From positions 24,707 through 67,571 of the forward strand of contig PATE01000060.1 of the NCBI GenBank assembly GCA_002712305.1: 42,865 nucleotides of DNA, in the 5' to 3' direction. This document shows, piece after piece, positions 1 to 42,865 of this stretch (the first letter of the stretch is position 1; each line of letters opens with the position of its first letter). The DNA comes from Gemmatimonadota bacterium (GTDB lineage: Bacteria > Latescibacterota > UBA2968 > UBA8231). The notes beneath the pieces were generated by a model. The model worked only from the letters and a program-made list of their open reading frames with translations, had not been told where the DNA came from and searched no databases. The translations under genes were made by a program, and so were the position numbers.

Positions 1-626
1 CGCCAGTTCTCAAGTGCCGTCGTTCCCGCCAACCGACGACCCGTGACCTGGCCGCTCTCCAGCTCCATCTGCGTGTGGTGGGGTATGGTCAGACTGTCCG
101 TGTCTCGCTCCCAGCGCACCGAGTCCGTCGTCAACGACACCTGCCCCCCTTTAATGGTGACGTCGCCGGCAAAGCTGACGCTGCCATCCTGGTGGTCGAC
201 CACCAGCGTTGACGACTCGATACGAGCGGTATCACGGGTCGCATCGCCGCGCGTAGACGCGTGTGGGTCTGCCTGCCCCGATGACCATCGATCCGATTGC
301 GATCGACCGATGACCATCACCAACGCACCGGAGTCGGCTCGTGTCTGTCGTGCCTCGAGAAAATCCGCCAGGTAGGGCGCCACCACGATCAAGTCGGATG
401 TCGAGCCGCGCAGTTGCAGCCGCACATCCCAGGACTGTCGATCCGCTTCGGGCGCATCGGCGAGGCCAAGGGTTGTTGTAGGTGTCAGATCTGTATCACT
501 GCACGCCAACAGCGCCGTAAGCGGCAGCAGGATCGTCACACATCGGACGGCCCTGCGGCGATACCACGATCGCCCCCCCGGTGGTGGGTTGTCGTCCCCG
601 GATGGGAGGCGTCCAGCCGTTGTCAC
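1..626 (-). CDS. lptC: LptC-like LPS export lipoprotein (C-terminus cut by window edge)
   Basis: Probable periplasmic, membrane-anchored component of the Lpt bridge that carries lipopolysaccharide to the outer membrane. I read about 208 codons on the minus strand from a GTG just after the pyrG stop. Residues 30-43 form a hydrophobic stretch ending in a lipobox (LTALLAC), preceded by an arginine-rich segment (WYRRRAVR), so it looks like a lipoprotein. The visible part ends with an LptC/LptA-like beta repeat: SFAGDVTIKGG, then LTTDSVRW, then SGQVTGRRLAG. A second in-frame GTG lies at 539, but it would remove the basic n-region of the signal, so the 626 start is preferred. The gene follows pyrG with almost no gap, an association common in LPS-biosynthesis operons. 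The family call rests on these repeats and the lipobox; the N-terminal half is not strongly conserved. The protein continues beyond position 1. Confidence 0.6.
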   Translation of the reverse strand, partial: MTTAGRLPSGDDNPPPGGRSWYRRRAVRCVTILLPLTALLACSDTDLTPTTTLGLADAPEADRQSWDVRLQLRGSTSDLIVVAPYLADFLEARQTRADSGALVMVIGRSQSDRWSSGQADPHASTRGDATRDTARIESSTLVVDHQDGSVSFAGDVTIKGGQVSLTTDSVRWERDTDSLTIPHHTQMELESGQVTGRRLAGTTALENW

Positions 627-627
627 C

Positions 628-2409
628 TCAGGAGGCAGCAGCCTGGACATGGGGCGCCCCGCTCGCCTGCTGGTGCGCAAGGGCTGCCTTGACGAAGCCG
701 GAGAACATGGGGGCAGGGTTGTCCATCCGCGACTTGAACTCGGGATGGGCCTGCGTGGCGAGGAAATAGGGGTGGTCCGGCAGTTCGATAAACTCCATCA
801 GCCGTGTGCCATCGGCCCGGCGATGATGACCAGAGAAAACAAGCCCCTGATCTTCGAGCAACTCCACGAAACGTGGCGAGATCTCATACCGATGTCGATG
901 TCGCTCGAGAACGACCTGGTCGTGTCCCTGCATGATCTCGCCCACGCGGAAGGACTCTTCGGGGACCTCAAGCAGCTGGCGAATACGGTCTGCGTCTTCG
1001 CCCAGACGTCCGGACTCTTCGTAGAGGGCAAGGACGCGGCTGTCCTTCTTCAGAACCGCTGCATAGGCGCCCAACCGCATGCTGGCTCCGTATTGCTCGT
1101 CTTCCAGGACCTGTTTCTGGCTCTCCTGCACCGAGACGACCTGATTCGGCGAGTCGTCGGAGAATTCTTCGGAACTGGCATCTTTGATGCCGACCACATT
1201 CCGTGCGTACTCGACGACGGCCAGCTGCATCCCGTAACACAGACCGAGGAATGGCACGCCATTCTCGCGGGCGTAGCGGATGGCAGCCAGGACTCCGTCG
1301 GCGCCGCCTTCACCGAAGGCACCGGGAACGATGATCCCATCGTAGTCGGTCAGGGCCTCGAGATCCATGTCGCCGCGCTGGAATTTGCGCCCGTCGATCC
1401 AGGTGATCTCGATCTTGCTGTCATTGGCGACGCCGGCGTGCAACAGGGATTGATTGACGGAGATGTAGGAATCGGTGAGTTGAAAGTCACCGATCTCCAC
1501 ATACTTGCCCACCATGGCCACGCGCACCACCTGACTCGGTGTCTTGCTGCGCTCCAATAGATTCTGCCAGTGTGTCCAATCGGGTTCGCGACGCGGCTGA
1601 AATCCCATCTTCGCCAGCATCTTGGCGCCCAGATCCTCTTCCTCAAGGCGGATGGGGATGTCGTAGACCGTCGCCAGGTCAGGTGCCGAGATGATGTGAT
1701 CCATCGGCACATTCGCGTTGACCATGATCTTCTTCTTGCGCACCTCGTCGAGGGACGTCTCTGCGCGACAGACGATGAAATCGGGCAGGATACCTTGCTC
1801 TCCGAGAAGGCGAATCGCCTGTTGAGTCGGTTTTGTCTTCATCTCGCCCACGTGGCGTGGGATCGGTAGGTATGTGACGAGGACGTAGACGAAATGTTCC
1901 TCGCCGATCTCGCGCTCGAGGCCCTTCACGGCAAAGAGAAACGGTTCGTTTTCGTAATCGCCGACGGTGCCACCGATTTCGATCAGCGCCACATCGAAGC
2001 CCTTGGCCGCCTCCTGGATGCGACGCTGAATTTCACCTGTGATGTGGGGAATCGGTTGTACCGTCTGACCGAGGTAATCTCCGCGACGCTCTCGCTCGAT
2101 GACACTGTGGTAGATCTGTCCCGTCGTCAGATTGTTGTGACGAGGCAGATCGAGCCCGAGAAAGCGCTCGTAGTTACCCAGATCCTGATCGATTTCCCCC
2201 CCATCGTCCGTCACCCAAACTTCACCGTGTTCGGTGGGCCGCATCGTGCCTGCATCACAATTGATATAGGGATCGATCTTCACCGCGGTACAGCGGTAGC
2301 CGTACTCACCCAGAATTCGTCCCATGGACGCCGTCGTTAGCCCCTTGCCAACGCCGCTCATCACGCCGCCGGTCACGACGACATACTTCGGTCCACTATA
2401 GTCAGCCAC
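628..2409 (-). CDS. pyrG: CTP synthase
   Basis: Cytosolic enzyme that aminates UTP to CTP using glutamine and ATP. 593 aa, somewhat longer than the usual 530-550. The N-terminal synthetase domain starts with the P-loop-like VTGGVMSGVGKG (residues 12-23) and carries KIDPYIN (44-50), HGEVWVTDDGG (61-71) and KTKPTQQ (191-197). The C-terminal class I glutaminase domain has the nucleophile Cys391 in GLCYGMQ and the HPEF motif near residue 558. The start is GTG (2409-2407); the protein begins MADYSGPKYVVVTGG, as the family does. Deviations from the common consensus are CDAGTMRP for VDPGTMSP, GGEIDQDLGNYERF for GAETDLDLGHYERF, and PGAFGEGGADG for PGGFGxRGxEG. It sits downstream of gatC, separated by a terminator, and upstream of the lptC-like gene. 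Identity is not in doubt. Confidence 0.97.
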   Translation of the reverse strand: MADYSGPKYVVVTGGVMSGVGKGLTTASMGRILGEYGYRCTAVKIDPYINCDAGTMRPTEHGEVWVTDDGGEIDQDLGNYERFLGLDLPRHNNLTTGQIYHSVIERERRGDYLGQTVQPIPHITGEIQRRIQEAAKGFDVALIEIGGTVGDYENEPFLFAVKGLEREIGEEHFVYVLVTYLPIPRHVGEMKTKPTQQAIRLLGEQGILPDFIVCRAETSLDEVRKKKIMVNANVPMDHIISAPDLATVYDIPIRLEEEDLGAKMLAKMGFQPRREPDWTHWQNLLERSKTPSQVVRVAMVGKYVEIGDFQLTDSYISVNQSLLHAGVANDSKIEITWIDGRKFQRGDMDLEALTDYDGIIVPGAFGEGGADGVLAAIRYARENGVPFLGLCYGMQLAVVEYARNVVGIKDASSEEFSDDSPNQVVSVQESQKQVLEDEQYGASMRLGAYAAVLKKDSRVLALYEESGRLGEDADRIRQLLEVPEESFRVGEIMQGHDQVVLERHRHRYEISPRFVELLEDQGLVFSGHHRRADGTRLMEFIELPDHPYFLATQAHPEFKSRMDNPAPMFSGFVKAALAHQQASGAPHVQAAAS

Positions 2410-2534
2410 GCTCGCCGTTCTCTCGCGATCTGTTCAGGTTCCGATGGGGTGGTCCCGAACCACGCTCCCCACGTGCTGGGATGCCCTGCGGTATGAAGCG
2501 GTTACAGTCCGGATGCGTCCTGCTACCGCATACG

Positions 2535-2562
2535 AAAAAGGCGGCGACACTCTTGTCGTCGC
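2535..2562 (-). terminator. Rho-independent terminator of gatC
   Basis: On the minus strand an 8-bp stem GCGACGAC / GTCGCCGC (one G-U pair) encloses the loop AAGAGT and is followed directly by CTTTTTC. It starts 10 bases after the gatC stop, so it should end gatC transcription before pyrG. Seen directly in sequence. Confidence 0.8.
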
Positions 2563-2572
2563 TTCTTCAAAC

Positions 2573-2860
2573 TCAGTCGATAATTCGTGGGACACGGAAG
2601 TAATTCTCTCGCAGGTCGGGTGCCTGAGATAGAAGCTCCCGCAGGGCCTCGAAACGCTCCCTCTCGTCGGCTCGAAAGACACTCGCGTCAGGCGTCAAAT
2701 GTGCCGTCGGCTCCACGCCATCCGTGTCGAGCTCGTTGAGTTTCTCCATGTAATCGAGAATGCGACTCAACTCGGTCGTCAGCCGCTCTTGTTCCCCAGA
2801 AGAGAGCTCGAGACGAGCTAGGGCTGCGACGCGCCGCACATCGTCGATCGAAACGGCCAT
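2573..2860 (-). CDS. gatC: Asp-tRNA(Asn)/Glu-tRNA(Gln) amidotransferase subunit C
   Basis: Small subunit of the GatCAB amidotransferase, which converts misacylated Glu-tRNA(Gln) or Asp-tRNA(Asn) to the correct amide; GatC stabilises GatA. 95 aa, the normal length. The family pattern is clear: DDVRRVAALARLELS at residues 6-20, then the helix ILDYMEKLNELDTDGVEPT, and the C-terminal ENYFRVPRIID. The ATG at 2860 is preceded by a strong Shine-Dalgarno sequence (GGGAGG, 6-base spacer). gatA and gatB are not in the window. A good hairpin-plus-T-run terminator follows at once, so it is likely transcribed alone. Divergent from the DUF2203 gene. Confidence 0.95.
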   Translation of the reverse strand: MAVSIDDVRRVAALARLELSSGEQERLTTELSRILDYMEKLNELDTDGVEPTAHLTPDASVFRADERERFEALRELLSQAPDLRENYFRVPRIID

Positions 2861-2991
2861 GGTTAGCCTCCCGGCGTGCTAATATGCGACAGCCGAAAAA
2901 CGCGCGCAAGAATGATCGCTCCGCTGGTAAAGTTCTGCCTGTGGCGCTATACTGCCCCCCTACCAGAATGTTGACACTCCAGGATTGCAGG

Positions 2992-3513
2992 ATGTCCAGA
3001 CGCCCATTTACGGTAAACCAGGCCAATGCCATGCTACCGACCCTCGAAGAGATCTTTGAGCGTCTGGATAATCATCGTGCCACCTGGACTCAGCATCACG
3101 AGAGATTGCAGATGCTCGATGCAATGTGGGGAGATGCCGTCGAAGAGCCGAGAAACCCTGATCATGAGGAGTTCCTCGGCGAGCGGAGTCAGTTGCAGGA
3201 GGCGAGCGAGGCGATCGAGCAAGTCGTTAAACGAGATCTGTTCGGTCAGGGACTGCGCCTGCCCAGCGGCGGCCTCGAACACGGAATTGTCGATTTCCCC
3301 ACGACCCTGGAAGGCCGTTGGGTTTATCTGTGTTGGCGGCGTGGTGAAATACGGATCACGCACTGGCACGAGATCGATGGCGGATTTCGCGGGCGCCAGG
3401 AACTGATGGACGAGCACGTGATCGGCATGGGACGGATGGATGAAGACGTACCAGACGACTCAGTCATCGACATTCCCCCTATCGAGAGCCCCCCCGACGA
3501 CGACGTCCGTTGA
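2992..3513 (+). CDS. DUF2203 family protein
   Basis: 173 aa protein of unknown function. The family signature is visible: an N-terminal PFTVNQANAMLPTLEEI (residues 5-21), a charged helical middle (likely coiled coil, about 24-75), then GIVDFPTTLEGRWVYLCW and GEIRITHWHEIDGGFRGRQ, close to the DUF2203 pattern GLVDFP...GR.V.LCW..GE..I.HWHE...GF.GR. The C-terminus is acidic. The ATG at 2992 is chosen over upstream in-frame starts because AGGA lies 7 bases before it and the homology begins there. A TATACT at 2948-2953 could be a -10 box but lacks a good -35. Its 3' end overlaps the convergent HprK-like pseudogene by 54 bases. Confidence 0.8.
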   Translation: MSRRPFTVNQANAMLPTLEEIFERLDNHRATWTQHHERLQMLDAMWGDAVEEPRNPDHEEFLGERSQLQEASEAIEQVVKRDLFGQGLRLPSGGLEHGIVDFPTTLEGRWVYLCWRRGEIRITHWHEIDGGFRGRQELMDEHVIGMGRMDEDVPDDSVIDIPPIESPPDDDVR

Positions 3514-4350
3514 GGTGAATTGGCCTAAAGCAAGTTGGCCAGCCCAGTGCGGCAGCAGCTGGGTCACCTGATCGGCAGCATCAAAATCCACTTCTACACT
3601 GGGCCACTCCGCCAGCGTCGCCACAACTTCGGTGGCCGCCTCGCCGAGTTGCTGCAGATCAAAACATTGTTCTAATAGTCGGCGCGCCACTTCCCCCGGG
3701 GTCAGTGGGGTCAACTTGGGCGCCACACCGGACTGCCTGCGGGGGAAGATGAGCCCCCGATGGGAGCCGGTTCAGCCCAGCTCAACCTTGCCTGTGTGGC
3801 CGTCAGATAGTCGTAGCCGTCGAAGCGACAGCAGGGCGTGGGAGGCGCCAGATGGCCGATACCCAGATCCGCCAGCCGCTGACGCGTCCCGCTGTGCAGC
3901 ACCAGCTCTCGTGGAAAGGGTCGGGGCGTGACGGTAGCGGGGTCGATGGGCGTTACATCATCACTGTAGAACGAGCCGATCTGCCCGATTCCCAGCGACA
4001 GAGACGACTTTCCACTTGTCGTGGTCACCAGGGATCAGCAGCGCCAGATCGTCCATCCGTACCGCCCCCGCGTGTATCAGCAGATAACGTGGAGCCAGCC
4101 GCTGCAGCAGGCCGTAGGTCAACTCTCGCTGGAGATCCTCGTACAGATGGCCTGTGGAATCCACGTTCACACGCTCATCATCGATGAAGATGACCGGCTC
4201 TTCGTCTGTGTCGACAAGTCGGGCACCGAATGTGGGATGGGCCGTTGAGACGGAGGCATCGGCATACGCTGCGTGGACGAGCTCCTGAAGAGCCCGTGGG
4301 GCAGCCACATCGACGATCTGATCGACGACGGTGAAGCGTCGTGCACCCAC
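3460..4350 (-). pseudogene. HprK-related kinase gene with two compensating frameshifts
   Basis: The coding text spans three pieces. Piece one (GTG 4350 down to about 4035) ends YLLIHAGAV...LALLIPG. Piece two (about 4034-3757) is one frame off and reads TTTSGKSSLSLGIGQIG, then FYSDDVTPIDP. Piece three (about 3755-3460) is back in the first frame with KLTPLTPGEVARRLL. Joined, they give a protein of about 295 aa with the order of HPr kinase-like P-loop proteins: HAGAV, Walker A G-TTTS-GKS, SDD, then a C-terminal LTPGE helix. Removing one G near 4035 (in CCTGGTGACC) and adding one G to the five-G run near 3755 restores one reading frame. Within families, HprK-like kinases phosphorylate proteins or act in peptide modification; the substrate here is unknown. 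It may be a true pseudogene or two sequencing errors. A small membrane protein gene lies 42 bases upstream. Confidence 0.6.
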
Positions 4351-4392
4351 CCCGAACTCAGAGGGCCAAGGAGGGTCGGCGGCTGGCGACGA

Positions 4393-4692
4393 TCAGGCTG
4401 CCAGTCGCGCCCCTGCGCCCCGGCGCAATTCGTCGAGTCGAAGACGCTCTGCGTGTATGTCGGTCATGAGGCAGCTCTTTCTCACCTCGAACTGGCGTTG
4501 GACGTGGTGGACGTCCATCAGTTGCGATCGAACCGTCGAATACTCGAGGCGGAGCCGCTGCAGCTCTTCGTCCTGTCGTATCGCACGCTGGCGGAGCCGT
4601 GCCATATGCCGGGATGTGAAATATCGCAGTGCAAGTGGAACACACAGCATGAGGGCGGCGAGAAGCACGGAGGGACCTTTCTGTATTACCAC
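4393..4692 (-). CDS. Small membrane-anchored coiled-coil protein, unknown
   Basis: 99 aa, not recognised. One N-terminal transmembrane helix (about residues 8-25, VLLAALMLCVPLALRYF) is followed by a charged helical tail rich in Arg, Glu and Leu (about 30-95), probably a coiled coil on the cytosolic side. The start is GTG at 4692; a second GTG lies 7 codons later. It ends 42 bases before the HprK-like frame on the same strand, so the two may be cotranscribed. The predicted architecture supports a real gene, but no homology is claimed. Confidence 0.45.
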   Translation of the reverse strand: MVIQKGPSVLLAALMLCVPLALRYFTSRHMARLRQRAIRQDEELQRLRLEYSTVRSQLMDVHHVQRQFEVRKSCLMTDIHAERLRLDELRRGAGARLAA

Positions 4693-4801
4693 GTAATATC
4701 AAGTCCTGGTTCCCTCTTTGTATCGGCGCTGCCGAAGTTTTCTCCAGTTATCCCATCTGTGTTAGGGGTTTAGGCGAAAGGCGACTCAGAGCGCTGTATT
4801 G

Positions 4802-5017
4802 TCAGATTGTTGGAGAATCGTCGCTCTCGTGTAGATCCACCTCGGCGATCAGCATCCGAAGCAGACGACGTTCGCGCCCGTTGCAGCCCGCTACGAGAGC
4901 CAGGGTAAATTGAAAGGTTTCACTGCCGCCGTACTTCTCGATCAATTCCTCGTACATCTTGACCCGCGCCTCGGGCAATTGCTCGCGCACATCCTGTAGT
5001 AAGTCGGTGAGCGTCAT
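4802..5017 (-). CDS. Small hypothetical protein (71 aa)
   Basis: Unrecognised, soluble, with mixed helix character. It begins MTLTDLLQDVREQL, has a centre MYEELIEKYGG and ends in the acidic ESDDSPTI. The ATG at 5017 is preferred over the longer open frame (to 5119) because the extension is low-complexity-free but unlike protein, and a GAG-A sequence lies just upstream of 5017. A TTGACA/TACCTT promoter-like pair lies 75-102 bases upstream. It is separated from the 99-aa gene by 109 bases in which I see nothing else. Confidence 0.5.
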   Translation of the reverse strand: MTLTDLLQDVREQLPEARVKMYEELIEKYGGSETFQFTLALVAGCNGRERRLLRMLIAEVDLHESDDSPTI

Positions 5018-5399
5018 CGTTTTCTCGGTTCGCAGTGTTGGAATTGAGGGCCTCTCCGGCGTGATGACCTGCCCATTGTGGCCTGATTCGCAAGGTAGCA
5101 CCCTGGTTTGGCGTGTCAACGACTCGTCTGGCGGTCTCTCCTGTCTGGCGTGGCCGGGGCACCCGGGTACGAGGCCCGAAATACCGTGTCGAGAGGCATC
5201 CTATCTCTTGACCCGTACACCGACATGTAGTACCGTTTGTGCACCTCTCCCCAAGTGGTAGTGGTTCCTGGTATTCGGTAAGATACGATTCCCTTTCCGG
5301 GCAACCACACAAACTGATCATCGCCCGCCGGCATGGCGAAATGTGCCCCGCCGGTTTCTCTCGGTTTTTTTGACCAGCTTGGCCTGTAGGAGACTGTCC
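5018..5399. other. 382-base intergenic region upstream of smc
   Basis: It divides the minus-strand small gene from smc. It contains a minus-strand promoter candidate (5092-5119). On the plus strand there is a weak TTGACC-17-TACCGT pair near 5213-5241 that could drive smc. A GC-rich repeated CCGCCGG / GCCGG is followed by a T7 run near 5370. I see no RNA gene or coding frame of convincing character. Confidence 0.4.
5092..5119 (-). promoter_or_regulatory. Sigma70-type promoter candidate for the 71-aa gene
   Basis: On the minus strand a perfect TTGACA (5119-5114) is followed after 16 bases by TACCTT (5097-5092). The -10 is weak, but it resembles the TTGACA/TACCCT pair found upstream of nqrA. 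Confidence 0.35.
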
Positions 5400-8300
5400 T
5401 TGCGCGTTTCCCACCTTGACGTCTTTGGCTTCAAATCCTTCTACAACAAGACCTCCATCCATTTCGGCGACGGCATCACGGGCATCGTCGGTCCCAACGG
5501 ATGCGGCAAATCCAATGTGGTGGAGGCGATTCGCTGGGTTCTCGGTGAACAGCGAGCAAGTGCCATTCGGGGCCACAAGATGGAAGACGTCATCTTCGCG
5601 GGCACAAGAAATCGGAAGCCCCTCGGTATGTCTGAAGTGTCGATCACCGTCGACAACAACGAGGGCATGCTGCCCATCGACTACTCGGAGGTCACGGTCA
5701 CTCGACGACTCTTTCGGTCGGGCGAATCGGACTATCTCCTCAACAAAGTTCCCTGTCGCCTGCTGGACATTCAGAATCTGCTGATGGATACCGGTCTTGG
5801 ACCGGGCGCCTATTCGGTCATGGAACAAGGCATGGTCGACGAGATCGTCAGCGAAAAGACCGAGAATCGCCGCCGCATTCTCGAAGAGGCTGCAGGCATC
5901 ACCAAGTACAAAGCACGCCGTCGCTCAACGTGGAACAAACTAGAATCGACCGAAGCAGACCTGACCCGCCTGGAAGACATCATCGTCGAGGTGAAACGCC
6001 AGGTTGACTATCTAGGGCGTCAGGTCGGACGAGCTCGTCGTTTCCAGACCCTGTCGACAGAACTGAAAGACGTCGAATTGCGCTTCAGTCGTCACCGATT
6101 CTTCGCACTCCGTGAGGAACTGAAACCGCTGGAGACGGAATTTCAGAGCCTCTCCCGTGACTCCGAATCGGGCCTGACTCAGTTTACGGCTCGTGAAGCA
6201 GAGCTGGAAAAACGCCGACTGGCCGTCACCGAGGCCGAGCGCACGCTGCAGGAAGCAGGTGTCGCGCTGTCCCGCTGCGTCGAGGAGATCCACGAACTCG
6301 ACAACCAGTTGATCTCGACACGCGAGCGCCGCGAGGCACGCGAACACTTCATCGAGCGTGCAACGGCCCAGCTGGACGAGTCGCGTCGGAACCTGGCCGA
6401 GGCAAGCCAGCAAAAGGCCCAGGCCGAGGCGGCCCTCGTCGAGTCTCGAGAAGAGATCGAGCGCAGTGCAGAACAGGTCCAGCAGGTTGAGACCGCAGCG
6501 CAACAGGCAGAGTCTGAATACACCGAGAGTCGACGATCTCTCGACGGTGAGAACCACAAGTGGCGCGACCTGCTCCGCGAAAAGGGCGAGCGCAATGGTG
6601 CCCTGGTTCGCCTGCGCACCGAGCGTGAAGGACTGGATCGGGCTAAAGAGGAAGTCGACACCGAACGCGCCAGAATCGAAGCTGAGAAGCAGGAGATCGG
6701 CACCCGCCTGGTGCGCACACAACAACAGCTGCTCACCACGCAGGAGCGCCTCGCCGCGCTGCAAGGTGATCTGGAGGCAGCGCATGAGCGACGCAAAGAC
6801 TCTCAGACGTCGCTGGAGCGCGCCCGACAACGTGCCTCCGAAGCTGAGAGAGGCATCGAGGCGGGTCAGGCGAGAATCCAGATCCTCGAACGCGTTCGGT
6901 CAGGCTACGAGGGGTATTCCAGCGGTGTGAGGCAGTTGCTGGTGGACTCCCCCTACACCGCTGACTTCACCGGCGTCCTCGGCGACCTGGTCGAGGTGAG
7001 CGACGGCATGGACAGAGCCGTCGAGAGTGCCTTGGGGGATGCCGTCGAGGCCCTTGTGGCGCGTGACGATGGATCCGTACTGGACGCACTGACGTACGTT
7101 CGCGAACACTCAGCTCGGGCCGGTGTGTTCCCGATGAATTGGCAGCGAAACGCGGCGACCACCGTCGATCTCATGCAGATCGAAGGCGTCATCGCACCGC
7201 TTCGCGACTACGTGCGAGCCACCGATGACGTGGCTCCCCTCGTCGACCACCTGCTCACCAACACGTTCCTGGTGGATGACCTGGAGACGGCCCTGCGTCT
7301 GGCTCGGAACCATGCAGATCTGCCCGTGCGGCTGGTCACTGCCGATGGACAGGGTGTCGATATCGATGGCCGGGTCGCCGGTGGTGAGGCCGGAGAGGAC
7401 GATTCGGTCCTCGGTCGCGGTCAGGAGATTCGACAACTGCGCTCGACGATGGCGACGCAACGGGCGACACAGATCACCGCCCAGCTGGCCGTCGATGCCG
7501 ATGTGCGTCGCGTCGCCGTGTTGGATGGCTACACGCGAGACTTGCAGGCCCTGGTCGAACAGGTTCGTGACGAGGAACGGGAGACCCATGCTCGTGAACG
7601 TGCCACCCGTGACGACGGTGATCGTCTCGACAAACAGCTGGCAGCCCTGCAGTCACGCTCGGATCAGAATGAGCAGCGCCTCACCGGATTGCTCGAGGGT
7701 TCCCAGGGCGAGGAGAAGCGCCTGGAACAGATCGATGCCGAGGCGGCGCAGTTGGAGCAATCTCTGCGTGAGCGAGAACAGCGATTGCAGGAGGCAGATC
7801 GAAATCGGCGCGAGCGCCAGGAGACACTGCAGGGGCTGCGTGTCGAACGAGCCCGTATTGTCGAAAAGGGAGACAACCTCGGACGTGATGTCGAACGGTT
7901 GGCATCATTGGAAGGGGCACAGCGCACGAATATCGATCGGTTGGAAAAGGAAATCGCCCAGGCTACAGCAGATCGCACCGGCCTGCAGGAGCGGGAGACG
8001 GCGGCGACGGATCAACTGACGCAGAAGCACCATGACCGCGAACGTCTGGCCACGGCTCGGGACGAGCAGCACCATCAGTGGCAGGACGTGATGCTCAAGT
8101 CGCGCGAGTTGGAAGAAGAGATCGGCCGCCTGCAGCGCGAGTTGTCTGCCCAGCGCGAACGACGCCATCAACTCGAGTTGCGCGTGACCGAATTGCGCAC
8201 TGAGCTCAAGCAGTTGGTGGAACGCGTTACCGAAGAATACGAGGTGGATCTGCAGAGCCTGGGGCCTCTCGAGGAGGAGGGATTCGATGCCGAGGCAGCC

Positions 8301-8960
8301 GAGACCCGACTCGGTGAGATCCGACGAGGCCTGGCCCGGTTGGGCAATGTGCACGTGGGCGTGCTGGAGGAATACGAGCAGCAGAAGGAGCGATATGAAT
8401 TCCTCACACAACACCGCGACGATTTGATCGCTGCCGCCGAGGATCTGCGCAAAACCCTGCAGCACATCGATCGAGTCGCCCGCCGGCTGTTTCGTGAGAC
8501 CTTTGACGAGATCCGTGAGAAGTTCCAGGTCACGTACGCGCGATTCTTCCCCGGTGGAGAGGCAGACCTGACCCTCGAGGCCGACGTGGATCCCCTGGAA
8601 TCATCGATCGAGATCACGGCCCGCCCGCGCGGCAAGCGTCTGCAGAGCATCAATCTGCTGTCCGGTGGTGAGCGTGCGTTGACGGCCATCGCCCTGCTCT
8701 TTGCCATCTACCAGGTCAAACCCAGTCCCTGGTGTATCCTCGATGAGGTCGATGCACCACTGGACGATGCCAATGTAGAGCGGTTCCTGCGCGTGCTGCG
8801 TGAATTCGCCCGACACACACAGTTCATCATGGTGACCCACAACAAGCTGTCCATGTCGGCCGCTGACACACTGCACGGCGTGACCATGGCCGAAGAGGGT
8901 GTGTCCCAACTGGTATCGGTGCAGGTCGCCGAACAGGCCATCGACGAGGCTGCAGGCTAG
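5400..8960 (+). CDS. smc: Chromosome segregation protein SMC
   Basis: ATPase of the bacterial condensin that compacts and segregates the nucleoid with ScpA and ScpB. 1186 aa, normal length. The head begins with FGFKSF and Walker A GPNGCGKSN (about residues 32-40), followed by RWVLGEQ. A coiled-coil arm runs from about 150 to 500, rich in Glu, Gln, Arg and Ala. The hinge domain lies at about 500-680 (GYEGYSSGVRQLL, GVLGDLVEV). The second arm runs to about 1000. The C-terminal head has the ABC signature LLSGGERALTAIALLFA and Walker B CILDEVDAPLDDANVERF. TTG at 5400 is chosen because AGGAG lies 8 bases before it and the protein then starts LRVSHLDVFGFKSF as the family does; the 19 upstream codons look like leader. 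It stands alone on the plus strand, convergent with the next gene. Confidence 0.95.
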   Translation: MRVSHLDVFGFKSFYNKTSIHFGDGITGIVGPNGCGKSNVVEAIRWVLGEQRASAIRGHKMEDVIFAGTRNRKPLGMSEVSITVDNNEGMLPIDYSEVTVTRRLFRSGESDYLLNKVPCRLLDIQNLLMDTGLGPGAYSVMEQGMVDEIVSEKTENRRRILEEAAGITKYKARRRSTWNKLESTEADLTRLEDIIVEVKRQVDYLGRQVGRARRFQTLSTELKDVELRFSRHRFFALREELKPLETEFQSLSRDSESGLTQFTAREAELEKRRLAVTEAERTLQEAGVALSRCVEEIHELDNQLISTRERREAREHFIERATAQLDESRRNLAEASQQKAQAEAALVESREEIERSAEQVQQVETAAQQAESEYTESRRSLDGENHKWRDLLREKGERNGALVRLRTEREGLDRAKEEVDTERARIEAEKQEIGTRLVRTQQQLLTTQERLAALQGDLEAAHERRKDSQTSLERARQRASEAERGIEAGQARIQILERVRSGYEGYSSGVRQLLVDSPYTADFTGVLGDLVEVSDGMDRAVESALGDAVEALVARDDGSVLDALTYVREHSARAGVFPMNWQRNAATTVDLMQIEGVIAPLRDYVRATDDVAPLVDHLLTNTFLVDDLETALRLARNHADLPVRLVTADGQGVDIDGRVAGGEAGEDDSVLGRGQEIRQLRSTMATQRATQITAQLAVDADVRRVAVLDGYTRDLQALVEQVRDEERETHARERATRDDGDRLDKQLAALQSRSDQNEQRLTGLLEGSQGEEKRLEQIDAEAAQLEQSLREREQRLQEADRNRRERQETLQGLRVERARIVEKGDNLGRDVERLASLEGAQRTNIDRLEKEIAQATADRTGLQERETAATDQLTQKHHDRERLATARDEQHHQWQDVMLKSRELEEEIGRLQRELSAQRERRHQLELRVTELRTELKQLVERVTEEYEVDLQSLGPLEEEGFDAEAAETRLGEIRRGLARLGNVHVGVLEEYEQQKERYEFLTQHRDDLIAAAEDLRKTLQHIDRVARRLFRETFDEIREKFQVTYARFFPGGEADLTLEADVDPLESSIEITARPRGKRLQSINLLSGGERALTAIALLFAIYQVKPSPWCILDEVDAPLDDANVERFLRVLREFARHTQFIMVTHNKLSMSAADTLHGVTMAEEGVSQLVSVQVAEQAIDEAAG

Positions 8961-8976
8961 TCGGCCGATTCGCGTT

Positions 8977-8992
8977 GGCCCCTGGCGGGGCC
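8977..8992. terminator. Hairpin between convergent smc and phosphoribosyltransferase-like genes
   Basis: GGCCCC-TGGC-GGGGCC, a perfect 6-bp GC stem, lies 16 bases after the smc stop and touches the stop of the convergent gene. No T run follows, so a terminator role in either direction is inference. Confidence 0.4.
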
Positions 8993-9856
8993 CTACAGCT
9001 TCAGACCCAGATCGTACGGATCTTGCTCGACCAGCTGACGCGCTCGTGCCACGGTGCGTTCGTCATCCGAATTCAGCGACTGCTGAATGAAGTCGGGATG
9101 CTGGGAGAGGAATTCTCCCACCGCCGATTGGGGATCCTTAAAGTAGGCCGTCAACGTCTGCAACTGCTCGTTGTCGATCAGACCCTTGCGGCTCAGCGCA
9201 CTGAATAAGTCCCCATCCACACGAAGTAGAGCGGTCGCCGGCACACCGGCTTTCTTCAGAACATCCATGCCACCCTGGGCGCGATCGACGACATTGGCGG
9301 AGAACACCATCTCCCCGCCGCGCTCACGAAGAGCGGGGATCCAGGCGCGATCGTAGCTCGACGCTTCGGTGATCAGATCGGCGATGTGCACACTCGTCGC
9401 ATCGGTCAGGTCATCGACGAAACGCAGATTGCCCTCGCTGTCAACATCGGCTGCGCGTCCATCCTTGAACAGATACAAATGCGGCCGATCCAGAGAATCG
9501 GCGACGGCGAGGGAGAAGAACCAGTCCCGCCGCGCGCCGCCGGAGATCCATGTGGAGGGACCGTCCTCTTCCGCATCGAGAATCGCCGCCGTCAGTTCAT
9601 CGATCACCGCACGATACCGTGTGTCCTCGTCGATGCGAGCGCGCACACGTTCTTGCAGATTGAGCGCGAAAAAGGGCTTGTCGGCTTCTGCGTCGATGAA
9701 ATCCAACAGTTCCTTGGTCGGCCCAGGCCCACCGAAGAGACACTCTGTATTGATGTAGTAGGGTCCGACGGTTCCAGACGTGTAGAAGAAGAGCTCTCCC
9801 ACCGGCGCGATTTTCAGCGCCTCGGACTCGATCAGTGCGTCAATTAGATCCATCAT
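8993..9856 (-). CDS. Orotate phosphoribosyltransferase-like protein
   Basis: 287 aa. The N-terminal segment VGELFFYTSGTVGPYYINTE (residues 19-38) matches the orotate-PRTase motif in which SG and PYYI contact orotate. In the PRTase core, STWISGGARRDW (101-112) corresponds to the region before the phosphate-binding loop. The PRPP signature, usually VDDxxTTG, is replaced by HIADLITEASS (157-167), so the usual paired acids and the T-x-G loop are altered. A C-terminal helical extension (about 220-287) goes beyond the usual 210-aa PyrE. It may be a PyrE homologue of the longer Firmicutes-like type with changed substrate or activity. It overlaps rfbC by 4 bases (ATGA), so the two are likely translated together. 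Confidence 0.6.
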   Translation of the reverse strand: MMDLIDALIESEALKIAPVGELFFYTSGTVGPYYINTECLFGGPGPTKELLDFIDAEADKPFFALNLQERVRARIDEDTRYRAVIDELTAAILDAEEDGPSTWISGGARRDWFFSLAVADSLDRPHLYLFKDGRAADVDSEGNLRFVDDLTDATSVHIADLITEASSYDRAWIPALRERGGEMVFSANVVDRAQGGMDVLKKAGVPATALLRVDGDLFSALSRKGLIDNEQLQTLTAYFKDPQSAVGEFLSQHPDFIQQSLNSDDERTVARARQLVEQDPYDLGLKL

Positions 9857-10407
9857 TTGCCTTGTACAGGTAGCTGGTTCTGAGGCAGTGCGGACAGCAG
9901 GGGATTGGCCATGTCTCTCTCAGAGAGGATCGGTGTTCCCGGAATCTGCCAATCGAGCCCCAGGGCCGGGTCATTCCATGCCACGCCGAGTTCATCGGCC
10001 CCATCATAGTAGTTGTCGACGACGTAGATGAGGGTCAGGTCGGTCACCGAATAGAAGCCGTGGGCTATCCCGGGCGGGATGAAGACGCCCGTGAAATCCT
10101 CACCACTCACATCGATCGTCTGCGACGCCCCGTACGTTGGAGACCATGAACGCAGATCGTAGAGGCCAACCCTCAGGGTTCCCGCAAGACAGTGCCAATA
10201 GTCGGCCTGCTTGTGATGATAGTGCAGACCGCGAAGAGTATTCGCGACCGAGTGGGATCGGTTGACCTGTGTCTGCTTCCACGGGCGCTGAGGGAACCAC
10301 GCGTCGCGAAACATCTCGCTGAATCGACCTCGATCATCTCCAAAGACCTGAAGATCGAGGGTATACACGTCGGCGATCTGTTCTGATTCGGTTCCTTGTG
10401 GTGTCAT
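9853..10407 (-). CDS. dTDP-4-dehydrorhamnose 3,5-epimerase-like protein (RfbC family)
   Basis: 184 aa cupin enzyme of nucleotide-sugar metabolism. RfbC epimerises C3 and C5 of dTDP-4-keto-6-deoxyglucose on the way to dTDP-rhamnose; some relatives epimerise one carbon only. Family marks are DDRGRFSEMF near residue 26, QVNRSHSVANTLRGLHYH with the catalytic-type His, an acidic/aromatic stretch GTLRVGLYDLR, then FIPPGIAHGFYSV and the C-terminal NDPALGLDWQI, where the usual pattern is W.DP.lgi.WP. The ATG at 10407 has GGAG 6 bases upstream, so it is preferred over the GTG at 10413. It overlaps the next gene by 4 bases. No rfbA, rfbB or rfbD is nearby, so the exact sugar is unknown. Confidence 0.85.
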   Translation of the reverse strand: MTPQGTESEQIADVYTLDLQVFGDDRGRFSEMFRDAWFPQRPWKQTQVNRSHSVANTLRGLHYHHKQADYWHCLAGTLRVGLYDLRSWSPTYGASQTIDVSGEDFTGVFIPPGIAHGFYSVTDLTLIYVVDNYYDGADELGVAWNDPALGLDWQIPGTPILSERDMANPLLSALPQNQLPVQGK

Positions 10408-10440
10408 CCCCACTCTCCGTCGGCGATTAGCGACCCCGTT

Positions 10441-11118
10441 TCATTTTCCACAGCACTTCTTGTATTTCTTGCCACTGCCGCACGGGCAGGGATCGTTTCG
10501 ACCCACCTTGGGATCATCTCGTTTGAAGGTGACCACCTTCTCAGGAAACAGACGTCCGCCGTCCAGAATCTGAGCTGGCCGTTTCCCGTCGAGGGGTTCT
10601 CGCGGAGTCTGCAACCATTCGTCGTGGAGAGCCTGGAGCTCGTCATCCATGCCTCCTCCATCGGGCTGACCATCATACCCTCGCTCCTGACAGAAGGCCC
10701 CGAAGTCAGCCATTAGCTGGCCTCTCTCCGAAGACAGGAGTTGTTCGAGTTGAGCCGGATCGACACCCGGAGGCAGAGCGTCTCTCAACTCGGCCAATTG
10801 CGCCTGCAGGTCAGCCGGATCCTCTGCGACTTCTTCCGGGGGCACCTGTTCGCCGGCCGTCGCCTCTGCCGGCTCCTCGTCTTCTTCTTCATCAGGCTCG
10901 GGAGCCGTGTAGACGAGCGGTGCCAGTTCGGTCAGCACCTTTTGGAGTTGTTGTCGCCCCTCCCCCTCTTCCTCAAGGGCTTGCTCTGCGACCCAGGCGG
11001 GATCTTCACCATCGGAGAGCAACTCGACGATGTCGTCGGCCTCTATACGTCGAACCTCAAGATCATCACACAGAGACTCGAGCTTCTGGTGCAGGGCTTG
11101 GCGATCGGACTCTGACAT
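10441..11118 (-). CDS. SEC-C zinc-motif protein
   Basis: 225 aa. The extreme C-terminus, [19 protein letters not shown], is a textbook SEC-C motif (CxCx8CC), a zinc-binding knuckle also found at the end of SecA. The rest is helical and acidic with a Glu-rich linker ([16 protein letters not shown], about residues 75-90), followed by a helix-rich domain and the phrase [14 protein letters not shown], reminiscent of domains that accompany SEC-C in unannotated proteins. There is no SecA ATPase domain. The ATG at 11118 is chosen because the 42 upstream codons to 11244 are not protein-like. The role is unknown; ribosome, chaperone or protein-export links are possible from the motif alone. Confidence 0.75.
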
Positions 11119-11486
11119 CGTTGTCGATTCTCGGGTATGGGTGGTGAATCCGTGATGTGCGGCGGGCGGTGTCGAATCTACCGATGCTCGTCGCTTGGTG
11201 TCAAAATCGCGCCAGCCTGTCACGAAAAACCGCCGATTCGACATCAGAATTGTGAGGATCGTCAGGATTCTGAGGCTGATTCAAGGGTTTCTCGGCCGAT
11301 GGATTCAGAGAATTCGACCTTCTTCAAGTTCCATAAAAACCAATACTTACGGATACTCCAAAGAAACCGTCAGCAATTGTGGTACGGACCTTGCGATAGG
11401 GTGTGACGTAGCTGAAGAAAACGACCACTCGGTGGGCACTCGATTGAGCGGGTCCCACAATCAACGGAACGAGCAGAGGATACGTC
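11119..11486. other. 368-base divergent intergenic region
   Basis: Lies between the SEC-C gene (minus) and the ECF sigma gene (plus). It is noticeably more A/T-rich than its flanks around 11300-11380, as expected for a promoter region. I found no clear ECF-type GGAAC/GTC pair at proper spacing, no RNA gene and no convincing frame. Confidence 0.4.
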
Positions 11487-12110
11487 ATGGAACAGACACA
11501 CTCGCAACTCTCAGATCGCGCTGTATTGCGTCGTGCCGCCGAGGATCAGGCGGAGCTGGGAATTCTCGTTCGACGCTACCGGAACCAGCTCTACAACTTC
11601 GTCTATCGCTTCGTCAACGATCGTGAGACGGCCGAAGACATCGTGCAGGAAACCTTCGTTCGCTGCATGCGCCATAAGCATCAATATCCGAATATCGAAC
11701 AGGTGTCGACGTGGCTGTATACGATCGCCGGCAATCTGGCCAAGACCGAATTGCGTCGTCGCAAGCGCTGGCACTGGGTCGCCATCGGTCCGAGCCCGGA
11801 CGACGAAGAACGGACCTCCTTCTACGAGCCGATCGACAAGGGCTTGATGCCCGGTGAGTCGACCGACTCGAACACCGTCCGCACCAGTGTCGTCGATGCC
11901 ATCGCCGACCTGCCCGAAGAGTTCCGCGAGGCCGTCGAGTTGCGAGACCTTGCTGGCCTGTCCTATGACGAGATTGCCAAGATCATCGATTGCCCTGTGG
12001 GTACGGTGAAATCTCGGGTCAATCGAGGCCGAATCCGCTTACAGAAAGAGTTGAAGTCTCTTGCAGAGGAAGTGATCGGCGGCCTCGCGCCGACGGTCAG
12101 TCCGAACTAA
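11487..12110 (+). CDS. ECF-family RNA polymerase sigma factor
   Basis: 207 aa alternative sigma factor that directs RNA polymerase to a stress or envelope regulon. Region 2 runs through residues 25-95: YRNQLYNFVYRFVNDRETAE, then DIVQETFVRC, then STWLYTIAGNLAKTELRRR. A flexible linker carries DDEERTSFYEP. Region 4 (about 137-195) has LPEEFREAVELRDLAGLSYD, EIAKIIDCPVGTVKSRVNRG and RIRLQKEL, a standard helix-turn-helix. The ATG has AGAGGA 6 bases upstream. No zinc-finger anti-sigma gene follows, as many ECF genes have; two hairpins and then a peptidase gene come next. The regulon is unknown. Confidence 0.93.
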   Translation: MEQTHSQLSDRAVLRRAAEDQAELGILVRRYRNQLYNFVYRFVNDRETAEDIVQETFVRCMRHKHQYPNIEQVSTWLYTIAGNLAKTELRRRKRWHWVAIGPSPDDEERTSFYEPIDKGLMPGESTDSNTVRTSVVDAIADLPEEFREAVELRDLAGLSYDEIAKIIDCPVGTVKSRVNRGRIRLQKELKSLAEEVIGGLAPTVSPN

Positions 12111-12118
12111 CCGAGTAA

Positions 12119-12135
12119 GGGGCTGGCCAAGCCCC
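12119..12135 (+). terminator. Hairpin directly after the ECF sigma gene
   Basis: GGGGCT-GGCCA-AGCCCC, a perfect 6-bp stem, lies 8 bases after the stop codon. It is followed by CCTCCG, not by T residues, so termination is possible but not assured. Confidence 0.4.
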
Positions 12136-12196
12136 CTCCGCAGCCACGGCGAGCCCCCGATCGTCAGGCCTGCAAAACACACGACTTCCGTGAACC

Positions 12197-12229
12197 AGGG
12201 CCGTGTCCTGCACATCGAGACGCGGCCCT
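12197..12229 (+). other. Strong 11-bp hairpin upstream of the peptidase gene
   Basis: AGGGCCGTGTC pairs with GACGCGGCCCT across an 11-base loop, with one G-U pair and no mismatches. It lies between the sigma factor and the peptidase, about 124 bases before the peptidase start. It lacks a T run. It could be a terminator of the sigma gene, an mRNA-end stabiliser or a leader element. The pairing is seen; the function is inference. Confidence 0.45.
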
Positions 12230-12352
12230 TGGTGTGTACAGCATGCAACGCCAGATCGTCGTCGACTCCCCGCGTGTTGATCCTTTCCCGGACCGAGAAC
12301 CCTGCTTTTGTTTCATCCATCGCATCCATCCCTCTTCCATTGTGAGCCCTCC

Positions 12353-13414
12353 GTGACCGTCGACCGCGAGCAATTGCTGAAACACCTCGAACATCTGCTA
12401 CTTGCCCATGCGCCATCGGGCAGTGAAACCGAGGTCGACCAACTGATGGAGCAATTCATCCCCAGCGCCCTGCCCCTCAAAACGTGGCAGGATGGGGCCG
12501 ACAGCATCGTCTATCACTTCCCCGGGCGCGACCGGGACGCCCCGGCGATTGCAGTGACGGCGCATAAGGACGAGATCTCCATGATCATCAAGTGTGTCGA
12601 GGATGACGGTCGGGTGCGTGTGCAGCCCATCGGCGGGCTGCATCCGTGGGCCGTGGGCGAAGCCCCCGTCGAGATCCTGGCGACCGAGACGGTACGGGGC
12701 GTGTTGTCTGTGGGGTCGAAACACGTCTCCCATCTGAGTCCTGCGGGTCCTTTGAAGGAAGGGACCCAGCTGACCTGGGATCGCATGTGGGTGGAGACGG
12801 GACTGTCTGCGCAGACACTGGCAGAGCGTGGTGTTCGCACCGGTCGCAAGGTGGTCCTCGCGCGGCACTTCAAACAGCCTTGGTGGATCGGCGACGGAGA
12901 GCTGCTGTGCGGCTACAACATCGACTGTCGCGGTGGACTGGCCATCCTCATCGAGGTGGCCCTCGGATTCGCTGAATCACCCCCGGCGGGAGACGTGTAT
13001 CTGATCGCCAGTGCAGAAGAGGAGATCGGTGGTCTGGGCGCCGTGTGGTCCGTCGGCCAGTTGCCGGTAGAGACGGTGATCGCCATCGATGTCGTGCCGG
13101 TGGCCAAAGAATACGGTGTCAGCAACACCGCCGACCCTGCCCTGCCGTGCAAGGACCGCGCAGGGTTGTATCACGCAGGGATGGTGGATCACATGGAACG
13201 ATTGGCCCACGGTCTCGGCTTCGGCGTGCAGACGGCGGTGCTCACCTCCTATGCGAGCGATGCCACGCTGGCCAAGTCGGCGGGCTCGGCGGCCCGTGCC
13301 TGCCTGATCGGATACCCAGGCGACAATACGCACGGGTACGAGATCAGCCATGTGGAGGGTTTGGTCAACAGTGCCCGTCTGCTGCAGGCATACTTGTCAG
13401 ACCCTGTGAGCTGA
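12353..13414 (+). CDS. M42 family metallo-aminopeptidase
   Basis: 353 aa cytosolic dinuclear-metal peptidase of the glutamyl aminopeptidase/deblocking aminopeptidase family (tetrahedral TET-type enzymes; some members were once called endoglucanase M). Metal and catalytic marks are TAHKDEISMII (residues 69-79, His71 and Asp73), GYNIDCRGGLAILIE with the bridging Asp, ASAEEEIGGLGA with the catalytic Glu pair, VIAIDVVP with an Asp ligand, and GYPGDNTHGYEISHVEGL, the C-terminal His segment. The frame is open to 12308; GTG at 12353 is chosen because the protein then begins MTVDREQLLKHLEHLLLAHA, like the family. No strong Shine-Dalgarno sequence is seen, so the start is uncertain. It is convergent with the prenyl synthase gene, 47 bases away. 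Confidence 0.88.
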   Translation: MTVDREQLLKHLEHLLLAHAPSGSETEVDQLMEQFIPSALPLKTWQDGADSIVYHFPGRDRDAPAIAVTAHKDEISMIIKCVEDDGRVRVQPIGGLHPWAVGEAPVEILATETVRGVLSVGSKHVSHLSPAGPLKEGTQLTWDRMWVETGLSAQTLAERGVRTGRKVVLARHFKQPWWIGDGELLCGYNIDCRGGLAILIEVALGFAESPPAGDVYLIASAEEEIGGLGAVWSVGQLPVETVIAIDVVPVAKEYGVSNTADPALPCKDRAGLYHAGMVDHMERLAHGLGFGVQTAVLTSYASDATLAKSAGSAARACLIGYPGDNTHGYEISHVEGLVNSARLLQAYLSDPVS

Positions 13415-13461
13415 ATCTGGTCGGGCCAGCCGTACGATAGACGGCGAAGAGACGTGATCGA

Positions 13462-14514
13462 TCAGAAGGCGCGTTGGACGAAGAACTCGAGCATCTCCTG
13501 CAGCCGATCTCGAGTTGGCGTGGCGGGCAGTTGCTCGAGATGCTGACGGCTCTGCCTTCCCCATTCGTGTGACAGGGACTCGGCGTAGGCCATCGCGTCG
13601 TAGTGGTCGACCAGGCCGATCACTCGTTCGATCTGTTCCTGCGTCGTATCCTCACGATCCGCATGCAGGATTTGAAGGATCTCATCCTTCTCGCCGGCAG
13701 TACACTTGCGCAGCAGGTCGATGATGATGAGGGTCCGCTTCCCTTCGGCGATATCACCACCCCGTTCCTTGCCGTAGGCACCTGAGGTGATTCCCGGGGC
13801 CAGGGCTGCGTCGCCTTCTGCAGCCGTCAGGTTCAGCAGATCGTCGCGAATCTGAAAGGCGATGGCCATGGTCTCGCCGAAGTCACCTATAGCGCGGCGT
13901 TCCTGCTCGCTGGCACCGGCGATGATCGCTCCTGCCGTGCAAGGTCCGCGCCCCGTATACCAGCCCGTCTTTTTGCGCAGCATGGTCATGAACTCTTCTT
14001 CAGACGGGATATGACGACCACGGATCCATCCCACGTCGTAGGCCTGGCCCTCGAAGGTTTCCCGAGAGCCACGGATCATCTCATCGATCAGATCCAGCGT
14101 CACATCAGCACCCAGCAGATCACGATTCGCTGCAAGCACCTCGAAGACCTTCGCATACAGCGCATCGCCCACATTGACACTGAGGGGCACGCCCAGCGTT
14201 CGATGACAACAGGGCTTACCCCGTCGCATCTCAGAGTCATCCTCGATGTCGTCGTGGAGAAGGGCGAAGGATTGGAACATTTCGAAGGCGGCTGCCGTGC
14301 GCAGCGCCTGATTCAAATCGCCGCCGAGGGCCTCACAGGCGAGCAGCACCAGAGCGGGGCGTGAACGTTTGCCACCCCGTTCGGGATAATCCCGCATGGG
14401 GCGATACATGAACTCTTCCGGTTCCTGGATAGGCAGGAAAGAGAACAGTTCCGCCTCGATGAGGGGAATGGTCTTCTCGAGGAAACCCCGCAGCTGTGGA
14501 GATACAGCCGACAT
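13462..14514 (-). CDS. Polyprenyl diphosphate synthase
   Basis: 350 aa trans-isoprenyl diphosphate synthase that extends allylic diphosphates with isopentenyl diphosphate, feeding quinone side chains, carotenoids or undecaprenyl precursors. The first aspartate-rich motif is DDIEDD (residues 88-93) in LLHDDIEDDSEMRRG, preceded by GGKRSRPALVLL. The second motif reads FQIRDDLLNL (220-229), so its third acid is Asn228 rather than Asp. GKERGGDIAEGKRTL (249-263) is the usual Lys-rich loop. The residues before the first motif (MFQSFALLHDD) suggest a medium chain length, which cannot be fixed here. It is the last gene of the minus-strand energy block and follows atpC by 12 bases. A small GC hairpin (14522-14539) spans that junction. 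Confidence 0.88.
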   Translation of the reverse strand: MSAVSPQLRGFLEKTIPLIEAELFSFLPIQEPEEFMYRPMRDYPERGGKRSRPALVLLACEALGGDLNQALRTAAAFEMFQSFALLHDDIEDDSEMRRGKPCCHRTLGVPLSVNVGDALYAKVFEVLAANRDLLGADVTLDLIDEMIRGSRETFEGQAYDVGWIRGRHIPSEEEFMTMLRKKTGWYTGRGPCTAGAIIAGASEQERRAIGDFGETMAIAFQIRDDLLNLTAAEGDAALAPGITSGAYGKERGGDIAEGKRTLIIIDLLRKCTAGEKDEILQILHADREDTTQEQIERVIGLVDHYDAMAYAESLSHEWGRQSRQHLEQLPATPTRDRLQEMLEFFVQRAF

Positions 14515-14526
14515 CGGGGAACGGCG

Positions 14527-14928
14527 CTAGCTGGCGCCGACGACGCTCAACCGGTTGATCGCCCGCGCCAGCGATGCCTGTGCACGAGCACGATCGATCT
14601 CGCTCTGCTGGTTGAGGCGTTCCGTGGCACGATCGCGAGCTGCCTGGGCACGTTCGACATCGATTTCATCGCCGAATTCTGCCGTCTCCGCCAGAATCAT
14701 CGTGCCTTCCGCGGACACCTCAACGAACCCTCCACTGGTGGCCATCTGCCGGCGACTGCCGTCCTCGGAGAACTCCACCGGCCCTACACCAAGGGCAGCA
14801 ACCATGGGCGCGTGACGAGCCAGCACGCCGAAGGATCCCTCGGAGCCGGGCGCGCGCAGTGACTCGGTCTCGCCCGTGTAGACGATTCGTTCGGGCGTGA
14901 CAATACGAAGAGTGAATGTACCGGCCAT
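14527..14928 (-). CDS. atpC: ATP synthase epsilon subunit
   Basis: 133 aa central-stalk subunit of F1 that couples rotation and inhibits ATP hydrolysis. It begins TFTLRIVTPERIVYTGE, carries the beta-sandwich GSFGVLARHAPMVAALG, and ends with the two-helix domain (about residues 90-133, EIDVERAQAARDRATERL). Normal length. It follows atpD by 8 bases and is the last atp gene. Confidence 0.95.
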   Translation of the reverse strand: MAGTFTLRIVTPERIVYTGETESLRAPGSEGSFGVLARHAPMVAALGVGPVEFSEDGSRRQMATSGGFVEVSAEGTMILAETAEFGDEIDVERAQAARDRATERLNQQSEIDRARAQASLARAINRLSVVGAS

Positions 14929-14936
14929 GTGTGCCT

Positions 14937-16394
<1,458 letters not shown>

Positions 16395-16409
16395 TCAAAA
16401 ATTCGTTCG

Positions 16410-17261
16410 TTAGCCTACGGCTTCGGCGCCGCCGATGATGTCCATCAACTCGAGGGTGATGGAGCTCTGGCGTTCCTTGTTCATCTCGCGGGTCAATTCG
16501 TCGATCAAATCGCCTGCGTTCTTCGTCGCATTGTCCATCGAGGTCATCTGCGCGGCGAAGAAACCGGCATTCGACTCAAGTAGCGCACGCCACACCTGGA
16601 AATTGACATGGCGTGGCACGAGGATGTCAAGCAGCTGGTCGGGGTCTGGTTCGAAGATGTAGTTCCCCTCGACACTGGCCTCATCCTCGTTGGACACAAT
16701 CGGCAGCAACTGATGTACGGCGGGCTCCTGAAGAGCGACCGAACGGAACTCGCTGTAGACGAGCAGCACCTTGTCGACACGTCCCTGAACAAAGTCATCG
16801 GTCAGTTGCTGGGCGATCGAAACAGCACTGGCAAACTCGAGCTGTCGAAAGACATCTGCGTGATTGGTCGATGCGTCGAAGCCGCGACTGCGCAGGAAGG
16901 CTCTTCCCTTGCGACCCACCGTAATCAGATCGATCTCGGCATCGATCGCCTGCAACTCGTTGAGTGCCCGACGGGACACATTGCCGTTGAAACCGCCACA
17001 CAGGCCTCGGTCTGCGGTGACGACCACGACGGCCACTCGTTTCACCGGCCGTTCGAGGAACAGCGGGGTCTCGCCGCTGTCGATGCTGCCTTGGAGTCGA
17101 CGCAGGATGGTGTCGAGTTGCTCGGCATAGGGCCGGGCTGATTCGATCGCTTCCTGCGCGCGGCGCATCTTGGCAGCAGCCACCATATACATCGCGTTGG
17201 TGACACGCTGAATGTTGCCAATCGATGCGACGCGGGTGCGCAGTTGGCGCAGGGTAGCCAC
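16410..17261 (-). CDS. atpG: ATP synthase gamma subunit
   Basis: 283 aa rotor subunit. The N-terminal helix reads RQLRTRVASIGNIQRVTNAM, YMVAAAKMRRAQE follows, and the C-terminal helix contains MTSMDNATKNAGDLIDEL. The central Rossmann-like part has VVTADRGLCGGFN. Normal length. It follows atpA by 24 bases. Confidence 0.97.
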   Translation of the reverse strand: MATLRQLRTRVASIGNIQRVTNAMYMVAAAKMRRAQEAIESARPYAEQLDTILRRLQGSIDSGETPLFLERPVKRVAVVVVTADRGLCGGFNGNVSRRALNELQAIDAEIDLITVGRKGRAFLRSRGFDASTNHADVFRQLEFASAVSIAQQLTDDFVQGRVDKVLLVYSEFRSVALQEPAVHQLLPIVSNEDEASVEGNYIFEPDPDQLLDILVPRHVNFQVWRALLESNAGFFAAQMTSMDNATKNAGDLIDELTREMNKERQSSITLELMDIIGGAEAVG

Positions 17262-17285
17262 GTTGGTTTCCTCTCAGCTCGTGCG

Positions 17286-18812
17286 TCAGCCCGCGGAGGG
17301 CTTGAACGTGCCGCGGAAGGTGTCGATGGCGGCGTTCATCTTCTCAGCGGTCTCGTCACTCAGATCGCGCGAATCGCGAATCGTAGCCAGGACTTCCGGC
17401 TGACGGTCTCGCATGTATTGGAGCAACTCTTCCTCGAATCGTCTGACGTCGGACGTGGGGATGTCGAGCACGTGCTCGATCGCCGCCAACGCCACCGTCT
17501 CTTCTTCAAGGGGAAGAGGCGAATACTGGCCCTGCTTGAGGATCTCCATCAGCTTTTCGCCGCGGTTGAGCAGATTGCGCGTCGACTGATCGAGATCGGA
17601 TGTGCCGAACTGGGCAAAGGCCTTGACCTCGTTGTAACGTGACAGGTCACCCTTGATATCGCCCGATACGGACTTGATCGCCTTGGTCTTGGCCGCATTT
17701 CCCACACGCGACACAGAGGCACCCGCATCCATGGCGGGGCGCACCCCGGCAAAGAACAGTTCGGGCTTGAGCAGGATCTGGCCATCGGTGATGGAGATGA
17801 CGTTCGTCGGCACGAAGGTCGAGACGTCACCTTCTAGGATCTCGATCACAGGTAGTGCCGTCAGCGAACCTCCACCCTTGTCATCACTCATCTTCGCCGC
17901 TCGCTCGAGCAACCGGGAGTGCAGGTAGAACACGTCACCCGGATAAGCTTCGCGACCCGGGGGCCGGCGCAGCACCAGCGACATCTCGCGATAGGCCCAT
18001 GCCTGCTTCGACAGATCGTCGTAGATGATCAGGGCGTGCTGGCCCTTGTCGCGGAAGTATTCACCCATCGAGGCCCCGGCGTAGGGCGCGATGAACTGCA
18101 GCGGCGCCGGATCAGAGGCGGTCGCGGAAACGACGATGGTGTATTCCAGAGCGCCATTGGCCTCGAGTTCGGCCACGACCTTGGCCACCGTGGAGGCCTT
18201 CTGACCGATGGCGACGTAGATACACAGCAGGTCGCCGCCCTTCTGGTTGATGATCGTATCCACGGCGATGGCTGTTTTGCCTGTCTGCCGGTCGCCGATG
18301 ATCAACTCGCGCTGGCCACGCCCGATGGGCACGGTGGCATCGATGATCTTGATTCCCGTCTGTACGGCCTCGGTCACAGGCTGACGATCGATGACGCCGG
18401 GCGCCTTGCGTTCGACAGGTGACGTCTGCTGGGGGCTGATCTCGCCCTTGCCGTCGATGGGCATTCCAAGAGGATTGACGACGCGGCCGAGCAGTTCGGG
18501 ACCGACGGGGACCTCTACAATGCGACCCGTGCGCTTTACCGAGTCGCCTTCGTTGATCAGCGTGTCGTCACCGAACAGGACGCATCCAACGTTGTCCTCT
18601 TCGAGGTTCAGAGCCATCCCCATGATTCCGTGGGGAAACTCGACCAGTTCGGTGGCGCGGACGTTGCCCAAGCCGTGGACGCGGGCGATGCCGTCCCCCA
18701 CGTAGAGCACGGTGCCGCTCTCGTAGACGTCGATCTCTTTCTCGAAGCCAAGCAACTGCTGCTTGAGAATCGCGGAGATCTCGTCAGGCTGAACGATGGC
18801 GTCAGCGGGCAT
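17286..18812 (-). CDS. atpA: ATP synthase alpha subunit
   Basis: 508 aa non-catalytic nucleotide-binding subunit of F1. Walker A is [11 protein letters not shown]; the signature region has [20 protein letters not shown] and [20 protein letters not shown], with the arginine-finger region [15 protein letters not shown]. The ATG at 18812 starts [20 protein letters not shown]. 86 bases separate it from atpH, more than elsewhere in the operon; I see no promoter there. Confidence 0.98.
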
Positions 18813-18898
18813 GTGGTTTCCTCAAGTGTTGAATGAGTCTGGTTTTTGCATGAACCGAACTCTGCAAAGGATTCAAACTCTCTGTAAGAGCTTCGAGT

Positions 18899-19447
18899 TC
18901 AGTTACCGATGAGGCGCCGATGCAAACGCGCCAATTGGGTTTCGATGGTACCGTCAAAGACTTTGTCGCCTATACGAGCGATCAGACCGCCGCGCAGAGA
19001 ATCATCGACTTCGACCTCGACGCGGACATGTCCACCCGTGTGTCCTGCAAAACGCTGCTGTAGTTGCTCGACTTGCTCGGAAGACAGTTCAACCGCCGAA
19101 CGGACCTGGGCGGTGGAAATCCCCGCCTGCTCTGCCAGCAGTTGCTGGGCACAGTCGATGATCGCAGGCAACAGATGGATACGCCGACGCAGCACGAGAA
19201 GCCGCATGAAATTCAGGGTCAGTCCGTCGACCTTACCCTCGAACAATGCGTCCAGAGCCTTTGTCGCTGCTTCTGGCGTGAGGATTCGGTTGTTGACGAA
19301 ATCACGCAATTCGGGTGAGCCCTCCAGGGTCGATTGCAGCCCTGTGAGATCACCGGCCATTGCATCACCAACACCGCGCTCTACTGTCGCTTCGAGCAGC
19401 GTGACAGCATAACGACGGACGACTTCGGGGACTTGAGTTGTGCTCAT
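18899..19447 (-). CDS. atpH: ATP synthase delta subunit
   Basis: 182 aa peripheral-stalk subunit linking F1 alpha to subunit b. The family features are an N-terminal helical bundle (VVRRYAVTLLEATVERG), LNFMRLLVLRRRIHLLPAII in the middle, and the C-terminal GGLIARIGDKVFDGTIETQL. It starts with ATG 12 bases after the end of atpF. Confidence 0.95.
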   Translation of the reverse strand: MSTTQVPEVVRRYAVTLLEATVERGVGDAMAGDLTGLQSTLEGSPELRDFVNNRILTPEAATKALDALFEGKVDGLTLNFMRLLVLRRRIHLLPAIIDCAQQLLAEQAGISTAQVRSAVELSSEQVEQLQQRFAGHTGGHVRVEVEVDDSLRGGLIARIGDKVFDGTIETQLARLHRRLIGN

Positions 19448-19459
19448 GGGATTAGGTGC

Positions 19460-19957
19460 TCAGTTGCCCTGTGAATCAGGCAAGCGACTGATGAAATCGT
19501 CAGCGATCTTGCGGTTGCGTTCGGCGTCGAGTTCTGCATCGAGAATGGCTCCGGCAGCACCTACCGCCAGATCTGCAACCTCGGCTCGCAACTGAGCCAG
19601 GGCGGCATTCTTCTCGGTCTCAAGGGTCTCGCGGCCCTGATCGATCGCACGCTGCGCCTCAGCCTTCGCATCGTCGACGATCTGCGAACGGACCTTCTCG
19701 GCCGCTTCGCGGGCTTCGCCAACAATCTTACGTGCCTCGGTTTCCGCTTCGTTCAAACGCTTCTCGTGCTCGGCCAACTGGGCCTCGGCCTCGGCGCGTG
19801 CGCGATCTGCCGTCTCGAGAGACTCGCGGATGCTTTTTTCACGTTCGTCGAGCGCCGCCAAAAGTGGCCCCCAGACTTTCGCGCGCAGAATCAGAAACAC
19901 CACAAAAAATGTGATGATCGTCCAGGCGATGGTCCCGGCATGTGGGGTCAACAACAT
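19460..19957 (-). CDS. atpF: ATP synthase b subunit
   Basis: 165 aa stator subunit. One N-terminal transmembrane helix (about residues 8-28, TIAWTIITFFVVFLILRAKV) is followed by the conserved WGPLLAALDEREKSI and a long Ala/Glu/Arg-rich coiled coil to the end. A single b gene is present, so the stator is probably a homodimer. Confidence 0.95.
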   Translation of the reverse strand: MLLTPHAGTIAWTIITFFVVFLILRAKVWGPLLAALDEREKSIRESLETADRARAEAEAQLAEHEKRLNEAETEARKIVGEAREAAEKVRSQIVDDAKAEAQRAIDQGRETLETEKNAALAQLRAEVADLAVGAAGAILDAELDAERNRKIADDFISRLPDSQGN

Positions 19958-20033
19958 GAAGGATCTCCTCGTCGGGTGTCAGATCATGGGAACCCACGAC
20001 CCGTTGGGTCGAAAGGTGCCCTGGATCCGCTCT

Positions 20034-20288
<255 letters not shown>

Positions 20289-20313
20289 TCAAGGTTTTTG
20301 TAGGACTCAGGGT

Positions 20314-21144
20314 TTAGTGATCCGGATGTGCGGCCATGCTGACGAACAATGCCGTCAGCAGCGTGAAGATGAAGGCCTGCACGAAGCCGATGAAAATCTC
20401 AAGCAGATAGAGAGCTGCAGCCAGCAGGACCGACGCGGGCGCCACGTAGTAACTCTTGAGCATGATGATCAGCCCGAGAAACACGAGAATGGCGATATGA
20501 CCGGCAATCATGTTGGCGAAGAGTCGTATGCACAGAGCAAAGGGCTTGGCGATCAGACCGATGATCTCGATGGGGATCATGATGATCAGCAGCGGTGCCG
20601 GCATTCCGCCCGGCACGAGGGCCTTGATATGTCCGATCAGACCGTTGTTCACGATGCCGGCGCCCTGTGTGACGAAGAAGGAGATCAGCGCCAGCGACAG
20701 GGTGACACTGATGTTCCCCGTCGCCGTGGCACTGTAGGGTACCAGACCGAGCAGGTTGCAGTACAGAATGAAGAAGAAGGTCGTCAGCAGGAACGGCATG
20801 TACGTCCGCCCCCCCTCTCCCATGACGGGCACGACCACCTCGTCTCGAATGAACACGACGATGGCCTCGAGGGCGTTGGCCAACCCGCTGGGCACCAGCT
20901 TTGGCCGGCCGAAGCAGGCGATGAGCGTGGTGATCAACAGACCGCTGGCGAGCCACATCCACACCACATGGCGGGTGATGGACATGTCGATACCGAAAAT
21001 GGGTTCGAAAACCGGAAGGTCGAGACGCCCATCGATGATGTGATGAGCGTTCAGAAATGGCACTTCCAGATAGTTGTGATCCAGAATGTGCCCTATGACG
21101 TCTACTTGGCCGTCGGCGTTGGCACCGGCGTTCGCGTCTGCCAT
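20314..21144 (-). CDS. atpB: ATP synthase a subunit
   Basis: 276 aa membrane stator that forms the ion half-channels. The essential arginine lies in ALCIRLFANMIAGHIAIL, and the C-terminal LYLLEIFIGFVQAFIFTLL carries the conserved Glu and Gln. The N-terminal region is long (about 65 residues before the first helix, with HILDHNYLEVPFLNAH), as in Bacteroidetes/Chlorobi-like homologues. A promoter candidate lies 80-110 bases upstream. Confidence 0.95.
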   Translation of the reverse strand: MADANAGANADGQVDVIGHILDHNYLEVPFLNAHHIIDGRLDLPVFEPIFGIDMSITRHVVWMWLASGLLITTLIACFGRPKLVPSGLANALEAIVVFIRDEVVVPVMGEGGRTYMPFLLTTFFFILYCNLLGLVPYSATATGNISVTLSLALISFFVTQGAGIVNNGLIGHIKALVPGGMPAPLLIIMIPIEIIGLIAKPFALCIRLFANMIAGHIAILVFLGLIIMLKSYYVAPASVLLAAALYLLEIFIGFVQAFIFTLLTALFVSMAAHPDH

Positions 21145-21226
21145 CGACTCCTCGGTGGCGTTACAGCTTTATAGAAAAGGCGGAAGGGGGGTTACGCACG
21201 CGCGACAGGCGCCGAACCGGCTCAAG

Positions 21227-21254
21227 AAACTAAGCCAGCCCGATACCTTGTCAA
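21227..21254 (-). promoter_or_regulatory. Promoter candidate upstream of atpB
   Basis: On the minus strand a perfect TTGACA (21254-21249) is followed after 16 bases by TAGTTT (21232-21227). It lies in the 123-base gap between atpI and atpB, the widest gap in the energy block apart from its start, so it could give the structural atp genes their own transcript. Confidence 0.4.
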
Positions 21255-21267
21255 CAGCACAGAAGCC

Positions 21268-21570
21268 TCACGTTTGGGACTGGGTTTGAGCACCACGCCG
21301 ACGGATGACCATGAAGATTTCCACACCCAGAAACCCGAGATAGGAGATGATGAGAGACGTGGCGTAAACCAGAGGATTCACGTCGGTGAATCCGAGCAAC
21401 AGGACACTGCAGCCGATGACCATCAGTAAGCGGATGATCGTGCCGCCAAGGACGGCGGCCACGATCAGTCCAGGGCGAGCTGCGGACCAACGCAGCCCCA
21501 GCAAGGCGATCACGGCACTGATGGCAGCCACACCGATCCCACACAACACGGCAACCCAGGACTCACCCAT
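21268..21570 (-). CDS. atpI: AtpI-like ATP synthase accessory membrane protein
   Basis: About 100 aa with four hydrophobic helices (AVLCGIGVAAISAVIALLG, RPGLIVAAVLGGTIIRLLMV, then two more ending FLGVEIFMVIRRR). Size, topology and its place between atpZ and atpB match subunit I of F-type ATP synthases, an assembly helper for the c ring. Its ATG overlaps the atpZ stop (TGATG). The sequence family is weakly conserved, so the call leans on context. Confidence 0.75.
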   Translation of the reverse strand: MGESWVAVLCGIGVAAISAVIALLGLRWSAARPGLIVAAVLGGTIIRLLMVIGCSVLLLGFTDVNPLVYATSLIISYLGFLGVEIFMVIRRRGAQTQSQT

Positions 21571-21842
21571 CACGATGTGGTCTCCTCTGCATCCTTGATG
21601 TCTGCGTCTTTCTTATTCTGTCCGGACGACGAGTCATCGACAAGCGTCCGGTAGAGGTGATAGAATCCACCGACCGAACCAAAAAGGCATCCCCCGATCA
21701 GGAACCAGGGGGAGGTCTCCCACCGCGCATCGATCCACCAGCCGCCGTAGGCACACAGGGCGATGGTGACGGCAAACTGCAGCCCCGAACCCAAGGAGCC
21801 TGCCTGGGAATAGGGTGACTTCGAGGGAGGCGTTTCGTTCAC
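21570..21842 (-). CDS. atpZ: AtpZ-like ATP synthase accessory membrane protein
   Basis: 90 aa with two transmembrane helices: GSGLQFAVTIALCAYGGWWI and PWFLIGGCLFGSVGGFYHLY. The pattern G-x-G-x-Q then GWWIDxxW...P..L..G..lG..gg...l is that of AtpZ, the partner of AtpI implicated in ATP synthase assembly and Mg2+/Ca2+ supply. The start is GTG at 21842; the frame runs further upstream but that part is the antisense of nuoN. The C-terminus is polar and acidic. Confidence 0.75.
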   Translation of the reverse strand: MNETPPSKSPYSQAGSLGSGLQFAVTIALCAYGGWWIDARWETSPWFLIGGCLFGSVGGFYHLYRTLVDDSSSGQNKKDADIKDAEETTS

Positions 21843-21898
21843 GGTTTCGACTCGACCTTCGTTGTGTGGTCGATGCACAATCCTTGTAGGTAGGCCGC

Positions 21899-23260
21899 TC
21901 AGGGAACAATGTCGCACGCCGCCATCAGATCCACCAGAGCAGCGGGCCACAGGCCGCTCAGCACCAGCACACCCGCCGCGAGCACAAGCACGGCCGTGCG
22001 TTCGGGTCTGGCCGGCGGCGGTGGCTGAGGCGCACGGGGAGCAAACAACACGCGACCACTGGCCGCGACGAACACCCATGCTGTGAGGGCCACATTGACG
22101 GCGGCGATCACGAACACGCCCTCGTCGAACTCGGCCAGATTACTCAGCAGCCTCGTGCGAGCGGCGAAACCAAGCAAGGGCGGAACCCCCGCCAGCGAGA
22201 GCAGACAGACACACACGGCCGCTGCCAGCACAGGACGGCGTGCAGCCAGCCCGGCGGCGGTGATCTGCTCTGCTCGAAACTCCGTTGCTGCGGCCAGACC
22301 CACCAGGGCAAGGGCGGCAACCGTAAGATGCAGCAGATGCGCATCCGGGCCACCCGTGGCACCGATGGCCATCAGGGCGTAGCCGGTGTGAATGATCAGG
22401 GCGAACGCCAGCAGGCGCCGCAGATCGCGCTGCACGAGTCCGAGCAGGTTGCCCAGGGTTGCCCCCAGCAGCCCCACGATGATGAGCAATTTGGGAAGAG
22501 TGGTGAATCCGATCAGGGGATCGGCGATCAGACGGGCCATCACCGCCACGGCTGGCACGACACCGAGACCGAGAATCAGCGTGAGTTCCTGTCCCGGTCG
22601 GCGCGTCAGCGGCGCTAGCCAGCCATGAAAGGGGGCCACACCCGCCCGCAGACAGACGGCGATGGCCAACAGAATTCCGCCGGCCGTCGTGGTCGGACCC
22701 GGTTCCTGACGTCGCAGAGCATCGTAGCTGACGTCGCCTGATCCCAGGGCGAACAGGGCGATACCGATCAGCAGCAGAGCAGCACCCAGTGCATGTGCGG
22801 TCAACCAGCGGGACAGTGGAGGCAGGGGCATGTGTCCCTGGCGCACCGATCGAGCCAACAGAGCAAGGGCGGTGATCTCGAGGCCCGCATAGGTGAGCAA
22901 AAGGTGACGAGACGCGATACAGACAAGGCCACCACCGACTGCGATCAGCAGGAGGGTCGTCTCGGCACCGTCGTCGGCTTCCGGTCGCCGCCCAGCGTCG
23001 AGGGCGGCCATCAGAACGCCAATCGTCAGCAGCAGGACTCGCCACGTCTCGTAATAGGGATCGATCGCCAACCACGGCAACCCGCTGGCGGCACGAGTGC
23101 CCCACATGGCCAGGGCCGCCGTCAGGGGCAGCAGAAGACCGATGAATCCCGCGTGCGCAAAACCACGGCCTTGCCTTCGGGGCCACATCCAGGCATCCAG
23201 TGCAGCCAACACGAAGATCAGCAGCAGCAGCAGCACTTCGGGCAACAGAGGATGGCTCAC
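21899..23260 (-). CDS. NuoN-like, complex I antiporter-like subunit (divergent)
   Basis: 453 aa polytopic membrane protein of the Mrp-antiporter/complex I fold, with about 13 helices. Recognisable family parts are LLLTYAGLEITALALLARS (TM5, Glu128 kept), LRAGVAPFHGWLAPL at residues 204-218 (normally FKxxxxPFHxWxPD) and SLAGVPPLLGFAARTRLL (normally SxxGxPPxxGFxxKxxxx). In this alignment the proton-pathway lysine of TM7 is Arg205 and the TM12 lysine is not at its usual place. The start is GTG, overlapping the nuoM stop by 4 bases. In complex I this subunit would pump protons; whether it does here is doubtful. Confidence 0.8.
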   Translation of the reverse strand: MSHPLLPEVLLLLLIFVLAALDAWMWPRRQGRGFAHAGFIGLLLPLTAALAMWGTRAASGLPWLAIDPYYETWRVLLLTIGVLMAALDAGRRPEADDGAETTLLLIAVGGGLVCIASRHLLLTYAGLEITALALLARSVRQGHMPLPPLSRWLTAHALGAALLLIGIALFALGSGDVSYDALRRQEPGPTTTAGGILLAIAVCLRAGVAPFHGWLAPLTRRPGQELTLILGLGVVPAVAVMARLIADPLIGFTTLPKLLIIVGLLGATLGNLLGLVQRDLRRLLAFALIIHTGYALMAIGATGGPDAHLLHLTVAALALVGLAAATEFRAEQITAAGLAARRPVLAAAVCVCLLSLAGVPPLLGFAARTRLLSNLAEFDEGVFVIAAVNVALTAWVFVAASGRVLFAPRAPQPPPPARPERTAVLVLAAGVLVLSGLWPAALVDLMAACDIVP

Positions 23261-24792
23261 GGCGCGTCCTCCGGGTCGTCCACGGGCTGCTCATCCATGG
23301 GTTGGTGTGTTGCCTCTGTCGGCAGAGGAGCATCAGCAAGGATTCGCTTCACATCGGAAACGACCCAATCGGCCACAGGGGCGGGTTGCCACCCGGTGGC
23401 CAGCGCGACACCGACGGCGACGATCAGCCCGAGTCGCAGGGGCCAGGGCATCGTCGTTGTTTGCTCGCGATGGGCAATGCCTGAAACGGGGGCCAACAGC
23501 ACACCCACGAGAGCGACGCTGGCGAGCAGGCATGCCCACACGGGCCACGCTGTGGGGCCTACCGGCGACCCAACCACCGATCCGATCGCGTGAGACCCCC
23601 CGGTCAACAGGGGCAACAACCCTGCGAAACCGCCAAAGCCGGCAACGGCGGTCAGGGCCAGGACCGACACGCCCCACCACAGAGCCAGGCCTCGGCCACC
23701 GGTCTCGGCGGGTAGCCAACAAACCAGGCAAAGAGTCGACGCACGCGGCAGACCCAGGGCAGCGCACAACAGCAGGGCACCCGACGTGGCCGCCAGATCG
23801 ACCGAACCCAGTCCGACCGCCACAAGTCCTGCCAGGCCGACGCATGCCCAGCGAAGCCGATCGCCCAGATCCCGCTGAATGGCGGCGACAGCCACCGCGA
23901 TCAGGGCGGACAGACCACCCCAGATCCGAAGCAGAGCCGCCACATCGTCGAACAGGTCGACACTCAGCGGCAGACCAAGACGCAGCCATCCACTGACACC
24001 GAGGATCGTCCACAGCCCACCCGTCAGCAGGATGCCGCTGTAGGCGGCCCCCTCGCCGCAGCTATGGGTCTGCCAGCGGTGTAGCGGCACCAGAGGCAGA
24101 TGCAGGATGAGGAACAGCGTCAGCAACACGACGGCCCCACTGGGGATGACGTTGATCACGAGGGCATCCACCGACGCGGACAGTCCGTCGCTGGCCGAAC
24201 GGCACCAGATCGCGGCCATCCACAGACAACCGGAAGCCAGCAGTCCAGGCACGAGAAAGGAGAGGGCCGCCGGCCGCCGGGGCCGGGCATCGGCTCCCAT
24301 GTGAATCACCAACGCCAGCACCAGGGCCGTCGTGCCGTGACACGCCGCGGCCAGGACCAGATCGCGGGAAAGCAGGAAACCCGCCGCCGCAGCACTGACA
24401 CCGAAGATCCCCGTCTGTCGCAGACCGGCACGGCTCGGACCATCGACCAGATCCGTCAACAGTGCCAGCAGGCTGATCACCGACAACAAAAGCAGGGCGT
24501 AGAGATTCAGACCGTCCACGGCCAAGCGCGTCGGCGGCTCGACGGTGGACATCCAAGGGAGCGCTGTTTCCAGTTGCGCAATCGTGAGGGGCCCAGCAGC
24601 GGCCCTCTCGGAAGGAGGCGTATCGAAAACGGACACCACCCCCAACACGAGTACCACCTGGCCAAGAGCCAGCAGCACGCCCATCCATCTTCGTACCGTG
24701 GGCCAGGCCGACGTCAGCAACGTCAGCAGAGCTGCCACGGCGGGCAGCCCGATCACGGCGATCACCAGGGCAGGTGTATCCAGACCACTCAC
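23257..24792 (-). CDS. NuoM-like, complex I antiporter-like subunit (very divergent)
   Basis: 511 aa, about 14 helices. The fold is recognised from order and from LAVDGLNLYALLLLSVISLL (normally GxDGxSLxxxxLxxxL) and LHLPLVPLHRWQTHS (normally KxPxxPxHxWLPDAH). The TM5 glutamate position is His152 (AAACHGTTALVLAL) and the TM7 lysine position is His231. The WLPDAH segment is replaced by WQTHSCGEGAAYSG. Start GTG at 24792, giving a GTGA overlap with the nuoL stop; the open frame upstream is antisense of nuoL. The C-terminus is hydrophilic and acidic (MDEQPVDDPEDAP). Confidence 0.7.
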   Translation of the reverse strand: MSGLDTPALVIAVIGLPAVAALLTLLTSAWPTVRRWMGVLLALGQVVLVLGVVSVFDTPPSERAAAGPLTIAQLETALPWMSTVEPPTRLAVDGLNLYALLLLSVISLLALLTDLVDGPSRAGLRQTGIFGVSAAAAGFLLSRDLVLAAACHGTTALVLALVIHMGADARPRRPAALSFLVPGLLASGCLWMAAIWCRSASDGLSASVDALVINVIPSGAVVLLTLFLILHLPLVPLHRWQTHSCGEGAAYSGILLTGGLWTILGVSGWLRLGLPLSVDLFDDVAALLRIWGGLSALIAVAVAAIQRDLGDRLRWACVGLAGLVAVGLGSVDLAATSGALLLCAALGLPRASTLCLVCWLPAETGGRGLALWWGVSVLALTAVAGFGGFAGLLPLLTGGSHAIGSVVGSPVGPTAWPVWACLLASVALVGVLLAPVSGIAHREQTTTMPWPLRLGLIVAVGVALATGWQPAPVADWVVSDVKRILADAPLPTEATHQPMDEQPVDDPEDAP

Positions 24793-26504
24793 AGTCGCCC
24801 TCCGAGGATCGCCGCCACCATAGCTACCGTCGTGAGCACCGCCCACCAAAGGGGACGACTCTCGACCCAGGTCACACCCCAGCCGACCCCTCGACACACC
24901 AGCACCAGGACCCCCGGCACCAGTGATACGATGTCCACCAACCACGCCAGCTGGCGCAGACCGCCTGTGACGCCCCTGAACCGTCGGTTTGAAAGAGCCA
25001 GACCGTCGCCGACGAACTGTCGCAGTGGAGAGGCAGACAGCTCCGGATCGACATCAGGCCGCCGTCGTCCCACCCAACCGGTCACCAGCAGCAGCACCAG
25101 ACCGAGGGCGGCCACTGTCCCCAAAGCCGGTGTGGAGGGCAGGTGTTGCGTGAGAAGCAAGGTCAGTGGCCAGAGCCCGCCGATGACGGCGCTGAAGATC
25201 ACCGTGGCCACCACGGGCGACGGAACGGCCGTCTGCTCCTGAGGAGCCAGGACGCTGTGTCGCGGCGATCCGAGAAAGGGCCAGAGCCCCAGGCGCAGGG
25301 CGGGAACGACAACAAGCGCAGGCAACAGGGCGAGCATAGCGAACTCAGGTGTCGCCGGTGGTTGCGTAGCCAATAGGTGCCCATGGAGGATGAACAGTCC
25401 CCATGGCGGCAGTCCGGCCACACCCACAGCGGCGAGCACACTCATCCAACAGGCGACGGGAAGCGACGCCGCCAGCCCTCCCCACCGATTTGCGTCGGCC
25501 GTGTCGCCAAGGGCCGCGTCCACCACATCCACCGCCCACGCGGCGGCGGGCCGAACCAACGCCAGACACACCCAGACCCCGGCGGCGATGACGGCGGGGG
25601 TACTCAGCGTGAGGGCCACGGCAAAAGCCAACTGGCTGGACCACGCCCACAGTTGAGCCCGCCGCAGATCTGTGCTGGCCAAACTCAAGATGGCGGCGGC
25701 AAGGGCGGGCAGGATGAACCCGAAACCCACCGTTGAAGATCCTGTCCAGTCTCCCATCTCGACGACGCGCAACACGAGCCCACCGGCAGCCAGAAGCAGC
25801 AGCCCGCTGATGTGGGCTCGCACAGCGGCAGGCAGCGACACGATCGGCAGCAGAGAACGGTGGAAGGGGAACCCTCCCGACAGCGCCAGGGCAGCCAGAA
25901 GCACCAGACCCGCAACCCAGGTGACCGAATCAGTACCAGTGACCTCGCCAAACAGGCGCACCTGCCAGCCACCGGCGATCAGGGCAGCCAGCAGCAGCGC
26001 ACCGGCGGCGATCCGGTGGGCCACGAGCAGTCCCAGAATGCTCGCCCGTCTCTGCAGGACCAACAACAGGACACTCAGCAGCAACCATTCGAGCGCGGCC
26101 AGTCGAAGGAGCAGATGGTTGCCGACTACCACCACGTGAGCGGCGGTGCTGGCCCCAAAGAGCATTCCTGCATCGAGGCGTGTCGTGGCCGGCGGCAGAG
26201 CCACACGTGTGACCAGCGTCAACAGAGCGATGGCTCCAATCAGCAGCGCCGACTCGGGGCCGATGTAAACATTGGCCAGGATCGCCGAGCCTCGTCCCGG
26301 AATCGTCAGCCACCCGAACCCACTCGAAGACAACGTTCCGGAGGTGGCAACATATCCGGCGGCGGAGCCGACGAGGGCAGCCCCCAGCAGGATCGACTGG
26401 ATCACCCGACGAGGTCCGTCGGCGGATACGGGGACGAGGGCGGCCAGCAAGGTTGTAGCGCAGACACCGATCGGCAGCAGCGGCCCCATCTGCGTCAGCG
26501 TCAC
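24789..26504 (-). CDS. NuoL-like, complex I antiporter-like subunit (divergent)
   Basis: 571 aa, about 15 helices, shorter than the usual 610-700. LRLAALEWLLLSVLLLVLQR (TM5) keeps Glu139. The TM7 segment LALSGGFPFHRSLLP (residues 206-220) stands where KSAQxPxHxWLPDAM is expected; the lysine is Leu208. The segment GLPPWGLFILHGHLL stands where GFFSKDxIL is expected. A long C-terminal tail ends in two helices (LVPGVLVLVCRGVGWGVTW, WWAVLTTVAMVAAILGG), consistent with the NuoL lateral-helix region in shortened form. Start GTG with a 4-base overlap with nuoK. Confidence 0.72.
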   Translation of the reverse strand: MTLTQMGPLLPIGVCATTLLAALVPVSADGPRRVIQSILLGAALVGSAAGYVATSGTLSSSGFGWLTIPGRGSAILANVYIGPESALLIGAIALLTLVTRVALPPATTRLDAGMLFGASTAAHVVVVGNHLLLRLAALEWLLLSVLLLVLQRRASILGLLVAHRIAAGALLLAALIAGGWQVRLFGEVTGTDSVTWVAGLVLLAALALSGGFPFHRSLLPIVSLPAAVRAHISGLLLLAAGGLVLRVVEMGDWTGSSTVGFGFILPALAAAILSLASTDLRRAQLWAWSSQLAFAVALTLSTPAVIAAGVWVCLALVRPAAAWAVDVVDAALGDTADANRWGGLAASLPVACWMSVLAAVGVAGLPPWGLFILHGHLLATQPPATPEFAMLALLPALVVVPALRLGLWPFLGSPRHSVLAPQEQTAVPSPVVATVIFSAVIGGLWPLTLLLTQHLPSTPALGTVAALGLVLLLVTGWVGRRRPDVDPELSASPLRQFVGDGLALSNRRFRGVTGGLRQLAWLVDIVSLVPGVLVLVCRGVGWGVTWVESRPLWWAVLTTVAMVAAILGGRL

Positions 26505-26773
26505 GGGGGTGGCTCCACGGGTTGTTCAGCTGACGTCACGTCCTGTGCCAATCGCAGGGCGACGAGACTGATCAGCAGGCCGAACACCAGCGCCAGAACC
26601 CCAAGATCCCCCTGCCCCGCCGCGGCCAGGGCGCGCACGGCACCCAGTGTCAGCAACTGCGTGCCGATCAGCAGACTCAGTCGATGGCGCGACGCGAGGA
26701 GGGTGACGAGTCCTGCACCGAGCAGGACTGCCACACCCACAATGGGCTCGGCAGCGAGCAACGGCGTGCTCAT
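26501..26773 (-). CDS. NuoK-like membrane subunit lacking both conserved glutamates
   Basis: 90 aa with three helices, the topology and size of NuoK (about 100 aa). The phrase ASRHRLSLLIGTQLLTLGAV (residues 27-46) corresponds to the NuoK segment RRNLxxxLxxIELMLNAxN; the conserved Glu36 is Gln39. In the third helix ALVFGLLISLVALRLA takes the place of AAAEAAIGLA, so the second Glu is absent. The ATG at 26773 overlaps the nuoJ stop by 4 bases (ATGA). Confidence 0.7.
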   Translation of the reverse strand: MSTPLLAAEPIVGVAVLLGAGLVTLLASRHRLSLLIGTQLLTLGAVRALAAAGQGDLGVLALVFGLLISLVALRLAQDVTSAEQPVEPPP

Positions 26774-27210
26774 TGGCGTCGCCCCTCGCGGATGCGCACA
26801 GCGAGTGTCGTGCCGATCAGCAGTGTCACGGCACTGATCAGAACCAGCAGGCCCGTCGTCGGCCATCGATCCTGCCCGGGCGGCTCGGCGGTCTCGAAGG
26901 TCGGTGCCATACCTACGATGAACAGGAGTGCCACGACGAGACCCAGAATCAGCGCCGGCAATGGGACACGCACCTCGATCTCAGCGTCGTGTCGGCGTAG
27001 ATGCGAGTACGCCACGGGACCGATCACCGCCAGATACAGCACCAGCGTCGCTGCCAGAATCGGATCGTCCACCGCAAGCCGAGCCGCCAGCAATACCCCG
27101 ACTCTGAGCGCGGCGAAGAGACTCCGATGGGCGAGGACCTCACTCATGGCCTTGAGAGCGGCCAGAACGATCCCCAGGGTGAGCACCAGACTCAGCACAG
27201 TGGCCGTCAT
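26770..27210 (-). CDS. NuoJ-like membrane subunit
   Basis: 146 aa with about five helices. The helix TLVLYLAVIGPVAYSHLR would match the NuoJ TM3 segment VYVGAVMVLFLFVVMM that bears the pi-bulge; the flexible Gly pattern is reduced. Position between nuoH and nuoK and 4-base overlaps on both sides are the main evidence, because the sequence is divergent. The ATG at 27210 is chosen for its overlap with the nuoH stop. Confidence 0.6.
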   Translation of the reverse strand: MTATVLSLVLTLGIVLAALKAMSEVLAHRSLFAALRVGVLLAARLAVDDPILAATLVLYLAVIGPVAYSHLRRHDAEIEVRVPLPALILGLVVALLFIVGMAPTFETAEPPGQDRWPTTGLLVLISAVTLLIGTTLAVRIREGRRQ

Positions 27211-28133
27211 CCGGGCCACCTTCCGGTCATCTGCAGAACGGACATGCCCATTTCGAAGACGGCCAGCGGCAGCAGGCCACCCCACGCGAAGTGGCGCAGC
27301 CGCCGCGGCGTGGGATCCCCAAAGAGACCGATGCAGACCCACCGCGAGAAGAAGACCCCTCCCAGCAGGGCCAGCAGCAAGACAAACAGCGCCACTTCGA
27401 TCGGTCGTACCGGTAGCTGTGGCAGGATTCCCGACACGATGATGGCCATCAGTACCAGTGCCGTCACGACGAGGTGAGACGCCATGCGTGCCAGCAGGTC
27501 CGCCGATGCCCCCGTTGTGGCGACACTGCCACGGTGCCGGGACACCGCATCAAGGCGACGGCAGAGCCCGGCACTGAGCAGCAGCCCCATGGCGGCCACG
27601 GGATGAACGCCCTGCGGCGCAAGCCCAACACCGAACAGCAGTATGAGAAGCGCCACCCACAGGCCAAGCCACGGCGTAAGACTCGCCATGAGGTGACGAC
27701 GTGCACTCGGGTCGGTGCCCGGTGGTTCGGCCCACATGGACGGCAGACTCCAGCGATGGGCGAGGGTTGCCGCCAGCAGCAGCCCGAACCACCACAGAAT
27801 CTGTTCGGGAGATCGCGCGATGGCGCCGCCGAAACGGCTGCCCACAACTGCGTGCAGCAGAATCGTCACCAGCATCAGCGCCGGCAGCAGACTTAGCGAG
27901 GCGATCAGCGTCGGCCACAGGCGTGGTACCGGCGCCCGCGCCAGATCGGCCACGATCCGCGCCACCGATCCGAGCAGGCCATGCCGAGGACGCCGACGTC
28001 CTTCCATGCGGGCTCGCGTGCGGCGATCCATCCAAGCCGTCAGCGCTGCGAGGATCAGAGCCCCCAGCGTCAGGGTCGTGCCGCGGAGCCAGCCCTCGGC
28101 CAGGATCGTCGGTCCCTGTGGCCATTCGGTCAT
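27207..28133 (-). CDS. NuoH-like membrane subunit without the acidic quinone loop
   Basis: 308 aa, about eight helices. RRPRHGLLGSVARIVADLA (residues 47-65) resembles the NuoH segment RVGPxGLLQPxADxxKL, and the C-terminal TPRRLRHFAWGGLLPLAVFE resembles PRxRxDQLMxxxWKxLLPxxL. The signature RxPFDLPExExELVxGxxxEY loop, which lines the quinone channel in real complex I, is not present between these landmarks. The ATG at 28133 overlaps nuoG's stop by 4 bases. Identification is by the two landmarks plus order. Confidence 0.68.
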   Translation of the reverse strand: MTEWPQGPTILAEGWLRGTTLTLGALILAALTAWMDRRTRARMEGRRRPRHGLLGSVARIVADLARAPVPRLWPTLIASLSLLPALMLVTILLHAVVGSRFGGAIARSPEQILWWFGLLLAATLAHRWSLPSMWAEPPGTDPSARRHLMASLTPWLGLWVALLILLFGVGLAPQGVHPVAAMGLLLSAGLCRRLDAVSRHRGSVATTGASADLLARMASHLVVTALVLMAIIVSGILPQLPVRPIEVALFVLLLALLGGVFFSRWVCIGLFGDPTPRRLRHFAWGGLLPLAVFEMGMSVLQMTGRWPG

Positions 28134-29743
28134 CGCGCAGGATCCTCGATCACCAGCAGTCCCTGCCGCTGAAGTGTGTCGACCCAGGCGCCACCGGCAG
28201 CGACACCCTGGGGATGGGTTCGCTGATTCGCGTCCAGTTGTGCGTGGCTGGACCCCTCGAGCCATTCGTGGCGGCTGGCCAATTCACGAAAGATCTCGGC
28301 TGCTGACGTCGGTTCACGGCCCGCCAGTTGAAGAAACAACTCCAGGTCCGTCTGCCCTGCCATCGGCGCACGAGCGGGACGCACCCGCCGCAGCTGCTGC
28401 CGATCGTTGACGAAGGTGCCGTCCTTCTCCAGCCAGTGACTGGCCGGCAGAACCAGATCGGCCTTTTCGTACGACACCAGATTGTGGGTGGCGAGGAAGG
28501 AGACGCCCGACCTGTCCAGACGGGGGCGCACCCCGGCAGGTCCTCCTCCGCACATCAACAGCTGCCCCACCTGATCTTCCCCGATGGCCGTCTGCAGATC
28601 CTTGGTCGTTCCCACGCTGGTCTCCCCAGCCTCCCGCAGACGCCCAACCCCGGTCGTATTCGGAGCCCGTGAGCCACTGATGCGAAATCCACCGGGAAAG
28701 CTCATCTCGCCCCGATCCTCCACCGACCACAGAAACAGTCGTGCACCCCATGTGGTGGCCGCATCGATCAGGACACTGGCCTCCTCCAGGGTCAGGAAAG
28801 GACTGAGCCAGACGGCGGATCGCGGCTGTGCCATGCGCCGGCGCAGACGGTCCACGGCGACGTGCCACGCGGTTTCCTCATCGGGTGTGGCCGGTTCGGG
28901 CAGCCGAAGTCGGCCCTCCAGTTCCTGGTCGAAACCGAAACGCCCTTCGTCACACATCCACCAGTCGTTGACGTCACTGTCGAGTCGAGGCCGCAGGCGG
29001 GTCACCTGACCGGCGCTATCCACATCGGCGCGCACGGCACAACCCGTCGCGCATGACCCGCAGGTGGTATCCACACTGCGAAGCGTCCATGCAGGGGCGG
29101 CAACGGTCGATGCGGGATCGACGAGGGCACCGGCGGGACACAGATCGACGAGATTGCCGGAGAGGGGATGATCCACACCTGCAGGACCGGTGGTGATCTC
29201 GATCTGGGGGCCTCGTCCCTTGATGCCAACCTGTCCTGCGCCAGACACCTCCTGCTCGAAACGGGCGCAGCGACTACACTGAATGCAGCGCCCAGCCTCG
29301 AAATGCAGTCGCGCTCCGAGAGCGACTCGCTCGGATGAACCGGCCAGTTCATGAGCCTGCGCCTGCGGACCATGCCCCCCAATCGCTTCCTGAAGTTCAC
29401 ATTCCCCGGACGCCGGACAAATGGGGCACTCCATGGCGTGACGCTGCACCATCTCCGCCAGCGCTCGCGATCTCAACGAGCGACTCTCGCTGTCCTCGGT
29501 ACGGATGATCATGCCCTCGGCGACCGTGTGATTGCACGCGGTGACCATACGGGAACCTCCCTGTCCTTCCACCTGGACCACGCAACTTCGGCAGGTTGCA
29601 GGACAACTCAGCCCGGGGTGGTGACACAAGGCTGGCACGACGACGCCGTGTGTGTGCAGGGCTTCGAGTACACTCTGCCCCCGTGTGGCCTCCACGGCCC
29701 GGTCATCGATTTCGATGTGGCAGCGAGCAGTCATGGGCGGCAT
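28130..29743 (-). CDS. NuoG-like Fe-S subunit with all visible cluster ligands kept
   Basis: 537 aa, shorter than typical NuoG (700-900). The domains in order are as follows. A ferredoxin-like 2Fe-2S domain has Cys40, Cys51, Cys54 and Cys70 (spacing C-x10-C-x2-C). The His-Cys3 cluster motif is HAMECPICPASGECELQE (His102, Cys106, Cys109, Cys115). A 4Fe-4S site is GRCIQCSRCARF (Cys153, 156, 159) plus Cys202 in DLCPAGAL. A fourth site is CGSCATGC plus Cys264 (228, 231, 235, 264), the Fe4S4 motif of the molybdopterin-oxidoreductase fold. The rest is a shortened molybdopterin-type domain ending with LPASHWLEKDGTFVNDRQQL, which is typical NuoG. It overlaps nuoF by 1 base (TGATG). Confidence 0.88.
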   Translation of the reverse strand: MPPMTARCHIEIDDRAVEATRGQSVLEALHTHGVVVPALCHHPGLSCPATCRSCVVQVEGQGGSRMVTACNHTVAEGMIIRTEDSESRSLRSRALAEMVQRHAMECPICPASGECELQEAIGGHGPQAQAHELAGSSERVALGARLHFEAGRCIQCSRCARFEQEVSGAGQVGIKGRGPQIEITTGPAGVDHPLSGNLVDLCPAGALVDPASTVAAPAWTLRSVDTTCGSCATGCAVRADVDSAGQVTRLRPRLDSDVNDWWMCDEGRFGFDQELEGRLRLPEPATPDEETAWHVAVDRLRRRMAQPRSAVWLSPFLTLEEASVLIDAATTWGARLFLWSVEDRGEMSFPGGFRISGSRAPNTTGVGRLREAGETSVGTTKDLQTAIGEDQVGQLLMCGGGPAGVRPRLDRSGVSFLATHNLVSYEKADLVLPASHWLEKDGTFVNDRQQLRRVRPARAPMAGQTDLELFLQLAGREPTSAAEIFRELASRHEWLEGSSHAQLDANQRTHPQGVAAGGAWVDTLQRQGLLVIEDPAR

Positions 29744-31086
29744 CAGAAGCGCAGGTGGATGCTGTCCGCCGTACGCAACGGCGCGTCATCGTCGATGGGG
29801 GTCGCCCCCGCACTTGCCTGAGAATCGACATGCTCCGGTGCGATCTGCAGCAACCCCTGCGTCACGTGAGCAGCCACGGTCGGATGGCCACAGATGGCCA
29901 ACCCCTCGCCCTCCCCGTGGGCTAAGATCTCAAGTCTCTCCTGCAGAGCGGAAGGGTCGATGGCGGTGACGCCCCCTTCGCGTAGCCGCTGCAAGTGCTG
30001 GATCAACCAGACCGATCCCTCCCGGCACACGGGACACTGACCACAGCCCAGCTGCGCGGCGTGGTCGAGCCAACGGGCCGCCAGATCGAGCGGCGTGACG
30101 GCGTCGTCAGCCACCACGATCGTGCCGCAGCCGAAGGATCCCTCGTGTTCGCCACCCCCCGGTTGAGACCAGACACCGGGATCGATCTGTAGTGACTTGA
30201 GCGCGTCGCCATCGAGGGCAGGTGCGCCGCCCGGAAAGACGGCTAGCAGGTCGGTCTCGTCCACGACCCCGCCTGCGAGGGTATCGATCAATTCCCCGAA
30301 CGAACCACTGCCGATCTCGACTTCGAACAGACCCGGCCGTCGAATGTGGCCACTCACACTGATCGCCACCGTGCCTGGAAAGTCCGCAGATCCCAGCTCA
30401 CGGAACGCCCCCGAACCGCGAGCCAGAATCGCGGGCAGAAAAGCGAGGGTTGCAGCCGTGTGGACGAGCACGGGGGCGCCGAACAGGGTCGGCAGATCGT
30501 TTGTGCCATTCGAGGCACGGGGTTCGGGACGTGAACACTCGATCAGATGGGGCAAAAGTTGGTCGGTGCCTCGCGCCGGCAGCGGCCCGGGCACCGGATG
30601 CAGATGAAGACGCACGGCATGTCCCGAACGTCCGAGGGCTCGGTCGATCCAACCGGCGGCCCTCGCCTCATCCATGGCGTGCCCCAGAACACTGCGGGCG
30701 CGTCGCCAATCGGCGCGAACACACAGGTAGACATCATCCGCAGTCAGCGCGTGGGCGGCGATCAGTGCCCCCTCGATCAGACGATGGGGCAGACGTTCAG
30801 CCAGTTTACGATCACGGAAACGGCCCGACTCGCTCTCGCTGACATCCACCAGCAAAGCGCGCACACCTCCCAGTGCGCCCGCGGCACGCCAGCGTGCCGC
30901 CACCGGTCGCCACGCCCCACCATGTCCACGCAGACCCGCTGCCTCGACCTCGTCGATGACGGCTGCGGGATCGATCTCGTCGAAGGCACGCCACGCACCA
31001 TCGTAGCCACCATTGCGGCGATAGACATCCAGCGCGTCCGCGTCGGGACGCTCCACCCCTTCCAGCAGCCAGCGACGTTCCTGCAT
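29743..31086 (-). CDS. NuoF-like subunit, N3 cluster kept but FMN/NADH site degraded
   Basis: 447 aa, aligned over its full length with NuoF. The [4Fe-4S] N3 site is intact: CGQCPVCREG (Cys348, 351, 354) and Cys399 in AICGHP. The flavin/NADH site is not. GRGGAGF is GHGGAWR (residues 54-60), the CNADExEPGxxKDR segment is VDVSESESGRFRDR (80-93), the CGEETALLxSLEG segment is PARGTDQLLPHLIE (170-183), and the following NN motif is HTAAT. In real complex I these residues hold FMN and NADH. The SLBB domain (about 240-310, AISVSGHIRRPGLFEVEIGS) is kept. It starts with ATG directly after the nuoE stop (TAGATG). Confidence 0.82.
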   Translation of the reverse strand: MQERRWLLEGVERPDADALDVYRRNGGYDGAWRAFDEIDPAAVIDEVEAAGLRGHGGAWRPVAARWRAAGALGGVRALLVDVSESESGRFRDRKLAERLPHRLIEGALIAAHALTADDVYLCVRADWRRARSVLGHAMDEARAAGWIDRALGRSGHAVRLHLHPVPGPLPARGTDQLLPHLIECSRPEPRASNGTNDLPTLFGAPVLVHTAATLAFLPAILARGSGAFRELGSADFPGTVAISVSGHIRRPGLFEVEIGSGSFGELIDTLAGGVVDETDLLAVFPGGAPALDGDALKSLQIDPGVWSQPGGGEHEGSFGCGTIVVADDAVTPLDLAARWLDHAAQLGCGQCPVCREGSVWLIQHLQRLREGGVTAIDPSALQERLEILAHGEGEGLAICGHPTVAAHVTQGLLQIAPEHVDSQASAGATPIDDDAPLRTADSIHLRF

Positions 31087-31557
31087 CTATGACGCCCTCT
31101 CCGGCTGCTCAAGTCGCTGCGCCAGCGCCTGCAGAGACGCCTCCTGCAGTCCGCCATACAACGTCCCACGGACCTGTACAATCGGCGCCGAGGAACAGGC
31201 GTTCTGACAGGGAGAGGTGCACACCCGATCCGACCCGAGCCGATCCCGCAACAGACGTTGCACATACCCCGCCCCCATGAGACGACAGGATAGACCGTCG
31301 CAGACGGTGATCGAGTCCGGATCGTTCATCAGCTCCGGGAAAGCGGACAGGGCACTGGTGACCATGGCCGTACTCGTGATGCAGGTCTGCGCGATCCAGG
31401 TGACGACATCGTCGTCAATACCGACTCCCTCATCGCGCAGCAGAACCGCCAGCGGCAGAATCGCACCACGCGACTCGGCATAGGCCTGCAACAGCGACTG
31501 CAGTCGCGCCTCCCCCACCGTCGCCCGCAGACGCTCGGCAATGGCCAGTTGTGTCAT
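31087..31557 (-). CDS. NuoE-like 2Fe-2S thioredoxin-fold subunit
   Basis: 156 aa, normal length for NuoE. An N-terminal helical bundle (LPLAVLLRDEGVGIDDDVV) is followed by the thioredoxin-like 2Fe-2S domain with VCDGLSCRLMGA (Cys86, Cys91) and CQNACSSAPIVQV (Cys117, Cys121), matching the N1a pattern C-x4-C and C-x3-C followed by AP. An extra Cys113 sits just before. The ATG at 31557 is chosen from family length; upstream codons are not protein-like. 64 bases separate it from the nuoD-like gene. Confidence 0.88.
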   Translation of the reverse strand: MTQLAIAERLRATVGEARLQSLLQAYAESRGAILPLAVLLRDEGVGIDDDVVTWIAQTCITSTAMVTSALSAFPELMNDPDSITVCDGLSCRLMGAGYVQRLLRDRLGSDRVCTSPCQNACSSAPIVQVRGTLYGGLQEASLQALAQRLEQPERAS

Positions 31558-31621
31558 GGTGTCGCCCTCCTCACCATCGCCCCCAGTCTGGATGACGAAA
31601 GTTCTGAATTCGCATCCATGC

Positions 31622-33055
31622 TCATTGGTCCATCTCGGCAGCATTCACATGGACACTGGACACAACATCGGCCGCATCGGCGAAGCATTGTCCCTGGAGC
31701 AAAGCCGGCAACAGGTGAAAGTGAGCACTCGAGGGTGACCGCCAGTGGGCCCGCTTCGGCTTGCTCGAACCATCGCTGCTCAACAGAATGCCCAACTCCC
31801 CCTCCGGTGCTTCCACAGCGACAAAGGCGGTGGCACCGGATGCCGGTTGCAGACCGTGGCCCTCCATCCACAACTCGAAGTGGTGAATCATCTGTGTCGT
31901 CGCCGCAGGCATGGGCGGTGGTACGACCCGAACGTCTTCCACTTGCACAGGTCCGTGCCAGGCGGCCAGCGCCTGCCGAGCCAGCCGCAGACTCTGGGCC
32001 ATCTCATCCAGCCGCACGATGCATCGATCCACCACGTCCCCTCCCGCACCGACGGAGACATCAAAGTCGAGTTGGTTATAGGTCAGATAGGGTGCTCGCC
32101 GGCGCACGTCCAGATCGACGCCGGTGCCTCGTGCCACGGGCCCACTCAGGCCATGAGTGTCTACCGCATCGGTGCTGATGACACCGACTCCCTCGAGCCG
32201 ACGACGCCAGCCGCGGCGGCCGGACAACGATTGCCTCGCCGTGTCGATCAGACGGGACAGATGGGGCGTCACTTCTGAAAGTGCCGCTTCGGCAGGACCG
32301 CGATCGATCAGAATCTGACCCGGAAGATGGATGCCTGTGGGCCGACGACGCCCACACACGGCGACAAACAGCCATGCCAGACGCTCACGACCGTGTCGCG
32401 CTTCATTCACCAGCGCGTCATCGGCACAAGCTGTGGCTTGGGAGACGAGCCAGCCGCAGTGGGCCTGAACCCGCTCCAGCTCCGCCACAAATACGCGAGC
32501 ATGCTGAATCGAGTCCGGCACGTCGATCCCAGCCAGCGCTTCGATTCCGAGCACCGTCAGCATTGCCGTCGTCGTCGGCGTCTGCTCATTGAGCCCCTCG
32601 GCCAGAACCGGTAGCTGCAGATAAGGGTGGGCGGGGGCCAGTCTGGAGAGTCCCGCCGTGAGTCGACCGGACGTGGCGTGCACATCGACGATGCGATCGC
32701 CATCGACGGCTGCCCACAGACTCAGTCGGCGGCGTGTAATCGGGCCGCCGTCGCCAATCGGCAGGAATCCCACAGGCGCGGGCATTGGTTCCGACCCTGG
32801 GTTTGGCGGTTCAGGCCAGGACGCGACGGATAGCTCGAGTGCGGGGAGAGGCGAGCCCTCGACCCAGATCGTCTCGTAGTGACGATCGACGTGCAGCACG
32901 ACAACGGCCGTCGCTTCGGCCCCGTGAACCGGATTGTGGCCGGGGATCAGATCGACGACACGGGCCCCCGACCTGCGTTGTTCGGCCAGCAGCGCAGGAA
33001 GGTCCGTAGCCGAGACTCTCTGGGGCTGGGTCACCTCACGCGGCAGAGCGGTCAT
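31622..33055 (-). CDS. NuoD-like subunit, possibly with a NuoC-like N-terminal remnant
   Basis: 477 aa. The C-terminal half is clearly the 49-kDa subunit: VDTHGLSGPVARGTGVDLDV, then APYLTYNQLDFDVSVGAGGD, VVDRCIVRLDEMAQSLRLAR, and the end segment FVAVEAPEGELGILLSSDGS. At residues 100-160, where GPxHPxxHG and the quinone-site His and Tyr are expected, it reads IGDGGPITRRRLSLW and LAEGLNEQTP, so those residues are lost. Residues 1-85 (LLAEQRRSGARVVDL, AVVVLHVDRHYETIW) may be a shrunken NuoC/30-kDa domain, as in fused NuoCD and hydrogenase large subunits. The ATG at 33055 overlaps the preceding membrane gene by 4 bases (ATGA). Confidence 0.8.
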   Translation of the reverse strand: MTALPREVTQPQRVSATDLPALLAEQRRSGARVVDLIPGHNPVHGAEATAVVVLHVDRHYETIWVEGSPLPALELSVASWPEPPNPGSEPMPAPVGFLPIGDGGPITRRRLSLWAAVDGDRIVDVHATSGRLTAGLSRLAPAHPYLQLPVLAEGLNEQTPTTTAMLTVLGIEALAGIDVPDSIQHARVFVAELERVQAHCGWLVSQATACADDALVNEARHGRERLAWLFVAVCGRRRPTGIHLPGQILIDRGPAEAALSEVTPHLSRLIDTARQSLSGRRGWRRRLEGVGVISTDAVDTHGLSGPVARGTGVDLDVRRRAPYLTYNQLDFDVSVGAGGDVVDRCIVRLDEMAQSLRLARQALAAWHGPVQVEDVRVVPPPMPAATTQMIHHFELWMEGHGLQPASGATAFVAVEAPEGELGILLSSDGSSKPKRAHWRSPSSAHFHLLPALLQGQCFADAADVVSSVHVNAAEMDQ

Positions 33056-33399
33056 CGTTCCCCGCGGGTGTCGGCGTCCAGGGCACGACGACGAAGGCCG
33101 TGGGCGAGACTGATGAGGAAGGCACACACGAGCGCGATGCCGGCCAGCCGATGTACGGCTGACGTCATCTCTCCGCTGAGCCAGAGGAAGCCGAGAGGGG
33201 CCGTGACACCGATGAGCACGGCCGTCAGACGGATCGCCGACAACGACTCACCAGAGGGGTCGTAAACGCGCACGGGGACGTTGGATTCGGAAGGGTTCGA
33301 CGGTGTGTCGCGGGCGCAAAGGCGGGCGAAGCCGACGACGAGCAGGCAGATGCTGCCCCAGATGGCGACGATGCTGATGAAGAAGGAGGAAACGTCCAC
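33052..33399 (-). CDS. Three-helix membrane protein in the nuoA position
   Basis: 115 aa with helices at about residues 6-27 (FISIVAIWGSICLLVVGFA), 57-76 (RLTAVLIGVTAPLGFLWL) and 82-101. A polar loop of about 30 residues lies between helices 1 and 2. Helix-loop-helix-helix topology, size and first place in the series fit NuoA (subunit 3), but the NuoA signature (ECG in the loop, FDxE in helix 2) is absent. It could equally be an unrelated small membrane protein. Its overlap with the nuoD start suggests a working partner of that gene. Confidence 0.5.
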   Translation of the reverse strand: MDVSSFFISIVAIWGSICLLVVGFARLCARDTPSNPSESNVPVRVYDPSGESLSAIRLTAVLIGVTAPLGFLWLSGEMTSAVHRLAGIALVCAFLISLAHGLRRRALDADTRGER

Positions 33400-33423
33400 G
33401 GCACCGCTCCTCGTGTGCTGCTG

Positions 33424-33690
33424 CTACACGGCGGTAGACTCGCGAGCCGGATCGGCTGGCGAACTCGTCTCCATCAACTCGGGCACTTCGAAGGTGCGAT
33501 CGGAATCCTCGCCACACGACTCTCCCGGCTTGGCGCCGCACTCGCACATGGGCTCGCCGAAGCGGTCCTGCATGTTGGCCAGCCCACCACAGGAACCGGC
33601 AATGCGTCGATTGCTGACGATGACACCGATCGCCATCCCCGCCATGACGAGGGCGAATACGACCAGCGCCGCGGGAAAGAGTGTCGCCAT
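33424..33690 (-). CDS. nqrM: NQR maturation protein NqrM
   Basis: 88 aa, one N-terminal transmembrane helix ([20 protein letters not shown]) followed by the family motif GSCGGLAN and a Cys-rich tail ([14 protein letters not shown]). NqrM helps insert the iron centre held by Cys residues of NqrD and NqrE. The tail carries two more cysteines than the shortest family members. The start ATG overlaps the nqrF stop (TGATG); 24 bases separate its end from the NuoA-like gene, so transcription probably runs on into the complex I-like block. Confidence 0.88.
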
Positions 33691-34925
33691 CAGGAACCGA
33701 AATCGTCGAAGCGGATCATCTCTTCTTCGACGCCGAGATCATCGAGCATCTTCAATACCGCCGACAGCATCATCGGTGGGCCGCACAGATAGTATTCGAT
33801 GTCTTCCGGCGCCGGATGTTTGCTCAGATACTCTTCAAGCACGACCTGGTGGATGAATCCGGTAGAACCCGTCCACCCATCACCGGGAAGAGGATCGGAC
33901 ATGGCAGCATGGAAGGAGAAATTCGGAAATTTCTCCTCGATGTCGCGGAAATGATCTTCGTAGAACATCTCGATGCCGGAACGGGCACCATACCAGTAGG
34001 AGACCTTACGCTGCGTGCCCTCTGTATGGAACAGGTGGAACAGGTGTGAGCGCAGGGGCGCCATGCCGGCGCCGCCACCGATGTAGCACATCTCGCGCTC
34101 GGTTTCCTGGATGTAGAACTCACCGTAGGGACCGGAGATCGTCACCATGTCACCAGGCTTGCGACTGAACACGTAGGACGAAGCGAAACCGGGTGGCACG
34201 TTCATCCACCCGCCCTTCTCCCGATCGGGCGGTGGCGTGGCGATGCGGATGTTCAGCATCACAATATCACCCTCGGCCGGGTGGTTGCCCATCGAGTAGG
34301 CGCGGACCACGGTGTCCGTGTTCTTCGTGCTCAGATCCCAGACGTTGAAGCGGTCCCAGTCACCGTGGAAGCGCTCGTCAATATCGAAGTCCTTGAAGTT
34401 GCACTCGAAGGGCGGCACCTCGATCTGAATGAACCCACCGGACTCGAAGTCGAGCGTCTCGCCTTCGGGCAGCTTGACGACAAATTCCTTGATGAAGGTG
34501 GCCACGTTGTCATTGGAAACGACTTCGCACTCCATCTTCTTCACCGAGAACACCTCAGGCGGCACTTCGATGTTCATATCCTGCTTGACCGCGACCTGGC
34601 AGGACAGACGCTCGCCCTCTTTCTCTTCCTTGCGGCTGATGTGCTCTTGCTCGGTAGGCAGAATATCACCGCCGCCCTCGTGAATCTTGACCCGGCACTG
34701 GGCACAGGTGCCGCCACCGCCGCAGGCTGAGGACACGAAAATGCCCTGGTCGGCCAGGACATTCAGCAGCTTGCCACCCGCCTCGCTTGTGATCGTGCGC
34801 TCGCCATTGATGTTGATGCTCACGTCACCGGAGGCGACGAGTCGGGAGCGGGCTGCGAGGATCACGGCGACCAGAACCAGAACAACCCCGGTGAACATCC
34901 CCACGCCGCCAATGACTTCAGTCAT
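33690..34925 (-). CDS. nqrF: Na+-NQR subunit F (NADH dehydrogenase, 2Fe-2S and FAD)
   Basis: 411 aa electron-entry subunit. An N-terminal transmembrane helix (about residues 7-25) is followed by a 2Fe-2S ferredoxin domain with Cys68, Cys74, Cys77 and Cys109 ([27 protein letters not shown]), the FAD motif [10 protein letters not shown], and the NADH-binding [16 protein letters not shown] with a C-terminal [10 protein letters not shown]. All expected parts are present, so NADH oxidation by NQR looks intact. Confidence 0.97.
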
Positions 34926-34941
34926 GGAATCTTGATCTCGT

Positions 34942-35550
34942 TTAGAGCTGGATGCCGGAGAAGGCCATGAATGCCATGGCCATGAGACCGACGGTCATGA
35001 AGGTGATCCCCAGGCCACGCAGGCCATGAGGCACATCGCTGTAACGCATCTTCTCGCGAATTCCGGCCAGGGCGACGATGGCCAGAGCCCAACCGAGACC
35101 CGAGCCGAGTGCGAAGACCACACTCTCACCGAAACCATAGTCACGCTCGACCATGAACAGTGAACCACCGAGGATGGCACAGTTCACGGTGATCAGCGGC
35201 AGGAAGATACCCAACGCGTTGTAGAGCGAAGGCACGTATTTGTCGAGAAACATCTCCAGAATCTGCACACTGGCGGCGATAACCCCAATGTAGCTGATCA
35301 GGCCGACGAAGGTGAGGTCCACTCCGCCCAGACCGATCGATGCCAGCGCTTCTTCCCGAAGCAGGTGACGATACACCAGATTGTTCAGCGGTACCGTGAT
35401 TCCCGTTACAACGATAACGGCGATTCCCAGGCCAAATGCTGTAGGAATGCGCTTCGACACGGCCAGGAAGGTGCACATGCCGAGAAAGAAGGCCAGGGCG
35501 ATGTTCTCGACGAAGACCGCTTTGACGAAGAGACTGAGGTAGGCTTCCAT
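34942..35550 (-). CDS. nqrE: Na+-NQR subunit E
   Basis: 202 aa, six helices, inner membrane. The conserved cysteines that hold the intramembrane iron centre with NqrD are Cys26 ([15 protein letters not shown]) and Cys124 ([11 protein letters not shown]). It follows nqrD by 2 bases. Confidence 0.97.
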
Positions 35551-35552
35551 GG

Positions 35553-36176
35553 CTAGTTGTCCATCTCGATCTGATCGGTCTTGAAGGACCGCAGGACCCA
35601 GATGAAACCCCCGATGATGAAGAAGGCACTCGGTGGCAGCAGCATCAGGCCATTGGGCTCATACCAGCCCCCCACATTGGCCAGTTGGAAGACTTCGATA
35701 CCGAACAGTTTCCCCGCACCAAACAGCTCACGAAGGACGGCGACCACGAGCAGTATAATGCTGTATCCGAGCCCGTTACCGATGCCGTCGATCAGACTCG
35801 ATCGGACCCCCTCCTTCATGGCGAAGGCCTCGGCGCGCCCCATAACGATGCAGTTTGTGATGATCAGGCCCACGAAAACCGACAACTGTTTGCTGATGTT
35901 GAAGGCGTACGCGCGCAGTCCCTGATCGACGACAATCACCAGAGAGGCAATGATCGTCATCTGCACGATGATGCGGATGTTGGTGGGAATGTGCTGGCGG
36001 ATGAGACTGACGGCACCGTTCGAGAAGGTGATGACGAAGATGACCGCCAGAGACATGACGACAGCTGTCTCCATCTTGCTCGTCACCGCCAAGGCCGAGC
36101 AGATCCCGAGGATCTGAAGGGCGATCGGATTGTCGTCGAAGATCGGTCTCAGTAGTGTGTCGCGGGCCTTACCCAT
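35553..36176 (-). CDS. nqrD: Na+-NQR subunit D
   Basis: 207 aa, six helices, inverted-topology partner of NqrE. Cys26 ([16 protein letters not shown]) and Cys109 ([15 protein letters not shown]) are present. It follows nqrC by 3 bases. Confidence 0.97.
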
Positions 36177-36179
36177 GGC

Positions 36180-36959
36180 TCAGCCTATTCCTCCTTCAGA
36201 GCGCAGATGCTTCAGATAGGGGCCATACCCTTCTTCGCTCAGCCAGTAATGCAGCATATCATGCACGCCCCGTGCCGTGATCGTGGCACCGGACAGACCA
36301 TCTACCTGCGAGTGGGCCGACGGCGACGATGGATCGACAGCGCCGCGCATGACCTGGATCGCGATGTTGCCCTCCGCGTCGAAGGCCTGCTTGCCGTTCC
36401 ATTGCGCCTTCCACGCCGGGTTGTCGACCTCGCCGCCCAGACCCGGCGTTTCACCGTGCTGGTAGTAGACGAGCGAACGGATCGTCGACAGATCGTCGCG
36501 ATCGATGGCCAGGAAGCCATACAGCGTCGACCACAACCCCTTGCCATACAGGGGCAGCACGATCTTGTCGACAGCGCCACGCTTGCGCACCAGATACACC
36601 GGGATATACCGCGAGCGCCGCTTGATCCCCGCCCGGTCTAGGCCTGGGTCGATCGCCGTTCCGAGTTCGTTGTCCTTGGCGGCCGAGACAAAATCGAAAG
36701 TGCTCGGATCGATATCGTCGGCGTATTGGCCGGATTGCAGGTCGACGACGCGAGCCTCGATCTGCTCAAAGAGCGCGTCGATTTCAGCCCCGTCTTCGTA
36801 CAGACCGGCGGCACTGAGGATATTCTTCTTCTTGTCCGCCAGCTTGTTGGCCGCCTGTGTGGGCTTGAGCACCACCGCAGCGGCGGAGACAAGCACAGAG
36901 CACACGACGCACAGGGCGAAGGCGACGAAGAAGGTCTTGCTCATCGTGTCTTTGGCCAT
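36180..36959 (-). CDS. nqrC: Na+-NQR subunit C, covalent FMN carrier
   Basis: 259 aa. One N-terminal transmembrane helix (TFFVAFALCVVCSVLVSAAA) leads to a periplasmic FMN-binding domain. The flavinylation motif is DGLSGATIT with Thr226, where ApbE attaches FMN by a phosphoester bond. GLWSTLYGFLAI and GETPGLGGEV are family motifs. Confidence 0.97.
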   Translation of the reverse strand: MAKDTMSKTFFVAFALCVVCSVLVSAAAVVLKPTQAANKLADKKKNILSAAGLYEDGAEIDALFEQIEARVVDLQSGQYADDIDPSTFDFVSAAKDNELGTAIDPGLDRAGIKRRSRYIPVYLVRKRGAVDKIVLPLYGKGLWSTLYGFLAIDRDDLSTIRSLVYYQHGETPGLGGEVDNPAWKAQWNGKQAFDAEGNIAIQVMRGAVDPSSPSAHSQVDGLSGATITARGVHDMLHYWLSEEGYGPYLKHLRSEGGIG

Positions 36960-36996
36960 CAGAGATTCCTACGCGCCCTAACTCGCGCCAACATGC

Positions 36997-38208
36997 CTAA
37001 ACAGCCGTTCGCAACGCGCGGCGTCGCACGTTGGCTTGAACGACGAGATAGTCGAAAACGGGAGCAAAGGTGTTGCCGAAGAGGATGGCGAGCATCACAC
37101 CTTCGGGAAAGGCCGGGTTAACGACGCGAATCAGGATCGTCATGACACCGATCAACCCGCCGAAGAGCCATTTGCCCAGATTGGTAAAGGACGCCGACAC
37201 AGGATCGGTCGCCATGAAGACACAGCCGAAGGCGTAGCCACCCAGCAGCAAGTGCCACACCGGATCCATGGCGAACATGCTGTTGGTGGTGCTGTCCACC
37301 ATATGTAGCAGCGCGCCCAGGACCACGGTGGCGATGGTCATGCTCAGCATGATCCGCCAGGAGCCGATCCCGGAACCGATGAGGATCACGGCCCCGATGA
37401 GACAGGCCAGCACGGAGGTTTCACCCATCGAGCCGGGAATCGTGCCCAGGAAGGCCTGCATCTTGGTCATCGAACCGGTCAGAGCTTCCATGCCATCCGC
37501 CGGCACCTGACCCAGCGGTGTCGCCTTCGAGTAGCCGTCGACGGCGATCCACACTTTGTCGCCGCTGATCTGGGCGGGATAGGCGAAATACAGAAAGGCC
37601 CGGGCTGTCAGCGCCGGGTTGAGGAAGTTCTTCCCTGTGCCGCCGAAAATCTCTTTGCCGATGACGACACCAAAGCTGATGCCAATCGCTACCTGCCACA
37701 GCGGAATCGTCGGTGGCAGTGTGAGGGGAAAGAGGATTCCCGTCACGAGGAATCCTTCATTCACCTCATGGCCGCGAATCATGGCGAACAGGGCTTCCCA
37801 GAAACCACCGACCATGTTGCACACGAGGAAAACAGGCACGAAGAACAGAGCTCCGTGTACCAGATTCGCCAGCAGACTGGTCGGATCGTAGCCGATGCCG
37901 AAGATGTCGATGATGACGCCGCGCCAGCCGTCAGCCGACTCCATCCCCAGGTGAGCCATGGCCAGATTCGCCTGGTAGCCCGTGTTCCACATGGCCATGA
38001 AGATGCAGGGAGTCAGCCCCACGGCGACGGTGATCATCAGGCGCTTCAGATCGATACCGTCTCTTACGTGGGAGGCGTTCTTGGTGACGTCCGCGGGCGT
38101 GTAGAGAAAGGTGTCGATCAGCTCGTAGATCGGATACAGCGGCTTGAGTTTGCCGTCGTGTGTAAAGTGCGGCTCAGCCGCATCGAGCAGTTGTCGCAGA
38201 ACCTTCAT
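36997..38208 (-). CDS. nqrB: Na+-NQR subunit B, covalent FMN and riboflavin-binding membrane subunit
   Basis: 403 aa, about ten helices, Na+-translocating part of NQR. Family motifs are [35 protein letters not shown] and [13 protein letters not shown]. The flavinylation site reads [10 protein letters not shown] with Thr230; the usual motif is S/T-G-A-T, so Lys replaces Gly. Everything else matches a normal NqrB. Confidence 0.96.
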
Positions 38209-38251
38209 TTCGTCGGTTATTCCCCCCCCTCAGTGACCGGTGCACGCATGC

Positions 38252-39613
38252 CTAGAACTCCTTCTCGATGATTTCGAGATTGCTGCGCAGCAGAGGACCG
38301 TAGTCGGTCTTGCCCGGACAGACGAAGGTGCACAGGCTCAGATCTTCCTCATCCAACTCGAGACAACCAAGCTCCAATGCCACCTCGGCGTCACCGGTCA
38401 CCAACGACTTCATCAGCGATACAGGGATGATGTCCAGGGGCATAACCGCCTCGTAGGACCCGACGGGCACGATGGCTCGGGGTGATCCGTTCGTACTGGT
38501 GGTAAAGGCAAAACGTTTTCCGGGGGTCAGCTTGGACAGGAAGATGTTCTTGATCGAAAACTTGTCGAGACCCGGCGACTGCCAACCCAGAAACTCGCGC
38601 TCGCGGCCTTCGGACAGGACACTCACCTGCAGGTGCCAGCGCCCCAGATAGTTCAGTTCGTCGGCTGCGGTTCGACCAGAGAGCACCGAACCGGAGATCA
38701 CCCTCAGGTCATCGCCATCGGTCTCGTCGACCAGCAACTGGCTCAGGTTCGCACCGATGCGGGTGCGCAACAGGCGCGGATTCTTCACCGGAGGCCCTCC
38801 GAGCGCCACGACCCGCGTTGGATCGATCTTGCCCGTGAGGAAAAGCCCACCGATAGCGAGCACATCCTGATAGTTGATGAAGAAGACCGACTTCTGCTGA
38901 CCCACCGGATCGATGAAGTGAATGTGTGTCCCGGGAAGTCCCGCTGGATGAGGGCCGGCGAAATCAGCGACACTCGTGTCCGCCCGGCCAGCGCCATCCG
39001 GGATCGTCGCCCCCGGCTCAGTGCACAGATGCACCTCGCCATCCGTCAGTTTCGCCAGCGCCGCAAGGCCTGTATTAAACGCGTCTTCCTGACCGGCGAG
39101 CACGACGGCAGGATCGGCGGCCAGCGGATTCGTATCAATGGCGGTGACGAAAATCGAATGCGCCACCTGGTCGGGCAGGGGCACTTTGCTGTAGGGCCTG
39201 GTTCGCAACCCCGTCCACAGTCCAGATTCGGCCAACGCCTTGCGCACTGTGTCCGCATCGAGATCTTCTGGGCGTTTGCCGCCCACCTCGAAGGCCTCTG
39301 ACTCTTCGCTGCTGGCGACGTCGATCACGACGGACAACAATCGGCGTTTGGACCCACGGTGGATGGCGACGACCTTTCCACCTGCGGGGGAGGTAAAACG
39401 AATGCCCGATCGCCGCTTGTCCTCGAAAAGCAGTTGACCGATGCAGACATCGTCACCCTCTTCGACGGCCATGGTCGGACGAAGGTCGTGATAATCGGTT
39501 CCGACGACAGCGACCTGCGTCACGGGACGAGCGTCCTCGATGACTTGCTGGCATTCGCCGGTGATTGGTAAATCGAGGCCCTGCTTGATGCGGAAGGACC
39601 GCCGCTGACCCAT
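38252..39613 (-). CDS. nqrA: Na+-NQR subunit A
   Basis: 453 aa cytosolic subunit implicated in ubiquinone binding. It begins with the [15 protein letters not shown] region typical of NqrA, followed by [20 protein letters not shown] and the mid-protein [20 protein letters not shown]. It is the first gene of the operon; the ATG at 39613 has GAGG 9 bases upstream. Confidence 0.96.
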
Positions 39614-39769
39614 TCGGCGCTACCTCATTTACGTTGTCGCGCAGCCACAGTCAGTGGTTCAGCGGCCTTGGGCCGCCGACGCTGGTTGGCCGGGTGCGGA
39701 AGGGTGGACAAATGGGACGCAGTACGGCTGAAAACCGACCTACTTCCGTGTCATTATTGAAGCCACGGT

Positions 39770-39798
39770 AGGGTAACCCCGTTCCTCTGGACTGTCAA
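39770..39798 (-). promoter_or_regulatory. Promoter candidate for the nqr operon
   Basis: On the minus strand TTGACA (39798-39793, perfect -35) is followed after 17 bases by TACCCT (39775-39770), leaving a leader of about 150 bases before nqrA. The 288-base gap 39614-39901 divides nqrA from the divergent TonB receptor. I see no other firm element in it. Confidence 0.45.
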
Positions 39799-39901
39799 GA
39801 TGACCGCCTCGAGTGAAGCAGGCGCCCAGTGGCGGTGTCCACGGGGTAGATCCACACGACTTCAACAGAAATACGCAACCCTGCAAAAGAGATCGGTACG
39901 A

Positions 39902-41743
39902 ATGCGACGACACACCCTGGTCGAATATTTGGTCTGCTTGCTGCTGACCATGACCGCCACGACCCTGGCCACGACCACATCGGTCGGAGCCGATTCGACT
40001 CCTCTGCCTGCAGCCCTGGTGCCGCCGGTGTTGGTCAGCGCCACTCGGCTGAGCGACGATGGTGCGCAGACTCGACACATCGTCGTGCTCGATCGCGACG
40101 AAATCGATCGTCGCGGTGCATCCTCTCTGGCAGAGCTGCTCGGTACCGTGCCCGGTTTCGATGCCCAGACGCGTGGCCCCTTCGCACAGGTCGATCTCGG
40201 GATGGATGGTGCCACCTACAGCCAGCTTGTGATCCTCGTGGATGGCATGCGCGTCAATGACCCGCAAACCGATCACCACACCTTGAATCTGCCATTGACG
40301 CCGGCCGATCTCGAGCGCGTGGAGATCCTGCACGGAGCCGCTTCCTCTGTGCATGGCGCCGATGCGGTGGGTGGCGTGATCAATCTCGTCCCGCGCACCC
40401 TGCGAGGCGTGCATCTCGACGTGGCCACGCGGCGCATCGAAGACATCGACGGCGGTGACGCGGGCACAGGGTCCGACATCCACCTGCGCGTCGGCGCAGG
40501 TAACGCAGATCGTGGGATGACCCTCAGCGGCGGCCGACTCCGTTCAGACGGTTATCGCGAAACCACCGATGCCGACGAGGACCGCCTGTTTCTGTTCGGT
40601 CACACCGAACTGGGAGGAGGAAGGCTGTCGGCACAGGGTGGCTGGCAGGACAAACAGTTCGGCGCCCGCGACTTCTACGCTCCCTTTCCGTCACGCGAAT
40701 GGACCGAGGCCCGCCTGGCCAGCGCCCGCTACGAACGCCCCGTGGGCGCCAGCCTGGCCTCAGGCCGCGTTTTTCTGCGCCGTCACACAGACCGCTTTGT
40801 GCTGATCGAGACCGACCCCTCCGTGTACGAGAACAATCACACCAGCTGGTTGCGTGGTGGTGAGGCCCATGTTCGTAGAGCCGCGGCAGGTGGACAAGCC
40901 GTCGTCGGTGGCGAGTGGACGCAGGAGGAAATCGACAGCAACAACCTCGGACAGCACACACGCAATCGCTGGGGAGGCTTCGTCGAATACGGCACATCTC
41001 GTGGTGCCTGGCACATCAATGCCGGCCTGCGCGCCGACCATCAGGAACAGACCGGCTGGGAGGCGGCCCCGAGTCTGAGCGTCGCCCGCCGGCTCGACGA
41101 GATGACCCGTGTCTATGCCAGTGTCGCCCGCTCCTACAGGGCGCCGTCCTTCACCGAGTTCTACTACAGCGATCCCAACAACGTGGGCAACGCCGATCTG
41201 GCCGCCGAACGGGCCTGGCAATACGAGATCGGTGCCTCATCCGTCACCGCCGAGACACACGTCGCCGGAGCGATATTCCTGCGCCAGGAGAACGATCTTG
41301 TCGATTACGTACGCGCCACGGACACACCGCCCTGGGCAGCACAGAATCTGGGCGAAATGAGGACGCTCGGTGTTCGTGTGAATGGCGCACGATCTATCGG
41401 CCCCATCGACACCCGCCTCGGCTACACCTACATCGACAAAGAACAGACCCTGGCCTCCGGCATGCAGTCCAAGTATGTCTTTTCCCACCCGCGGCATCAG
41501 ACCAATGTCACCCTCCATCACAAGTTGCCTGCCCTGATCAGCGCCCATTGGCAGATCCTGGCGCGCGAACGACTCGACCCCCTCGACGACTACGCCCGTG
41601 TCGACCTGCTGCTGCGTCGGCCCATCGAATGGGGAGAGGTGCGCCTTCGAGCGGCAAACCTCTTCGACGCCACCTACGAGGAGATCCTCGGCGTGCCCTT
41701 GCCCGGCCGCTGGCTCGGCGTGGAGGCCAGTGTAGACCTCTAA
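39902..41743 (+). CDS. TonB-dependent outer-membrane receptor (BtuB/CirA-like)
   Basis: 613 aa. Signal peptide at about residues 1-30 (MRRHTLVEYLVCLLLTMTAT ... VGA), then a TonB-box-like VPPVLVSATR, the plug domain (HIVVLDRDEIDRRGASSLAE; LVILVDGMRVNDPQTDHHT; RVEILHGAASSVHGADAVGG; VINLVPR), and a 22-strand-type beta barrel with the conserved ASVARSYRAPSFTEFYYS and the late LRAANLFDATYEEILGVPLP. The last residue is Leu, where many barrels end in Phe or Trp. The ATG at 39902 is chosen because the signal peptide starts there. The substrate is unknown: it resembles vitamin B12 or siderophore receptors, but no ABC importer genes are adjacent. It ends 3 bases inside the convergent gene. Confidence 0.9.
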   Translation: MRRHTLVEYLVCLLLTMTATTLATTTSVGADSTPLPAALVPPVLVSATRLSDDGAQTRHIVVLDRDEIDRRGASSLAELLGTVPGFDAQTRGPFAQVDLGMDGATYSQLVILVDGMRVNDPQTDHHTLNLPLTPADLERVEILHGAASSVHGADAVGGVINLVPRTLRGVHLDVATRRIEDIDGGDAGTGSDIHLRVGAGNADRGMTLSGGRLRSDGYRETTDADEDRLFLFGHTELGGGRLSAQGGWQDKQFGARDFYAPFPSREWTEARLASARYERPVGASLASGRVFLRRHTDRFVLIETDPSVYENNHTSWLRGGEAHVRRAAAGGQAVVGGEWTQEEIDSNNLGQHTRNRWGGFVEYGTSRGAWHINAGLRADHQEQTGWEAAPSLSVARRLDEMTRVYASVARSYRAPSFTEFYYSDPNNVGNADLAAERAWQYEIGASSVTAETHVAGAIFLRQENDLVDYVRATDTPPWAAQNLGEMRTLGVRVNGARSIGPIDTRLGYTYIDKEQTLASGMQSKYVFSHPRHQTNVTLHHKLPALISAHWQILARERLDPLDDYARVDLLLRRPIEWGEVRLRAANLFDATYEEILGVPLPGRWLGVEASVDL

Positions 41744-42087
41744 TTTACAGGTGTGGCGAGGTCTCCCCGGCGGCCCATGAAGTACCGATTGACGCCAAAA
41801 CCCATCGCCTGGAAGAGTTCGGAGCTCGCCTGGTTCGTGCCTTCGATGGCCGTGCCGGCATAGTGCGCGTCTGCTGTAGCCGCTAGCGACAAGAGCTCGT
41901 CCGACACCTCGGCAATTCGGACACTCCAGTCTTGTTCTTTGGAACAGAAGAGTCGCTGGCACTCGGCGTGTAAGGCAGCCTCATCTCCGAGCAACGGAAG
42001 ATCTGGACTGGCCTCCGTCCAGTACTCCCTTGCCATCTCCGAGAGTGTGGTGATGTGCGTGTCGTCCGCTGTGAGAATCCTCGTCAT
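41740..42087 (-). CDS. GNAT-like protein missing the acetyl-CoA motif
   Basis: 115 aa. The first 35 residues (ILTADDTHITTLSEMAREYW) look like a GNAT N-terminus and the last part (AIEGTNQASSELFQAMGFGV and YFMGRR) looks like GNAT motif B with its Asn and the LF..MGF phrase. The glycine-rich motif A (R/Q-x-x-G-x-G/A), which binds acetyl-CoA, is absent; the protein jumps from AEVSDELLSLA to DAHYAGTAIEG. An in-frame deletion of about 40-45 codons would explain this. GGGAG precedes the ATG. Probably inactive as an acetyltransferase. Same strand as the SnoaL-like and CinA genes. Confidence 0.45.
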   Translation of the reverse strand: MTRILTADDTHITTLSEMAREYWTEASPDLPLLGDEAALHAECQRLFCSKEQDWSVRIAEVSDELLSLAATADAHYAGTAIEGTNQASSELFQAMGFGVNRYFMGRRGDLATPVN

Positions 42088-42103
42088 CTCCCTCTTCCTG
42101 ATC

Positions 42104-42442
42104 TCAGAACTTGCCGTTCTCGTTCTTCCATTCTGACCGCGGCGGGACGGCTTCGGTGGTGTCCAAATGCTCGACGATCTTCCCTTCTGAGAGTCGAAAG
42201 AGATCGTAGAACGAGGTGTGGACGCCGTCCAGCCTGCCCTTACAGACCGACAGCACAAAGCACCCGTCGGCCAGCAAGCGGTGGTTCTTCTGATACTGGA
42301 TGATGGCATTCCCGTCGGCCGCCCGCCTATCGAGTGCCTCCCGCAGCGATGCCACGCCGTCACCGATGCCGGGATTGTGTTCGGTGTAACCCACGCGATC
42401 CACATAGTGCTCAAGTTGCTCAAGTTCGCCGCGGATGAGCAC
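42104..42442 (-). CDS. SnoaL-like (NTF2-fold) protein
   Basis: 112 aa from the GTG at 42442. The NTF2-like pattern is visible: YVDRVGYTEHNPGIGDGVA, NHRLLADGCFVL, then DLFRLSEGKIVEHLDTTEA, close to the SnoaL-like family that includes aldol-condensation-type enzymes of COG4922 and polyketide cyclases. Its substrate is unknown. The frame upstream of the GTG also encodes family-like sequence (ELLDTLTQLLQVD) back to the cinA stop without an ATG. An ATG sits in the next frame where ATGA overlaps the cinA stop, so the true start may have been lost by a 1-base deletion. Confidence 0.7.
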   Translation of the reverse strand: MLIRGELEQLEHYVDRVGYTEHNPGIGDGVASLREALDRRAADGNAIIQYQKNHRLLADGCFVLSVCKGRLDGVHTSFYDLFRLSEGKIVEHLDTTEAVPPRSEWKNENGKF

Positions 42443-42479
42443 GTCAACCTGCAGGAGCTGTGTCAGCGTATCAAGCAGT

Positions 42480-42865
42480 TCATGTCGCCTCCCGCAGGCA
42501 CTGGCTGAGCAGATTCATCGCCACCTCGGCGAAGCGCCACATATTCTGTTCACGGTCTGTGAGACCCGTTTCGATCGTGACAGCTCTCTCGATCGGCCCC
42601 GATACGCCGATGCAACTGTGCCCCGGTGCGTCACCGTATCGATTGCCCGTGGGACCGGCAGCACCCGTCTCACCGATTCCCCAGTCGGCGCCCAGTCGCC
42701 CCCGAGCAGCGCGAGCCAGATGCAGGGCGTGGGTCTCGGTAGCGGCGCGCGCCTCGTCCATCGCCTCGGTAGAAATGTCCATCAAGACTCGCTTGGCATC
42801 GCTCGTGTAGACGACACCACCCCCCTTGAAGTAGGCCGATGCACCGGGCACAGCCAACAAGGCGG
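42480..42865 (-). CDS. CinA C-terminal domain, nicotinamide-nucleotide amidase (N-terminus cut by window edge)
   Basis: About 128 residues are visible, open to the window edge. The CinA/PncC signature is present: ALLAVPGASAYFKGGGVVYT at the edge, then YTSDAKRVLMDIS, GADWGIGETGAAGPTG and NRYGDAPGHSCIGVSG. PncC-type enzymes hydrolyse NMN to nicotinate mononucleotide in NAD recycling. The nucleophile Ser and Lys region lies at or beyond the edge, so activity cannot be judged. In this lineage the domain may stand alone or be the tail of full CinA. Confidence 0.88.
   Translation of the reverse strand, partial: ALLAVPGASAYFKGGGVVYTSDAKRVLMDISTEAMDEARAATETHALHLARAARGRLGADWGIGETGAAGPTGNRYGDAPGHSCIGVSGPIERAVTIETGLTDREQNMWRFAEVAMNLLSQCLREAT

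Follow-up and report, generated by a model that had tools for sequence, protein, structure and literature searches.

This study asks what a complex I-like operon specifies when it contains neither nuoB nor nuoI and lies beside the genes for Na+-NQR. The operon was found in a stretch of 42,865 nucleotides, called the window below, from a Gemmatimonadota assembly. The initial annotation described a complex I-like gene series in canonical order without these two genes, argued that electrons could therefore not travel from NuoEFG to a quinone site, and suggested an unknown machine built from complex I parts.

The nuo operon keeps its order without nuoB and nuoI

Flanked by nqrA-F/nqrM on one side and the atp operon on the other, an intact nuoA-CD-E-F-G-H-J-K-L-M-N series occupies 33399 to 21899 on the minus strand, the strand of all window features given below. 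Directly upstream lie nqrM, coding for the Na+-NQR maturation factor (33424..33690; PF04400, 26.6 bits), and the Na+-NQR genes nqrF-E-D-C-B-A (33690..39613), with 86-96% identity and synteny in G001. Directly downstream, atpI/atpZ-like genes are followed by atpB-E-F-H-A-G-D-C (14527..22079), as identified from translations and from synteny in relatives.

In the profile search, NuoD, NuoE, NuoF, NuoG, NuoM and NuoN of the window were matched, NuoH, NuoK and NuoL gave weak matches, and NuoA and NuoJ matched no family. The latter two were identified by their position, their relatives and the intermediate forms present in G013. The nuoA-like gene (33052..33399) encodes a very diverged membrane protein that has 53% identity to the G001 gene product, no Pfam match and 5 of the 34 canonical invariants; the intermediate in G013 matches canonical NuoA. 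It is followed by nuoCD (31622..33127, start probably at 33055; PF00346, 195 bits), a fusion of a reduced NuoC domain with NuoD. The NuoC domain is shrinking, and G013 and G019 retain a NuoC motif ahead of NuoD, which bears out the earlier suggestion that NuoD is fused to a NuoC remnant. Then come nuoE (31087..31644; PF01257, 39 bits), with the N1a cysteines kept at alignment positions 115, 120, 146 and 150, nuoF (29743..31086; TIGR01959, 222 bits), with the N3 cysteines kept and the FMN/NADH residues lost as mapped onto T. thermophilus Nqo1, and a short form of nuoG (28130..29743; TIGR01973, 246 bits). The nuoH-like gene (27207..28265, start probably at 28133) was assigned by a weak PF00146 match, its position and a G013 homologue that matches canonical NuoH, and the nuoJ-like gene (26770..27342, start probably at 27210) by its position and 48% identity to the G001 gene. 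The series ends with the nuoK-like gene (26501..26866, start probably at 26773; weak PF00420), the nuoL-like gene (24789..26504; antiporter-family matches and alignments), the nuoM-like gene (23257..24945, start probably the GTG at 24792; TIGR01972, 79 bits, and alignments) and nuoN (21899..23260; TIGR01770, 142 bits), which has 81% identity to G001 and is the best conserved gene of the operon.

Searches of the window for NuoB (PF01058) and NuoI (TIGR01971) returned none. The nuo gene junctions are 4, 1 or 0 bases, and the slots between A and CD (33052-33055) and between H and J (27207-27210) are closed. The same order is repeated in other assemblies, over the whole operon in G001 and over the operon parts present in G005, G009, G012, G015 and G013. 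The missing genes therefore do not reflect an assembly gap, and the gene order first described for this locus is confirmed.

nuoB and nuoI are located elsewhere in the genome

The genome-wide profile check proposed in the initial annotation revealed both genes, as well as a second complex I locus. A diverged orphan nuoB with the CC..C..C motif lies at C1:2160-2576, between mrp/NUBPL and prmA, and a diverged orphan nuoI with both CxxCxxCxxxCP motifs lies at C102:12188-12571, beside rny, which nuoI also follows in f1 and other families. The second locus, at C58, comprises A, B, C, D, H, I, J, K, L, M and N and has no E, F or G. An assignment of the orphan NuoB to a hydrogenase or to the 11-subunit complex was rejected, as B and I genes are already part of C58 and the C1 gene adjoins DnaJ, mrp and prmA. 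In the trees, the f1 orphans are separate from NuoB and NuoI of the 11-subunit locus; the latter evolve slowly, whereas the orphans change quickly, at the pace of the window locus.

Among the genomes with a window-type NuoF, which like all those compared are draft MAGs of 73-99% completeness, nuoB was present in 7/7 and nuoI in 6/7. In family genomes without the complex, nuoB was absent from all and nuoI from all but G007, and G019, in which the locus is represented by A and CD alone, at the end of a contig, carries neither gene. The orphans retain all N2 and N6a/N6b cysteines, with the exception of one NuoB ligand changed in G013, a sequence that contains Ns. The argument that electrons lack a path from NuoEFG to a quinone site does not hold, because orphan genes with all Fe-S ligands exist elsewhere. 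Copies co-varying with the locus had been named beforehand as the evidence that would overturn it; those found are diverged. Together, the operon, nuoB on C1 and nuoI on C102 encode all core subunits of the 14-subunit type, and the orphan proteins would assemble with the operon's products.

In the g4 genomes, complex I is conventional and includes B and I of its own. Genomes of families f2-f4 carry a locus of conventional sequence without nuoI (nuoB is also missing in g12 and G025) and a canonical orphan nuoI elsewhere (140-145 bits). As related families with a conventional locus show the same split and canonical orphans elsewhere, the split is old, and the comparison indicates that nuoI, at least, left the operon before the class diversified.

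Fe-S ligands are kept and catalytic residues are lost

Ligands for N1a, N1b, N2, N3, N4, N5, N6a and N6b are in place: the Fe-S cysteines of NuoE, NuoF, NuoG, NuoB and NuoI were kept (35/35) in every sequence compared (5-6 genomes per subunit), together with the N5 His. The corresponding values were 117/353 for other invariant residues (p 9e-15) and 34/58 for glycines (p 2e-5). NuoG kept the ligands of N1b, N4, N5 (including the His) and N7, with 15/15 invariant cysteines. All nine cluster sites are retained, the off-path N1a and N7 included. Pure decay ought not to spare all nine, which suggests that a redox or folding role remains.

The FMN/NADH site of NuoF is not preserved, as nearly all known contact residues are gone in all members of the genera g1 and g5. 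The losses (T. thermophilus numbers) are F70, K75, F78, N92, D94, Y180, E184, E185, K202, F205, N219 and N220, and the equivalents of E95 and, mostly, E97 are retained. The AlphaFold model retains the NuoF fold, with the FMN loop (170-203) as its largest low-confidence stretch. In NuoD, aligned to conventional NuoD of relatives and to PDB chains, the quinone site is not preserved: the HPxTHG loop (His38), RxxY (Tyr87) and DH (Asp139) positions carry other residues in g1 and g5. For NuoCD, the AlphaFold model (pLDDT 53) was set aside as too poor. New invariant residues were seen at both sites. In NuoF, R60, R65, D81, R89, R91 and H209 are invariant in all g1 and g5 members, with Arg/His at former FMN-contact positions, and in NuoD the invariant block QLPxLAExLNxQxP at the former Tyr87 site is the joint best-conserved window. 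As these residues fill the old sites, the sites look remodelled.

The E-channel and antiporter-like subunits have lost most of their conserved charged residues. Near-invariant D/E/K/H residues kept in all g1 and g5 members numbered 0/8 in NuoA, 0/22 in NuoH, 0/1 in NuoJ, 0/2 in NuoK, 1/29 in NuoL, 3/19 in NuoM and 5/16 in NuoN. Both conserved membrane Glu residues of NuoK, the channel Lys of NuoL and the channel Glu and Lys of NuoM are gone; NuoL retains the TM5 Glu position in g1/g5, and NuoN keeps its Glu and has the channel Lys changed to Arg or lost. A preferential purging of buried charges was considered and rejected, as their loss is at the background rate (14/56 versus 112/409, p 0.75). 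Judged from these residues, the complex can hardly oxidise NADH via FMN, bind quinone in the usual way or pump protons via NuoH, NuoK, NuoL and NuoM, and complex I activity has probably been lost. The proposal of an unknown machine thus stands in part: the complex is not an ordinary one, given the lost FMN/NADH, quinone and proton-path residues, but the absence of NuoB and NuoI is no reason for this.

The dN/dS of the nuo locus is 0.08-0.38, compared with 0.03-0.09 for nqr/atp. Under neutral decay, about 61 stop codons would be expected; none was seen and the frames are open. The open frames, purifying selection, intact Fe-S ligands and retained orphan nuoB and nuoI indicate that the complex appears to be still made.

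Na+-NQR accompanies the degeneration and loss of complex I

In a survey with nqrB as the marker, Nqr was missing from 10/10 f2-f4 genomes that have conventional complex I; genomes in which the complex is degenerate or (mostly) gone have it. G007 has a pseudogene scar of nuoA/M/N between nqr and atp, and nqr is joined straight to atpI in G018, G020, G023, G024 and apparently G002. The sister genus g7 shows complete loss of the complex and a scar; thus the complex is dispensable. In the f3 g9 genomes, which lack a 14-subunit locus, Nqr does not lie next to atp, and G011 combines Nqr with conventional complex I, so that replacement was not one simple event.

We interpret the locus, with a probability of about 0.7, as a complex I caught in mid-replacement by Na+-NQR, a 'hollowed-out' intermediate on the way to loss. 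The window would carry the main operon of a complex I of the 14-subunit type, with nuoB and nuoI placed elsewhere on the chromosome, and Na+-NQR, encoded directly in front of nuo, would have taken over NADH:quinone oxidation in the source genome's family. What remains would be a peripheral arm still loaded with Fe-S clusters, joined to a membrane arm that has no working channels, a step toward the loss that other family members have already completed. We infer that Nqr caused the degeneration and that the change ran from conventional through degenerate to lost. The remnant probably only lingers, although it could well still carry electrons between new partners. Within one bacterial class, the stages form a graded series: conventional complex I, a hollow complex beside Nqr, a pseudogene scar, and loss with nqr and atp adjoining each other. 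From it can be read which parts of complex I yield first and which hold out longest as a second pump replaces it. Whether an Fe-S wire and scaffold can be selected without NADH, quinone or proton pumping thereby becomes a testable question.

Alternative explanations

A more specific, tentative proposal is that the former complex I, devoid of its NADH/FMN site, quinone site and proton channels, is selected beside Na+-NQR as a nine-cluster Fe-S conduit. The former FMN pocket would dock another donor (e.g., acidic ferredoxin or flavodoxin) at N3, the Fe-S wire would lead to N2, and from there the reshaped cavity of NuoD would serve a new acceptor without proton pumping. The complete cysteine set, the new invariant residues at the old FMN-contact and Tyr87 sites and the open, selected frames across g1 and g5 are consistent with such repurposing. 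However, the complex is dispensable in g7, nuo is under weaker constraint than its neighbours, N1a and N7 are kept equally, as structural Fe-S sites would be, and the operon holds no donor gene. NuoEFG may alternatively serve the C58 complex as its NADH module, but the lost FMN/NADH site argues against this.

It is improbable that the complex, with its unusual residues, is still an active NADH:quinone proton pump. The Fe-S ligands, gene order, NuoF fold, E95 and (mostly) E97 equivalents and the Glu and substituting Arg of NuoN would fit it, yet nearly all FMN/NADH contacts, the His and Tyr of the quinone site and most charges buried in NuoH, NuoK, NuoL and NuoM are gone in all g1 and g5 members, and the FMN loop is poorly modelled. 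Even less probable is a machine truly without NuoB and NuoI, for which the gene content of the operon speaks: the orphans have full ligand sets, evolve at the speed of the locus and accompany it in most cases, and conventional relatives show the same split. An assembly error or pseudogene cluster, suggested by the rapid divergence of several subunits, can practically be dismissed, as the family's other MAG assemblies share the order, frameshifts are absent, dN/dS is <0.4 and the only true scar (G007) looks quite different.

Comparison with known systems

The window locus resembles 14-subunit complex I (NDH-1; T. thermophilus 4HEA/2FUG, E. coli) in its subunit set, if the orphans are counted, its A-CD-E-F-G-H-J-K-L-M-N order, its Fe-S ligands and its NuoF fold; it differs in the location of nuoB and nuoI and in the lost FMN/NADH, quinone and proton-path residues. 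The 11-subunit locus includes NuoB and NuoI and has the conventional motif in NuoD; the window operon, in contrast, keeps E, F and G, and its catalytic residues are gone. The NuoD alignments contained no invariant Cys pairs like the NiFe cysteine pairs that mark Ech/MBH membrane-bound [NiFe] hydrogenases. In a full-text literature search, which took in few subscription papers, we found no report of dispersed nuoB/nuoI in this group, of the window locus or of a hollow complex I. In annotation, a hollow complex I would be scored as 'complex I present', and so would dispersed nuoB/nuoI, which calls for caution.

The complex I of Campylobacter jejuni, in which NuoE/F are replaced, reportedly uses flavodoxin instead of NADH. 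The window locus is similar in having no NADH input, but it keeps E, F and G with their clusters and loses the FMN site. In Marinimicrobia, NQR and NADH-oxidising complex I replace each other within the phylum, a second NDH, devoid of the NADH-oxidising subunits, occurs as well, and mesopelagic lineages have largely swapped NQR for complex I (PMC6143742). Both the exchange within a phylum and the second NDH are paralleled here, whereas the direction is likely reversed, with a degenerate complex I beside nqr.

Organization of the operon and its neighbours

The minus-strand frames from 33399 to 21899 code for NuoA-like, NuoCD, E, F, G, H-, J-, K-, L- and M-like and N proteins, which bears out the normally ordered complex I operon without nuoB and nuoI described in the initial annotation. 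The slots between A and CD and between H and J are both closed. The suspected NuoC remnant in NuoD was likewise confirmed: C and D are fused in related families, and a NuoC motif is still legible ahead of NuoD in two relatives (G013 and G019). Upstream of the locus lie nqrA-F and nqrM (assigned by PF04400), and it is followed by atpI/Z and the atp operon. This nqr-nuo-like-atp arrangement was sought in related genomes and found complete in G001 of the same genus (JABJJN010000054, 'Gemmatimonadetes' SI074_bin69), and also in G005, G009, G012 (UBA8231, 'Ca. Latescibacterota'), G015 and G013, several of these contigs stopping short of the operon end. As the arrangement recurs in other assemblies of the family, the missing genes are not an assembly gap.

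The NuoG of this family (f1) carries a lineage-specific tail of the GGxWxxxxQRxG...ED type (28130-28260), lacking in the conventional NuoG of families f2-f4. A large ORF beside nqrA (39800-41743, plus strand) resembles, judging from its translation, a TonB-dependent outer-membrane receptor.

nuoB and nuoI elsewhere in the genome

The idea of a machine devoid of NuoB and NuoI did not survive a genome-wide check, since both were found outside the operon, mostly co-occurring with it. The genome profile search yielded two PF01058 proteins, one in a second nuo locus on contig C58 and an orphan on contig C1. The orphan NuoB (138 residues, C1:2160-2576, gene order dnaJ-mrp(NUBPL)-nuoB-prmA) has an intact N2 motif, CC..C..C, and the orphan NuoI (128 residues, C102:12188-12571, adjoining rny and dxr) still has its two CxxCxxCxxxCP motifs. 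Orphan nuoB occurs in 7/7 genomes where the locus NuoF was found and orphan nuoI in six of them, the exception being G005 (87% complete). At the thresholds used, neither orphan was found in the members of the family that lack the complex (G002, G003, G006, G010, G016, G018 and G020-G024); G007, which keeps an orphan nuoI, is an exception. The complex I of the g4 genomes is conventional and has NuoB and NuoI of its own, and no B, I or locus NuoF was detectable in G019, where A and CD stand at a contig end. In gene trees, the f1 orphans lie on long branches apart from the short-branched NuoB and NuoI of the 11-subunit locus; their finer placement is unsure owing to the long branches of G013 and a long-branch warning.

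That 11-subunit locus is a second nuo operon (C58; L055 14039-20000 and L056 1-3797). It is conventional, comprises A, B, C, D, H, I, J, K, L, M and N, and has no nuoEFG. It, and not the window locus, is the counterpart of the described 11-subunit enzyme (PMC11238625). Apart from the window NuoF, the genome yielded a single NuoF-like protein, part of a NuoE-NuoF fusion on contig C6 (L060 9693-14335). The fusion adjoins a molybdopterin protein of 955 residues that carries Fe-S domains; the pair resembles NAD-dependent formate dehydrogenase.

Loss of catalytic residues and retention of Fe-S ligands

Residue losses were read from alignments of the f1 proteins with conventional ones. In NuoF of genera g1 and g5, the equivalents of T. 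thermophilus F70, K75, F78, N92, D94, Y180, E184, E185, K202, F205, N219 and N220, which serve in FMN and NADH binding, are all replaced. The predicted NuoF model keeps the fold (TM-score 0.79 to 3i9v chain 1), and its longest low-confidence stretch, 170-203, is the old FMN/NADH loop. NuoD has lost the HPxTHG loop and the Tyr87 and Asp139 sites. The proposal that electrons could not reach a quinone for want of nuoB and nuoI does not hold, as both genes exist elsewhere with intact ligands. In the membrane arm, few near-invariant charged residues are kept in all g1 and g5 sequences (A 0/8, H 0/22, J 0/1, K 0/2, L 1/29, M 3/19, N 5/16).

Meanwhile, conservation of the Fe-S-ligating cysteines of E, F, G, B and I is complete (35/35) in every g1 and g5 sequence compared, with F and G taken from six genomes and E, B and I from five; the corresponding figures are 117/353 for the other canonical invariants of these proteins (Fisher p = 9e-15) and 34/58 for invariant glycines (p = 2e-5). 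The N5 histidine is kept as well; a 36th invariant cysteine falls within the lost FMN loop. Buried charges, in contrast to the cysteines, fare no better than other residues (14/56 vs 112/409 kept). As the NADH, quinone and proton features failed on sequence, the locus, although complex I by descent, is predicted not to be a functional complex I member. No report of a hollow complex I intermediate was found among the full-text papers searched.

Possible reuse or decay of the old complex

In the proposed working, Nqr would couple the oxidation of NADH by quinone to Na+ export. With NuoB and NuoI provided in trans, the old complex would probably still assemble with Fe-S clusters, and would be unable to accept hydride from NADH via FMN, to reduce quinone at the usual site or to move protons. 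It might have been reused to carry electrons between other partners, a tentative reading to which we assign a probability of roughly 0.35-0.4. The pattern of cysteine retention speaks for reuse, as do new features invariant in g1 and g5: the motif QLPxLAExLNxQxP at the old NuoD site and R60, R65, D81, R89, R91 and H209 at the old NuoF sites. It should be noted that the off-path clusters N1a and N7 are retained just as fully, which is compatible with reuse or decay, since Fe-S sites also stabilize the fold.

Alternatively, the complex may linger as a decaying relic, as suggested by weak constraint, a genomic scar and complete losses in relatives. Between the source genome and G001, dN/dS ranges from 0.08 (N) to 0.38 (H) in the locus and from 0.03 to 0.09 in nqr and atp; with dS near saturation (infinite for F) these values are rough, and correcting dS upward could only reduce them. 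Under neutral substitution at 0.4 per site, the eleven frames would have collected 61 stops on average (never fewer than 44 in 200 runs), and none was seen in them. The genes are constrained, though much less than their nqr and atp neighbours. The scar lies in G007 of genus g7 (C123, L105 6979-7885), where all that remains between nqrM and atpI is less than 1 kb of frameshifted sequence from nuoA, the end of nuoM and both ends of nuoN. The orphan nuoI of G007, between rny and dxr (C72, L115 3190-3552), is still intact with eight/eight cysteines, so the operon deletion is probably recent. In G018, G020, G023 and G024, atpI comes immediately after nqrM, and this junction is also seen, at a contig end, in G002 of genus g2. 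Within genus g7, G013, whose contig begins inside nqrD, and G019 retain degenerate complex I genes after nqr.

The distribution of NqrB makes Nqr the likely cause of the change in the old complex. Every g1 and g5 genome that carries the degenerate locus has NqrB, as do G019 and most members of the family that lack the complex; it is missing from 10/10 f2-f4 genomes in which the locus is conventional and from 4/5 g4 genomes. Exceptions are G011, where Nqr and a conventional complex I coexist, and the f3 genomes of genus g9, with Nqr away from atp and without the 14-subunit locus. In Marinimicrobia, NQR and complex I are exchanged by habitat, complex I replacing NQR there (PMC6143742).

Age of the nuoB and nuoI dispersal

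The homologous locus in f2-f4 has conventional sequences and never contains nuoI; orphan NuoI is encoded elsewhere (140-145 bits), after rny as in f1. As these conventional loci already lack nuoI and share the rny-nuoI order, we conclude that nuoI dispersal, at least, is older than the divergence of the families and unrelated to the oddity of the window locus. nuoB lies inside the locus in G035, G042, G044, G045 and G046 and is missing from it in genus g12 and G025; the genomes with a nuoB-less locus have a second NuoB elsewhere. In g12, the orphan nuoB (L076 1620-3495, contig C58 of G038) is flanked by genes for an Rrf2-type regulator and a NifU-domain protein, likely an Fe-S biogenesis cluster, unlike the f1 copy beside mrp/NUBPL. 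As these neighbours differ, nuoB may have left the operon more than once.

In f4, nuoM is succeeded by genes of Mrp/antiporter type (J-, K- and L/N-like; L042-L045 and L047), and L048 and L049 encode a protein of ~490 residues between nuoM and nuoN that matches none of the subunits compared.

Follow-up and report, generated by a model that had tools for sequence, protein, structure and literature searches.

The gene at positions 31622 to 33055 of the window (the whole stretch of 42,865 nucleotides that was analysed, from a Latescibacterota genome) encodes a homologue of NuoD, the 49-kDa subunit of respiratory complex I (NDH-1), in which the quinone-binding residues have been replaced. The protein would be the 49-kDa subunit of a complete, catalytically stripped complex I, built from NuoA, NuoE to NuoH and NuoJ to NuoN counterparts of the same operon together with NuoB and NuoI counterparts whose genes lie at two separate sites elsewhere in the genome (the derived subunits are written here with a prefix, as dNuoD). 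Such an assembly would presumably still form with nine Fe-S clusters, would neither reduce quinone at the NuoD/NuoB site nor pump protons, and might serve as a membrane-anchored Fe-S electron relay between a donor other than NADH and an acceptor other than quinone, perhaps in functional association with the Na+-NQR of the same operon; donor, acceptor and association are guesses. The probability of a stripped complex I acting as an electron relay with NQR is put at roughly 40%. This reading draws on the loss of the quinone motif throughout the family, the intact fold, the sparing of Fe-S ligands relative to other conserved sites, the eroded dNuoF pocket and membrane charges (NuoA, H, K, L, M and N), the conserved places of the unlinked dNuoB and dNuoI, low dN/dS values, and the start/stop overlaps running from dnuoA to atpI.

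The derived NuoD and its quinone site

31622..33055, minus strand: dNuoD, NuoCD-type 49-kDa homologue (from Pfam, alignments of relatives and predicted structure); residues 1 to about 90, eroded NuoC; residues about 95 to 477, NuoD fold without the quinone-site residues

The reading frame is intact, with 477 codons between an ATG at 33055 and a stop at 31622. Pfam family PF00346 matches residues 221-476 (E 1.6e-57), and NCBIfam NuoD models match from residue 100 or 105 to residue 476, under their equivalog cut-offs. The AlphaFold model (mean pLDDT 79.8, with low confidence for residues 1 to about 90) matches 49-kDa structures with Z scores of 47.5-49 over 374-380 aligned residues, Thermus Nqo4 (4hea_4) among them at 47.5 over 374 residues; homology and fold thus extend over the whole NuoD domain. 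A first-pass annotation, which had assigned the C-terminal half to the 49-kDa subunit and named structure prediction as a check, is borne out by the Pfam match and by a normal predicted 49-kDa fold. Weaker PDB matches were 6cfw and 7z0s, of the group 4 [NiFe] hydrogenase/formate hydrogenlyase type, whose large subunits are homologous to NuoD, as dNuoD is. A hydrogenase large subunit was ruled out because the [NiFe] type needs two CxxC metal-binding motifs and dNuoD has none; unlike the group 4 enzymes, it is also accompanied by NuoE, NuoF and NuoG homologues.

In the alignment with E. coli, the stretch G217-P-N-H220-P-S-A-H224-G corresponds to G101-D-G-G104-P-I-T-R108-R of dNuoD, and Y273-L274 to E157-Q158. 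The quinone residues H220, H224 and Y273 are accordingly represented by G104, R108 and E157, so that the GPxHPxxHG loop and the Tyr/His pair are indeed replaced, as had been annotated. Residue-by-residue alignment revealed the same absence of two His and one Tyr in all eight dNuoD proteins of the family (H220 replaced by G, A or a gap; H224 by R, P, Q or G; Y273 by E, D or R), whereas all three residues are present in every canonical NuoD compared in this manner. The motif is also present in more distant NuoD proteins, in every case where the alignment extends over it. The loss is therefore a clade-wide state and not a sequencing error, and dNuoD lacks the His/His/Tyr set of the NuoD quinone site.

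Other His and Tyr residues might in principle have been placed into a normal quinone cavity, but the predicted fold is normal and, judging from the family alignment, no new His/Tyr pair is conserved between residues 90 and 260. The only His or Tyr columns common to most members in that interval are Y145, H199 and H243, of which Y145 and H199 also occur in canonical NuoD and H243 is found in 5 of 7 members. Among the new invariant residues of the family are Q158, next to the position of the former Tyr, and H437, in another part of the protein.

The unusual N-terminal domain is an eroded NuoC, a reading supported by a series of sequences among the relatives. The dnuoD genes of two genomes, G013 and G019, carry a nearly complete NuoC with the WPAADWFEREVYDL and PLRKDYPLTG stretches; the NuoC part is partial in genus g5 and reduced to its shortest remnant in the genus of the window. 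The earlier suggestion of a reduced NuoC in the first 85 residues is thus upheld.

The operon and the unlinked NuoB and NuoI counterparts

33690..39613, minus strand: nqrA-F, complete Na+-NQR (nqrF 33690-34925 to nqrA 38252-39613)
33424..33690, minus strand: nqrM-like gene for a Cys-rich protein of 88 aa (so named for its resemblance; nothing matched in NCBIfam)
33052..33399, minus strand: dNuoA, 115-aa membrane protein at the nuoA position (by position and erosion series in relatives)
31087..31557, minus strand: dNuoE, NuoE homologue (PF01257), 156 aa from ATG, four Cys of N1a kept
29743..31086, minus strand: dNuoF, NuoF homologue, 447 aa, four Cys of N3 kept, FMN/NADH pocket replaced
28130..29743, minus strand: dNuoG, short NuoG homologue, 537 aa, all N1b, N5, N4 and N7 ligands kept
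27207..28133, minus strand: dNuoH, 308 aa without Lys, a very divergent NuoH that has lost conserved acidic residues
26770..27210, minus strand: dNuoJ, 146 aa, at the NuoJ position (synteny with relatives)
26501..26773, minus strand: dNuoK, 90 aa, NuoK homologue lacking both membrane Glu
24789..26504, minus strand: dNuoL, antiporter-like subunit at the NuoL position, 571 aa, no Lys
23257..24792, minus strand: dNuoM, NuoM homologue, E144/K234/K265/E407 replaced
21899..23260, minus strand: dNuoN, NuoN homologue, K158R/K217R/K395R, K247 lost
14527..21902, minus strand: F-type ATP synthase genes (atpI-like, atpB ... atpA, atpG, atpD, atpC), directly downstream of dnuoN

The operon thus begins with nqrA-F and the nqrM-like gene, continues through dnuoA and dnuoD-N and leads into atpI/atpB and the rest of the ATP synthase genes; from dnuoA to atpI, most neighbouring genes overlap by their start and stop codons. 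All six nqr genes scored above an NCBIfam cut-off; atpB was identified by NCBIfam and the other atp genes were read from their translations. dNuoH fell under the Pfam cut-off and was assigned by synteny and by the NuoH of G019, and among the membrane subunits measured dNuoN shows the highest conservation. On the plus strand (39800-41743), facing away from the nqr operon, lies a 647-aa open reading frame resembling a TonB-dependent receptor.

The derived set corresponds subunit for subunit to the canonical complex I of E. coli (NuoA-N) and Thermus (Nqo1-14) and to the class-typical nuo clusters of other Latescibacterota, with which it shares the gene order E-F-G-H-J-K-L-M-N, the 49-kDa fold and the Fe-S ligands. 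It differs in the absence of the quinone His/Tyr, of an intact FMN/NADH pocket and of most proton-path residues, in its eroded NuoC and NuoA, in the unlinked NuoB and NuoI, in the upstream nqr genes and in its lysine-poor composition. Most other class members have an ordinary nuo cluster, with no nqr gene in the surrounding stretches examined; in one of them (G025), atp genes directly follow the nuo cluster, as they do downstream of the derived cluster.

None of nuoA, nuoB and nuoI was recognised by family models in the locus. For dNuoA, a Pfam search gave nothing useful and the match to the NuoA profile was weak (hhalign probability 53), so that its assignment rests mainly on position and relatives; it is best read as an eroded NuoA and is the least certain of the subunits. 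The annotated lack of NuoB holds for the locus but not for the genome, where a divergent NuoB is encoded elsewhere. The gene for dNuoB, a protein of 138 aa that retains the four N2 cysteines, is flanked on contig C1 by an mrp/ApbC-like gene and prmA; that for dNuoI, of 128 aa and with its eight cysteines complete, is on contig C102, flanked by rny and dxr. These flanking genes were named from their sequences. In NCBIfam the two proteins match NuoB and NuoI best, respectively, with scores under the cut-off. True absence of NuoB and NuoI from the genome was thereby ruled out. With its four Cys retained (three in G013), dNuoB would supply the partner bearing the N2 ligands, and derived counterparts of all complex I subunits appear to be encoded in the genome.

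Both genes occupy the same genomic places in the relatives examined. The canonical NuoI of other class members also adjoins rny, displaced from the nuo cluster (L127, L128 and L129), which identifies dNuoI by position as the ortholog of the class NuoI. dNuoB co-occurs with dNuoD, and sister genomes of the same genus that lack dNuoD have a truncated dNuoB or none; dNuoI likewise co-occurs with dNuoD and is mostly absent from such sisters, G007, which keeps it, being the exception. In the fragmented assembly of G019, dNuoD is present and neither partner was seen. At L113, 1348-2576, dnuoB directly follows the mrp/ApbC-like gene, whose family includes the complex I Fe-S assembly factor Ind1.

Site retention, selection and distribution

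Each subunit of the eight genomes with dNuoD was aligned with E. coli and canonical class clusters; the residue readings for dNuoH, dNuoJ and dNuoL rest on low-identity alignments. Fe-S ligands were kept in 225 of 228 cells, and two of the three misses lie at a contig end in G019, the third being a shifted cysteine in the NuoB of G013. Ligands for all clusters of NDH-1 are thus retained, compared with 2008 of 4399 cells (46%) at other canonically conserved columns. The FMN/NADH pocket of NuoF is not preserved: in the window R62 is replaced by H, K72 by R, N90 by D and D92 by S, and GEE and NN are lost, while in G013 only the GEE motif of the pocket survives. Along the Lys/Glu proton path of NuoA, H, K, L, M and N most charged residues are gone, the residual ones including E133 of dNuoN and, in genera g1 and g5, E144 of dNuoL. 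The latter two genera have lost E144 and E407 of NuoM and K158 and K217 of NuoN, all four of which are kept in G013 and G019, where E144 of NuoL is lost instead. Since proton-path replacements partly differ between g7 and g1/g5, the pattern fits a loss of pumping in the common ancestor followed by separate decay, with independent losses as the alternative. The first-pass picture of a 49-kDa homologue without quinone motifs and with a reduced NuoC therefore stands, but the oddity is not confined to NuoD and extends to dNuoF and the membrane subunits.

In the close G005-G009 pair, which is not saturated, dN/dS was 0.11 for dNuoD (dS 0.26), 0.16 for dNuoB (dS 0.35), 0.14 for nqrC and 0.44 for dNuoA. 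Pairs involving the window gave low ratios for dNuoD, dNuoG, dNuoN, dNuoB and dNuoI, with dS mostly saturated, and the ratios of most window-G001 pairs are rough for this reason; the dNuoM value of that comparison is left out because of a wrong reading frame. On these grounds, at least dNuoD and dNuoB are under purifying selection, and dNuoA is weakly constrained. Lysine makes up 0.34% of the derived subunits of the window, against 3.67% of nqrA-F and 2.22% of a second, 11-subunit complex I of the same genome; the lysine-poor set includes the unlinked dNuoB and dNuoI. GC content at codon positions 1 and 2 is higher in the derived genes and GC3 is similar. Such a pattern, lysine loss included, is what prolonged drift toward GC-rich codons would be expected to produce where constraint is weak; selection for a low lysine content is less likely.

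dNuoD was found in eight of the 64 genomes of the phylum searched, all in one family, and spans three genera with reading frames intact. All relatives are known from draft genomes, most if not all of them MAGs, under mixed labels (Latescibacterota, Gemmatimonadetes/Gemmatimonadaceae, bacterium), and their placement in one Latescibacterota family is a judgement. A pattern scan of genome contigs, biased toward dNuoD-like sequence, gave matches of the derived type only in the dNuoD clade. In the tree the dNuoD sequences form one clade, with long branches and composition bias affecting the root. Most species of genus g7 lack the cluster. In G018, G024 and G021 it is deleted and nqr is kept, with nqrF followed closely by atpI; in G007 (L207, L210 and L211), pieces of dNuoA, dNuoM and dNuoN lie between nqrF and atpI, and dNuoB is truncated with dNuoI remaining. 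The cluster is thus dispensable, being deleted in sisters that keep nqr and fragmentary in G007.

Possible roles and related complexes

The usual view of complex I is that of a single coupled machine. With its NADH, quinone and proton sites eroded, the derived complex would be expected to do something else or almost nothing. That the complex has abandoned NADH oxidation, quinone reduction and proton pumping alike, with the complete Fe-S wire kept by selection for electron transfer between new partners, probably in connection with Na+-NQR, is a tentative proposal that we would lean against rather than for. Against a relay stand the dispensability of the cluster in sister genomes, the weakly constrained dNuoA and the composition drift, which suggests weak constraint on most residues. 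The drift, the eroded active sites and, in sister species, a whole-cluster deletion clean enough to leave nqr and atp adjacent would suit a redox-idle scaffold, maintained for its structure (for example, to hold NQR or further membrane proteins) or because losing part of it does harm. We consider this unlikely, as ligands are retained near-perfectly for each of the nine clusters, N7 and N1a off the main path among them, which exceeds any obvious need of a pure scaffold. The Fe-S cysteines may nevertheless owe their conservation to folding alone, and relay and scaffold are not told apart by these data.

Slow decay of a vestigial complex I without remaining function, after Na+-NQR took over NADH oxidation, would account for the erosion series (G019/G013, g5, g1), the remnants in G007, the losses in G018, G024 and G021 and the weakly constrained dNuoA. 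It is improbable in view of reading frames that stay intact in three genera, purifying selection on dNuoD and dNuoB, and Fe-S ligands spared far more than other sites. An enzyme that is still an NADH:quinone oxidoreductase, with substrate sites rebuilt from other residues, would agree with the intact fold and Fe-S chain, with new invariant residues such as Q158 and H437, and with the GEE motif in dNuoF of G013. However, no His/Tyr pair is conserved around the old site, the NADH/FMN, quinone and proton residues are eroded together, and their replacements partly differ between genera, which makes this the least probable of the four readings.

In three genera, complex I seems to have lost its input, output and pump in the course of evolution while its Fe-S chain was spared, which separates the needs that the clusters and fold serve from those of catalysis. 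The erosion series, from G019 and G013 through g5 to g1, with the partial deletion in G007, is a natural mutagenesis record of complex I. Searches of titles and abstracts in the open-access literature turned up no description of such a complex.

The Na+-NQR shares the operon with the derived cluster but is a different enzyme, and its six proteins match their own families well. The second complex I of the genome belongs to the same superfamily as the derived complex:

L033 8115-17798 (G000, contig C58): 11-subunit complex I (nuoA-D and nuoH-N, without nuoE, nuoF and nuoG)

Unlike the derived set, it has an intact quinone motif, nearly all membrane charges and an ordinary composition. Its NuoA carries E/D at positions 79/81, where others have D/E.
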